IMG/VR virus record: IMGVR_UViG_3300030090_002660
Coordinates: 1 to 47,513 of that record
Strand: one strand, 5' to 3'
Length of the DNA: 47,513 nt
Source: a virus
Shown here: in pieces, positions 1-47,513 of the stretch
How positions within the stretch are numbered: the stretch's first letter is position 1
Layout of the letters: every line of letters starts with the position of its first letter
Position numbers and translations under genes: made by a program
Notes under the pieces: generated by a model
The model's database searches: none
The model's input: only the letters and a program-made list of their open reading frames with translations
What the model was told of the DNA's origin: nothing

Positions 1-114
1 GATCGTGAAGAGCAACCGTTAGCTCTCACCTTTGGCTCTGCATTTCATGAGTGCCTAGAGTCATTTTGGAACTCCACTAAAAAGGAAGAAGTTCATGAAC
101 AAAGTATCAGCTAA
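1..114 (+). CDS. PD-(D/E)XK nuclease, 3' end of gene (continues from 46634-47513)
   Basis: Frame 1 is open from base 1 to a TAA at 112-114. It encodes a 37-residue tail that includes TFGSAFHECLE, the G-x-x-x-H-E box known as motif I of RecB/Cas4-type nucleases. If the seven bases shared by both window ends (GATCGTG) are merged, this tail continues the open frame of 46634-47513 without a break and gives one 328-residue protein, with the motif I histidine near residue 307. A direct join without merging would give a stop within three codons. In the usual family order this box lies near the N-terminus, before the catalytic core; here it lies at the C-terminus. The stop overlaps the start of the next gene by 20 bases, which suggests translational coupling. 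Confidence 0.7.
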   Translation, partial: DREEQPLALTFGSAFHECLESFWNSTKKEEVHEQSIS

Positions 115-889
115 TGCTATTGGAAGCATTCTGACCAAGGTAAAGGCTAAAGCCGAAAAGCTACCTTACCGAATCGTTATTTACGGTCGTGAAGGCGTGG
201 GGAAGACATCTTTCCCTGCTGAAATGTCCAATCCCTTGTACCTAATGAGCCGCAACGAGACAGGTCTTGAGACCCTTATCTCAAGTGGGCAACTAGGTGA
301 AACCAGCCATCTCCCCGCATTCGACACATGGTCGGAGTTCATGGGGGCTCTGGATGAACTGGTAGCAGCAGAGCATGATTTCAAGACAGTTGTTATTGAT
401 TGCCTTAATGGCTTTGAAGAGCTGTGTCTGGAACATGTGTTGCAAACACAGTTCAATGGTGACCATGCCAGCTTCATGGCATACCACCGTGGATACGCCG
501 CCTGTGCGAACGTATTCAAGGAACTAACGATTAAACTTGATCGATTGCGTATCGAAAAGGGGATGACCATCGTGTGTCTCGCACACAGTCGTCTGGCTAA
601 AGAACGCAACCCTCTTGGCGAAGACTACCAGTCTTACAAGATCGATCTTCACAAGGACAACAGTGATGTCATCCGACAGTGGGCTGACGCAGTGCTGTTT
701 TTCAATTTCTTCACCACTGTCGATTCAAGCGGTAAGGCAAAGGGAGGCAAGAAGCGTGTCGCCTACTGCGAACCTGAAGCTGGGTTTGAGGCCAAGAACA
801 GAATGGGCCTGCCAGCATCTTTCGATTTGGGTTCCTCATCGTCTGAGGGATTCCGTAATTTTGTAAAACTATTTTCAAAGGAAGCGTAG
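95..889 (+). CDS. Sak4-like RecA-fold ATPase (phage recombination protein)
   Basis: This 264-residue protein has a Walker A motif at residues 31-39 (GREGVGKTS) and a Walker B-like strand ending in VVID at 99-102. The layout is that of phage AAA_24/Sak4 ATPases, compact RecA-fold proteins thought to load on single-stranded DNA and assist strand annealing. An AAGGAAG ribosome site precedes the ATG, which overlaps the end of the nuclease gene; an SSB-like gene follows four bases later. Nuclease, Sak4 and SSB together form a familiar phage recombination module, which supports the call. The family is recognised from motif and context rather than a search, so a different RecA-like ATPase is possible. 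Confidence 0.8.
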   Translation: MNKVSANAIGSILTKVKAKAEKLPYRIVIYGREGVGKTSFPAEMSNPLYLMSRNETGLETLISSGQLGETSHLPAFDTWSEFMGALDELVAAEHDFKTVVIDCLNGFEELCLEHVLQTQFNGDHASFMAYHRGYAACANVFKELTIKLDRLRIEKGMTIVCLAHSRLAKERNPLGEDYQSYKIDLHKDNSDVIRQWADAVLFFNFFTTVDSSGKAKGGKKRVAYCEPEAGFEAKNRMGLPASFDLGSSSSEGFRNFVKLFSKEA

Positions 890-892
890 TAC

Positions 893-1393
893 ATGTTACT
901 AGGTAAATACGAATGTGAGATTGCGGGCCACCGACTCACAGTTTCCAGCAATGGGAATCATCAGGTGGAATTTGACCTCAACGTGCTCTTCAAACTGAAT
1001 GCCGATGGCACCAGAGAAGCCGTTGAAGGTGGCGTAAGACGGAAGAAGTGGATGACGCTTACCGACAAAACGATTGACCGTTTTGCCGAGGATCTGGCCT
1101 TCATAGGCTTCACAGGAAGCCCTGGACAGCTAGACCCTTCACATGCTAATCATGTGAGCTTGATTGGAAAAATTTCTCCTTGGTTTTCCAGCAAGTCGCA
1201 CTACAACGGCAATGATCGTGAAGAGTGGAATGTGGATCGACCACGGGCAGCGCAAGCTCCCAAGCCAATCGATCAGCATACTCTGATGGAAGCGGATGCC
1301 CTCTGGGGGGACAAGTTCAAGACCTCCCAGACTTCTTATGGTGGATCGCAGGGAACAGCCCCTCCGTCTGATACCGGCGAAGCACCATTCTAG
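893..1393 (+). CDS. probable single-stranded DNA-binding protein
   Basis: This 166-residue protein directly follows the Sak4-like gene. Its first 115 residues look like an all-beta domain (alternating hydrophobics, for example KYECEIAGHRLTVSS). The tail is low in complexity, rich in Gly, Ser, Pro and Gln, and ends in the acidic-hydrophobic tip DTGEAPF. Such a disordered linker with an acidic tip ending in Phe is typical of bacterial and phage SSB proteins, where it recruits partner proteins. I do not recognise a classic SSB OB-fold signature, so it may belong to one of the divergent SSB-like families found beside Sak4 genes. A strong terminator follows, so this gene ends a transcript. Confidence 0.6.
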   Translation: MLLGKYECEIAGHRLTVSSNGNHQVEFDLNVLFKLNADGTREAVEGGVRRKKWMTLTDKTIDRFAEDLAFIGFTGSPGQLDPSHANHVSLIGKISPWFSSKSHYNGNDREEWNVDRPRAAQAPKPIDQHTLMEADALWGDKFKTSQTSYGGSQGTAPPSDTGEAPF

Positions 1394-1412
1394 GTCTTTC
1401 CGTCTTACCGAT

Positions 1413-1447
1413 AGCACTGGGAGTTAGCGCTCCCAGTGCTTTTTTTT
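1413..1447 (+). terminator. intrinsic terminator after the SSB-like gene
   Basis: A perfect 11-bp stem (1413-1423 with 1430-1440) has a six-base loop and is followed by an uninterrupted T run to 1447. It lies between the SSB-like stop and the ribosome site of the primase-helicase gene, so it would separate or attenuate expression of recombination and replication genes. Confidence 0.9.
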
Positions 1448-1460
1448 GCAAGGAGAAAAT

Positions 1461-3182
1461 ATGTTATCTGAATTAGACAAAGCAATCGTCGTTAACACCT
1501 TCAGGGGAAGAGAGGATATCTGTGCCCATGACTTCAGGCCGATGGATAAGGAAATTACGATTGAAGATTATCGAACTTTACACCTTACTGGGAATACTTG
1601 TGTTGGTTTCTATGTTATGCGGAAGGACAACACAGTACATTGCAGCTGCGTTGATTTTGACAACCATGATGACGACCCCAATCCTCAATGGCGTGAGGAT
1701 GCTCAGGCGGTCTTCAACTTCTTAGAGCAGGAAGGATACACGCCGACAGCCGAAGTGTCGTCTAGCGGCTCAGGAGCCCACATATGGCTATTCTTTGAGG
1801 ACCCTATACCAGCATGGCTTATTAGGAAGTTCTGGAAGGGGGTTGCCGAAAAGGTAGGTCAGAAGTTCAAGGAGATCTACCCTAGACAGGATAAGCTGTC
1901 TGGTAAGGGGCTGGGGAACCTAGTTCGACTACCGTACTGGAACAAGAGTAAGTTCGTAGATGTCAATGAGTCGTGGGAAGAGCTTGAACGATTCACACCA
2001 ACATGGACTTACCGGAGTGAGATAGAAGCTTCCTGTGTCCGGTTCGGCACCTCGCTGGTGCCGCCCTCTGAGGATGAATACGGCCTTCCAGGTGAGATCG
2101 CAAGCATGATCAAGAACCAGGAGAGTCGTTTGTACAGGAAATGGCACAGGATGTTTGATGACTCGTTTGACGGGGACAGATCAACCAGTGCCAGTGTATT
2201 CTACATAGCATGCGAGCTGGTCTACCAGCGAGTGCACACCGATGTCATCAAGAGCACCTTGAGGCACTGGTGCGAGAAAGAGGGGTACGAAAAAGGTGGC
2301 AATGATGTTTGGCTTAGTACTGTTATTAACAATGCTTACGATAGTGTACGTAATCGACTCAGTAGCGAAAGCGAACAATCGTCAGAGACCGTGGTAGATT
2401 GTGCCAACGTATTCCTTAAAAGCGTTGGGGCTAACCATTACTTCGGCAGCGGTATCGCTGCCGTTGACTACTCTATTGATGGAGTGGGGCCAGGGGAAGT
2501 GGCGATCATTGCAGCTCGCCCTGGACATGGTAAGTCAGCACTAGCCTTACAGTGGCTTATCTATCAGGCCCAAAACAACGTGAATTGCTTAATGCTTAAC
2601 GCTGAAATGTCAGCAAGAGAGATCGGCAGGAGAGTTGTCATGAATGGCTTTCCTGAAGATGAACAATACTGGGAGGAAAACAAGAATGAGATCATGGCGA
2701 AGATTGAGGATTACTGGAAAGATAAGGGGAAGCTTTTCTACAGACCAGTTGGAAGCATTGAAGATGTTGAGACTAATATCAAGTCCTACGTCGAAAACAA
2801 TGGTGTCCAGTTGGTTGCTGTCGACTATCTCCAACTTCTACGATCATCAACCTCAAGCGGAAGATATGAAACTGTTACAGAAATTTCTCAACGGATCAAA
2901 GGCTGTGCCCGAGATTACAACATCGGAATTCTGGCACTTTGCCAAGTTTCCCGAGAGGTGGAGAAGAGGGATAATGTAGAATTTCAAGGGTCAGACCTAA
3001 GGGAATCAGGACAGTTAGAGCAGGATGCCGACCTAATACTGTTCGGTTGGAATTATGGTAAAGACAATAATTCCGACAACCCACGCAGGTACGATGTGCA
3101 CATTGCCAAAAGACGTAACGGGCCCATCAAGAAGCAGAAGCTTCACCTGCGATTTGAATCTTCGGAACAACGGTTTTATTAA
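1461..3182 (+). CDS. fused TOTE-type archaeo-eukaryotic primase and DnaB-type helicase
   Basis: The 573-residue product has two parts. Residues about 40-170 match the primase (AEP) domain known from TOTE conflict systems: a metal-binding DxD at D65/D67 (VDFDNHD), an SGxH box at 103-107 (GSGAHIW) and a third acidic motif around D144 (YPRQDKLSGKGLGNLVRLP). Residues about 325-573 are a DnaB/RecA-type helicase with Walker A ARPGHGKS (352-359) and a VAVDYLQLL Walker B strand. The product probably primes and unwinds DNA at the phage fork. I chose the ATG at 1461 because AAGGAG lies just upstream; an earlier TTG lies inside the terminator tail. The next gene overlaps by one base. No DNA polymerase gene is visible, so a host polymerase or the AEP domain itself must do synthesis. 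Confidence 0.87.
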   Translation: MLSELDKAIVVNTFRGREDICAHDFRPMDKEITIEDYRTLHLTGNTCVGFYVMRKDNTVHCSCVDFDNHDDDPNPQWREDAQAVFNFLEQEGYTPTAEVSSSGSGAHIWLFFEDPIPAWLIRKFWKGVAEKVGQKFKEIYPRQDKLSGKGLGNLVRLPYWNKSKFVDVNESWEELERFTPTWTYRSEIEASCVRFGTSLVPPSEDEYGLPGEIASMIKNQESRLYRKWHRMFDDSFDGDRSTSASVFYIACELVYQRVHTDVIKSTLRHWCEKEGYEKGGNDVWLSTVINNAYDSVRNRLSSESEQSSETVVDCANVFLKSVGANHYFGSGIAAVDYSIDGVGPGEVAIIAARPGHGKSALALQWLIYQAQNNVNCLMLNAEMSAREIGRRVVMNGFPEDEQYWEENKNEIMAKIEDYWKDKGKLFYRPVGSIEDVETNIKSYVENNGVQLVAVDYLQLLRSSTSSGRYETVTEISQRIKGCARDYNIGILALCQVSREVEKRDNVEFQGSDLRESGQLEQDADLILFGWNYGKDNNSDNPRRYDVHIAKRRNGPIKKQKLHLRFESSEQRFY

Positions 3183-3475
3183 TGAAAACTGGATCTTACG
3201 TAAGAGCTGCCCTGAAAGAATGGTATCTCAAAGTAGATATCGATGACCCGTTAGAAAACTGGGCCATTGAATACCTCAGATGGGAGATCCCTGAAGCTAT
3301 TGAGATCATGGACGAACGGATTCGTCGGGTCTCAGCTCAGATCAGGCAGTCTTGGACTGAGGAAGAAGCCTGTAGGCGTTATGTCGGCAGGACCGATTAC
3401 GAGGCAGCTGTCCCCGTAATAAAAACACTTTTTGAAAGCTCAGCTATGAGCGCGGAGGAAATCTATGACCAATAG
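3182..3475 (+). CDS. hypothetical protein in the replication operon
   Basis: The 97-residue product starts at the TAATG overlap with the primase-helicase stop, so it is probably translationally coupled to it. It is mostly helical and charged, with many Glu, Arg and Trp residues and no motif that I recognise. Its 3' end overlaps the next gene by 11 bases. A role as a small accessory factor in replication is only an inference from position. Confidence 0.75.
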   Translation: MKTGSYVRAALKEWYLKVDIDDPLENWAIEYLRWEIPEAIEIMDERIRRVSAQIRQSWTEEEACRRYVGRTDYEAAVPVIKTLFESSAMSAEEIYDQ

Positions 3476-3827
3476 CAGAAGGAAGGGAGCCAGGGGCGAA
3501 TTAGCTGCTGCTAAGGAACTCACCAGGCTCTTTGGATGTGAAGCCAGGAGATCACAGCAATATTGTGGCGTTGCTGGCGATGCGGATCTAATCACCAACA
3601 TGCCTGGGTTGCATTTTGAGATAAAGACTGTGGAGCGTTTACAGCTCCACAAAGCTTTGGAGCAAGCCGAAAGCGACAAGAATTACCATGATCGACAGAT
3701 TGTGATCTACAAAAAGAACCACAAGAAGTTTGTGGCAATCATGTACTTAGACGATTTAGGAGATATCAGTGAGCGAATCACAGAATTCAGTAAACGAAAC
3801 CCTATTCAAGACGGGCAGGCCGACTAA
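3465..3827 (+). CDS. small PD-(D/E)XK endonuclease, Holliday-junction-resolvase-like
   Basis: The 120-residue product begins RRKGARGE with E12, then has D41 in GDADL and E52-x-K54 in LHFEIKTVE. This E, D, ExK spacing is the catalytic layout of small PD-(D/E)XK nucleases such as archaeal-type Hjc resolvases and VRR-NUC-like phage nucleases. GGAGG lies just before the ATG. Its place beside primase-helicase and Sak4 genes fits a role in resolving branched DNA or recombination intermediates. The exact substrate cannot be read from sequence. Confidence 0.75.
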   Translation: MTNSRRKGARGELAAAKELTRLFGCEARRSQQYCGVAGDADLITNMPGLHFEIKTVERLQLHKALEQAESDKNYHDRQIVIYKKNHKKFVAIMYLDDLGDISERITEFSKRNPIQDGQAD

Positions 3828-4029
3828 GCCAGTTCATTATGCCTACGAAATTGAACCGTGGGATGTCATACGAGACTGGAATCTAGACTTCTGGGAAGGC
3901 AATGCAATCAAATACATTTGCCGAGCTGGGGGTAAAGATGGTAATTCCAGAGCTCAGGACATCAGGAAAGCAATAGAAAACCTCAAAGAGGTTTACCAAC
4001 AATGTCTGGAGGACGAAGTAAATGGATGA
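3769..4029 (+). CDS. DUF3310 family protein
   Basis: The 86-residue product contains the signature FWEGNAIKYICRAGGKDG followed by a QDIRKAIENL helix, as in the DUF3310 family of phage proteins. These are often annotated as nucleotide kinases, but their biochemistry is not settled. The start is a GTG at 3769 preceded by AGGAG at a spacing of six. The gene overlaps the preceding nuclease gene by 59 bases in another frame and the next gene by eight, which is tight packing typical of phage early operons. Confidence 0.82.
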   Translation: MSESQNSVNETLFKTGRPTKPVHYAYEIEPWDVIRDWNLDFWEGNAIKYICRAGGKDGNSRAQDIRKAIENLKEVYQQCLEDEVNG

Positions 4030-4207
4030 TTGTAATACTTGTGCTGGAACAGGAGAAGGGCTGTACGGGCCGATAGGCTCTAGTACATGCCTCTCTTGCG
4101 GTGGAAGTGGGACTCGTACTAGCGACGATGCTATACAGCAATACGAGGACCACCAGGAAATGCTGCTTAATTATATGAGGGATGAAGGTTATGGATCGGA
4201 GAGATAA
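4022..4207 (+). CDS. small zinc-finger protein with DnaJ-type CxxCxGxG repeats
   Basis: The 61-residue product has two cysteine pairs, C4-x2-C7 followed by AGTGEG and C23-x2-C26 followed by GGSGT. These match half of the DnaJ central zinc-finger region and would bind one zinc ion. No J domain is present. Such mini DnaJ-like fingers are common small phage proteins of unknown function. A GGAGG site lies upstream and the gene overlaps the DUF3310 stop. Confidence 0.75.
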   Translation: MDDCNTCAGTGEGLYGPIGSSTCLSCGGSGTRTSDDAIQQYEDHQEMLLNYMRDEGYGSER

Positions 4208-4208
4208 G

Positions 4209-4487
4209 ATGTCCGAAATGGACGAAGAGATCATTTGCGCTGACGGCTTTGATGATTGCATCATAGGTGTTGCCGAGGGGGCCAGCATTCAAATGCTGGC
4301 CGTTTACGACACTGACAAGGTGATCGAAAAGCTGGCAGAATCCATGAGCGAACAAGAGGCTCGTGAGTATTTTAATTTCAATATCATAGCTGCTTACGTA
4401 GGTGAGCGAACACCAATATTTGTAACGAGGTTATTCGACGATGAACAATCGGAAGAAGTTTCTGACTCACCTGAGGGAGAGTCGTAA
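4209..4487 (+). CDS. conserved phage hypothetical protein
   Basis: The product from this start is 92 residues and begins MSEMDEEIICADGFDDC. The block of DEEII-ADGF-D, YDTDKVIE and YFNFN-x-A-YVGERTPIF resembles a small conserved phage family of unknown function often found in replication regions. I chose the ATG at 4209 because GGAGAG ends about five bases upstream; two earlier in-frame ATGs at 4182 and 4191 would overlap the preceding gene. The 3' end overlaps the following nuclease-like gene by 47 bases. Confidence 0.75.
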   Translation: MSEMDEEIICADGFDDCIIGVAEGASIQMLAVYDTDKVIEKLAESMSEQEAREYFNFNIIAAYVGERTPIFVTRLFDDEQSEEVSDSPEGES

Positions 4488-4920
4488 AGCCGTGTGGAAA
4501 GTAGCTGAGGCCCTGTTTGATCAGGGCTTCAGTCCAACGGTTAACTGCTCTGGGGAGATGCCTGAGGGCGGGAACAGGAATGATTATGTGGATGATGGCG
4601 ACCTGCACATCAACCTTAAGATCGAAGTGAAGCACCGCAAGAAGCTCACCTGGACTTCCAGGGACGACTTCCCCTACCCTGATCTATTCGTATGCGCCAA
4701 GAGAAGCTTCGACTTCTCATTCCCCAAGCCTTACGCCTACGTCAATCTCAATGATTCGATGTCGCATGTCGCCATCATTTATTCATCAACCAGGCCCCAT
4801 TGGGAAGAATTCAACATGCCGGACAAGCGTTACGGGCATGGATACGTACAGAAATCGTACCGAGTAGGCACTGAACACGTGGTGTTTAAGCCTATTTCCG
4901 ACGACTTTCTTGATCTTTAA
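4441..4920 (+). CDS. putative PD-(D/E)XK nuclease-like protein
   Basis: The 159-residue product contains D54 in DDGDLHINL and E62-x-K64 in KIEVKHRKK, a weak but plausible D-(D/E)xK active site. The downstream segment (FPYPDLFVCAKRSF, KPYAYVNLN) looks like the beta core of restriction-like folds. It could act on DNA, or it could be a degenerate member. It is the last plus-strand gene before the late block, and its final 29 bases overlap the end of an opposing gene. Confidence 0.6.
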   Translation: MNNRKKFLTHLRESRKAVWKVAEALFDQGFSPTVNCSGEMPEGGNRNDYVDDGDLHINLKIEVKHRKKLTWTSRDDFPYPDLFVCAKRSFDFSFPKPYAYVNLNDSMSHVAIIYSSTRPHWEEFNMPDKRYGHGYVQKSYRVGTEHVVFKPISDDFLDL

Positions 4921-5365
4921 CCCAGTTGTAGAGCTGCTCAATCTCCTCTACAGTGGCGTTGTTCTTCAGAGAATTGGCCCTGTTGCTTATGACATTGACG
5001 TTGTCGGGAGTGTACCCCTTGCTGGGATCAAACCTATCTACAGATGGCACGTTATCACTGCTTGAGCTGTCCAGTGGTATTCCAAGTACAGGACAGTTTT
5101 CCGGTATCATCAGATCTTCGGGCTTAATGTCGAAGTAAATATTGAAACGCTTGCACCTACTTCTGATCTTGGCGCACATCCTCTTCTCGGGGTTATTCCT
5201 AACCCATTCAGCTTTTGAAGACTCTCGCAATACATTGTTGCGAGTCTCCCTGATTTTACTACTGGCCCAACCTGCGAACTCTGGCTTATTAGCAAGTTCC
5301 TTGGTCCCTATTTTCCCGTACTTCTCCAACGCCTCTCGCATGACCTGCGCAAGAGACTTACTCAT
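4892..5365 (-). CDS. HNH-like endonuclease
   Basis: The 157-residue product carries CPVLGIPL at 91-98, then PSVDRFDPSKGYTPDNV at 107-123 and SNRANSLKNNAT at 127-138. This resembles the distal half of phage HNH nucleases, whose usual form is a CPxxGxxL, DRIDxxKGYxxxNV, xNxxK series. The first HNH histidine is not obvious. A basic N-terminal region could bind DNA. It is the last gene of the late transcript, and its start overlaps the stop of the gene before it. It could be a free-standing homing-type nuclease or a packaging-associated HNH protein; its distance from the terminase genes favours the former. Confidence 0.65.
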   Translation of the reverse strand: MSKSLAQVMREALEKYGKIGTKELANKPEFAGWASSKIRETRNNVLRESSKAEWVRNNPEKRMCAKIRSRCKRFNIYFDIKPEDLMIPENCPVLGIPLDSSSSDNVPSVDRFDPSKGYTPDNVNVISNRANSLKNNATVEEIEQLYNWVKDQESRRK

Positions 5366-5532
5366 TTCTTCTTAGTCCACCAGAACAGTATGTGTTTGAC
5401 CATCCCAACCATACCAGTCTCCTGGTATCCGGCATCCTCCAAGACACTCTTCAGTAGGCAAGCTACTTCAGTGCTGCTGGTGCGGATCATGGCTCTTTTA
5501 CGGGTCTTCGGTATGATGTATCTAATTCTCAT
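5362..5532 (-). CDS. small hypothetical protein
   Basis: The 56-residue product is basic at both ends (MRIRYIIPKTRKRAM and FWWTKKK). Its ATG overlaps the upstream gene stop as ATGA, and its own stop overlaps the next start in the same way, so it fits exactly into a coupled operon. I recognise no family. It contains no clear membrane segment, but the aromatic basic tail might be amphipathic. Confidence 0.65.
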   Translation of the reverse strand: MRIRYIIPKTRKRAMIRTSSTEVACLLKSVLEDAGYQETGMVGMVKHILFWWTKKK

Positions 5533-5807
5533 GCTTTCATCAGAGACAGTACGACCGTCACTAAAGCCCCCAGGGCTGCACCTAACGCAGTCTTGAGTGC
5601 CCAGCTGGTCGTTTGACTCTGCTCCTTAACTTCATGTTCTACGTGATAGAGCCGAGCTTCAAGGCTCGGCTTGCCGTTCCCCTGGAACAGACGGTTCAAT
5701 GGCTGTAGTTCAGTCTGGATAGTCTGCTGCAAATTATCTACACGACTCTCTAACTTAACTAAATCACGGCTGACTTTTTGCAGCTCTTTGACTACCTCTT
5801 CAGACAT
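5529..5807 (-). CDS. coiled-coil protein with C-terminal membrane anchor, XhlA-like
   Basis: Residues 1-65 of this 92-residue protein form a predicted coiled coil (heptads in VKELQKVSRDLVKLESRVDN), and residues about 70-90 form one membrane span (ALGAALGALVTVVLSLM). This matches the layout of XhlA-type hemolysin or holin-associated proteins. Its neighbours are two other small membrane proteins, so it probably belongs to the lysis cassette. The call rests on topology and context, not on a diagnostic motif. Confidence 0.65.
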   Translation of the reverse strand: MSEEVVKELQKVSRDLVKLESRVDNLQQTIQTELQPLNRLFQGNGKPSLEARLYHVEHEVKEQSQTTSWALKTALGAALGALVTVVLSLMKA

Positions 5808-5809
5808 CT

Positions 5810-6034
5810 CTACTCTCGTTTCTTATCTGGATTAACGCTGGAGATGCTGTCAGCAACAATAAGTCCAGTCACTGTAATGACTAGATTGCTAACGGCCTCT
5901 TCAGTAATCCCATACTGTTCCAGGTTAAAAAAGTTCCAAGCTGCCATAAACAAAATCGTAAGCAAGCCAGAAACTACTCTCTTGGACTTCAATGACTGCA
6001 AGAAATCCAACATTACTGCTTTTATGTTTTCCAT
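5810..6034 (-). CDS. putative holin-like small membrane protein
   Basis: The 74-residue product has two hydrophobic segments (about residues 20-35, GLLTILFMAAWNFF, and 45-60, LVITVTGLIVADSI) and a charged C-terminus, like class II holins. The start at 6034 is chosen because GGAGG lies five bases upstream; a longer frame lacks a ribosome site. It sits between two other membrane proteins late in the operon, where lysis genes are expected. No endolysin is recognisable next to it. Confidence 0.65.
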   Translation of the reverse strand: MENIKAVMLDFLQSLKSKRVVSGLLTILFMAAWNFFNLEQYGITEEAVSNLVITVTGLIVADSISSVNPDKKRE

Positions 6035-6035
6035 A

Positions 6036-6308
6036 TCAACCTCCAAATATTCCTGTTTTGAATGCGGCAAAACCGCCCATTACCAAACCTATTAGTATCA
6101 CAAGCCACTTCAGACGGGTTCCTTTAGCCTTGATCAGCTCTGTTTTCTGGGCTGTCTTATCAAGCTTATAGTCCCTTTTGCCATCCTTACGCTCCCCACG
6201 AGCAACGTATTTAGGCTCATAACCATGAGCTATAGCTTCTGTGGTATCTTCTGAATTGCTGTAATACCCCCACTTATCAAGCTTCTTAGCTCTCCTATTT
6301 TTGCTCAT
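6036..6308 (-). CDS. small protein with one C-terminal membrane segment
   Basis: The product from the ATG at 6308 is 90 residues: a basic, polar N-terminal part (MSKNRRAKKLDKWGYYSN) and a single hydrophobic span near the end (WLVILIGLVMGGFAAF). It overlaps the last 14 bases of the giant gene, so it is probably coupled to it. A spanin-like, holin-accessory or virion-associated role is possible, but nothing in the sequence settles this. Confidence 0.6.
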   Translation of the reverse strand: MSKNRRAKKLDKWGYYSNSEDTTEAIAHGYEPKYVARGERKDGKRDYKLDKTAQKTELIKAKGTRLKWLVILIGLVMGGFAAFKTGIFGG

Positions 6309-9300
6309 CGGTATACTCACTTAAGATTTCAGACTTAACTTCTCTTTCCTCTGGGGAAGTGGCAGAGTCTAACATCCCTTCAATCGTCTTATCGCTAAAG
6401 ACTGGTTTCCTATCGGATCTGTTAATAAATGCCTGGATATCGTCCTTAGGGACATTCCAGGTTCTAAGTGTACCCTGGATATCGTCCAGGCTTAATCCAA
6501 GCTTCCTAGCGGCATAAACCACACGCCCCATTTCATCATACAGCATGGCGTTATCATTACGAAACTTCATCATTTTCCTGCGGAAAGTATCAGAATTCTC
6601 ACTAAACCCAGACCGCCTTAAATCGTCTTTGATAACCTTTAGTTTAGACCTAAATTCAGAAGCTTTAAGAGTTAATTTTCTTTGAGCGTCGATACTTGTC
6701 ATCTCCACTCCGGCAATCCACCGCATTGAAGCCCCTAGCATACTACGCTTAACACCCGTCCTGGTTTCTTCCCCCTTCATTGCTTCCATAAACCGCTGTG
6801 ATTCCGTAACGAATCCAGGAACAAGAGGACCTCTTGCTCCTGATCTAAGCCCCAGAGTTATATGGTCAAGTGAATTCTTCATCTTATGAAAAGTACTATC
6901 AAGAGAGTCGTAAACCTTTTTGGAGTATTTAGGTTGACCTCCCCTTCCAAAAAATGGGATCACATCTACGAGCTTGCTTAAATATACGTCTTCATCCAAG
7001 TAAGGATCTAAGCCTTCAAAAACAGCAGCCATTAAACCGTCACCTATGCCGTGTCTTTTGGTGTGTCGATAACCAGCTGAAACAATGTCCCCAAAAACCA
7101 GGTGAGGCATCACCATGGAAAGATCAATAAACTCTGGTCCTTCATCGCCCCACTTAAGAACAACCATGGTGTGGTCTTTTTGCCACTCTGGAAGCAGTTC
7201 TAAGTAAGCTTCTACCTCTTCTTCGTCGTCGAACATCATCATTGGAAGTAAGGATCGCAGGATGACCGACATTCCTATGTCAGCTGCCAATCCAGAAGCT
7301 AATCTAGTTAAACCTCGTTTCTTCCTGACTGGGTTATCACTCTTCAATTCCTTAGCGATAGTAAGATACTTACCTATCGTCGCTCTATAAAAACTAGATT
7401 GCCAGGAAGCAAAAGAACCGACAAATGGGGTACTACCAAGTGCTTTCGGAAGCCTACCTATTCGGCTGTAAGTTGTAGTCATCTCCAAGACGTTATTTAT
7501 TGCCGTTTCCTGTATGCCTAGCATTTCAGCTCTTATTTGAGAGTCGCTCTTATTCTCCCCTAACTTGCGAGCTCTTATCTCATGCTCCCTTTCCTTCAGA
7601 TACCCCATAATCTTCACCATGTCATCGGGCATTCGATACAGAGCCTTCAGGGAGTTCATTACCTTATTGTCAGTTATTGAGGTGAACAGTCGGTCTGAGT
7701 ACCTACCTGCGGCTTTAGCAATGGCTTTTCCAGACATATTTTCAGCCTTCTTCCTTTGCCTCCCCTTAAATCCTTGGTCCCACTTGCTTGCCGAAAGCTC
7801 CTGCATTTCCTTTTCATTTATCTTCCACTGGTCATTTGAAAGAACACCTTCTCTAAGGAGCATGTCCCCTAGCTCATAAAGATCTTTATTGTTCTCGTCA
7901 AACTCATCAAAGAATGACCTTTTGAATTCAGCCCAGTTCTTACCGATACCTCCCTTGGCTCCACGCTTCTTCCAGTCAACAGCCCTAACCGCCAACCCAA
8001 GTAAGTGCACCGGAGCCGCCGTAAGCAGCTGAATCTTACTTGAGTGTTGCCTTTTGGTTTGATGCAGTGAGATAATGTAAGCTTTTCTGAGACTGTCATA
8101 ACTAAACCAGCCATTAACCAATGCATGATAAGTAGCATCTAGCGGGTTCCTGGATTGTGCCCTTGGATTAGCCACAGTCAACATAGTCTTCGTAGTCTGA
8201 CTTGCCTGAGATAGCAGAGCCAATCCCACATCGAATGGATTACCCCGAGACTTCCAGTGGCCGACTACGGTTTTGTTGAATGCATTCTGGATTGCTTCGT
8301 ACAACTCTTCAGTGAAGAAGTAACCTGATTCGGATAGAACACCCCACTTGTCACCGCTAAACGAGAACTGGTGGGTTTCACTGCTGTTCTCACTTATCTG
8401 ATCACTAAATACAGAGTCCAGGAGAATCTCATTCTGGAATATTGCTGTCGATATCAAAGATCCCATTTTGTTTACGGTAATGGCGTATCCGGTTTCTGGG
8501 TCCCTGATCTCTCCGTATAGCTCCCTGAATACTTCATCAAGTTCCTTACGCTGCATAAGAATGCCACGATCAAGCATGCTATTGTCTTCGCTTTCGACCA
8601 CACCCTTCTTGGTGTGGTCGTTAATAATGCGTTGAACAATGTCCCTGGCTTCAGTTATATCTCTCTTAGTAGCGTTGAAATCAGACTCCCAGACCTTCCT
8701 TCCAGCAGGACTGTTAGCCCACCTGTTCTTCCATTGTGCAGCTAAGAACTTAAGTGCTAACTTAGTATCGCCACCAAAATTACTGACCACGTTGGCATGC
8801 TGGCCAGCAGCAAGCTCCTTACGGACTTGAGCTCTGTATGCTCGGTAATCTTTAGAGATTTGGGTATTCGGGTTCCCGATTACATCTCTAATTGCTTTAT
8901 TCTTAGCAGCTTCCTCCATGGACTTGTTGTCTTCTTCAAGAACAACCTCAGCTGCTCTCTCCATTAGCTCACGCCCACGCTCCGAGTAGCGGATCATGTC
9001 CACATAATCCTGGCTGTTGAATAAAGCATAAGCCCTGGTTACATAGACATTGATGTTCCGGTCGATTTCCAGCTTCATCTCTTCGTCGATGCCAGGAACA
9101 TATTGGAGCAGGAGCTTAGACAATTCGTCGATGTGATTACGAGCGTCATCCAATCTTTTCATGTATTCTTGGAATAGTTCTTCTACCTTCTGCAATTCTT
9201 TAGGGTCTTTGATTTCTTTAGCCAATTTCTTCGCTAAATCATCTCGGGCAAATGGGTCGGTGAGAGCCTCAAACAATGCTTCTTTGATTGCGGGAGGTAG

Positions 9301-12300
9301 CTTATCAACACCTATTTTGCTCCTGATAGAACGCATGGCATTAAAGTTACGCTGCATGCGGTCATCGACTTGCTGTAAGAATCCTTCCTTCTGTTCAGTT
9401 AGTCTAGTTAACCTGTTTCTCTGAACAGGATCATCAATGTTGTGAGATCGAATTGCAGTATTGAATAAATGCCTTATACCTTTACCCCACTGAATCGGTC
9501 GGCCTATGAAATTATCAGCCCACTGAATAGACTTTATCTTCTCCTTGGAGTTCCTAATAAGTCCTTGGGCTTTCGCTCTTTGCCGTTCACCCCTGGCGTT
9601 CTTAACTTCTTCAGAAGCTTGTCCAATAATGTCGTAGAAGTTTCTACTGTGCCTAGAGGGTACTGTGCGAAGTCGGGTTAAATAACTCTGTTCCCGTGAT
9701 TTCTTCTCACTAGCAAGCTTACCGGAGAACCATTGGTCAATGATGTAGTCCAGGTTCATTTCACGGTGGCCGCTGTTAACCAGGACCCTGTTCCACATTA
9801 AGCCTAGTCGACGGACAAGGTTCCTGAATTTCCTGAGGATACCAGACTTGCTTCGCTGTCTGGTCTCCTGGTTGAATGCGTCTGTGAGTACGTCAGCTGT
9901 CGCTTCAACAATCATATCCCAGCGTTCATTACCCGTCATTCGGCCCTGTTCAATGGCCGTTTGGAGTATGAAATCTTGCATCTTTTCATCAAAGCGACCG
10001 CCCATCTGAAGCATATGGGAAATTTCGTGGATAAGAGTCTTCCTTCCACCAGGAGAAACATCCATACCTAGATCGGAGATCAGGATAACCTGATCTCCAC
10101 CAGCTAATCGCATGTTAAGGAACATACCACCAGTAGCAGATACACCAGTATCTTCCCTGGCCTGATCGTACTCTTCCATACGACCATAACCTTCTACATC
10201 CCCTGTCTTGTAAGGTATGAACTTGACATGCTTAATCCAAACCGTCTCACCTCCAAGTTCATATTCAAAAGCACCAAGGGCTTCACTGAAACCGATGTAC
10301 TTAAGACCTGGAATATAGTCCTCAGCTGCACGTGGATCAATGTCCTTGTCAGTACCTGGAAGATTAGTCCACTCTAGGTGTGTGAACTGCTCACCCTCCT
10401 GCTGGGATTCTTCGGTTTCATACTGAGATAGGTCTATGGCATTCCCATCTTCATCGATGATCTGCATGCCTTGAGATTCTAACGAGAACAAGCTTTGCTG
10501 GGTCATAGGACCATCGTCGATATCTTCATCTATCTCGGACTCCATCTCTCCTTGGCCATGCCTTGCGGCTCTCTCGCGCAGTACCTCGTCCCAAGGCTTA
10601 ACTTCCATGCCCTTAGATTCAGCCTTTGCTATGACTGCGTCTGTCACACTGTTGTACAAATCTGGATTATCTTGCAAAGCACCAGAGTTAAACCATTCTT
10701 CATCCATGTCTCTGGAATCTAGTTCGTCCAAGAACATTTCATAAAATGGACCCTCAATATCCGTTACGGTAATTCTCCTCTGATGAAGATCCTGCTCTTT
10801 TTTCTTCTGAGCATTCACTTTTCTGATCTGATGCTTTTTAAGCTTCCTATTTTTAAGCTTTTTACGCTTTTCAGGTGGCTTATCTGCCTCAACTTCAAAA
10901 TCTTCAGGAATATCAGGAGTATCAGGAGTAGGTTCCTCTACATTGGTGACTTCAGATTCAACAGCGTCAATCTCCGCTTCTGCCTCTTGTCCAGGATTCG
11001 CTTTTTCTTTTTCCAGTGCCTCTTTAATGTCAGCAATGTCGCTACTAAAAACCTTGTGCTCAATCTCAAGCCTGTCAAACTTTTGATTCCTATTGAAAGT
11101 AAGAGCCATTGGAAGAGCGTTTTTCATGTTGTCAAGACCACGGACAGCATCGTCACGATATTGGATCATGGTATGTGAATACCTGTAAGCCTCTTCAATG
11201 CCCTCTTCAATCCGTTTTTTCCATGAGTCTGGTACCTTCTTCCAAAAATCAATTAAATTCTCTACGGTTACAGTAGAAACATCAACAGACACTGAACTGT
11301 CACTACGTCCGACATACTCACCCCATAGAACTGACAGCTCGTTCCCAGCACTAGCGTAAACATTGGCCCAGCCTAAGATTTTGTGTGACCCAATCCCCCT
11401 ATGCTCATACAAACGAGTTTCTTGTGGTACGCCATGAACATTTTTGACAATACCCAAAGCATAATTATTATCATTCTGAGGATTAACGAAAACTCCTCCT
11501 TCAGAAAATGGAACATCAAGCTCAAGAACGGCAGGAGCAGTAACATAGACATTTCTATGCATCTTGTCACCGACAGTAATAGTTCCATCCTTAAAAGATC
11601 CTGTCCTTGTCCTGAGATACAGAATATCCCCGTACTCGTAGTAGTTCTTGGGGTCCCTGTAGCGGTCATCTTGCTCAAAAGCAAGCTTAAGAAGATCATG
11701 GTTCTCAGGGTTATTGAACTCTACCTGGTAAGCATCAACCTCATCCTGGTCTACTGGCTCAGCTTCTTCCTGGGGAGATTCAAAATCTTGTTCAACGCTA
11801 AAGTCGTAACGCTCTTTATACGAACCATGATACAAGTCGATTACTGTTGAGATTAAGGCATCCTCTTTTTCTGGGAACGTCCTCAAATACTCTTCTGTAC
11901 TTAAGCCAATCTCCATTGCCCATGATTCAAGAAGGTCATTAAAGCCAATATCAAACATGTCTTTAATGTCATCTTCGTTTTCCGCAATCTCTTCATTTTT
12001 AATTTGCTCAAGAATTAAATCATCCATCATTGCGGTGATTTGATCCATTTCAATATCGTTGAACTTCCTTGAATGCTCTTCTGGAGTTAAAGCTCCGACA
12101 TTGTTTACTTGGGATTGAGACTCTCCTAATTCAGAGGCGTAATAAGCCTTGACCTCATCTGATATGTATTCCGAATACCCTTCTTCATGAAGTCGCTGGA
12201 CAATCTTAAGGTGTATCTTTTCAAAGTTCTTTTCAGACAATGGATTACCATCATCGTCATGCATGAATTTATCGCTGTCGATATCATTCAAAAACTCTTT

Positions 12301-15300
12301 TGTTGCTGCCCACCAGTCAGATGGCAGGTTGTAACCTGCCAGGGTTGCACTGCCGATATAGTTATCTTCGTCCGAAGCACCCTTCTTTAAGCCAGTGTTA
12401 ACGGTGAACCAGAATGCGTCGTCTCCGTGACGACCGTACATTGTTTTATCAACGACAAGATGCCTACCATCTTTCAATGTCACAACGGCCTGACCGCCAT
12501 CAGTAGATGCTGATATAGTGCTGTTAAGAACATCATCACGCCCGTCAATTACATTGGAAGCAATGAGTTGAGATATACCTAGCTCAACGCCGACTTCCAT
12601 GTCAGCTCTTCTCTCATCCCCAGTTTTTTTAGACCATTCGTCAGCAACCAAAGTAGGAGATACGTCAGGGTCTTTCGGAATATTGTTCTCGCCATCATTG
12701 TTGCTATCACCCTTGTCGATGATTGTGAGATTGGCCATAGGCCGCATGATCAGCTTGTTTATGTATCGGCGTGGGGTATGGGCATGGGTGGCGGCGGCAT
12801 GGGCATCGAATGCTTTTTGACTTTGAATCTTTCCAAGGGCTTTAGCGGCGAAGAACTTCAATCGCCCCGTTTTCTCTTCCTGGCTCCAGGTGAACATGCT
12901 CTTATGCTGACGCATGAAGTGACTGCCTTCCTTCAGCATGTCATTCATTTCCTTTAGGAAGTCAGGCTTGTAATGGTAGTTTTGCCTCTCGTTTTCTCTC
13001 CAGTGTCTCCATATAAGTGACTTAGCTGAAGCCCAGCCACTGCGTACAAGATCTCCCTGGGGCTGGTCTTTGTAATAAACCTGCCAGTTAAACCTTACGT
13101 CACTGTCAGGAACAGCTATGCGGACCAGGCGATAGTCTTTGAATTCACGACCACCCAGATACTCTTCATCATTCTTCAGTGTTATGTAAACATCCTCCCA
13201 TGATTGAGGCTCATCATGATCTTCATACTCTCTTTGGTAGTAATTGTCATGAAGATACTGGATCAAAGCTAACTTGATCCCGTCATCGTTGGTGTTGTTT
13301 GCTACCCAAGAATCAATGTGGTGACGAATTTCCTTAGGCATCTTCCCGCGCAACTGCATATACTTTTTGCGTACTGCCCTGTTCTTAACACCAGCTCTAC
13401 CGCCTCTAAATTGAGGAGTTACAGTGCTAGATGCACCCACGAAAGTAAGGCCCATCCTCTCGTAAATAACATTAGCTGATGACTGAACTGCCTTAGCAAA
13501 AGACTGCATGTTGCTATCCATCAACTCAAGATCAATAGGTTTACTCTGACCTCGTTCATAAACCCTAACGGCAGCATCGCCTTCCATCTTGCCAGTCGGC
13601 AAGTATCCATGATAGACATCAAACGTCCTTATCGGAGCATTGGGGTCGCTAAGATCAATGGCATGGTACGTTTTAACCCTGGTAGGGGACCTGAGTTCAA
13701 TGTCGTGATCCAGGTCATATCCGTCTTCTAAGTGATGTACATTAACCCTTTCACCGTTAACTATGATCCCTATTTCAGGGCGAACTCTACCACCTTTTAG
13801 ACCCTTACCTTCAAAATGCTTAGGGTGGTTAGGTGGAACGTAGTCTGGATCGTCTTTCAACCTCCAATTAGGTGAGTATTCATCCCTAAGAACAAATGGA
13901 TCTGGAGTAATCCTGTCGAAAAGCTTCTCCATCCTATTAGCGAACTTGTAGTCTTTCTTCTCTTGGGCGGTTCTTTTTTTGCCCTTTTCTCTAAGCTCTT
14001 TAATTTTCTCAAATGTCAATCCACGAGATTCAAGCTCTTCGCTAATAGCATCTTTGTAAGAATCAAGAATATTACCTAACTGCTGTAACTGGGCAGTATC
14101 TAAGTCTAGAATGTTTCTCCCAGGGAATTCTTGTTCAATAATAGATTCCCAGTTTTTACCTTCTAAGGAAGTAATGATCTTTAATCGCTGTTCCCTACCA
14201 GTCAGAAAATCAGGTTCCTCAGGAGCAGGCTTAGGGGCCTGCTCTATTACTTCTGCATCAAGGTTTATTCCATTACCGGTAACCGCTTGATACATCACTT
14301 CAGCAAGCATGTTGTCAGTGACAACTTCACCAGAATTAACTCGCTGTCTGTAGCCGAGAACAGCACGTTGAACCTGTTCTGGTGTAAGCTTCAGGTATTT
14401 AAGCATCTGCGCAGACCAGGCATCAGGGTCCTCAAGTATGCCGTCTTTGATAAGACGCTTGAAGTTCTCACCCATTCTCCTGGCTCTCTTCATTTCGCCA
14501 GGTGTTGAGTCCCACTCATCACGGTATTTCGGGAGGTACTTCTCACCCTTCTCAAGCTTACTTACAAAATCGGTTAAATGTTCCTGTGCCCACAAAACAT
14601 CATCAGGATCTGCACCCCTGCGTGCAGTGTACATGTATTCATACAACTCATCTTCCTGGGCAGCAGTTAAGTACCTAGCCTCTGGAGAATCTAAGTGAGC
14701 TTGTACCCTGTCGATTACTCTCTCTATCCACGCTTCGGATATAGGGTAACGCTTTACAGGAGCTGGGGTGACATCAGGAACTGCACTGTCAGGATTGAAC
14801 TGAGCATCCAACCAATCAGGTACCTGCTCACCGGTAAACTTCTTCCTTAGGTACATTCTCTGAAGCTCATTGCTAAGGAAATCAGGGATCTCTTCACCCT
14901 TAGCTTGCTTGATTTTGATGTAGTTTTCCCATGGCATAGTACCGATGTCTTCTGATATCTGAAGGACAATTGGCTCACCTGACTTATCAAGTCTTATCGT
15001 CCTAAACTGAGAGTCTAAAGGACGTTCGGCAATACGGTTTAGCTGATCAAATAGCGTCTTAATGTCAGCGTCTATGTTAATGCGTTCTTCAGATGTTTTA
15101 GCAAGCTTCATCCTCTCTTCAAGGTCAATAAGAGTACCTGCAACATCATCCAATAGCCCTTCTCTTTTTAGCTGAGCCATAGACAGGACTTGCATCTTAA
15201 TGTCTTTTAACGCCTCGTTACGGGCGTGCTGGTTCATCCCGTCAGAAAGCATTTCCAGGAACGTGTTGCGTTGGTCCTGGCTGTTTATACCCAGCTTCTC

Positions 15301-18132
15301 AAGGTTGGTGGGAACAAGGAATTTCTTTTGGGTAGCAACTAACCTCTGAGATGTTTGCCCTAAAAGACGGTTGATAATGCCTTCACGGGACATTGTCGAT
15401 ATCATTCCGTCAGAACCACCATTAGCCAGAACCCAACCTCTGAAGTTCTGGTCGTCCATTGTCATCAACTGGTGGGGAGGCATAAACTCCCCACCACCCT
15501 GATAATTAATGACTGATTCAACGCCCAATTTCCGAAGGTAATCATCGGACCACTGCTGAACCATCCCAGTACCCATGGCTTCCATGAGCTCAGATAGCAG
15601 TTGAGCTTCCGGTGTTTCCATGTTGAGAGAGCCATCGTCGTTAAACGCATTCCTGGCAAGAAGGAACTTATTAAACTGCGACCTGGTAGGCTCTCCTTCT
15701 AGAAGCTGTAAAAACTCATTAACAAGAGTTCCGTCCCTATCGACATGCTTCATAAACACATCGACAACAGGCTGCATTTTCTCTCTGAATTGCTCTGCCT
15801 GCTTTTCCTTCAACTCTAAATTAACAAGCCTCTCCCCAAAAGCTTTATATATGGAAGGGTTTCTTTCAGAGTCTAACAATCGCTTGCGGAACGCTCTGCG
15901 TGCTGTAGGTGTATCAAGAAGCCTGGAGATAGGCAGATTGAATGTCTTGGTAGTACCATCTGGCATCAACACATCAAAGTCTGACATTGTCACACCAGCC
16001 ATACCTGAATGCGTTGTAGACGGATTCTCCAACCAATCAAGAATAGATTCAACATCACCTAAATCTAAGTCGTATTCAGGGCTTATCTCTATCCCTTCTT
16101 GAGTTGCTAAATTGTATATATCCTCACGGCGATACGTGATACTAGCATTTTCAATTTCAGCCTGCGCAGCTGCTATTTCTTCCATAGCAACTTCTTGATC
16201 AATAATGTTATCGCCAGCTTGAGCAAGCTTCCTCTTGGCTTCTTTTAGATTTTCAGCAGCAATAGCTGCGTTGACATCTGTTTCATAATCCAAAATGCCC
16301 TGATCTCTTAAATCATCTAACTGCTGCTCACTAATACCCAACATTTCAGCAGCGTCTTCAGGAGCTATGTGTTCCTGGGACAGGAGTGTGTCTTCTAAAT
16401 CCTGGATATATGAGTCTGCCCAAACTTCACCCACTTCAATTTCGGCAGCTCTTTTCTCCATGAATTCCCGCATGAGCTGCTTTTCGCCACGCCGTACTCC
16501 GACACGGCCTCTAATTCCCATGCCAGCCGAAAGAAACGACAAAGCACCTCCTGAACCGATGAGTTCCTTTACGAACTCATCGCCTACTTCCTTAGTTGTC
16601 TTATCGTATTCGACACCCTCTGCTAACCCAGCTAGATACTTTGTAGTTTCACCAATACCCCACTGAACCATTTCTTCAGCTGTTTGGACAGCAACAGCTC
16701 GTGGCATCTTCCTTCCAATATCAACAACATCATCCCAACGTCTTTTCAGATAACCCTTACGTGACTCGTGTAAGGCTTTCACTAATCCAGAGTGGGCTTC
16801 ATCGGCTAACTTTGTTGTTTGCAAAAGTTGTTGACGCTCAACTAAAGCTATGACTATAGAGGCAGGCAAAGCTGTAAGAGCAGCTGTCGTAGGGTCCATA
16901 CCCATTTCCATGAGCTCTTTTTGCATTGGCACGTATTCAGCAGCAGTCCAATAGCCAACGCTACCAATCTTACCCGCACTCTCAACACTCTTAAGCATGT
17001 TCTTGCGAGAGTTTATTGCAGCTATTTTTTGAGCTGTAGTTGCTCCTTTCTGTACGCCAGCTGCTAATGTCTTCCCTCTAATAACCTTGTTTAAGAAACC
17101 AGCTACCTTAGCAGTACCTGTACCAGCCGCTTGACCACCAACCATCATGCTTCCAATGTGGACCAAAGCAGGGGCTACGGTGTCATCAAGATTTTTGCCA
17201 ACGTGGCCGATAACACTGGTCCCAGCGTCTTCCATCCCTTCTACTCGGGCACCGCCAAGAATGGCCTTAGCCATTTCTAAAGTTTCTTTTCCGTAATCTT
17301 CTTGGCCACTAGGTTTTTCGTGAGCCAAAGCGTCAGCAATTGTCAGTGGCAAAGCACCAAGTGTTGCAGTACCTTTTACAACCTCCTCTGCTGTAGCAAC
17401 AGTCTTACTCTTGTAAGTCTTCTTTGCTTCCTGGACAACATCACTAAGAGCTCTCAAAAACCTTCGATGCTCGGTCTTCGGCATGGTACTTAGCAAAGCA
17501 GCTAAGTCTTCTTCTTCGATATGCCCTTCGGTATGATTAGAGATAAACATACCTTCGGTACCTACATTGGCACCTATCGTACTCTGCAACTGCTCTACCC
17601 AAGGCTGCACGTAGTGATTGGCGAGAGCATAGGCTCTCACCTCATTCCTGAAGTCAGTGAAGTCAATTTCCTGGTCAGGATACTGCTCCCGCATCTTGCG
17701 GAGCTCATTGGTAGCAAGCTTATCAAGTGCTTCATTTGTATAAAAAGCACCGTCCTTTTGCTTACCTGTTGCTGGATCTATACGTTCATCCCTAAGTTCA
17801 AAGCCAGCCGCTTTACTGTTGAACCAATGATCCCATGTTCCTTGGTAACCCCTACCAGGAGAAAGCTCATCCATATTCAGGGCGGCCATAGCCCCCTTTT
17901 CCCATGGATGTACATTACCTGCTTGATCATACACCATGATCCGAGGCTTTATGCTGTTCTCGCCACCCTCTAAAGCAATCTTCCTAGCAAAGTCTCTAGC
18001 TACTTTATGCTTATTTTGTTTAGTAATTCTGGGTCCGATTAGATCTGGATTGAATCCAGGAACAGACTCTCTAGATCGAATTATCTGCGCTGCGCGTTCC
18101 CATTGGGAAGCGTTATTGTATCCATCTGCCAT
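6295..18132 (-). CDS. giant 3945-residue virion or ejection-type protein with a zincin motif
   Basis: One uninterrupted frame covers 11.8 kb, a quarter of the window. Residues 2702-2706 are HEISH, preceded by a hydrophobic strand, the zinc-binding motif of zincin metallopeptidases. Hydrophobic Ala/Gly-rich stretches lie near residues 318-345, 415-436 and 525. A very basic linker lies near 2410-2450. A C-terminal region (about 3480-3660) with an FVGSFASWQSSFYRA segment and a hydrophobic SVILRSLLPMMMF patch resembles the associated domains found at the ends of large polyvalent phage proteins. I infer that it is packaged in the virion and injected with DNA, like inner-core proteins of podoviruses but far larger. 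It follows two other large virion-type genes. Only the zincin motif is specific; other enzymatic domains may be hidden. Confidence 0.75.
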   Translation of the reverse strand: MADGYNNASQWERAAQIIRSRESVPGFNPDLIGPRITKQNKHKVARDFARKIALEGGENSIKPRIMVYDQAGNVHPWEKGAMAALNMDELSPGRGYQGTWDHWFNSKAAGFELRDERIDPATGKQKDGAFYTNEALDKLATNELRKMREQYPDQEIDFTDFRNEVRAYALANHYVQPWVEQLQSTIGANVGTEGMFISNHTEGHIEEEDLAALLSTMPKTEHRRFLRALSDVVQEAKKTYKSKTVATAEEVVKGTATLGALPLTIADALAHEKPSGQEDYGKETLEMAKAILGGARVEGMEDAGTSVIGHVGKNLDDTVAPALVHIGSMMVGGQAAGTGTAKVAGFLNKVIRGKTLAAGVQKGATTAQKIAAINSRKNMLKSVESAGKIGSVGYWTAAEYVPMQKELMEMGMDPTTAALTALPASIVIALVERQQLLQTTKLADEAHSGLVKALHESRKGYLKRRWDDVVDIGRKMPRAVAVQTAEEMVQWGIGETTKYLAGLAEGVEYDKTTKEVGDEFVKELIGSGGALSFLSAGMGIRGRVGVRRGEKQLMREFMEKRAAEIEVGEVWADSYIQDLEDTLLSQEHIAPEDAAEMLGISEQQLDDLRDQGILDYETDVNAAIAAENLKEAKRKLAQAGDNIIDQEVAMEEIAAAQAEIENASITYRREDIYNLATQEGIEISPEYDLDLGDVESILDWLENPSTTHSGMAGVTMSDFDVLMPDGTTKTFNLPISRLLDTPTARRAFRKRLLDSERNPSIYKAFGERLVNLELKEKQAEQFREKMQPVVDVFMKHVDRDGTLVNEFLQLLEGEPTRSQFNKFLLARNAFNDDGSLNMETPEAQLLSELMEAMGTGMVQQWSDDYLRKLGVESVINYQGGGEFMPPHQLMTMDDQNFRGWVLANGGSDGMISTMSREGIINRLLGQTSQRLVATQKKFLVPTNLEKLGINSQDQRNTFLEMLSDGMNQHARNEALKDIKMQVLSMAQLKREGLLDDVAGTLIDLEERMKLAKTSEERINIDADIKTLFDQLNRIAERPLDSQFRTIRLDKSGEPIVLQISEDIGTMPWENYIKIKQAKGEEIPDFLSNELQRMYLRKKFTGEQVPDWLDAQFNPDSAVPDVTPAPVKRYPISEAWIERVIDRVQAHLDSPEARYLTAAQEDELYEYMYTARRGADPDDVLWAQEHLTDFVSKLEKGEKYLPKYRDEWDSTPGEMKRARRMGENFKRLIKDGILEDPDAWSAQMLKYLKLTPEQVQRAVLGYRQRVNSGEVVTDNMLAEVMYQAVTGNGINLDAEVIEQAPKPAPEEPDFLTGREQRLKIITSLEGKNWESIIEQEFPGRNILDLDTAQLQQLGNILDSYKDAISEELESRGLTFEKIKELREKGKKRTAQEKKDYKFANRMEKLFDRITPDPFVLRDEYSPNWRLKDDPDYVPPNHPKHFEGKGLKGGRVRPEIGIIVNGERVNVHHLEDGYDLDHDIELRSPTRVKTYHAIDLSDPNAPIRTFDVYHGYLPTGKMEGDAAVRVYERGQSKPIDLELMDSNMQSFAKAVQSSANVIYERMGLTFVGASSTVTPQFRGGRAGVKNRAVRKKYMQLRGKMPKEIRHHIDSWVANNTNDDGIKLALIQYLHDNYYQREYEDHDEPQSWEDVYITLKNDEEYLGGREFKDYRLVRIAVPDSDVRFNWQVYYKDQPQGDLVRSGWASAKSLIWRHWRENERQNYHYKPDFLKEMNDMLKEGSHFMRQHKSMFTWSQEEKTGRLKFFAAKALGKIQSQKAFDAHAAATHAHTPRRYINKLIMRPMANLTIIDKGDSNNDGENNIPKDPDVSPTLVADEWSKKTGDERRADMEVGVELGISQLIASNVIDGRDDVLNSTISASTDGGQAVVTLKDGRHLVVDKTMYGRHGDDAFWFTVNTGLKKGASDEDNYIGSATLAGYNLPSDWWAATKEFLNDIDSDKFMHDDDGNPLSEKNFEKIHLKIVQRLHEEGYSEYISDEVKAYYASELGESQSQVNNVGALTPEEHSRKFNDIEMDQITAMMDDLILEQIKNEEIAENEDDIKDMFDIGFNDLLESWAMEIGLSTEEYLRTFPEKEDALISTVIDLYHGSYKERYDFSVEQDFESPQEEAEPVDQDEVDAYQVEFNNPENHDLLKLAFEQDDRYRDPKNYYEYGDILYLRTRTGSFKDGTITVGDKMHRNVYVTAPAVLELDVPFSEGGVFVNPQNDNNYALGIVKNVHGVPQETRLYEHRGIGSHKILGWANVYASAGNELSVLWGEYVGRSDSSVSVDVSTVTVENLIDFWKKVPDSWKKRIEEGIEEAYRYSHTMIQYRDDAVRGLDNMKNALPMALTFNRNQKFDRLEIEHKVFSSDIADIKEALEKEKANPGQEAEAEIDAVESEVTNVEEPTPDTPDIPEDFEVEADKPPEKRKKLKNRKLKKHQIRKVNAQKKKEQDLHQRRITVTDIEGPFYEMFLDELDSRDMDEEWFNSGALQDNPDLYNSVTDAVIAKAESKGMEVKPWDEVLRERAARHGQGEMESEIDEDIDDGPMTQQSLFSLESQGMQIIDEDGNAIDLSQYETEESQQEGEQFTHLEWTNLPGTDKDIDPRAAEDYIPGLKYIGFSEALGAFEYELGGETVWIKHVKFIPYKTGDVEGYGRMEEYDQAREDTGVSATGGMFLNMRLAGGDQVILISDLGMDVSPGGRKTLIHEISHMLQMGGRFDEKMQDFILQTAIEQGRMTGNERWDMIVEATADVLTDAFNQETRQRSKSGILRKFRNLVRRLGLMWNRVLVNSGHREMNLDYIIDQWFSGKLASEKKSREQSYLTRLRTVPSRHSRNFYDIIGQASEEVKNARGERQRAKAQGLIRNSKEKIKSIQWADNFIGRPIQWGKGIRHLFNTAIRSHNIDDPVQRNRLTRLTEQKEGFLQQVDDRMQRNFNAMRSIRSKIGVDKLPPAIKEALFEALTDPFARDDLAKKLAKEIKDPKELQKVEELFQEYMKRLDDARNHIDELSKLLLQYVPGIDEEMKLEIDRNINVYVTRAYALFNSQDYVDMIRYSERGRELMERAAEVVLEEDNKSMEEAAKNKAIRDVIGNPNTQISKDYRAYRAQVRKELAAGQHANVVSNFGGDTKLALKFLAAQWKNRWANSPAGRKVWESDFNATKRDITEARDIVQRIINDHTKKGVVESEDNSMLDRGILMQRKELDEVFRELYGEIRDPETGYAITVNKMGSLISTAIFQNEILLDSVFSDQISENSSETHQFSFSGDKWGVLSESGYFFTEELYEAIQNAFNKTVVGHWKSRGNPFDVGLALLSQASQTTKTMLTVANPRAQSRNPLDATYHALVNGWFSYDSLRKAYIISLHQTKRQHSSKIQLLTAAPVHLLGLAVRAVDWKKRGAKGGIGKNWAEFKRSFFDEFDENNKDLYELGDMLLREGVLSNDQWKINEKEMQELSASKWDQGFKGRQRKKAENMSGKAIAKAAGRYSDRLFTSITDNKVMNSLKALYRMPDDMVKIMGYLKEREHEIRARKLGENKSDSQIRAEMLGIQETAINNVLEMTTTYSRIGRLPKALGSTPFVGSFASWQSSFYRATIGKYLTIAKELKSDNPVRKKRGLTRLASGLAADIGMSVILRSLLPMMMFDDEEEVEAYLELLPEWQKDHTMVVLKWGDEGPEFIDLSMVMPHLVFGDIVSAGYRHTKRHGIGDGLMAAVFEGLDPYLDEDVYLSKLVDVIPFFGRGGQPKYSKKVYDSLDSTFHKMKNSLDHITLGLRSGARGPLVPGFVTESQRFMEAMKGEETRTGVKRSMLGASMRWIAGVEMTSIDAQRKLTLKASEFRSKLKVIKDDLRRSGFSENSDTFRRKMMKFRNDNAMLYDEMGRVVYAARKLGLSLDDIQGTLRTWNVPKDDIQAFINRSDRKPVFSDKTIEGMLDSATSPEEREVKSEILSEYTDEQK

Positions 18133-18175
18133 TAGGAACTCTCAACTAAAAGGCGTTATTGGAAATTAAATTGTA

Positions 18176-20101
18176 TTAAAACGGGGCGAACGAAACTCCT
18201 CCGCCGATTGGATCAGATTCTTTTTTACGTTGTTCATCCAAATGACGCTGCATCCTTGCTTCTTTAGCCGCTGCCTGCTCTTCAGGGGTTGCCGGAACAG
18301 GCTGGACGGGTTCTCCACCCGCTGTAAGCTTGCGGTTACCGTGTACCGCTTGTCTTAAAAATTTACGACGAACTTCATCACCAAATTGATTTTGATCTAT
18401 CAGCCTAGTAACAAAGTCTATGTATTTCGCCTTGGGCATACTGGCGATTTCTTTTGCTGTAACGTCGCCTCCAGGTATTTGCTGAAAGAAAGCAGCTAGG
18501 TCACCTGGTTGTTGGCTTCGGACAGCTTCTGAAGCAAAAGCTCCCAACCCAGTAAAGGCTTGTTCGTAATCTCCTCCACCAACACCCTGTTCCATCGCCT
18601 GAAGAATATGTCCAGCGGCAGGAGCACCACCTTGCAAAATAGACTCTTCTTTATTTATACGGCCTTGATACGTCCTTGTTTGCGGTGATCCATCCACATC
18701 AATTTCAATCAGTTCACCAGGTTTTATACCTTGCTCTTCTGCTGCTTGATGCATTTGGTCCACACTAGGATTTCTAACGCCTGGAAGAAGACGTGTTGGA
18801 GTCTGTGAATCACCGGTCCTTACACCTGTCGCAACATCCCTTTCCTCCCTATACTGAGATCTTGTTTGACCACGCTTAGTACCCTTCGTTGGATCGAAAC
18901 CACTGTTAGGAATAATGTTACCTTTTGCATCAATACCAGGTTGCCCAGGGTCCCAAGGCATTGCGTCAAAACCTTGGTCTACTGTATCTCTTCTTAATAT
19001 CCCCGCAGCGTTTTCTTGCTGGCGTAGTTCACTTGCTCTATTTTGTGCGTCAAGAAGCTTTGTTTTAGAATCAATGCCAGCATTCTCTATCTGGGCATCT
19101 GAATCTAATATTTGCTGATTAAAACTACCGTCAGGATTCGGTGTGTTTAAGATGTTTTGACCATCAATATTTTCCACTCCTGCCAACCCCCTAGCCTTTT
19201 GCATTTCTAAAGGACTAGAGTAAAGAGTTCCATCGTCTTTCTGCAAGTCAAAAGATCTTACTTGCTCAAAGCTACCATCAGCTTTTTCTATGTTATTTAT
19301 CCAGTACCCTGGATTCATTGGATCTGGACCGCTATACCCAGGTTGGAGGTGAGAACCATGGAAGAACTCAGGATTGCTCGCAGGAGTTGCCTGTAAAATT
19401 TCATTAATCTGACCATTAAATTCTCTAAGAGCTTCTTCTTGCTGAGTTTCAGAAAGCTCAGTACTGTTCTTGGTATCAACTATTTGCTGCCTAATAGAAA
19501 CGACTTCAGCCCGTTTTTCAGGAAGAAGCATTCCAAAGGTTCTTTGTTGCAACCATTGCTTTTCGGCTTGCAAAGCCGACTTAGCTATAACATCATTTTC
19601 ATGAGCCCACTGAGCTTCCATGCGGCTGATTGCAGCTTCATCACCGTACTTGGCTACGGCCATGGAATTATCAAAAGCACGTTGCTGATGCTGGATATCC
19701 CAGTCATTCTTTTTCTCAGCCTGCTCCATGGCAAACTGTTGCTGCTGTTCTATAGCCTGCTGTTGCCATTCATGTTGCTGTTGCGCATCTTGCTGGTCCC
19801 ATCGATGACCTCTTTTTGCAGCTTTTTTAGCAAATTGATTCTGCTGCTGGGCGAAGTCCATTTGGAATTGCTGCTGTTGCTGTGCGGCAGCTTGTCTGTT
19901 CTGGTTCTCCATACTAAGACGTTGGAAGCTAGCATTTATATCACTGATATGCATAGCAGCTCTTTGCTGCCTATCAGCTTGCTGTTCCCGAAGAGACTCA
20001 AGTTCCCTACGTCGACGATTAATATATTCGTTTTGCCCTGTACGGTAGGCCAATCGGCCTACCGGCACCATACTAGGGCCATGCTCTACTCTAATAGCCA
20101 T
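18176..20101 (-). CDS. Gln-rich coiled-coil internal virion-type protein
   Basis: The 641-residue product has a basic N-terminus and then a strongly Gln-rich helical region at about residues 70-135 with runs such as AAAQQQQQFQMDFAQQQNQF. This is followed by a less biased, mostly helical part to the end. Composition and position, between a 2097-residue protein and the giant protein, suggest an internal core or DNA-ejection protein in the manner of podovirus gp14/gp15-type proteins. I recognise no family. The start ATG lies seven bases past the preceding stop. Confidence 0.65.
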   Translation of the reverse strand: MAIRVEHGPSMVPVGRLAYRTGQNEYINRRRRELESLREQQADRQQRAAMHISDINASFQRLSMENQNRQAAAQQQQQFQMDFAQQQNQFAKKAAKRGHRWDQQDAQQQHEWQQQAIEQQQQFAMEQAEKKNDWDIQHQQRAFDNSMAVAKYGDEAAISRMEAQWAHENDVIAKSALQAEKQWLQQRTFGMLLPEKRAEVVSIRQQIVDTKNSTELSETQQEEALREFNGQINEILQATPASNPEFFHGSHLQPGYSGPDPMNPGYWINNIEKADGSFEQVRSFDLQKDDGTLYSSPLEMQKARGLAGVENIDGQNILNTPNPDGSFNQQILDSDAQIENAGIDSKTKLLDAQNRASELRQQENAAGILRRDTVDQGFDAMPWDPGQPGIDAKGNIIPNSGFDPTKGTKRGQTRSQYREERDVATGVRTGDSQTPTRLLPGVRNPSVDQMHQAAEEQGIKPGELIEIDVDGSPQTRTYQGRINKEESILQGGAPAAGHILQAMEQGVGGGDYEQAFTGLGAFASEAVRSQQPGDLAAFFQQIPGGDVTAKEIASMPKAKYIDFVTRLIDQNQFGDEVRRKFLRQAVHGNRKLTAGGEPVQPVPATPEEQAAAKEARMQRHLDEQRKKESDPIGGGVSFAPF

Positions 20102-20107
20102 TAAATA

Positions 20108-23100
20108 TTATCCGTAGGTTAACATTGGTTTCTTCATCATATTAGAACCCCTGGCAGCATTAGATAGTCTGTTAAGACCACCGCTTCCAGCCCGAGCCGT
20201 TCTCATTCCAGGAGCTTTTTGATTCATTGTAGGTTGGGCACTAGCTCTTTGTCTCAATGCTGCAAGAGAATTTGGATTACCCTGCTGTTGCCGCCTCTGA
20301 CGAATCATCGCCCCATAGCCCTCTTGCCCGAACATGGGTTGTTCGGTCCTTGCCTCTGGGCCTTGCTGCATACGTGATGCTTGAGGTTGCTGTGCACCAC
20401 CCCACCTTGGAGCACTCCTCAGACGTTCCTGTGTGCCTTGATCTGCGTAGCCGAAATTCGCATCGCCTCGTTCCATTTTGAATCGTTGCATTTGCTGGTA
20501 TAAAGACGACCTATCCTGCGAGCCAGCGATACCGCCTTTTCTTTTTGCCCAATCTCGGAATTGACGCATGTCATCCTGATTCAAACCCTGCGTGGCAGCA
20601 GCATCTTGGTAATCGCCCATCCACGCATCTCGGTTAACACCGCCTTGGTTACCACCACCTTGAGGAGCAGCGATAGAACCGTGAATTGGAGGTGCAGGTG
20701 GGAATCCACCACCACCTTGAGGCTGTTTTAGTGATCCATCAGGATTACGAGGACGAGGTAAGGCACTACCCTGACCGCCACCTTGAGGTGCATTGAAACT
20801 CACATCTGCTGGTTTGTCATAAAAAACTGGGTTTGGAGGGATTCCACCACCGCCACCATTGAGCATGGTGGTATTACCACCAGAGGTCGGTTTACCTTTC
20901 TTATCAAGGTAAACCCTTTCACCACCGTCAGCAGTAGTGTACCGTCGTCCACTTTCATCAACGCCATCTCGGCCCCAGTTGTTTTCAGGGCCGGGTTTTT
21001 CCTCCGGCTTGTTTTGTCCACCGGCCCTATTTGGATCGCTTCTTATAACCCATGGAGGTGTTTTACCACCACCACCTGGAATGCCTGGGGGCATTCCTTT
21101 TATTTCAGGACCCCCTCGTCTATTCCAGACACCACCAAGTACTTGACCTTCACTACCTCTAGCACCACCTGGAATGCCTGGGGGCATTCCTTGTATTCTT
21201 GGGTCACCCTTGACTGGTCCTTCAGAACCAGGCTGACCCCATACTGGAGGTCGTTTCCTTTCTCCACGATCACCACCGTCGTCTCCACCGCCACCAGTGT
21301 CGCCACGGCCTCCACCGCCGCCACCGCCGCCGCCTCCACGGCCACCGCCGCCGCCGCCGCCTCGGTTGATTTTATCAACCATTTCTTCTTGCTTTCGGAG
21401 CTGCTCTTGCCAGATTTGATTTGCTAGATCCCACTGATTTTGCATACCTTGGTTGGTCATGTCGGTATGTGCTTGACCGCCAGCCCAATAATCTTCTGGT
21501 TGATACGGCCTCTGGTTTTCCATGAAATCCGCTTCTTCTTTTTCAGTAAGCTCCCTTTTGATAGGCTCTTCCATGAAAGCATTTGGATTCCATACACCAG
21601 CTTCAGCATCCATAGCCTGCTTGTCTTTAAGAGGCATGTACATTTCACCATCGGTACCTTCAGCTGAAACCCATGGAGTGCCGTCAGGACTTGTACCCCA
21701 TCCACCACCGCCCATGCCTTGGCCGTAATTTTCGCTGGTGAGCATCTCTTCCATCATGCGGTCTGCACGTTGCTCTGGACTCTCTGGAATCCTCAAGTCA
21801 GTAGATCCTCCTAATGGACCTCCTGGGGTGCCCATAGGGCCAGGAACACCTACGTTACCGCCAATTTGTTCAAGGCGTTCATTTTGCCGTTGAATATCGT
21901 CAAGCCTTCCTTGCTGAACTCGTTCGTTTGCTTGCTCCATTCGGATGTCTTCACGCAACATTGGATTTCTAAAGGGATCATTTTTAGCGTCATCATATCC
22001 TCCTTGGTACACATCTTCGGCGCTAGGACCTCCTTGATAAGCAGGTCGGCTCATACCATCTTGCATAATTGCTGACTGACCACCGCCACTCTGACCACCG
22101 CCTCGGTTGTCAAAGCTCACATCTGCATTCGGTGGTGGCATCACACTCATACCCATTCGTTGCGGTTGGCCCTGAGCCTGAGCAGCTAAGCCTCGCAGAC
22201 CCTTAGCTGCATTAGGAGCCATAATCCCCTGACCACCTGATTGACCTGGTGGACTACTCCATGGACCGGCATCGCCGTACATTTCTCCATCTGTTCCTTG
22301 CATGCTAGTCATCATTTGACCATCGGGCCCTGGAACCTGAGCAGCCATAAACTCTTCATAGTTTGCTCCTTGAGGCAGTAATGGTGGAGCCCCTAAAGGA
22401 CCTTGAGGTGGAAAAGGCATGCCTGGGCCTTCACCAGTCGGAGTACCTGGACTTGCCGGTGGCTTGGGAAATGGACTCTGCGGTCCAGATGGACCTCCTG
22501 GAGAAGGCCAGCTTTCAGGAATTGTAGTAGGAGACCACGGTCCTGTCGGTGACATAGGGCCGTCTGTACCAGGAACAGTTTCTCCACCACCTGGGCCACC
22601 TGGACCTGTTGTTGGACCACCTGGACCACCAGGATTAGGCCATGGTCCACCTGGTCCTGTAGGCGACGTAGGACCATCAGTTCCAGTACCTGTCCCTGGA
22701 CCACCTGGAGTCCCAGGTCCAGTCGGACCTGTTGGTGTACCTGGCCCCGTTGGTGTACCTGGTCCCGTCGGTGTACCTGGCCCTGTTGGACCCGTTGGAG
22801 TGCCTGGTCCCGTTGGAGTGCCAGGACCTGTTGGACCAGTCGGAGTACCTGGACCTGTCGGAGTGCCAGGCCCCGTTGGCCCTGTTGTAGGACCGCCTGG
22901 ACCTGGAGAACCTGGACCGCCTCCACCAGGGATATTTATTGGGCCGCCTGGGCCACCTAAAGGTCCTCCAAAAGGTCCTCCTGGTTGATTAGGTGAACCC
23001 CACGGGCCAGTAGGTGACATAGGGCCATCGGTACCAGGGACAGTATCCGTTCCTGGGAAAGTACCTGTTCCTGGAGGCGCATTAGGATCGTAGTTTGGAT

Positions 23101-26100
23101 CTTCCCAGAACGGTGGAGAAGTGTTTCCACCAGGAGGCCCTTGCGATTGAGGGCCAGCGTTGGTTCCAATTACTTCAGCACCACTAGCCGAATCAGTAAG
23201 CGTAACTTCACCAGTTTCTACGTTCTGGTTAACTGTTACATTGATAGGCATACCCTGAGCATTAGACTGAGCTGCATTTTCTTGCATACGCTGAGTAACA
23301 CCGTCTAGCTTGCCCATAGCATCCATAATGCCTTGACGGCCTTTTTCGGCTTCAGCCAATGCCATCTCAGCACCCATACGAGCTTCTTCGGTGACTGCCC
23401 TACCAAGATCCCCTTGGATCTTGGTAATCTCATCGTTTTTAGCCGCCAGCTTGTCTTCATTAGCTTTTCTAGCTGACTCTATTTTCTCCATTTCACCTTT
23501 AAGGTACTCATCGTTCTTGTCTTCAAGTTCTCGCTGACGATCAAGTAAATCTTTCTTTATTTGATCCTGAGCACGCCGTTCTTTTCGTTCTTCTTCGGCA
23601 ATGACACGGTCCCTATCAAACTTGTCTTTAGCTCTTTTGTCTTTATTAGCAGCTCTGTCTTTCTCTCTTTGAGCCCTACCTTCTTCTGCTCTTATACGAT
23701 CTTCCTGAGCCATCTGTTGCTGAGCAGCCACTTGGCCTTGCATCCACTCATTCTGTTTTCCTATCTGACCCATCAGAGCTTGAACAGCAGGGTCAATCCC
23801 AGCTGGAACTCCTCCACCACCGCCGACTCCCATGCCACTTTGACCAGCAGCCATAACTAGATCGGCCATGTCTTTCAGGGACGGAACAGTGTCAGTCCTT
23901 CGTTCCATGTAATCAAGCTGGCCCTGTTTAGTTGCGTCACCACGCACATCACCACGCTCAGCAGCTGCTAATCCCTGAGATCCGAGTTGGCCCTGCATGC
24001 TATAACCAGCAGATTGCTGGCCTAGTTGGCCAGCAAGACCTTGACCTGCTAATTGCCCTTCTAATCCGGTAAGCTGTCCTCTCGCAGCAGCCTCAGCACC
24101 TAGCCCCTGACCCAACAATCCAGCTTGAGCACCTAGTCCCTGACCGACAATATTAGCTCTAGAAGCAGCACCTTGGCCAAGTGCATTTGCCTGTTGACCC
24201 TGGATTCCAGATGTCAATGCAGCGTCAGCACCTCTCATTTGCTGCTGCCCACTAGCAGCTGCTGCCAATCCAGCCAATCCAAACTGACCAGCCTGACCTT
24301 CTAGAGCAGCTTGCCCTCTCTCTCCCGCAGCTTGAGTCGCCTGTCCCAATGCTGTTCCAGCGGCAAGGTTTTGTCCAGCCATTTGCTGAGCTGCACCAGC
24401 TCCTGCAAGACCTGCTTGAGTCTGAGCTGCTGCTCCCTGGGCTGCGAGCTGCTGTTGTCCTGCTGCTCTTTGGCTAGCTAAAGCTTGCTGTCCTGATGCA
24501 CCCTGAGCTGCTAATCCACGTTGGCCAGCAGCTTCCTGACCTGCCAGACCAGCTTTAAGGTTTGCTGCCTGTGATGCAAGTTGTTGTTGAGCACCTAAGC
24601 CCTGACCTGTTAAGTTAGCTGCTGTACCAGCCTGCTGCCCCAACAGTCCCATTTGTGCTTGAGTACCCTGCTGCAAAGCGCCCATTTGAGCACCTAAACC
24701 AGCAAGACCTGCTCTTGACTCCACATCCGAAATAGCTTGTTGACCAGCCGCTTGTTGAGCAAGTCCAGCAAGACCCGCTTGCTGGGCAGCTTGTTCACCA
24801 CGAACCTCAGATCTTTCACCAGCCGCTATTTTCTGCTGTCCTAATTGAGCACTTGTTGAAAGTTCATCTCTTCTTGCTTGTTCTCCAGCACCAGCTTCAG
24901 CTCCAGCTAGAGAAGCTTCTGACTGTAAACCTACCTGCTGAGCTGCATCTTGAGCACTCATGCCTTGGCCGGTAAGACGTTCATACGCCGAAGCTTTTTG
25001 TTGTCTTACTTGAGAGTCTACTTGACCAAGAGCTTCAGAACGATTTCTTTCAATGTCTGAAGCAGCACGGTCTAACTGACCACGGATAGTAGTGCTATCA
25101 AGACCTCTATTTATTAAATTTTGCTCCATGCTTGCAAGCTGAGTATCTCTCTGCTCGTCAAACCGGCGATTGATTTGGGCTTTAGTTTCATTAGCCATGT
25201 TGTCGTACATGCCTAATCCGGTTTCAGCTCTTTGACCGTATCGTTCAGCTCTTTCGCTTTGAGCAGTTCCGGCAGCTCCTGCTGCCGTTTCCCTGGCAGC
25301 ACCAAATCCAGCAGCTCTTTCCTTAGCTGCTGAGCCGAACTTTTCTGCCATTCCTTTTCCAAGCTTGTCAAATCCTTCGGTTGTTGCTTTGCCAGTTGCT
25401 TGGGCAGCTTCTTTCCCTGTTTTACCGAGCTCAGAATAACCTTTACCTAACTCACCAAGCCTACCTTCAGCTCTGCTAGCAAGATCTTGAAGTGTTCCAG
25501 AAGCAAGCTGACCTGCTTTAGCTTGAGCTTTATCTGATATACCAGCAGCATCCTTGCGGGCTGCTGCAAAATCTTGTCCTACTTGGCCTTTACCTTTTGC
25601 ATATCTCTGACCGGCAGCAGCTACTTCTCCTGAGACAGCCTTATCTACTTGTCCACGTGCTTTATCAAAAGCTTTAGCTGTCTTTTGCTCAGCAGCACCC
25701 ATAGCTTGCTGAGCTTGTTTGGAAGCTGCATCAAATGCTTTGTCTGCTGTTTTAGAAGCACCTGCAAAAAGCTGGCCTGCTTTGCCTTGTTGCTTTTCGT
25801 ATTTCCCGAGAACATCCGCTGCTGCCTTTTGTCGGGAGCTAGCGTCCTTGCCTTCCAGGCTTGCATAGCCAGCTTTTACTTTCCCTCTTCCTGATTCAAC
25901 AATCTTTCTTTGAGCCGCAGCTTCTGTTTTGTATTTGCCTACTAGTTTATCTATATCTTTAGATGAACGATCCAGTACGCCCTCTCTAGCCTTTGCTCCA
26001 AGGTCTCCGATTTTCCCCGAGACATCTTCTCCAATTCCTTCAACTTTTGCTCCGGCTGCTTCAGCAAGCTTTCCAAGACCAGTTTGTCCAGCAGCAAACC

Positions 26101-26401
26101 TATCAGCTGTATCTTGTACACGACCCTCTCCTCCTGTTAATACATCTGTTCGGGTACCATCTGCTATCTCCTTCATTGCAGACGATACATCTCCACTAAG
26201 ACTAGCCATTGCTGAAGCAAGGTTGCCGTGCTTGGTATTCAAGGCATCTAAACGACTCTTCTGCTCATTAACAAGTTGGTCATACCCCCTAAGGATCTGC
26301 GCATAGCGAGCCTCGTTTGTAGCATTACCTTTTTGGCGAGCGCTTTCAAACTCAGCTATTACTTGTTCAATAAGTGATTGGTGATAAGGGGTTTCAGCCA
26401 T
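20108..26401 (-). CDS. 2097-residue low-complexity protein with coiled coils and collagen-like repeats
   Basis: The protein is built of blocks. Residues 1-60 form a coiled coil. Residues 60-520 are Ala/Lys/Gly helical repeats. Residues 520-830 are made almost only of Ala, Gly, Gln and Leu (units such as GLAGQ and GQQALA). Residues 895-1035 are a highly charged coiled coil. Residues about 1085-1337 are Gly-Pro-Thr-rich with regular [11 protein letters not shown] repeats, collagen-like. Residues 1677-1714 are poly-Gly with Arg and Asp. The C-terminal 350 residues are Gln/Gly/Pro-rich and basic. It lies between the head-tail genes and the giant protein and starts at a TAATG overlap. It is probably a virion fibre or internal protein; no enzymatic motif is visible. 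Confidence 0.7.
21070..21192 (-). repeat. 30-bp exact direct repeat within the 2097-residue gene
   Basis: Copies at 21070-21099 and 21163-21192 are identical over 30 bases and lie 93 bases apart. They encode the repeated peptide GMPPGIPGG. Identity at all codon positions points to a recent duplication or gene conversion in a repetitive gene. Confidence 0.85.
22726..22890 (-). repeat. collagen-like tandem repeat array
   Basis: The DNA holds about nine near-identical units of 15-18 bases that encode, on the minus strand, GPGTPTGP or GPTGPGTP. Third codon positions vary (cccgtt, cccgtc, ccagtc), so the peptide pattern is kept while the DNA has drifted, which suggests selection on the protein repeat. 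Confidence 0.8.
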
Positions 26402-26979
26402 TATCCTAGTCCCATTAAAGAGTTCATCATTTTAAGTTGTTGCATAGCAAGACCTGGATCGCCTATCATTTGCTCACCCATGCCATAATCTTTTTGCTTG
26501 AACGGTCTCATCCGTTCTATCTTCTGTCTTTGCTGCCCACCACGAGCAGCCATTGTTGTCTGCGAGTTATCTATATTTGTTTTCTGCTGATTGTATGTGC
26601 GACTGTAATCCCGATCACCGCCTCGGTAAGTGCTTATATTTCTATTGGTTGTGTTATAAATCCTATTGTTTGTTGTGTTAGTAATTGGATTAAAGTGAAA
26701 TGGAGTTGGCCCACCTCCAGCACCACCTTCTGGCCCTGAAGACAACCCTCCGGTATCGACACTTTCACCACCAGCACCTGCTCCTCCACCAGCGGGAGGC
26801 ATTCCACCAGCGGGAGGCATTCCACCAGCAGGGCTAGGAAGAGGCGTAAAACCCCCGAAACCATCACCACCCATTCCTGGAGGAGCTTGATAAGAACCTG
26901 TTGGCAAGCCACCCATACCTCCACCAGCAGCGGGACGCTTGAAGGGCTGATTATTATTAAATCCATAAGTTCGTGACAT
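26401..26979 (-). CDS. Gly/Pro-rich small virion-type protein
   Basis: The 192-residue product has an N-terminal half rich in Gly, Pro and Ala with tandem GGMPPAGGMPPAGG, encoded by two exact 18-bp units near 26790-26825. A polar Asn/Thr-rich middle follows (NPITNTTNNRIYNTTNRNIS), then a basic tail. It is coupled to the following 2097-residue gene by a TAATG overlap, and the two share the Pro/Gly style. It is probably a minor virion protein; no family is recognised. Confidence 0.65.
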   Translation of the reverse strand: MSRTYGFNNNQPFKRPAAGGGMGGLPTGSYQAPPGMGGDGFGGFTPLPSPAGGMPPAGGMPPAGGGAGAGGESVDTGGLSSGPEGGAGGGPTPFHFNPITNTTNNRIYNTTNRNISTYRGGDRDYSRTYNQQKTNIDNSQTTMAARGGQQRQKIERMRPFKQKDYGMGEQMIGDPGLAMQQLKMMNSLMGLG

Positions 26980-26983
26980 ACGA

Positions 26984-27265
26984 TTAGCTCATCTGTGTTA
27001 AGGTTTCTTCGTACCAGTTGCCTCCGTAGGCGACACAAAGTTTAATGGTTGAACCACCACCGCCGTAAAGCAGTACTATCTCACCATCAGCCGGACTGCT
27101 ATTAAGATCCGTTGAATCCGTTTCATCACTAGTAACTACTGGAATCGCTATCGCTCCATTAACAGTAATCTGCTGAGCATCAGTTAAAGCCAGGCGAGCA
27201 TTAGCTCGTCGGGCTCTAGGAGGAAATTTCGGACCTCTATTGAGACCCCCAATTAATCCACTCAT
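26984..27265 (-). CDS. small hypothetical virion-region protein
   Basis: The 93-residue product starts at an ATG that overlaps the stop of the preceding nozzle-like gene (TAATG). The N-terminus is basic and Gly-rich (GLIGGLNRGPKFPPRARRAN), and the remainder is beta-rich (EIVLLYGGGGSTIKLCVAYGGNWYEETL). The C-terminal part looks like a small structural beta domain. Nothing further can be assigned. Confidence 0.7.
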   Translation of the reverse strand: MSGLIGGLNRGPKFPPRARRANARLALTDAQQITVNGAIAIPVVTSDETDSTDLNSSPADGEIVLLYGGGGSTIKLCVAYGGNWYEETLTQMS

Positions 27266-28842
27266 TACCACTGCCTTCCTCTTGGGCCGTCAAAGCTATT
27301 AAGCTCCACACCCAAAAATTCAAATGCCCAGGTTTCATTGTTACTATTGTTCTGCAACTTCACATATATATTATGACCAACTGCCCTTCGTCTTTCTGAT
27401 TTATTTCTGCCAGCAGACCAAGTTCCAGTAAATATTGTCTGTGCAGAAGCTGCTGCTTCTGCAAGCTGAGCAGTTTCAGCTGCATAAACAGTAAAAGATA
27501 CATCATTACTACCAGTCGCAACCGCAGCACCCAAATCAGTAAGCATTATTTTAGGTCTATTTGCTAATTGAATTGGGCCTAGAAACACAAAGCTGTCTAT
27601 TGCAACACCGTCATCTGCTTTAGCAGGAGTGTCGTAATCAAACTTGCGAACATACCCATCTTGCCCACCAAGAAGGACCGTTCTGTCAGCTGCTGCATCA
27701 CCATCAAATGTATGTACTGAAACTGGGTTATGTGCCGCTGTAGCAAACTTATCTGGCCACCAAGATTGATTCCTGACATCATAATAGAAGTTAGTAGTTG
27801 CCGATCCATCCAGTGGGGTCAGGAACACATAGAAGCCTCTTTCACGGTCTGACCAAACCATTCTTACGGAAGTAGTATCGGCATTGAAAGCATTTAGGCG
27901 TTCCGGTATCTGTTTCTCACTCAAGTTCTGAGGAGGAGACCCAGGCTGCATTTGGTAGACTCCACCACGTGAGCCAAAGAAATACACAATTCCTTCTGGG
28001 CTTTTGCAGTAAGGCCTACCAAATGGAGCCCCAATAGTATCTGAAATAAGGTCTAAACGACCGCCTTCAGCAGGGTCCCCAGTCATCTGATAAATACTAT
28101 GGTCCCCAAAGAACAATAGTATGTCATCACTATACGGACACATGGCATTTATAATGTCAGGACTTTTGCCTGCGTCTGCATTGTTACCTGCCACGGCCTG
28201 GGTGGCCGTGGGCGTAGCTGGAGCGTAATTCCAATTAGTAGCGTCACCTACCTTAGACATATACCAGTTGTGAGGATCTGAACTTACACCAGCCTGGACA
28301 ATTCGCCCACGCCAGGTTTCTATTAATCTAGGCTCATTCCCACTATCAACAGGAAGAGATCCCGCTGATGCTGTCCAGGCACTTACTGTATTAGTTGATG
28401 CAGTCCACTTTTTAGTGCTGGCACCGTCAGCAAAATAAACAACACCGAAAAGCTGTGCTGAAAAGATAACAGGGACAGTGCTGGATAATGCACCACTTCC
28501 ACTTGAAGCAGTAGTAAACCCCGAACTTGTTACCTTAGCAACAGTACCATTGGTAACGGCGTAAGTATACACCGTCCGCGCACCAACCTCATCTTGGTTG
28601 GCTGGGGTAGCTCTAGCTACAACCTGACCAATATCTTGTACCTTGCCATCAGCTGTTCGGGCGTTTACATACTTTGACAACCCAGCGCGCTGACCGCCAC
28701 GAGAGCGGCCAGTAGAAGGTTCATAAGCACGGACGTTCTGACACTCGGAAGTACTGTTACGTGGCTGTGTCTCATAACCTGTAGACTCCACTAAACCAAG
28801 ATTAGGCCAAGGCAAATCAAACCTTGTCCTTAATCTTGCCAT
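27265..28842 (-). CDS. beta-propeller tail nozzle or hub-like protein
   Basis: The 525-residue product begins with an F-D-L-PWPNLGL and NVRAYEPSTGRSRGGQRAGLSKY block, which I associate with a common podovirus-type tail protein. It continues with repeated beta-strand blades (ILLFFGDHSIYQMTGDP, GIVYFFGSRGGVYQMQPG, GGQDGYVRKFDYDTPAKADD). Such proteins form the nozzle below the portal and adaptor. Its place just downstream of the adaptor-like and small virion genes fits. The family call rests on pattern memory and context. Confidence 0.65.
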   Translation of the reverse strand: MARLRTRFDLPWPNLGLVESTGYETQPRNSTSECQNVRAYEPSTGRSRGGQRAGLSKYVNARTADGKVQDIGQVVARATPANQDEVGARTVYTYAVTNGTVAKVTSSGFTTASSGSGALSSTVPVIFSAQLFGVVYFADGASTKKWTASTNTVSAWTASAGSLPVDSGNEPRLIETWRGRIVQAGVSSDPHNWYMSKVGDATNWNYAPATPTATQAVAGNNADAGKSPDIINAMCPYSDDILLFFGDHSIYQMTGDPAEGGRLDLISDTIGAPFGRPYCKSPEGIVYFFGSRGGVYQMQPGSPPQNLSEKQIPERLNAFNADTTSVRMVWSDRERGFYVFLTPLDGSATTNFYYDVRNQSWWPDKFATAAHNPVSVHTFDGDAAADRTVLLGGQDGYVRKFDYDTPAKADDGVAIDSFVFLGPIQLANRPKIMLTDLGAAVATGSNDVSFTVYAAETAQLAEAAASAQTIFTGTWSAGRNKSERRRAVGHNIYVKLQNNSNNETWAFEFLGVELNSFDGPRGRQW

Positions 28843-29210
28843 TAGCTCATCGCCGCCCCGTTATTTGCAATTGGCGACCAAACAATATTGGCACCTTTTT
28901 CAATAGACATTAAGACTAAAAGATCGCCAGCATCGGCCATCGTTGCAGTAGTCTCAGTACCCGCACCACTGTTAAGGATTTCACTCCCTGAACCAGTAAT
29001 AGCTACATCTCCTCCATCAGTCTTAAAGCACAAAGCAATAATAATGCCTGCTCTGGCTGGAGATGCAATCTTTCTTGTTTCGGAACCAGCAGTGACAATT
29101 GAACAAATGCCAAGAGTTCGATCTACGACAATCGTCCCAGCGTCACCTGGATCTAAAATAGCCATTTCTGGCTCACGAGCTAGTTGTTGAAGAATATTAT
29201 GGCCTGACAT
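28842..29210 (-). CDS. small virion-type protein
   Basis: The 122-residue product is rich in Gly, Ala and Thr and predicted to be mostly beta (DAGTIVVDRTLGICSIVTAGS, GDVAITGSGSEILNSGAGT). It sits between a 107-residue protein and the nozzle-like gene, with a one-base overlap to the latter. It is probably a head-tail or decoration protein; no family is recognised. Confidence 0.68.
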   Translation of the reverse strand: MSGHNILQQLAREPEMAILDPGDAGTIVVDRTLGICSIVTAGSETRKIASPARAGIIIALCFKTDGGDVAITGSGSEILNSGAGTETTATMADAGDLLVLMSIEKGANIVWSPIANNGAAMS

Positions 29211-29220
29211 TGATATCCCT

Positions 29221-29544
29221 TTACGAAATAATGTGTAGTGCAGCTGTGCCAGCTGCGTTTGCTTGTAGTTTCAAAAATGCAACGCCTTCTATAGCGCTGT
29301 CTAGAGCGTAGCTTTTACTTGCAGCAACAGTAGTCGAAACAGCAGATCCTCCGCTGTACAACTGTTGATAAGTTCCGTCTTCAGTATTTGCTACCCAGTA
29401 AGTTATTGATGTTATCGAAGAACCCGCAGGTACGTTTATAACGCCCTTACGAAAACCCGAAAAAACAATAGGGCTAGAATTGTCTTTGTCGTCACTAATA
29501 GTGATTGACGAAAGCACCATGTTTTGTGGACTAATAGTTGACAT
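29221..29544 (-). CDS. small beta-rich virion-type protein
   Basis: The 107-residue product is Ser/Thr/Ala-rich with alternating beta segments (GVINVPAGSSITSITYWV, DGTYQQLYSGGSAVSTTVAA). It lies eight bases after the adaptor-like gene. Composition matches small tail or decoration proteins of marine phages. No more specific role can be seen. Confidence 0.66.
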   Translation of the reverse strand: MSTISPQNMVLSSITISDDKDNSSPIVFSGFRKGVINVPAGSSITSITYWVANTEDGTYQQLYSGGSAVSTTVAASKSYALDSAIEGVAFLKLQANAAGTAALHIIS

Positions 29545-29551
29545 GTATCAC

Positions 29552-30655
29552 CTATGGGTTTGTATCGTAAAAGGCACTTCCATTGTACTTAACAACGTCA
29601 CCATTTACATAGCGATTGTCTTGTTCTGTCATCATAACAGTATCACTAGCATCTCGGTTATAGCCAGCGACATCTGGTGTGTGTATTTGTTTATCGTAGG
29701 CAATTGAAGCCTGTAATCTCTGCATGAAGTTTGCAGCATGTATACCTGCATTGTTTTCCTGGCGAGCTTCAGCAACTGCCAGGCAACTTGCAAGTATAGT
29801 TTCTGCATGAGCTTCCCCACCTAACGGATAAGGATTTCCAGTAGTAAGTTTTACTGGGAGAGCATGGTATCGATAGGAGACCGTATAAGCCTGGTCAGGA
29901 GTAGGCCAGAGCATCAATTCAAATCTCTGCCCATTTGACCCATCACTGCTCTTTGGACGCACTGCCATAAAACGTGGATCTGATTGCTCACTACCACTGT
30001 CTCTTTGGCGAAGCAATCTTATCCTAGCCTCCCCAGTTGTTTCTATTGGACTCCAACGATCATCACTAGTAGCATATGTTGCTATTCCAATCATGCCGCC
30101 AAAGTTTGCCGAGAGAGTATAGTCTTTTGTTCCTGCAACAGTAGAAAGCGTCGTTACCGGCTCCATGAAAGACCATTTATAGCCTTTAGGAGCAAGTCCT
30201 CCTGGTGCTGGATGGTAAAATTGACGGAGCCCAGAATTAATAATATCATCTATCTGTGACAACTCGTCAGTACTCCAGTTACTGGAAGTACGTTCTCCGA
30301 GCCAATACCAGCCGACTTCCTTCCTCAGGTCAGTCAATGATAGAGACAGCGTTGACTCTGTGCTGGTATCAGCCGGAGAACCGAGTGTCTTTATCGTAAA
30401 CTGGACCGGAACCGCTGATGAATGGGTAAACATTAACCCAATAACAGCTGCGTTCATTTCTGCGGCAGTAAGATCTACTGAATACTGCCCATTACCTTCT
30501 TCCGCAATACTACCAGCAATAGAGGCTTGTGTGCCTCCATCTTTAGTAATGTATTTACCTATGCCGGAAGCAGCCCCAGTAAGGGCTGCTCCAGTGGTTT
30601 TATTTACTAAACCAAAAGTAAATCCAGTTACAGCCTCATTGCGGATAAAGCTCAT
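29552..30655 (-). CDS. head-tail adaptor-like protein with an N-terminal Ig/BppU-like module
   Basis: The 367-residue product has two parts. Residues 1-110 form a beta module (NKTTGAALTG, TKDGGTQ, EEGNGQYSVDLTAAEMNA, IGLMFTH) that is also found in the product of 38372-38788. Residues about 115-367 resemble adaptor or head-completion proteins, with helices containing DELSQIDDIINSGLRQFYHP and a later LMLWPTPDQAYTVSYRYHAL strand pair. Such proteins bind under the portal. A fusion of this module to an adaptor is unusual to my knowledge. The gene is the first after the terminator at 30688-30729. Confidence 0.65.
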   Translation of the reverse strand: MSFIRNEAVTGFTFGLVNKTTGAALTGAASGIGKYITKDGGTQASIAGSIAEEGNGQYSVDLTAAEMNAAVIGLMFTHSSAVPVQFTIKTLGSPADTSTESTLSLSLTDLRKEVGWYWLGERTSSNWSTDELSQIDDIINSGLRQFYHPAPGGLAPKGYKWSFMEPVTTLSTVAGTKDYTLSANFGGMIGIATYATSDDRWSPIETTGEARIRLLRQRDSGSEQSDPRFMAVRPKSSDGSNGQRFELMLWPTPDQAYTVSYRYHALPVKLTTGNPYPLGGEAHAETILASCLAVAEARQENNAGIHAANFMQRLQASIAYDKQIHTPDVAGYNRDASDTVMMTEQDNRYVNGDVVKYNGSAFYDTNP

Positions 30656-30687
30656 GAACTAGCCCTCTCAGGTTTTGTGTTGTATGT

Positions 30688-30729
30688 AAAAAACTGGGGG
30701 CAAGGTAAAGGAAGCAACCTTACCCCCAG
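30688..30729 (-). terminator. intrinsic terminator after the capsid and decoration genes
   Basis: Arms at 30694-30706 and 30717-30729 form a 13-bp stem in the minus-strand RNA, with one G-U pair that would be an A-C mismatch on the plus strand, and a U run (30693-30688) follows on the minus strand. It follows the 251-residue gene and precedes the adaptor gene. It probably lowers expression of tail genes relative to capsid genes by partial termination. Confidence 0.85.
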
Positions 30730-30749
30730 CGACGAAAAACAGAAACCGA

Positions 30750-31505
30750 CTAGTTGTCGATCTGCTCTGCTTGATAGCAAGCAACCCAGTCCACATACAT
30801 AACCGGACGGACAGTACCATCCGTCTGACATACGAGTGTTGGGCACAATTCGCTGGCTGCGACATTCGCTGTGATAGCATCACCAGCAACACCGTTTACA
30901 TACGGTGTAATCTTGCTGACTCCATCAACAACAAATCCCAGCTTGACGTAAGTTCCATCAACAAGAGTCGCTAGAGAAGAAGCTGAAGCAGTCCGGCTGC
31001 CACCATTCTCAGTCACAAGTTTGATGTCTGTTGTGTTCAGAAATTCAAACCCGATGTGATTGGCAGTGGCGTTTGCACCAGAAGCGATCACAGCAGTGCT
31101 CTCTTGAGCAAGACCAACAAAAGCTTGCACTTTTGGGCCACTGATTGTTGATAGTTTAATGCGAGCCTCAAAATAGATTTTCGCATTAGCATTAGCGAGG
31201 AATTGCTCGCCAACACCATACTGAAGGTTCATCCCTTTGTGTTGTGTTGTTCCACCAGAATCAATCTTAAGAACACCACCCTTCGCATCATCCAACGCAG
31301 AGGTTCCACTTGTGGACTGTGTAGACAGCCAAGGGATTTCAGCGTTAGCTTCAGGGAAGGTAAGGAAGTCATCTATAAATCCGAAGCCTTCGTCTATTGC
31401 TCCAGAATTAATCTGAACCAATGGCGCCTGACTCCAAATGTTGGCCGACAGTCCTCTCAGGAGTTTGCCAGCACCACGTTGTGGTTTTAAGTAAAGGTCT
31501 CCCAT
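30750..31505 (-). CDS. capsid decoration-like protein with a jelly-roll type domain
   Basis: The 251-residue product directly follows the major capsid gene and has an excellent AAGGAGG site. Its middle and C-terminal parts read as a lectin-like or concanavalin-type beta sandwich (YFEARIKLSTISGPKVQAFVG, NHIGFEFLNTTDIKLVTENGG, GTYVKLGFVVDG, ITPYVNGVAG). Such proteins coat phage heads and may bind surface glycans. A terminator follows, so it shares the high-expression capsid transcript. Confidence 0.68.
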   Translation of the reverse strand: MGDLYLKPQRGAGKLLRGLSANIWSQAPLVQINSGAIDEGFGFIDDFLTFPEANAEIPWLSTQSTSGTSALDDAKGGVLKIDSGGTTQHKGMNLQYGVGEQFLANANAKIYFEARIKLSTISGPKVQAFVGLAQESTAVIASGANATANHIGFEFLNTTDIKLVTENGGSRTASASSLATLVDGTYVKLGFVVDGVSKITPYVNGVAGDAITANVAASELCPTLVCQTDGTVRPVMYVDWVACYQAEQIDN

Positions 31506-31532
31506 TTGGGTTACCTCCTTTCAACTAAAATT

Positions 31533-32585
31533 TTAGGACGCTTTGTTCAATACGAAAAGCTTACGACGGTTGTAACATACGAAGTTACCCCATGTATCCA
31601 TATGAACTTCACGAACGGTGTGCTGACGCGCTGCCTGCTGTGGAGCATGGCGAAGCATCTTACGACCCTTGCGGAAGAAGAACTTGAATACTCGGAGGTT
31701 TACTCCGTAGAACGGATCACTGGTGTCATTTTCCTGGAGATATGGAACCCATACAACAGGATTACCTTTGATGACGACTGAACCAGCATACTTGCTGAGA
31801 TCTGCACCAAGGTTGTCATTACGACTTTCCAACAATTTCTCTAGGTCAGCTAGAGTGTTGTAAGTAGTAAAGAACATCCAGTCTGAATCTCCCTTGCCGC
31901 CAGCAAGTTCTGCGAACTGCTTAGGAGCTTGGAAGTAAGTAAACTCACAAGCTTTTCGGATCTTAGCAATAAGATCGTCACGGCTTGCTGTCGTATACTG
32001 ACCAGCCCAGTTTTTCCAGTTAGCTACATCAGCGACTTTAATACCGCCAGCACCATTACTAAATCCACTTGGATCACCACCAACAAAACCACCTGAGCCA
32101 GTGCCCTTCTGAATCCAGAAAGGAATACCGGATGGTCGTCGTGGTGATTGGGTGTCAGAAGAAGGAGCACTCCAAAGTGCTTCTTCCATTAACTCAAACC
32201 AATCGTTGTACATGGAGTGCTCACGCACTTCAACTTCACGTATGATCGTTTCACGATCCGATTGGAAAACATCCTCATCTACGTCATAGCTGAAGTTAAC
32301 CGTACTCTTAGTCCACTGCTGTTTAGCTTCGGTGGTAAGGTCTTTCACGCTAGTAACATCGACTGAGTAAAGTTCGCTAAATTTAGCTGTTCCAGTGTTT
32401 GTAGTCTGGACCTTCCAATTTAGCTGAACACCACCCTTTTCAGGGTCTGCGGCTTTGCCGGATAAGAACTTGGAAGCAAAAATGTGGTGTTGCAAATCTA
32501 AAGAAAGGTCAACCCACTTTCGCTTTTTGAAGTTATCCAAGGTCAAATTGACAAAATCGTCTAATTGATCTGGTAGCAATGGCAT
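31533..32585 (-). CDS. major capsid protein
   Basis: The 350-residue product lies between a scaffold-like gene and a decoration-like gene, the usual capsid position. Its N-terminal helix (LDDFVNLTLDNFKKRKWVDLS), the long strand region around residues 75-120 with VNFSYDVDEDVF and the C-terminal basic strand block (RQHTVREVHMDTWGNFVCYNRR) fit the HK97-fold capsid proteins of a podovirus-like lineage. Length is within the usual 300-400 range. A TAGGAG ribosome site precedes the ATG. Assignment rests on context plus general fold features. Confidence 0.8.
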   Translation of the reverse strand: MPLLPDQLDDFVNLTLDNFKKRKWVDLSLDLQHHIFASKFLSGKAADPEKGGVQLNWKVQTTNTGTAKFSELYSVDVTSVKDLTTEAKQQWTKSTVNFSYDVDEDVFQSDRETIIREVEVREHSMYNDWFELMEEALWSAPSSDTQSPRRPSGIPFWIQKGTGSGGFVGGDPSGFSNGAGGIKVADVANWKNWAGQYTTASRDDLIAKIRKACEFTYFQAPKQFAELAGGKGDSDWMFFTTYNTLADLEKLLESRNDNLGADLSKYAGSVVIKGNPVVWVPYLQENDTSDPFYGVNLRVFKFFFRKGRKMLRHAPQQAARQHTVREVHMDTWGNFVCYNRRKLFVLNKAS

Positions 32586-32611
32586 AATTGCTCACTCCTA
32601 AAATATGCGCA

Positions 32612-33577
32612 TTATATGTCTCCATTCTCTCGGAGATAACCATCAAAGGCTTCCTTGAGAACAGGGTCATTAACCGGATCGTCAGAAATCGGAGCGATTG
32701 GCTTGGAGGTAGTTGCCCCACCTCCTAGTCTTCGCTTCGCTTGCTTACGAAGCCGATCATTTGTTCTGCGCTTGTTTAACGAATCTATTTCATTGCCATA
32801 TAAGGCACGGTAAGCCTGCTCTACCAACTGCTTATAAGCAGGCGGGTTTTGGCCCATCTGCTGATATCCGGTTGCGAGAACAGTCATTTGATCAAATAGC
32901 CGAGCCATATTTTGGCCCTCTGAACTATTTGCATCAATTTCCTGGAATGGCTTGTCACCAAACAAGGATTTGTGTTTAAGGCTTGCGACAGCATCGTTGA
33001 ACTGATCAAGCTGACCTTGAGCCATCTGTTGAGATTGCTCACGGTATGCCTGGTCAACGAATTGTTGCTGGTAGGATATTTGATTCTGTAAGGTTCCAAG
33101 TTGGTTATTAAAATTGTTAACAATGTTACCTGCTAACGAATTAATAGCGTCACGAAGACCTTCATCATAATCATCACCTAGTCCAACCTTAAAATGGTCA
33201 ACAATTTGCTGCTGCGTCTGCTGAGCACTTTGCCGACCAGTGTACTGTTGAGCGTTATAAACCTGCTGCTCCGCTAAGATAAACTGATCTATAACATTCC
33301 TCAGTGCACCTTCGCTGCTAAAGTCGTTCGGATTTAATCCGTAATACTGAGCAGCTTGACGTACATCGTCAGGAATAGTGGGTTCGGGAGTGGATACTTC
33401 AACACTCTCGTTATCTATATCTTGACTTGTTTCTTCTTCTGTTTCAATGGAAATATCATCAATATCGCCATTGTCTTCAATTTCTGTTTCTCCCGATCTT
33501 TCTTCATTGATTTCATCAATTACTGCTAAATCGGAGTCTGTCAGTTCAACTGGTTCGCTTTCTTGTTCTTCGCTCAT
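32612..33577 (-). CDS. scaffolding-type protein
   Basis: The 321-residue product is very acidic in its first 75 residues (EEQESEPVELTDSDLAVIDE) and then helical and Gln-rich (YNAQQYTGRQSAQQTQQQIV), with a basic C-terminal segment (NKRRTNDRLRKQAKRRLGGG). An acidic helical protein with a basic tail just upstream of the capsid gene is the hallmark of phage scaffolds, whose basic end contacts the capsid. Confidence 0.8.
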   Translation of the reverse strand: MSEEQESEPVELTDSDLAVIDEINEERSGETEIEDNGDIDDISIETEEETSQDIDNESVEVSTPEPTIPDDVRQAAQYYGLNPNDFSSEGALRNVIDQFILAEQQVYNAQQYTGRQSAQQTQQQIVDHFKVGLGDDYDEGLRDAINSLAGNIVNNFNNQLGTLQNQISYQQQFVDQAYREQSQQMAQGQLDQFNDAVASLKHKSLFGDKPFQEIDANSSEGQNMARLFDQMTVLATGYQQMGQNPPAYKQLVEQAYRALYGNEIDSLNKRRTNDRLRKQAKRRLGGGATTSKPIAPISDDPVNDPVLKEAFDGYLRENGDI

Positions 33578-33586
33578 AGTTCTTCC

Positions 33587-33910
33587 TTAATCGCTATAAC
33601 CACCATCACGGTCTCTGAGACCACGATGCTTTAGGTACTTTGCTCGCTCCCTTCGGGAACTAAATACAGCTGTACCGTCTTTCTTAAAATCAACACCAGT
33701 AAATCCATGGGCTTTTGCATCTTCCCTGAATTCACTGACCTGGTTGCTGTGAACAGCCGCAGCAACACTACTTAACCCTGTAGCCCAGGCATTTGTACCT
33801 AGCTTACGGGATACTTTAGTTACATTTTCTTTACCGTATTCAGGAGCTGGAGTGTCATGCCAGGCAAGCTCTCCCTTTTTGTTCCTGTAATAATACTTCT
33901 TCCTACTCAT
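33587..33910 (-). CDS. small hypothetical protein between portal and scaffold
   Basis: The 107-residue product starts at the ATG at 33910, which overlaps the preceding stop. It is basic, with Tyr/Lys-rich start SRKKYYYRNKKGELAWHD and a C-terminal block GFTGVDFKKDGTAVFSSRRERAKYLKHRG. Small proteins of this type often lie at this position and their role is unknown. Confidence 0.7.
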   Translation of the reverse strand: MSRKKYYYRNKKGELAWHDTPAPEYGKENVTKVSRKLGTNAWATGLSSVAAAVHSNQVSEFREDAKAHGFTGVDFKKDGTAVFSSRRERAKYLKHRGLRDRDGGYSD

Positions 33911-34139
33911 TAACAATCACTTCCTTCTGAGTTTCTATCCAGCAATGAGCCCCACAAGATAAAGGTTTGTGAGGACGGTAAACGATTCTAGCTATCTCGC
34001 TGCCGTCATCGTCAACAATTACAGCTTCATGAGCATAACGGTTGTCTTTATATGTCTTAACTGTAAGAACCGGCTCAGGAAGATCCTTTTTTTTATTGCT
34101 CTTTATTTTATGTTGATTCACATGAATTATGGTTTTCAT
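33903..34139 (-). CDS. small hypothetical protein
   Basis: The 78-residue product overlaps the portal stop by one base. It contains beta strands (VLTVKTYKDNRYAHEAVIVD and EIARIVYRP) and then a CGAHCWIET segment whose two cysteines may bind a metal or be structural. No family is recognised. Confidence 0.68.
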   Translation of the reverse strand: MKTIIHVNQHKIKSNKKKDLPEPVLTVKTYKDNRYAHEAVIVDDDGSEIARIVYRPHKPLSCGAHCWIETQKEVIVNE

Positions 34140-35932
34140 TATCCTGCCGGAGTCCTTCCCATTTGAGCCATCTGCTGTTGATTTGGCTGACCACCTTGTA
34201 AGATCTGTTGCATTACGTGACTTCTAGAATCCCTGGTACCACCTGTAGGGACAGACCTTCTAACATTTTCCTTAACAACCTTCTGAGGCTGAGGAGGCTC
34301 AGCTGGATTAGGTTTAGGCCTGTTAGACTTGGGCTCAGAGAAAGTGATAACTTCTTTAAGTCTTGGTATGTCTAACAATTCAGAGTACAGGAAGCAGAGC
34401 TCCTGGAAGTCTATTTGCCCACCAGCTTCCATCATGTTCTGCTGCATCGGCATAGCTATCTGAGTAACAAACTGAGTAATATTGTTTAGCTTCTCAGATG
34501 GAGACTTGTACATCATCGAATAAGGTTCAATGTCAAAGTTGTACTGCAAGAAATCACCTTCTCGCATTTCTGGTGACCAGGTTGTCCTGTAATCTCTACC
34601 AGCAACTTGATAGGAAGTTTCAATCTCAGTGGCTTGATCTGTCCACAGAAGCCAACCAAGATCTTTACATATGTTCGCAGTAAAGTCTACGACACGGTAC
34701 TGCATATTAGCTTCACGCTTAGATACAGCACCATGAATAAGTTTGTCCTGGGTAGCTGTTTCTGACTGTGGTCCCAGACCAGCCATCATCTGGAGGTTAC
34801 CAGCCATACGGTCGAATTGCTCTTGCATTGCCATACTGAATGCCTGGTTCTGCTGATCCACACCTCCCATCTTCAACACATTGACGGACTCGGGGTTGGA
34901 AACCCGAGTCCATTCACCATCACCAGCACGCTGCAATCTCTGGGCATCTTCGTGTGCACCATCCTGGTAAAACGGAATATCCTTCTGTCTTTGAGCCTGA
35001 CGCTTTTGTTTCCGAAGGAGGCCATTAATAATGTCATTCAAAGGCTTCAGGTTCATGGCAGGAGATACACCCATAATTTGATCGGGGACTTCTGCACACA
35101 ATGTGAGAATATGGAATGGACCATTTTCCGGTCCGTCCCATTCTACAACTCTTAACGGAGCAGACTGCTTGCCAACAGGAAATGTAGCAACAATACCTTC
35201 ATACGGTAACCACACATCCATTAACTCAAGCTGCTCTTCATACGGATCTGGTTTTGATTCTCCCGTAAAGGAATCACGTAAAGGTTTGTCTGGCTGGTGG
35301 TCCATCATCCCAGATTCATTTGAATAGGGCTGCATGTTCTTTACGACATCCTGGTCAAACGAATCATCCTGCAATGCCTTATACTTAGGCATCTTGTATT
35401 TGTTTAGAGCGTAGCGAATCTTGTTCCAGCTTGTAGCTTCAATGTCGTAAACAAAGTCATCAAGACTGATGTTTTCTGCATAAGGCTTGCCAGGATCTAC
35501 CCACTCATCTTCACCTTCTAGCTTTATCAATCCTGATTCAGCTGTGTAAACCTTAACAACCCCCATCCCAAAGAAAGCCTCAAGAACTGCCTTACGAAGA
35601 GTCTCTTCTAAGTGAATCTCTTCAATAAGGTTGTTAATGCTTCTCTGGAAATGATGTGCGAACCAGCTAAGTTCTGCGAACTTACTGGTTACGAGAACAC
35701 GTGGACGGTTAGCTGCCAGGGACATAGTGTAAGTCTCTGCCGTCTGATACATCAAATTCATGATGATCTCAGAATTAGCTTCATCCCCGCCCTGGTTGTA
35801 ATAGGTACCTACGTAGTCTTTGACCAACCGCTTTCTAAGTTCACGGAATGGTCTTAAATTTCTAGTAGAGTATTCAATACATTTCAAGAGCTTAGCTCTT
35901 TCGTCTTTGTTGTATACGTCCATCAATCCCAT
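34139..35932 (-). CDS. portal protein
   Basis: The 597-residue product overlaps the end of the terminase gene and lies upstream of scaffold and capsid genes. It shows the portal pattern: an N-terminal helical region with ANRPRVLVTSKFAELSWFAHHF, a region with FGMGVVKVYTAESG, a long clip/stem helix (LKPLNDIINGLLRKQKRQAQ) and a proline-rich C-terminus. Length and order fit podovirus-type portals (P22 gp1 style), which form the dodecameric DNA channel and bind terminase. Confidence 0.87.
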   Translation of the reverse strand: MGLMDVYNKDERAKLLKCIEYSTRNLRPFRELRKRLVKDYVGTYYNQGGDEANSEIIMNLMYQTAETYTMSLAANRPRVLVTSKFAELSWFAHHFQRSINNLIEEIHLEETLRKAVLEAFFGMGVVKVYTAESGLIKLEGEDEWVDPGKPYAENISLDDFVYDIEATSWNKIRYALNKYKMPKYKALQDDSFDQDVVKNMQPYSNESGMMDHQPDKPLRDSFTGESKPDPYEEQLELMDVWLPYEGIVATFPVGKQSAPLRVVEWDGPENGPFHILTLCAEVPDQIMGVSPAMNLKPLNDIINGLLRKQKRQAQRQKDIPFYQDGAHEDAQRLQRAGDGEWTRVSNPESVNVLKMGGVDQQNQAFSMAMQEQFDRMAGNLQMMAGLGPQSETATQDKLIHGAVSKREANMQYRVVDFTANICKDLGWLLWTDQATEIETSYQVAGRDYRTTWSPEMREGDFLQYNFDIEPYSMMYKSPSEKLNNITQFVTQIAMPMQQNMMEAGGQIDFQELCFLYSELLDIPRLKEVITFSEPKSNRPKPNPAEPPQPQKVVKENVRRSVPTGGTRDSRSHVMQQILQGGQPNQQQMAQMGRTPAG

Positions 35933-37758
35933 CCAGTGTTAACGAATTGTTTTCTTTTCTTTTCACTCTCAAGCCATCTCCAGGCCATACTCCCATGAGG
36001 AGCATCGTCACGTATTTCATCAGCGACAGGGTCCTTCCGAGGCGGTCTTTCCAAAACTGCATGCCAAGCAATTGCAGCTGCAATCACACGGTCACCATGA
36101 GACTGACCTTTTGAAGAATCATCCTGTGTCTTTACGCTTCGTGAGTGAACAACTTTACCATCTTTGTAAACATACTGCCGACACTCTTCTAAAAGCTTGT
36201 CTGACCGTATAAGATACTGTTTTGATTGTACCGCACTACTCATTTTGGATAAAACAGCAAGTTTGTTTTTATCGTTGCTGAACCATCCTGGATTCTTGGT
36301 TTTCTTTTTGAAGGACCTACCTTCAGTGTCACGAAAATAAATGTTTGGATAAAACCGATCCAGGATCTGTCTTCCAAAAGCACCGCCAGGTGGTCCATTC
36401 ATTTCCCAAATTAAATACGCATCTCCAAACCATTTGCACGTTGAGATGACTAAATCAGCAAATGCTTCCGGCCTCATGGTGTTTGTTGCGAATTCAGCCA
36501 CTTGTTCATTTGTGACTCTATCCAGGACAACACACACGCTGTTAGAGCTGTAAGAACCTCCAAGCCCGGCAGCAATATCGCAACCGACAACATACTGACC
36601 ATTAGAAAGTGGTTTCCCATGGACATCTCTGTGGCACCAAATTTTCCACGGCCCATCTTCCGTGACGTTAAATTCCGGCTCAAGAGTATCTTCGTCGTAA
36701 TGTAAAATGCCATTACAATAAGGGCTAATAACGCTTTCTCTTCCAATCTCATACAAATCCTTTCCAAAGATTTGGTACTCAGAACCCCCGTAGTCACGGT
36801 CTAATTCCTGTGCAATTGACTGTGGTGTAGCTCCTGGCCTCATGCATTCCTGGTCGTAATATGGACTTCTTACCTTACCATCTTTAACAAATTGGTAATC
36901 TTCCGGAAATTCATATTCTTCATCAAGTATCTTTATTTCACCAGCATCACTGGAGTAAAGACCCTGCTTTCTTACTGGATGCTCTTTCCAATCCATGATC
37001 ACTTTAACCATGTTGGAATCTTGGTGCATCACATCGTAATAAGCCCCACTCGCCCCCTTCGGAGTTGAAACAAACATCCGACAGTCCGTAGCGTGCTGGG
37101 TCGCTGCCAACGCTTTATAGTCGTCCCCGTTAGGGAAGGCAGCATATTCGTCAATTGCAATGCATTTCTTACGACCACCACGGAAAGCATCTTCAGTAGT
37201 TGAAGCACCCTCAAACGTGGAGCCGTTACTTCTGTTCTCCATCAGCATGGCTGTCCGGTAAACATTAGGCCGCATCCATGGGGGCAAGCCCCCCTTGCCC
37301 CCATCCCCAGTGAGAAGGAAGTCTAGTTTCCACATTAACGTGTCTTTCTTACCAGGCTTATCTACCAGGTCAGCAGTACGAGACATAATTCCGAAACTAC
37401 TGAAATCGTAAAACATCCATTGATAAAACAGCAATGTAAGAAACATCCAGGTCGCACCAAGGTCACGAGACTTTTCAATACCTATGTCCCTGTCTCCCAG
37501 GACATCATTCATCGTAGTGAAGTCTCTGTCCTGGTATTCATAGGTCAGAAAGGGAATTACGTTAGAGCTCGTACCACGAAGGCGTGAAGACCTGGGCTCG
37601 TACAACCAGCAGAAAACATTAATGAAAAACAATATGTCCTCACGACAAGCTGTGAATAACACCCTCTGCCTCTCAACAGTGTCTGCCCATTTGAGAAGAT
37701 CACGCCGGTATTCAAGGTTCTCTTTAAGCGTTTTAGGAACCTGGTCGTATAAACTCAT
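35923..37758 (-). CDS. terminase large subunit
   Basis: The 611-residue product is the packaging motor. The ATPase has a deviant Walker A around residues 94-104 (IEKSRDLGATW), in which the classic lysine is replaced by Ala and K96 precedes the loop, as in several terminase lineages. Walker B is CIAIDEYAAF (D203, E204). The nuclease domain shows VVGCDIAAG (D394), LIWEMNG (E452) and SHGDRVIAA (D556), matching RNase H-like terminase nucleases. It overlaps the portal gene by 10 bases. Confidence 0.93.
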   Translation of the reverse strand: MSLYDQVPKTLKENLEYRRDLLKWADTVERQRVLFTACREDILFFINVFCWLYEPRSSRLRGTSSNVIPFLTYEYQDRDFTTMNDVLGDRDIGIEKSRDLGATWMFLTLLFYQWMFYDFSSFGIMSRTADLVDKPGKKDTLMWKLDFLLTGDGGKGGLPPWMRPNVYRTAMLMENRSNGSTFEGASTTEDAFRGGRKKCIAIDEYAAFPNGDDYKALAATQHATDCRMFVSTPKGASGAYYDVMHQDSNMVKVIMDWKEHPVRKQGLYSSDAGEIKILDEEYEFPEDYQFVKDGKVRSPYYDQECMRPGATPQSIAQELDRDYGGSEYQIFGKDLYEIGRESVISPYCNGILHYDEDTLEPEFNVTEDGPWKIWCHRDVHGKPLSNGQYVVGCDIAAGLGGSYSSNSVCVVLDRVTNEQVAEFATNTMRPEAFADLVISTCKWFGDAYLIWEMNGPPGGAFGRQILDRFYPNIYFRDTEGRSFKKKTKNPGWFSNDKNKLAVLSKMSSAVQSKQYLIRSDKLLEECRQYVYKDGKVVHSRSVKTQDDSSKGQSHGDRVIAAAIAWHAVLERPPRKDPVADEIRDDAPHGSMAWRWLESEKKRKQFVNTGWD

Positions 37759-37770
37759 AATCTTCCTTTA

Positions 37771-38379
37771 TTAGATGTTGGCCAGCATTTGTTCGATTTG
37801 CTCAATCGTGTGATTGGTAGCTTTCATCGTTTTGTCTTCGTCTTTCCCGCTGTTGATCTTCATCTGCTCACGGATTACAAGCTCCATAAACTTAGTCTGA
37901 TTACCAACAGCCCACACAATCATGCTCCACGCTCCAGGCGTGGGAGCATGGTCAGGAACAATAAGCCACTCATCCAGCTCGCCTTTACATTTATGTAAAT
38001 TATGAAAGACCCAGGCAATGTCTTCTGGCAGGTCGGACTCCTGGATGTCATAGTCACCAAGCTGATCAAGGAGATCTAGCTGTTCCCGCTGTAATTTAGC
38101 AGGAGCTCTCTCTTCCTCCAGTCTTTGTTTCTCTTGCTCCTTTTCCTCCTTCTCCAGCTGTTGTTCCTGTACCTGTAGCCAATCGGCCTGTATTTCCCTC
38201 TCCTTGTCCGGTCCTTCATACCCCATTTCCTTGCAAGCTTCAAAGGAGGCAGTCTTCTGAGGCTTACCCTCATCTAGGAGTCTTTGATAGACTTCCCTGT
38301 AAAGATGATATCTTTGCTCCCTTTTCATCCTGTCAATAAACAGAGCCCATCCTGGTCTTCGTCGCTTCTTTTTAGCCAT
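37771..38379 (-). CDS. probable terminase small subunit
   Basis: The 202-residue product lies 12 bases upstream of the terminase large subunit gene. It is highly charged: a basic start (AKKKRRRPGWALF), an N-terminal helical segment with KPQKTASFEACKEMGYEGPD that could be a helix-turn-helix, then a long coiled coil (EEKEQEKQRLEEERAPAKLQ). DNA-binding plus oligomerising coiled coil fits a small terminase, which recognises phage DNA. Sequence alone gives no diagnostic motif. Confidence 0.55.
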   Translation of the reverse strand: MAKKKRRRPGWALFIDRMKREQRYHLYREVYQRLLDEGKPQKTASFEACKEMGYEGPDKEREIQADWLQVQEQQLEKEEKEQEKQRLEEERAPAKLQREQLDLLDQLGDYDIQESDLPEDIAWVFHNLHKCKGELDEWLIVPDHAPTPGAWSMIVWAVGNQTKFMELVIREQMKINSGKDEDKTMKATNHTIEQIEQMLANI

Positions 38380-38788
38380 GCGTTTTTATTGTCCTATGTT
38401 CTGCAATTGCATTGGTATGAGTAAACGTAAGTCCAATTATTTCAGCATCCATTTCGTCGGAGGTTAAGTTTATGGACCATTGTCCGTTTCCCTCATGGGT
38501 TGCTGAGTTAGTGGTACTACCCTGAGTTCCTCCGTCTTTAGTGATTTTTGAAGTAACAGCTCCTGACGTTATTGCCGCACCTGTCGTTTTGTTTATCAAG
38601 AGAAAGGTGTAGCCTGTAAGGGCTACGCCCTGCCGGAACAGCTCCTCGGAGGCTATGTCCCCGATAATCTGATTATGCTGAACAAAGTAATGTATAGTCG
38701 AAGCAGCGGCCCCCATTCCCCTGGTGACAATGAATTCAACGGTGTTACCACCAATAAATCCAGGACCAATTAAATCTTTAATTGCCAT
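38372..38788 (-). CDS. virion-type protein with the shared Ig/BppU-like module
   Basis: The 138-residue product carries, in residues 50-138, a module nearly colinear with the N-terminus of the adaptor-like protein (29552-30655): INKTTGAAIT, TKDGGTQ, HEGNGQWSINLTSDEMDA, IGLTFTH and TIKT. Phage Ig-like modules of this kind sit on heads, tails or baseplates. The gene starts with an AAGGGG site after a 105-bp gap that contains a candidate plus-strand promoter and hairpin. Confidence 0.68.
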   Translation of the reverse strand: MAIKDLIGPGFIGGNTVEFIVTRGMGAAASTIHYFVQHNQIIGDIASEELFRQGVALTGYTFLLINKTTGAAITSGAVTSKITKDGGTQGSTTNSATHEGNGQWSINLTSDEMDAEIIGLTFTHTNAIAEHRTIKTHG

Positions 38789-38805
38789 TTTGACCCCTTG
38801 CAGTA

Positions 38806-38834
38806 TTGACGACTATCGTTAAAATGTTCATATA
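38806..38834 (+). promoter_or_regulatory. candidate sigma70-like plus-strand promoter
   Basis: TTGACG at 38806-38811 is followed after exactly 17 bases by CATATA at 38829-38834. It faces against the late operon, in one of its few intergenic gaps, and leads within about 30 bases into the hairpin at 38866-38888. The -10 box is only a partial match. The same arrangement recurs at 46313-46403. Confidence 0.4.
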
Positions 38835-38865
38835 CGGAACGCTTCATGTAGGTGTTTACCCGACT

Positions 38866-38896
38866 GCGAGCCCCCTTACGGGGCTCGCTTTATTTA
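38866..38896 (+). terminator. hairpin with T-rich tail on the plus strand
   Basis: A 9-bp GCGAGCCCC/GGGGCTCGC stem (38866-38874 with 38880-38888) is followed by TTTATTTAT on the plus strand only. On the minus strand no U run follows, although all protein genes here run on the minus strand. With the upstream promoter-like boxes it could end a short antisense RNA of roughly 50-60 nt. Confidence 0.5.
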
Positions 38897-39991
38897 TGGA
38901 GATGACGCTCTCTTACGTTCTGTCGGACTTGTTGCATCATCTAAAGTAAACTTCATCTTTACAGTACTGCCATCTAATCCGTAGCAATTAAGATCTGTTC
39001 CCGACACAGTAAACTGGCTACAAGCTGAATAGATCATATACAGAAGCTGCGCTGGAGTAGCTGCCGCATTATCATTAGCGTAAGATTCCGTTAATGTAGC
39101 TCCCCAGTGAGCCGTGAGTGCGTCAGCGCATTCACTCTGAACCTCGGCATCCCATGCAGAGTTCCACGGTATAGCAGATAATCCAGCTCCTGCAGAACCA
39201 ATTACAGCAGTGTCAGTTAGGATGTCAGCCACGTATTTCCCGAATGTACCTGAGCTTGCATGACCACTAGCAGCTTCATCCCAGACGGCATCAGCGATGT
39301 CGGCAGCACTAGCACCTCCCCCACCACCAGTTGTCCAAGCAGAATCACCTCTATCTCGGAGAGCCTGCAAGCTCTCCGTCGTGTTCACGTAATCATCCCA
39401 ATCAGCAGTAGATTCCTTACTGACCAGCTTAGCGACAATAGAGTTGTCTGCAACATCTGATCCAGCCACAGAAGCTGATACTAGGTGATCTAAACCTAAA
39501 GCCACAAGTGCATCATTAACTTCACTTTGCACTTCAGAATCCCAAGATGAGTTCCATGGAACTGCCGATAGGCCAGAACCATTAGAACTAATAGCGTCTG
39601 TTACTACCTTGACAGCATCTACTACAGTGTCAATGGCATTTATTTTGGTGATTAAGTCGGCACTTGAGCCAAATATAGCGTCGTAAATATCCTGCTCAAT
39701 GACTTGAAATGTTTCAAATACATGCAATGCGCCAGAAGCAAAAGCCGCTAGTTTCAATGTTCCAGTAGTATTAGTGTCTGTGGCATCAAGTTCGCAATTA
39801 TAATACCCATCAATACTGCCCGCAGCATCATGTGTAGGTGCTGTACTATCGCTCTTATTGGCTAAAGCCTGTCCGTTCTTAGACAATTCGACATCAATGG
39901 TTAAGCCTGTTTCGGGTGTTTTACCGTCACCGTCGTCTAAAAACGGGCCTATAAGCACATCTACGGCGGTACTTTTTCTTAAAAACAACAT
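38894..39991 (-). CDS. virion protein with N-terminal Ig/BppU-like domain and internal repeats
   Basis: The 365-residue product begins LFLRKSTAVDVLIGPFLDDG, a start I associate with phage structural proteins of marine phages. A beta domain follows (DVELSKNGQAL, IDGYYNCELDATDTNTTGTL). A repeat unit occurs twice: residues about 139-168 and 268-298 both contain GLSA-[VI]-PWNS-[SA]-WD-[SA]-EVQSE. A motif of type DAVWDEAASGHASSGTFG lies between. It is probably a decoration or fibre-associated protein at the beginning of the late operon. Confidence 0.7.
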   Translation of the reverse strand: MLFLRKSTAVDVLIGPFLDDGDGKTPETGLTIDVELSKNGQALANKSDSTAPTHDAAGSIDGYYNCELDATDTNTTGTLKLAAFASGALHVFETFQVIEQDIYDAIFGSSADLITKINAIDTVVDAVKVVTDAISSNGSGLSAVPWNSSWDSEVQSEVNDALVALGLDHLVSASVAGSDVADNSIVAKLVSKESTADWDDYVNTTESLQALRDRGDSAWTTGGGGGASAADIADAVWDEAASGHASSGTFGKYVADILTDTAVIGSAGAGLSAIPWNSAWDAEVQSECADALTAHWGATLTESYANDNAAATPAQLLYMIYSACSQFTVSGTDLNCYGLDGSTVKMKFTLDDATSPTERKRASSP

Positions 39992-39992
39992 G

Positions 39993-40538
39993 TTAATCCC
40001 TCATTTGTCTGTATGTGTTCATTGATATTGCAGCTATCGGAGTAGAGCTTCCAGCAGCTGGTGTTTGTAAGTAAAGATTGCTAACTGTAGCAGTGTCGCC
40101 CATACCGCCTCCAGTCAAAACCTCTATCTTTACCCTAAGTTCACTCCAATCACTGACCCCACTAACATCCAGCACATCCGACTCGTAATTAGTAAAGGAC
40201 GTTGATAATGCAGTCTGATATGTGTCCCTAGAAGTGTTTGAGCTACCTTCAAGCAAATGAATCTTAATAGTAAGAGCGCTTCCACCCATAAAACCGTAGT
40301 TGTTGGTGCTTTTTGCCCTGAAATAAAACTTACAGTCGCCACTGTCGGGAGTTGACTCGTCTTCCAAGGTGAGAATAACATTCTTGTTTGAACTTGAATC
40401 ATCATCAGTGGCTTGTATGTAAGTGCTGTCCGAATAGGTGTCGTCATCAATCTTAGTGTAAAGATTAGAACTCCCGCCGCCATTGTCGGTAAAGCCACTA
40501 TTAGATACATCCCCATCAGGAGTCCATTTCTGAGCCAT
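39993..40538 (-). CDS. beta-rich virion-type protein
   Basis: The 181-residue product is rich in Ser, Thr, Asp and Gly and predicted to be a beta sandwich (YIQATDDDSSSNKNVILTLED, SALTIKIHLLEG, WSELRVKIEVLTGGG). It starts at an overlap with the preceding stop and ends one base before the next ATG. The pattern resembles carbohydrate-binding or decoration domains, but no family is certain. Confidence 0.68.
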   Translation of the reverse strand: MAQKWTPDGDVSNSGFTDNGGGSSNLYTKIDDDTYSDSTYIQATDDDSSSNKNVILTLEDESTPDSGDCKFYFRAKSTNNYGFMGGSALTIKIHLLEGSSNTSRDTYQTALSTSFTNYESDVLDVSGVSDWSELRVKIEVLTGGGMGDTATVSNLYLQTPAAGSSTPIAAISMNTYRQMRD

Positions 40539-40789
40539 TAATTATCTTCCTCTTCTAAATCCGGTAAACCCTGGAAAGATGCCAGGTATTGAGCGGAACA
40601 GTGCTTACATATCACTATTGCAGGGTAAAGAACGTAATCACCATCTTCGTCTAGCTTACCATCAACCTTAGCCTCTATGTACTCTTTTTCCATAGAGATG
40701 GCCCTCTCAAAGTTCTCACGTCCACAAATCTCGCAATCCCAGCGGAAAGCGTGGTGTAATACAGCTACTACGTCTTCCATTCCACTCAT
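40538..40789 (-). CDS. zinc-ribbon protein, first gene of the late block
   Basis: The 83-residue product has two CxxC pairs, C19-C22 (WDCEICGR) and C61-C64 (ICKHCSAQ), and so probably binds one zinc ion. The acidic C-terminus ends DLEEEDN. A GGGAGGG site precedes the ATG at 40789, the closest late-strand start to the control region. It may be regulatory or structural; its role is not known. Confidence 0.72.
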   Translation of the reverse strand: MSGMEDVVAVLHHAFRWDCEICGRENFERAISMEKEYIEAKVDGKLDEDGDYVLYPAIVICKHCSAQYLASFQGLPDLEEEDN

Positions 40790-40904
40790 AATCAGTCCCT
40801 CCCAGGTACACTACCATTCTACTCCATAGGGTCGAAAAATGCATTCGCTAGTTTCGGTAGCTATATGTATAGATACGCGCGTGGGGGTGGGGGGTTTGGT
40901 TCTA

Positions 40905-40934
40905 TATATAAGGATCGCGCGTGTGGGAAATCAA
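40905..40934 (-). promoter_or_regulatory. candidate late-operon promoter
   Basis: On the minus strand TTGATT (40934-40929) is followed after 18 bases by TATATA (40910-40905). It lies about 115 bases upstream of the first late gene. Matches to the sigma70 consensus are partial, and a second TATA-like box lies near 40863-40874, so the exact start is uncertain. Confidence 0.35.
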
Positions 40935-41031
40935 AACTGCGAAACCGAACATAATAAACATTATGAGACGTTTGCGGTACTTGAATAATCGCCGATCGGC
41001 GACAGGTCCGAGACTGTGCCGGCAGCTGGTT

Positions 41032-41059
41032 CCGATCTAATCTTCTGCCAGGTAGGCAA
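41032..41059 (+). repeat. 28-bp intergenic motif, copy 1 (most diverged)
   Basis: It matches the consensus CYGATCTAAACTTAT followed by KCCAGGTGCGCAG without gaps, except at a few positions (TCTTCT in place of ACTTAT, and GGCAA at the end). It lies in the control region 227 bases upstream of the first early gene. Confidence 0.65.
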
Positions 41060-41154
41060 TAATCTTCATAGGTGAGGGGCTGCAGCTGGACAGCCGGACA
41101 TTATTCACCGTCCTTGACTAGCCTAGCCGTACCCATAGCCCCCCAAGCACGCAC

Positions 41155-41180
41155 AACCACCAACGACAACCACCAACGAC
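41155..41180 (+). repeat. tandem 13-bp repeat AACCACCAACGAC, two copies
   Basis: Two exact adjacent copies (41155-41167 and 41168-41180) lie in the G-poor leader of the first early gene. They could be protein-binding iterons, or an unstructured leader segment that helps translation. Confidence 0.7.
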
Positions 41181-41285
41181 AACAAGCCAGACTCTACAAG
41201 CATTAAAGACAACTGGCCACAATAGCCGATTCTATATACAATTAGCCGTAGTATTTACAAGCACTAACAAACAAGGAAAAGCACA

Positions 41286-41690
41286 ATGAGAGAATCATTC
41301 AGCTGGATCAGTACGATCTATCAACAGTCCCCTGAGCCTATTCAGTTTATCCTCTTCCAGTCCTATCTAAGCAATATGGATCTATTTCAAGTTGAGGGAC
41401 TATTGAATGAAGTATTGGAAAGAATACAAGACGATGAAAGCGCGTCGGAAACTATGCCTATTCTATGGCAGTCTGACTATATCAAGATAACCATTGAAGA
41501 CATCGGCCAACTGGCCATTGAGTACGGCGCAGGGATAACGGTAAGGCAGGCAATCATAGATGATGTTCTACAGCCTGAGGCATGCTCGGCGATATCAACG
41601 GGCGTTCAGTATGCATTGTTCCATGATGCAGATATGATACCTGCAGCCGTCCACTATGGATCAGGGGTTAACCCGCCTGAATCCGTGTAA
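41286..41690 (+). CDS. hypothetical early protein
   Basis: The 134-residue product is acidic and mostly helical (FQVEGLLNEVLERIQDDESA). It has an AAGGAAAA ribosome site before the ATG. It is the first gene right of the control region. No family is recognised. Motif copy 2 starts right after its stop and runs into a terminator. Confidence 0.72.
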   Translation: MRESFSWISTIYQQSPEPIQFILFQSYLSNMDLFQVEGLLNEVLERIQDDESASETMPILWQSDYIKITIEDIGQLAIEYGAGITVRQAIIDDVLQPEACSAISTGVQYALFHDADMIPAAVHYGSGVNPPESV

Positions 41691-41718
41691 CCGATCTAAA
41701 CTTATGCCAGGGGCGCAG
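41691..41718 (+). repeat. 28-bp intergenic motif, copy 2
   Basis: It starts one base after the TAA of the preceding gene. The core GATCTAAACTTATGCCAGG agrees with the consensus. Its last nine bases (GGGGCGCAG) form the left arm of the terminator at 41710-41743, so motif and terminator are merged here. Confidence 0.75.
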
Positions 41719-41743
41719 CCTATCCGCTGCCCCCTATTTTTTT
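41710..41743 (+). terminator. intrinsic terminator overlapping motif copy 2
   Basis: GGGG and GCAGC (41710-41719, one bulged C) pair with GCTGC and CCCC (41726-41734) around a six-base loop, followed by a TATTTTTTT tail. It ends the transcript of the first early gene. Confidence 0.8.
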
Positions 41744-41764
41744 AGCCTTAAAGGAAGATAGACA

Positions 41765-42529
41765 ATGAAGGTTTTACAAGAAATACAGAAATTCAAAAGG
41801 GGAAGCGTAGGGGTGAGCCTACTACCTGCAGGGCATGCAGGCGCCTGTGCTGGTTGTAAGGTTAGAGACTGCTACGTGTTAACGCTTTACAAGCATAGGC
41901 AGTACATCAAGCAGGCGCACAACAAGCGATTAAAAGTATTAGACGTGGCCGCCACGTTGGACGCTGCCCGCCTTGAACTAGAACAGTTGATTTTATGCGG
42001 GTACGATATCCCATGGTTAAGGATCAACCCACTGGGCGCCAGTCCTACCGTGGACTATCTCAAACAGAATAACCGGCGCAGGGAATACTACGCCGCCGCC
42101 CGTAAGCTTTTAACCGTTGCCAATGATGCGGGAATTCCTGTTCATTGGCCAGTACAGGGTAAAGAGAAGGCACGCCAACACCGGCGCCAATTGGGTGATC
42201 TATGCGTTATACGCGAGAGTATGCCTCCGCTGCATGACGTGGAGACATTCAGCGGGAACAGTACTGTGAGCCGGTCAAGTGGGGCACGTGCCGTAATTGT
42301 CGGCAAAAAGGGACAGGGGAATAAAAATAATCTATCTGCTGCCGAACAGGTTGCACAACGTCTAAGAGACAGCGGAAACACTGTCAGCGTTTGTAGTGCA
42401 ACCCGTGAAGCCTTCGCCGTTGCCAGTGAGCGCCCAAGGCGCAAGAAGCGACAGTCTGAGTTATGCGGATCATGTACAGACTGCGCAAATCCTGCGGTTG
42501 ATGTCGTTATATATCCATGGCACGCATAA
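41765..42529 (+). CDS. Cys-rich phage protein, possibly related to GP88-type proteins
   Basis: The 254-residue product has an N-terminal cysteine group C28-x2-C31-x4-C36-Y37 (CAGCKVRDCY) and a C-terminal group C234-x2-C237-x2-C240 (CGSCTDC). Between them are helices with many Arg residues and a beta/alpha section including PWLRINPLGASPTVDYL and AGIPVHWPVQGKEK. The cysteine-plus-Tyr start resembles the phage GP88-type family of unknown function, which may carry zinc or an Fe-S cluster. Its codon use is visibly richer in GC (many GCC and CGC codons) than that of its neighbours, a hint of separate acquisition. An AAGGAAGA site precedes the ATG. Confidence 0.6.
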   Translation: MKVLQEIQKFKRGSVGVSLLPAGHAGACAGCKVRDCYVLTLYKHRQYIKQAHNKRLKVLDVAATLDAARLELEQLILCGYDIPWLRINPLGASPTVDYLKQNNRRREYYAAARKLLTVANDAGIPVHWPVQGKEKARQHRRQLGDLCVIRESMPPLHDVETFSGNSTVSRSSGARAVIVGKKGQGNKNNLSAAEQVAQRLRDSGNTVSVCSATREAFAVASERPRRKKRQSELCGSCTDCANPAVDVVIYPWHA

Positions 42530-42530
42530 T

Positions 42531-42558
42531 CTGATCTAGACTTATTCCTGGTATGCAG
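42531..42558 (+). repeat. 28-bp intergenic motif, copy 3
   Basis: It lies immediately after the stop of the Cys-rich gene. The core GATCTAGACTTATTCCTGG differs from the consensus at few positions, and the end TATGCAG keeps GCAG. A terminator follows 24 bases later. Confidence 0.72.
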
Positions 42559-42581
42559 TTATTATAGCAATCTAAGCAAAC

Positions 42582-42610
42582 ACCAGCCCTACGGGGCTGG
42601 TATCTTTATT
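42582..42610 (+). terminator. intrinsic terminator
   Basis: An 8-bp stem ACCAGCCC/GGGCTGGT (42582-42589 with 42594-42601) has a TACG tetraloop and is followed by ATCTTTATTT. It closes the Cys-rich gene cassette. Confidence 0.75.
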
Positions 42611-42634
42611 TCGCCAAACTCAAGGAGAATTGAA

Positions 42635-43216
42635 ATGGCTAAGACTTTGGTGCTTCATGCACAACCACAACAACCAACTACCCACAACCACAACAACTTG
42701 CGGGAAGTTATGGAAACTATCGCTTGGGATACCACTGCACCGTTTGAGTTCATTCATCCGGCAATGTGGACTCCGACAGTCTATGAAGGCTACTCGGTAT
42801 GCATCATTGGTGATGAACTGGCTGGCTTTAACCCTGAAGGCGTTCACATCAACAACGTAGCTTCATTGTTTCGGTATGAGAACTTTGGGCAATACGCAGC
42901 CGCCATCAATAGCATTTGGGATGAAGAAGCTCACAAGGGAGCTGATAAGAGTATCACTGCCGAAGATGCTAAAGCATTGGAGTTCAACAGAATCATTGGT
43001 GATGTAGCCATTGTGCAATTCAGCAATGACACTGAAGAACTGCTGGACTTGGATCAGGACATCATCAACCACTTCAACGTGTTGTGGAATGCAATGATTG
43101 CTGATCTGGCGGGTTTCCCAACTTCTGAAGGACATATCGACCGTCTAGCAAAATCTGTTGTGGATTCAATCGAATCAGTGCAGGAAACAATTAATGAGAA
43201 GCAGCGAGCTAACTAG
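42635..43216 (+). CDS. hypothetical early protein
   Basis: The 193-residue product has a His/Asn/Gln-rich start (LHAQPQQPTTHNHNN), then an acidic, mostly helical body (EELLDLDQDIINHFNVLWNA). AAGGAGA precedes the ATG at 42635. The gene is framed by terminators on both sides and so is a single-gene transcription unit. No family is recognised. Confidence 0.72.
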   Translation: MAKTLVLHAQPQQPTTHNHNNLREVMETIAWDTTAPFEFIHPAMWTPTVYEGYSVCIIGDELAGFNPEGVHINNVASLFRYENFGQYAAAINSIWDEEAHKGADKSITAEDAKALEFNRIIGDVAIVQFSNDTEELLDLDQDIINHFNVLWNAMIADLAGFPTSEGHIDRLAKSVVDSIESVQETINEKQRAN

Positions 43217-43226
43217 TTTACTTTTT

Positions 43227-43260
43227 ATGCTGTCCCTTATTGGGACAGCATTTTTATTTT
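43227..43260 (+). terminator. strong intrinsic terminator
   Basis: A perfect 10-bp stem (43227-43236 with 43242-43251, loop TTATT) is followed by TTTTATTTTT. It separates the 193-residue gene from the next two-gene unit. Confidence 0.88.
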
Positions 43261-43287
43261 TCTATTTCACTAACAAGGAGAAAAGCT

Positions 43288-43452
43288 GTGAGTGAATACT
43301 TTGACTTACTAAGCTACCTACAGAAGACGGGAATGCATAACTCGTATGAGTTTCCCGAGATCCTGATGGCGCATTTTGATTTAACTAAACAAGAAGCAAG
43401 AGATGTTTTCAAGGCATGGTGTAGAGCCATAACAGAAGGAGAATTAGTATGA
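43288..43452 (+). CDS. small hypothetical early protein
   Basis: The 54-residue product starts at a GTG at 43288 with AAGGAG seven bases upstream; a longer frame would begin inside the terminator stem. It is helical (YFDLLSYLQKTGMHN, FDLTKQEARDVFKAWCRAI) with a possible helix-turn-helix look. Its TGA overlaps the next ATG. Confidence 0.65.
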   Translation: MSEYFDLLSYLQKTGMHNSYEFPEILMAHFDLTKQEARDVFKAWCRAITEGELV

Positions 43453-43880
43453 ATACTTTGAATGAATTACGTGAATGGAATTGGGAAGGTGAGGACAATG
43501 AGGGTCTACTGCAAGTAGCCACCAATCAGCTCGGGATCGAACAGATCAAGCATCTGGTTGAAGCCCTCAGGCAGCTCAGAGATCTCAAGAAGGCCGCAAA
43601 CCCTTACTACACCCGTGATGAGACCGACAAGGACTTAGAAGAGTTCATGGAGGCCGCTGATAAGGCTTTAGAATATTGGGTTTGGAATTGGGAAGTCCTT
43701 ATGGAAATCGAAGAAGTCAATCGATACTCCACTAAGGTTGAAGCTCGGACGCTTGTTGAAGCTAGGAATATTGCTTACAGCGAATATCAGGATGAAAATG
43801 TTACGGAAGAGATCAATGTCTACTCCGAAGGCAAATCATCCAATGAGATCGACTGGAACATCGAACGGATCGAAGAGTAA
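43449..43880 (+). CDS. hypothetical acidic early protein
   Basis: The 143-residue product is acidic and Trp-rich (EWNWEGEDNEG, WVWNWEVLMEIEE). Its last 50 residues form a beta-alpha-beta segment (VEARTLVEARNIAYSEY) seen in some phage and host proteins of unknown function. It is coupled to the upstream gene by an ATGA overlap, and a terminator follows. Confidence 0.72.
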   Translation: MNTLNELREWNWEGEDNEGLLQVATNQLGIEQIKHLVEALRQLRDLKKAANPYYTRDETDKDLEEFMEAADKALEYWVWNWEVLMEIEEVNRYSTKVEARTLVEARNIAYSEYQDENVTEEINVYSEGKSSNEIDWNIERIEE

Positions 43881-43894
43881 CTATTCATTAACCA

Positions 43895-43928
43895 ACCTGC
43901 TGGTCGAAAGGCCAGCAGGTATTTTTTT
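43895..43928 (+). terminator. intrinsic terminator
   Basis: A 9-bp stem ACCTGCTGG/CCAGCAGGT (43895-43903 with 43912-43920) is followed by a run of seven T after one A. Motif copy 4 starts five bases after the tail. Confidence 0.87.
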
Positions 43929-43932
43929 GTGC

Positions 43933-43960
43933 CTGATCCAAAGTTATTCCAGGTGCGCAG
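43933..43960 (+). repeat. 28-bp intergenic motif, copy 4
   Basis: It lies between the preceding terminator and the ATG at 43973, only 12 bases from that start. Sequence TGATCCAAAGTTATTCCAGG then TGCGCAG. Because a terminator lies directly upstream, transcription of the following six or seven genes must either read through or begin at or near this motif, which argues for a promoter or activator role. Confidence 0.75.
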
Positions 43961-43972
43961 GAAAGAAAACAA

Positions 43973-44152
43973 ATGACTAACGATAAACAGCCGGTCGATA
44001 AGCCGGAACAGGATGGTGAAGAGCCGTCCATCTCATTCTTGGATGCCATGATCAATGGCTACATTAGCTTCCAACAACTACCTGCGGGAACATTCCTAGG
44101 TACTGATGGCAAAGTGCATGAATTCCCCAAGGAGATTGAAGATGACGTGTAA
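43973..44152 (+). CDS. small hypothetical early protein
   Basis: The 59-residue product starts ATG ACT AAC after an AGGAAAG site that overlaps the motif. A polar acidic start (NDKQPVDKPEQDGEEPS) is followed by a hydrophobic helix (FLDAMINGYISFQQL). The stop overlaps the next gene by 11 bases. Confidence 0.62.
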   Translation: MTNDKQPVDKPEQDGEEPSISFLDAMINGYISFQQLPAGTFLGTDGKVHEFPKEIEDDV

Positions 44153-44387
44153 GTTTAGGTTATTCCGACTAACACAGCAGTTTGTCAGTGAGCAGGAAGC
44201 CAAGGGGCTTCCTGTTCCTGAGGACTTTGTTGTGGGTAAGTGGGAGATCGAAGTGATCTGGCCTGATGACACCGTTGATTATGTCGGATCGTATAAGACT
44301 AGAAAGGAAGCTCAGCAAGACCTGAATGGTTTCAGGAAAGACTACAACTGGGCTTCAAGATTACTATTCAGAAAGGTAAAAGTCTGA
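44142..44387 (+). CDS. small hypothetical early protein
   Basis: The 81-residue product begins at the ATG at 44142, which has AAGGAG seven bases upstream; an earlier ATG in the same frame lacks a site. It contains a strand-rich core (VVGKWEIEVIWPDDTVDYVG) and a basic C-terminus. Its stop overlaps the next start (TGATG). Confidence 0.65.
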   Translation: MTCKFRLFRLTQQFVSEQEAKGLPVPEDFVVGKWEIEVIWPDDTVDYVGSYKTRKEAQQDLNGFRKDYNWASRLLFRKVKV

Positions 44388-44926
44388 TGAAAAAGGAAGA
44401 ACACAGTTACGACTACATGAAGAGACTCAGTAGTTGGAATATTAGCGTAGGTGGATTAGGAGGTTCCGAACTTGCAAGGCGAAATGCAAGGAAGGCAATC
44501 GAAGGCAAATCTCTTAAAGACTGCATCATGATCCTTGTGAAGGCTTGTAAGCAATACGTACGTGATGCTGAAGTCGATTATGCGGATCATGATAAGGAAT
44601 ATTACTACAATGATTACTTTGGCTATTTCAAATGCCCCAATGACGGCAAGAATGAGATAGAGTTCTGGCAATCCACTCAGGAGCTTGTTGTGGCAGCCGA
44701 GATCGTTGAGAAGGCTCACCTATGGTGCCTGCGTGCAGAGAACCACAACAGGAAGCTTGTGGAGTTTGTGAGGGATCTGGGAGACCAAAGCGAAAATGGC
44801 GATTGGCTTCCACCCGCATCCACTTGGGATGAGGACGGCCAACCGGATTTCAATGCGTGCTACTCGCATTTAGCCGAGATTTGTCATAAAGCTAAAAAAC
44901 TGACGGAGAATGAAGATGAGAGTTAA
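44387..44926 (+). CDS. hypothetical early protein
   Basis: The 179-residue product is helical and charged, with an acidic aromatic stretch (DYADHDKEYYYNDYFGYFKC) and a later helix pair (ELVVAAEIVEKAHLWCLRAE). It is translationally coupled to its upstream neighbour. It has no recognisable motif. Confidence 0.7.
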   Translation: MKKEEHSYDYMKRLSSWNISVGGLGGSELARRNARKAIEGKSLKDCIMILVKACKQYVRDAEVDYADHDKEYYYNDYFGYFKCPNDGKNEIEFWQSTQELVVAAEIVEKAHLWCLRAENHNRKLVEFVRDLGDQSENGDWLPPASTWDEDGQPDFNACYSHLAEICHKAKKLTENEDES

Positions 44927-45179
44927 AGACGCAATTAATTACTTGAACCAGCTGCCTCCAGAGGATCAAATTGTGATCGCATGGTGGGAGATGGATATGT
45001 TTTACGACCCTGATCCAGAGCAAACACGGTTTGATCCCCCAGTCACTAAAACCGAGTGGGAGGATGTAGTCCATATTGGTGATGATATGGATTGGAGCAT
45101 GACGCACGAATCGTTATTGAGCGTTATGGACATGGAAATTGAAGATAACAGAAAAAGGGAAAGCAATGAAACCAATTAA
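44916..45179 (+). CDS. small acidic hypothetical early protein
   Basis: The product from the ATG at 44916 is 87 residues and strongly acidic. It begins with a helix (VKDAINYLNQLPPEDQIVIA) seen in various small phage proteins. GGAGA lies about six bases before this ATG, which makes it a better start than the one at 44910. It overlaps both neighbours. Confidence 0.65.
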   Translation: MRVKDAINYLNQLPPEDQIVIAWWEMDMFYDPDPEQTRFDPPVTKTEWEDVVHIGDDMDWSMTHESLLSVMDMEIEDNRKRESNETN

Positions 45180-45585
45180 AACCTTAGACGAATTAAAGAA
45201 ACTAGCCGGATCGTGGGCAGGACTGCATCACGAGTTTATAGACGGCGATGGTTGTGAATGCTTTATAGTACTCAATGGGTTCGCCAGATCGTCCAAGACG
45301 ATCTGGTACTTCCCTGAGGGGCAACCAGCGTCTGATTGGCAGGACACCGAAGTGGCCAGCGTAGATGGCTTCCTTGAGCCGAGTGAGCTCAAGGGGGTCA
45401 CTGTGAAGTGGATGATCTACCATGACATCTCGGAAGCGTATGTGGAGTACGTGGATGATGAAGCACTACTGCTTCACACATTGATTGGCCAAGCATTGGA
45501 GAATAATGCCCTGTACGAATATGTATTCGACTACGAGGCGGCCAAGGAAGAACTTGAGAAAATGAATGAAGGGAATTCAGAATGA
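45166..45585 (+). CDS. acidic hypothetical early protein
   Basis: The 139-residue product starts at the ATG at 45166 with AAGGGA upstream; an earlier TTG start is less likely. It is acidic overall, with several Trp and Tyr residues and a C-terminal helix (FDYEAAKEELEKMNEG). A high negative charge is common in phage inhibitors that mimic DNA, but no such evidence exists here. Confidence 0.68.
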   Translation: MKPIKTLDELKKLAGSWAGLHHEFIDGDGCECFIVLNGFARSSKTIWYFPEGQPASDWQDTEVASVDGFLEPSELKGVTVKWMIYHDISEAYVEYVDDEALLLHTLIGQALENNALYEYVFDYEAAKEELEKMNEGNSE

Positions 45586-45890
45586 GTTACATCGAAAAAC
45601 TAGAAGATAGCAGTATCCTCAGGATCAGGCATGATATCCGTGACGCATTTTCGATCTTGGATGCTGATCCGTATCAGGATTCAACCAAGAAGGAATTGGA
45701 GGCGGCTATCCACAATAAGTTATGGATGTTCGATCACATAAGCCTAAGAAAAGAGGATGATCGTCAGACCCGTGAGCTGGTAGAATTTATTGCTAAGCAG
45801 GAAATAAGGCATTTGCAACTTCAATTCTACAGGAAATGGAAACGTGAGCAGGAACATAGCACTGAATCTGACCAAGGAGGAATACTTTAG
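45582..45890 (+). CDS. small hypothetical early protein
   Basis: The 102-residue product starts at an ATGA overlap and is almost entirely helical (RHDIRDAFSILDADPYQ, TRELVEFIAKQEIRHLQLQF). Its end overlaps the start of the following HTH-type gene by 47 bases. A terminator-like hairpin follows 34 bases past its stop. Confidence 0.68.
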   Translation: MSYIEKLEDSSILRIRHDIRDAFSILDADPYQDSTKKELEAAIHNKLWMFDHISLRKEDDRQTRELVEFIAKQEIRHLQLQFYRKWKREQEHSTESDQGGIL

Positions 45891-46323
45891 AATACGAGAA
45901 CAGATCAAGTCTGGTATCGACGATACGGACAGCTCCAATGGGGCTGTCCGTATTTTATTGCGCTGGGAAGCTGAATTTAGAAGTAAGCTTTCATCTGAAA
46001 CCCAAGTGTCCAACACAATCAAAAAAAGATTGCCCTACCTGGAGAAAGTGGGTTATATAATCCACCTGCGCAACTCTGGTATGTCTGCTGGCAAGATAGC
46101 AAAACGCATGAATCAGCTGAGAACCAAGTCCTCTACCAATCGCAACTGGACGGCTTCGGCAGTCAAGACTGCCCTCAGGACATACACGGAAGCTCAACTA
46201 CCAGACGACTACTCGGCTGAAGTTTGGGAAAAGGATGCCGAGGACAGAGCGCGTCAATTTACTGCGAGAGAGATCGAACGTCTTAAAAAAACAATTACGG
46301 CTAAAATTGGACTTGACGGATGA
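45844..46323 (+). CDS. putative helix-turn-helix protein with a terminator in its 5' part
   Basis: The frame from GTG at 45844 encodes 159 residues. The N-terminal part (LTKEEYFRIREQIKSGID and RWEAEF) resembles small helical phage regulators. The middle (IIHLRNSGMSAGKIAKRMNQ, then NWTASAVKTALRTY) resembles the HTH at the end of serine recombinases, so the protein may bind DNA. The start is uncertain: a strong AAGGAGG at 45874-45880 has no ATG, GTG or TTG at usable spacing in this frame, and a terminator hairpin (45925-45959) lies inside the frame. No recombinase catalytic domain is present. Confidence 0.6.
   Translation: MSRNIALNLTKEEYFRIREQIKSGIDDTDSSNGAVRILLRWEAEFRSKLSSETQVSNTIKKRLPYLEKVGYIIHLRNSGMSAGKIAKRMNQLRTKSSTNRNWTASAVKTALRTYTEAQLPDDYSAEVWEKDAEDRARQFTAREIERLKKTITAKIGLDG
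45925..45959 (+). terminator. strong intrinsic terminator inside a coding frame
   Basis: Arms 45925-45936 and 45940-45951 give up to 12 pairs (one U-G) with a three-base loop, followed by ATTTTATT. It lies 34 bases after the stop of the 102-residue gene but about 80 bases inside the HTH-type frame, so it could act as an attenuator of that gene. Confidence 0.75.
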
Positions 46324-46341
46324 ATATGGTTTATGCATATT
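46313..46341 (+). promoter_or_regulatory. candidate sigma70-like promoter for the nuclease and replication operon
   Basis: TTGACG (46313-46318), 17-base spacer, CATATT (46336-46341), and a TATAAT word at 46342-46347 just beyond. It overlaps the last codons of the HTH-type gene and points at the operon of excisionase-like HTH, nuclease and Sak4. The same boxes and spacing occur at 38806-38834. Confidence 0.45.
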
Positions 46342-46381
46342 TATAATGTTCTTTGACTAAGACGACTTCTACTTGATTCTT

Positions 46382-46403
46382 GCGAGCCCTTAAGGGGGCT
46401 CGC
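46382..46403 (+). promoter_or_regulatory. leader hairpin, same stem as at 38866
   Basis: An 8-bp GCGAGCCC/GGGCTCGC stem with loop TTAAGG lies in the leader of the HTH gene. No T run follows (TAAATAC), so it is not a standard terminator. Two ACAACTACT units follow at 46409-46426. It may stabilise or regulate the leader, or be a weak attenuator. Confidence 0.5.
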
Positions 46404-46452
46404 TAAATACAACTACTACAACTACTACAGCTAGTTGGGAAAGGAAGGTTCT

Positions 46453-46641
46453 ATGGATATCTTTGATCCAGATAAGATAACTATCTCTGAAGCTGCAAAG
46501 CTTCTACACAAAACGCCACAGTCGATCCGTAACTGGGTCAACAAAGGCTTGGAAGCCAGAAAGATTGGCAAGACTTGGATGACTACCAAATCAGCTCTTG
46601 AAGATTACATCAACAAGAATGAGGTGTCATCGAATGAGTAA
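46453..46641 (+). CDS. small MerR/excisionase-type helix-turn-helix protein
   Basis: The 62-residue product contains ITISEAAKLLHKTPQSIRNWV, a winged-helix start typical of HTH_17/excisionase proteins, then GLEARKIGKTWMTTKSALEDYI, the matching wing and recognition element. I chose the ATG at 46453, which has GGAAGG upstream. No integrase is in the window, so it is more probably a transcriptional regulator of the recombination operon than a true excisionase. Its stop overlaps the nuclease start by eight bases. Confidence 0.8.
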   Translation: MDIFDPDKITISEAAKLLHKTPQSIRNWVNKGLEARKIGKTWMTTKSALEDYINKNEVSSNE

Positions 46642-47513
46642 GCACTTAGCAGCAATTTCAAACTACGAAATGGAAGAGTATGACAAAGCTAAGCTTCGTG
46701 CACTTGTTCTCGGTTACTTCTATCGATATGCTGCCGACACATGGTACGCAGTTGACGTAGAGCGTAACTTTGAAATTGAACTGAAAGTAAAACCCTATGT
46801 ATTCGTTGGTAAGATAGATACGCTGATCACGGACGATAATCATGGTCTTGTTATGTTGGAACATAAGACGACCGTGCATGATCTGGGAGATCTGAATAAG
46901 CCATATTTCAAGAAGCTGGCTTATGACTTACAGCTGTCTGCCTACCACATGGCTCAACTCTTCATGGAGGAAGAGTTAGAGCAAACTATATACGATGTTG
47001 TTCACAAGCCAAGGATTCGTCCAAGGAAGCTGAAGAAAGCGGATATAGAGCAGCTACAGGCTGGTCACTATTGCGACCTTATGTTGAAAATTCCTATACC
47101 AGCAGTAGATGTTGGCGATGTGGAAACACCTGAGCTGTTTGAGACACGTTTGTTCTCGGAGATACTTGCTGACCCAGATAAATACTATCTTCGTCACGGG
47201 AATCTTCGTCGCACCACTGCTCAATGTGAGCAAACCTACTTGACGTTAAACACAATCGCTGATCACATCAGGGATGCCCGTTTGAACGGTAGCTGGTACC
47301 AGAACAGCAGTGCGTGCTCAAAGTTCAATACGCCATGTGAATACATTAACATTTGCTGCGGTACATCCAGGCCTGATGACGGATCTTGGAGGGAACGAAA
47401 AGGTTCTGACCTGTCTGGTGAATTTAACTTAAGTACATCCGGCATACACACCTTCATGGAGTGTCGTCGAAAGTACTACTACCGATACGTCGAACGTATC
47501 GAAAGAGATCGTG
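46634..47513 (+). CDS. circularly permuted RecB/Cas4-type PD-(D/E)XK nuclease, 5' part (continues at base 1)
   Basis: The frame is open from the ATG at 46634 to the window end (293 residues). It has the catalytic core (D62 in VGKIDTLI; E76-x-K78 in LEHKTT; Q100 and Y104 in QLSAY) and a cysteine set C228-x6-C235-x5-C241, as in AddB/Cas4-type Fe-S nucleases. After it, in the same frame, comes LSTSGIHTFMECRRKYYYRY with C277, which in normal family members is the N-terminal start of the protein. Motif I follows at the beginning of the window. Total length after merging is 328 residues, normal for the unpermuted family. It probably acts as the exonuclease partner of the Sak4-like protein. It overlaps the HTH gene. 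Confidence 0.82.
   Translation, partial: MSKHLAAISNYEMEEYDKAKLRALVLGYFYRYAADTWYAVDVERNFEIELKVKPYVFVGKIDTLITDDNHGLVMLEHKTTVHDLGDLNKPYFKKLAYDLQLSAYHMAQLFMEEELEQTIYDVVHKPRIRPRKLKKADIEQLQAGHYCDLMLKIPIPAVDVGDVETPELFETRLFSEILADPDKYYLRHGNLRRTTAQCEQTYLTLNTIADHIRDARLNGSWYQNSSACSKFNTPCEYINICCGTSRPDDGSWRERKGSDLSGEFNLSTSGIHTFMECRRKYYYRYVERIERDR

Follow-up and report, generated by a model that had tools for sequence, protein, structure and literature searches.

The window, that is, the complete 47,513-nt stretch of viral DNA analysed here (IMG/VR record IMGVR_UViG_3300030090_002660), encodes across its joined ends a nuclease that is very probably a natural circular permutant of the PF12705 / RecB-Cas4-like 'iron-staple' PD-(D/E)XK nucleases and that arose in place within a recombination operon. 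The reading frame opens with ATG at 46634, downstream of a GAGGTG at 46621-46626, runs to 47513 and continues through 1-111 to the stop codon TAA at 112-114, yielding 328 amino acids. The segment 46634-47513 (+ strand; ORF and homologue in the sister contig L003, IMGVR_UViG_3300030107_005704) encodes residues 1-293 with the core, three cysteines and the start motif with the fourth cysteine; the segment 1-114 (+ strand; joined frame and L003 alignment) encodes residues ~292-328 with motif I (GSAFHE; H307 at 46-48). Judged by its sequence, the protein is a PD-(D/E)XK nuclease with its halves encoded in swapped order. First in the chain come the core residues D62 (46817-46819), E76-x-K78 (46859-46861 and 46865-46867) and Q100xxxY104 (46931-46933 and 46943-46945), all on the + strand within 46817-46945, followed by the predicted Fe-S ligands C228 (47315-47317), C235 (47336-47338) and C241 (47354-47356; triplet 47315-47356, + strand). 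A linker of residues ~242-267 (47357-47433, + strand), delimited by the spacing relative to normal-order proteins, connects the former C-terminus with the former N-terminus. Last come the relocated start motif STSGIHTFMECRRKYYYRYVERIERDR (47434-47511, + strand), which is N-terminal in the normal order and carries the fourth cysteine C277 (47462-47464), and H307 of motif I. An earlier note on this DNA had given the same frame, residue numbers and length, all of which agree with the ORF and the joined sequence, and the permuted order of core, cysteines and start motif that it proposed is borne out by profile matches of both halves.

The permuted nuclease matches Pfam PF12705 at 1.5e-19 (71.3 bits against a gathering cutoff of 22) and PHROG phrog_1218 at 3.1e-26, each in two separate stretches. 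Residues 18-241 correspond to phrog_1218 positions 97-329, whereas residues 266-324 correspond to PF12705 positions 2-61, so that searched half by half the protein hits nuclease profiles in swapped order. As both profiles were built elsewhere and both give two-stretch matches, the swap is not a product of chance. In contrast, the normal-order homologue L081 matches phrog_1218 in a single stretch (1-332 to 4-351). BLASTP of permuted against normal proteins likewise returns two crossed matches, with L012 14-298 aligned to L051 90-360 (4e-46) and L012 305-355 to L051 35-83 (3e-11); each half thus aligns separately to unpermuted phage homologues. The usual order was absent from near homologues, the nearest relatives that have it being ~30% identical. 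The canonical linear motif order of the PF12705 / RecB-Cas4-like family is not present in the permuted nuclease, and since homology to the family runs through both halves, we class the protein as a permuted variant and not as a regular member. Its halves are homologous to one parent and swapped, the old ends are joined and the new ends lie in one loop.

Scanning viral contigs with profiles and removing near-copies before counting left 64 homologues, 42 permuted and 22 in normal order, a ratio biased to permuted members because the searches began from permuted proteins. The presence of the same order in 42 non-redundant relatives answers a question that the earlier note had raised about related phages. 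Among the carriers are two cultured Acidobacteriota phages with complete genomes, Tunturi_1 and Tunturi_2, in which the permuted protein is encoded by one gene annotated 'exonuclease'. At E<=0.001, PF12705 hits every one of the 42 permuted members. A search of host genomes gave one match, on a Deltaproteobacteria MAG contig (23,264 bp); an IMG/VR contig among those collected has exactly this length, so that the two are probably the same phage. No plasmid-borne relatives were found. A Sak4-like gene lies directly downstream of the nuclease, often overlapping it, in 42/42 permuted and 21/22 normal loci. The adjacency of Sak4 to both permuted and normal genes argues that the permutation arose in place. 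The rearrangement is real and inherited, and it is found across an entire group of phages.

The simplest origin, and one that fits the linker, would be a duplication after which the outer parts were lost. By this likely route, in line with the permutation-by-duplication model (PMC3320104), a tandem duplication would have been followed by loss of the front of the first copy and the back of the second, thereby connecting what had been the C-terminus with the original N-terminus and leaving new ends in the loop past the motif-I helix. Apart from single stop or frameshift cases, no tandem, partial or half-trimmed intermediates and no half-genes occur in 189 loci, many of which are near-duplicates, so that this absence is weak evidence. 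The missing duplicated intermediate would suit fission and re-fusion of two half-genes, a model established for other proteins (PMC3320104). We nevertheless consider that route unlikely, because the halves would have had to swap order within an otherwise conserved operon, and separate half-genes were seen only in L057, L080 and L088, each an isolated case of a frameshift or a stop.

Whether by duplication or otherwise, the permutation may have happened once or twice. The permuted members form two supported clades, one of 30 rows that includes L003, the sister of the window, and one of 12, with normal members between them. A tree that forces them into a single clade is worse by 4.65 log units (p-AU 0.376), and one or two permutation events are thus both compatible with the data. 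The new termini fall in the same loop in both permuted clades. It is conceivable that two independent events produced this permutation, each time with the same new termini and in the same operon slot beside Sak4, but we give this somewhat less than even credence. If true, it would imply selection for a motif-I helix at the C-terminus, for example so that DNA or the emerging polypeptide passes straight to Sak4. To our knowledge, the normal order is found in all other known RecB/Cas4-type nucleases, and for this reason it is probably the ancestral one in a tree that has no outgroup root.

The lengths of the connecting segments agree with an end-to-end join. In normal proteins the C-terminal tail beyond the last cysteine comprises 22-38 residues, and in permuted proteins the last cysteine of the triplet is separated from the start motif by 27-40 residues, so that the old C-terminal tail leads almost straight into the old N-terminus. 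After the motif-I histidine, permuted proteins end within a median of 17 residues, whereas the normal loop to the core has a median of 39; the remainder of this loop forms the new N-terminus. Together, the linker and loop lengths sum as such a join predicts. AlphaFold2, run on a modest alignment of 40 sequences, predicts the permuted and the normal form with similar scores (pLDDT 93.1 and pTM 0.87 versus pLDDT 94.9 and pTM 0.88). In these models both forms contain the same elements in rotated order: H9-17, H19-27, E30-32 and H37-53 of the normal protein are H268-276, H278-286, E289-291 and H298-316 of the permuted one. The normal model finds 14 matches in the PDB at E<=0.001, foremost AddB and RecE, with Cas4-family proteins among them; the permuted model has no match in the PDB at E<=0.001. 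It does match the viral BFVD model A0A6J5NSY1 over the full length (TM 0.83), and the element order of A0A6J5NSY1 may be read from this comparison of predictions. The relocated C-terminal part could instead dock in trans on the core of a second chain, creating a domain-swapped dimer or oligomer. The linker of just 27-40 residues and the decameric state of the Cas4 protein SSO0001 (PMC4176176) would speak for such an assembly, yet we hold it to be improbable, given that the monomer is confidently predicted as one closed fold (pTM 0.87) and that the linker has the length expected of two adjacent ends.

In the de-permuted alignment of the 64 homologues all four cysteines are invariant (64/64), in the order 3 + 1 in permuted members. 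The catalytic residues are similarly conserved, with D in 62/62 and K in 62/63 of the rows that have a letter at these positions, Q in 64/64 and Y in 63/64, while the catalytic E position is occupied by either E or D. Ligands and catalytic residues are all retained down to ~25% identity. Pseudogenes are common among rearranged genes, but for this one to be a decaying remnant devoid of nuclease function is very hard to reconcile with retention of these residues in 42 members, with frames that are open and with an operon position that is tight throughout. Two single loci deviate. In L088:233-1243 (a contig also represented by L131 and L182), a normal-order nuclease is broken by a single in-frame TAG at a position occupied by tyrosine in the relative L090; a sequencing error, a nonsense mutation or stop recoding may lie behind it. 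In L057:3310-4330 (a contig also represented by L138), a permuted nuclease appears as two overlapping frames split inside the core, the result of either a frameshift or a sequencing error.

In the window, the nuclease gene is split by the ends of the record. The last seven bases are identical to the first seven (GATCGTG), and if this overlap is counted once, the nuclease frame continues from window base 8. IMG/VR classes the record as 'linear', and circularity derived from the 7-nt overlap alone would thus be weak evidence. However, L003 encodes the same protein (99% identity) in a single unbroken internal ORF at L003:6001-6984, as does L004 (IMGVR_UViG_3300023196_001583; 97% identity), and the DNA of L003 aligns to the joined window in a single 6-kb block over the junction at 94.5% identity. 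The intact gene inside the sister contigs and the alignment spanning the junction demonstrate that the junction is real. With it, the claim of the earlier note that the gene reads across the window ends holds on independent contigs, and none of the outcomes it had named as contrary was encountered: no stop or frameshift between the nuclease parts, no assembly error and no second nuclease copy in the window record. Despite the short common ends of just 7 nt and the linear record, the notion that an assembly or end-joining artefact brought together two parts that do not belong to a single gene is practically untenable and was rejected, as the gene is unbroken in two independent sister contigs, in two complete cultured phage genomes and in dozens of other contigs.

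The gene order around the junction is HTH, nuclease, Sak4, SSB-like and primase/DnaB-like helicase. An excisionase-like HTH protein (46453-46641, + strand; phrog_2655, 3.3e-07) overlaps the start of the nuclease by 8 nt, and the start of the Sak4-like ssDNA annealase (95-889, + strand; phrog_124, 1.3e-39) overlaps its stop. The next gene (893-1393, + strand) had no match in the profile search; by its position and its acidic C-terminus ending in PF, which resemble those of the gene annotated SSB in the Tunturi phages, it encodes the probable SSB partner of Sak4. It is followed by a primase / DnaB-like helicase (1446-3182, + strand; phrog_19, 1.2e-50; phrog_21866 primase, 5.1e-17). The cas1/cas2 neighbourhood by which a CRISPR Cas4 is recognized was not found; the neighbours are the HTH, Sak4, SSB-like and primase-helicase genes. 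No nuclease-Sak4 fusions were seen in the loci examined. The 598-position PHROG 'exonuclease' profile phrog_8097 matches nuclease residues 266-312 (start motif) near its own N-terminus, and its positions 265-402 match the Sak4 of the window (95-889); these matches suggest that nuclease-Sak4 fusions exist elsewhere and would support a working pair.

Sak4 is a single-strand annealase stimulated by the neighbouring SSB (PMC5928155). Because Sak4 anneals single strands together with SSB, the nuclease most likely provides these strands by end resection, and its most likely function is that of an exonuclease partner of Sak4/SSB. In Cas4 the cluster is held by four conserved cysteines, one N-terminal and three C-terminal (PMC4176176). 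We propose that in a phage recombination operon of nuclease, Sak4, SSB and primase-helicase, the permutation took place within an unmoved operon position and the rotated chain refolds to the usual nuclease. C277 from the new C-terminal part would join C228, C235 and C241 in a complete Fe-S site, and H307 would complete the metal-binding active site. The resulting metal-dependent exonuclease would resect DNA ends, and Sak4 and SSB would anneal the single strands produced. We infer Fe-S binding, exonuclease activity and its polarity, and the partnership with Sak4.

One of the closest known systems is the normal-order phage 'exonuclease' family phrog_1218 (for example L081, L059 and L014), which has the same residues, Sak4 neighbour and predicted fold; its members match the profile end to end, whereas the permuted nuclease does so in two swapped stretches and has its new termini past the motif-I helix. 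With PF12705 Cas4-like proteins and with CRISPR Cas4 (Pcal_0546 and SSO0001) the permuted nuclease shares the PD-(D/E)XK core, QxxxY and the 1 + 3 cysteines, but the cysteine order of Cas4 is one then three (PMC4176176), whereas here it is three then one, outside a CRISPR context. The AddB and AdnA nuclease domains, whose structures are matched by the model of a normal relative, are also of RecB type, AddB being of the iron-staple type; unlike them, the permuted nuclease is stand-alone, lacks a fused helicase and is permuted. As in lambda Exo/Red-beta type pairs and the HK620 Sak4-SSB module, an annealase with an adjoining SSB is present (PMC5928155), but the nuclease belongs to a different, permuted subfamily. 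Natural circular permutation within a gene family is also known for DNA methyltransferases, saposin/swaposin and Type I S subunits (PMC3320104; PMC3874165); these have other folds, and none is a PD-(D/E)XK nuclease.

The open literature searched, a scope outside which the 2012 superfamily review (10.1093/nar/gks382) lies, contained no earlier permuted RecB/Cas4-type nuclease, and the present one is likely to be novel. RecB/Cas4-type iron-sulfur nucleases would thereby join those enzyme families in which a natural circular permutation has become fixed, and the occurrence of permuted and normal versions in the same operon slot offers this in a form ready for testing. The permutation indicates that both ends of the iron-staple fold are near enough for joining, and that the Fe-S site may still assemble when the chain order is reversed. 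Profile annotation reports 'exonuclease' and hides the swap, which is consequently missed by automatic annotation; truncated-domain calls in phages may conceal further permuted cases.

Elsewhere in the window, two giant ORFs on the - strand (6295-18132 and 20108-26401; 3945 and 2097 aa) together take up more than one-third of the genome and have no PHROG match at 1e-5 and no Pfam match at 0.001. Just upstream of the operon, a small ORF (45844-46323) weakly resembles the integrase profile phrog_95 over ~40 residues (2e-5); its second half is strongly divergent in the L003 counterpart and may mark a recombination hotspot.
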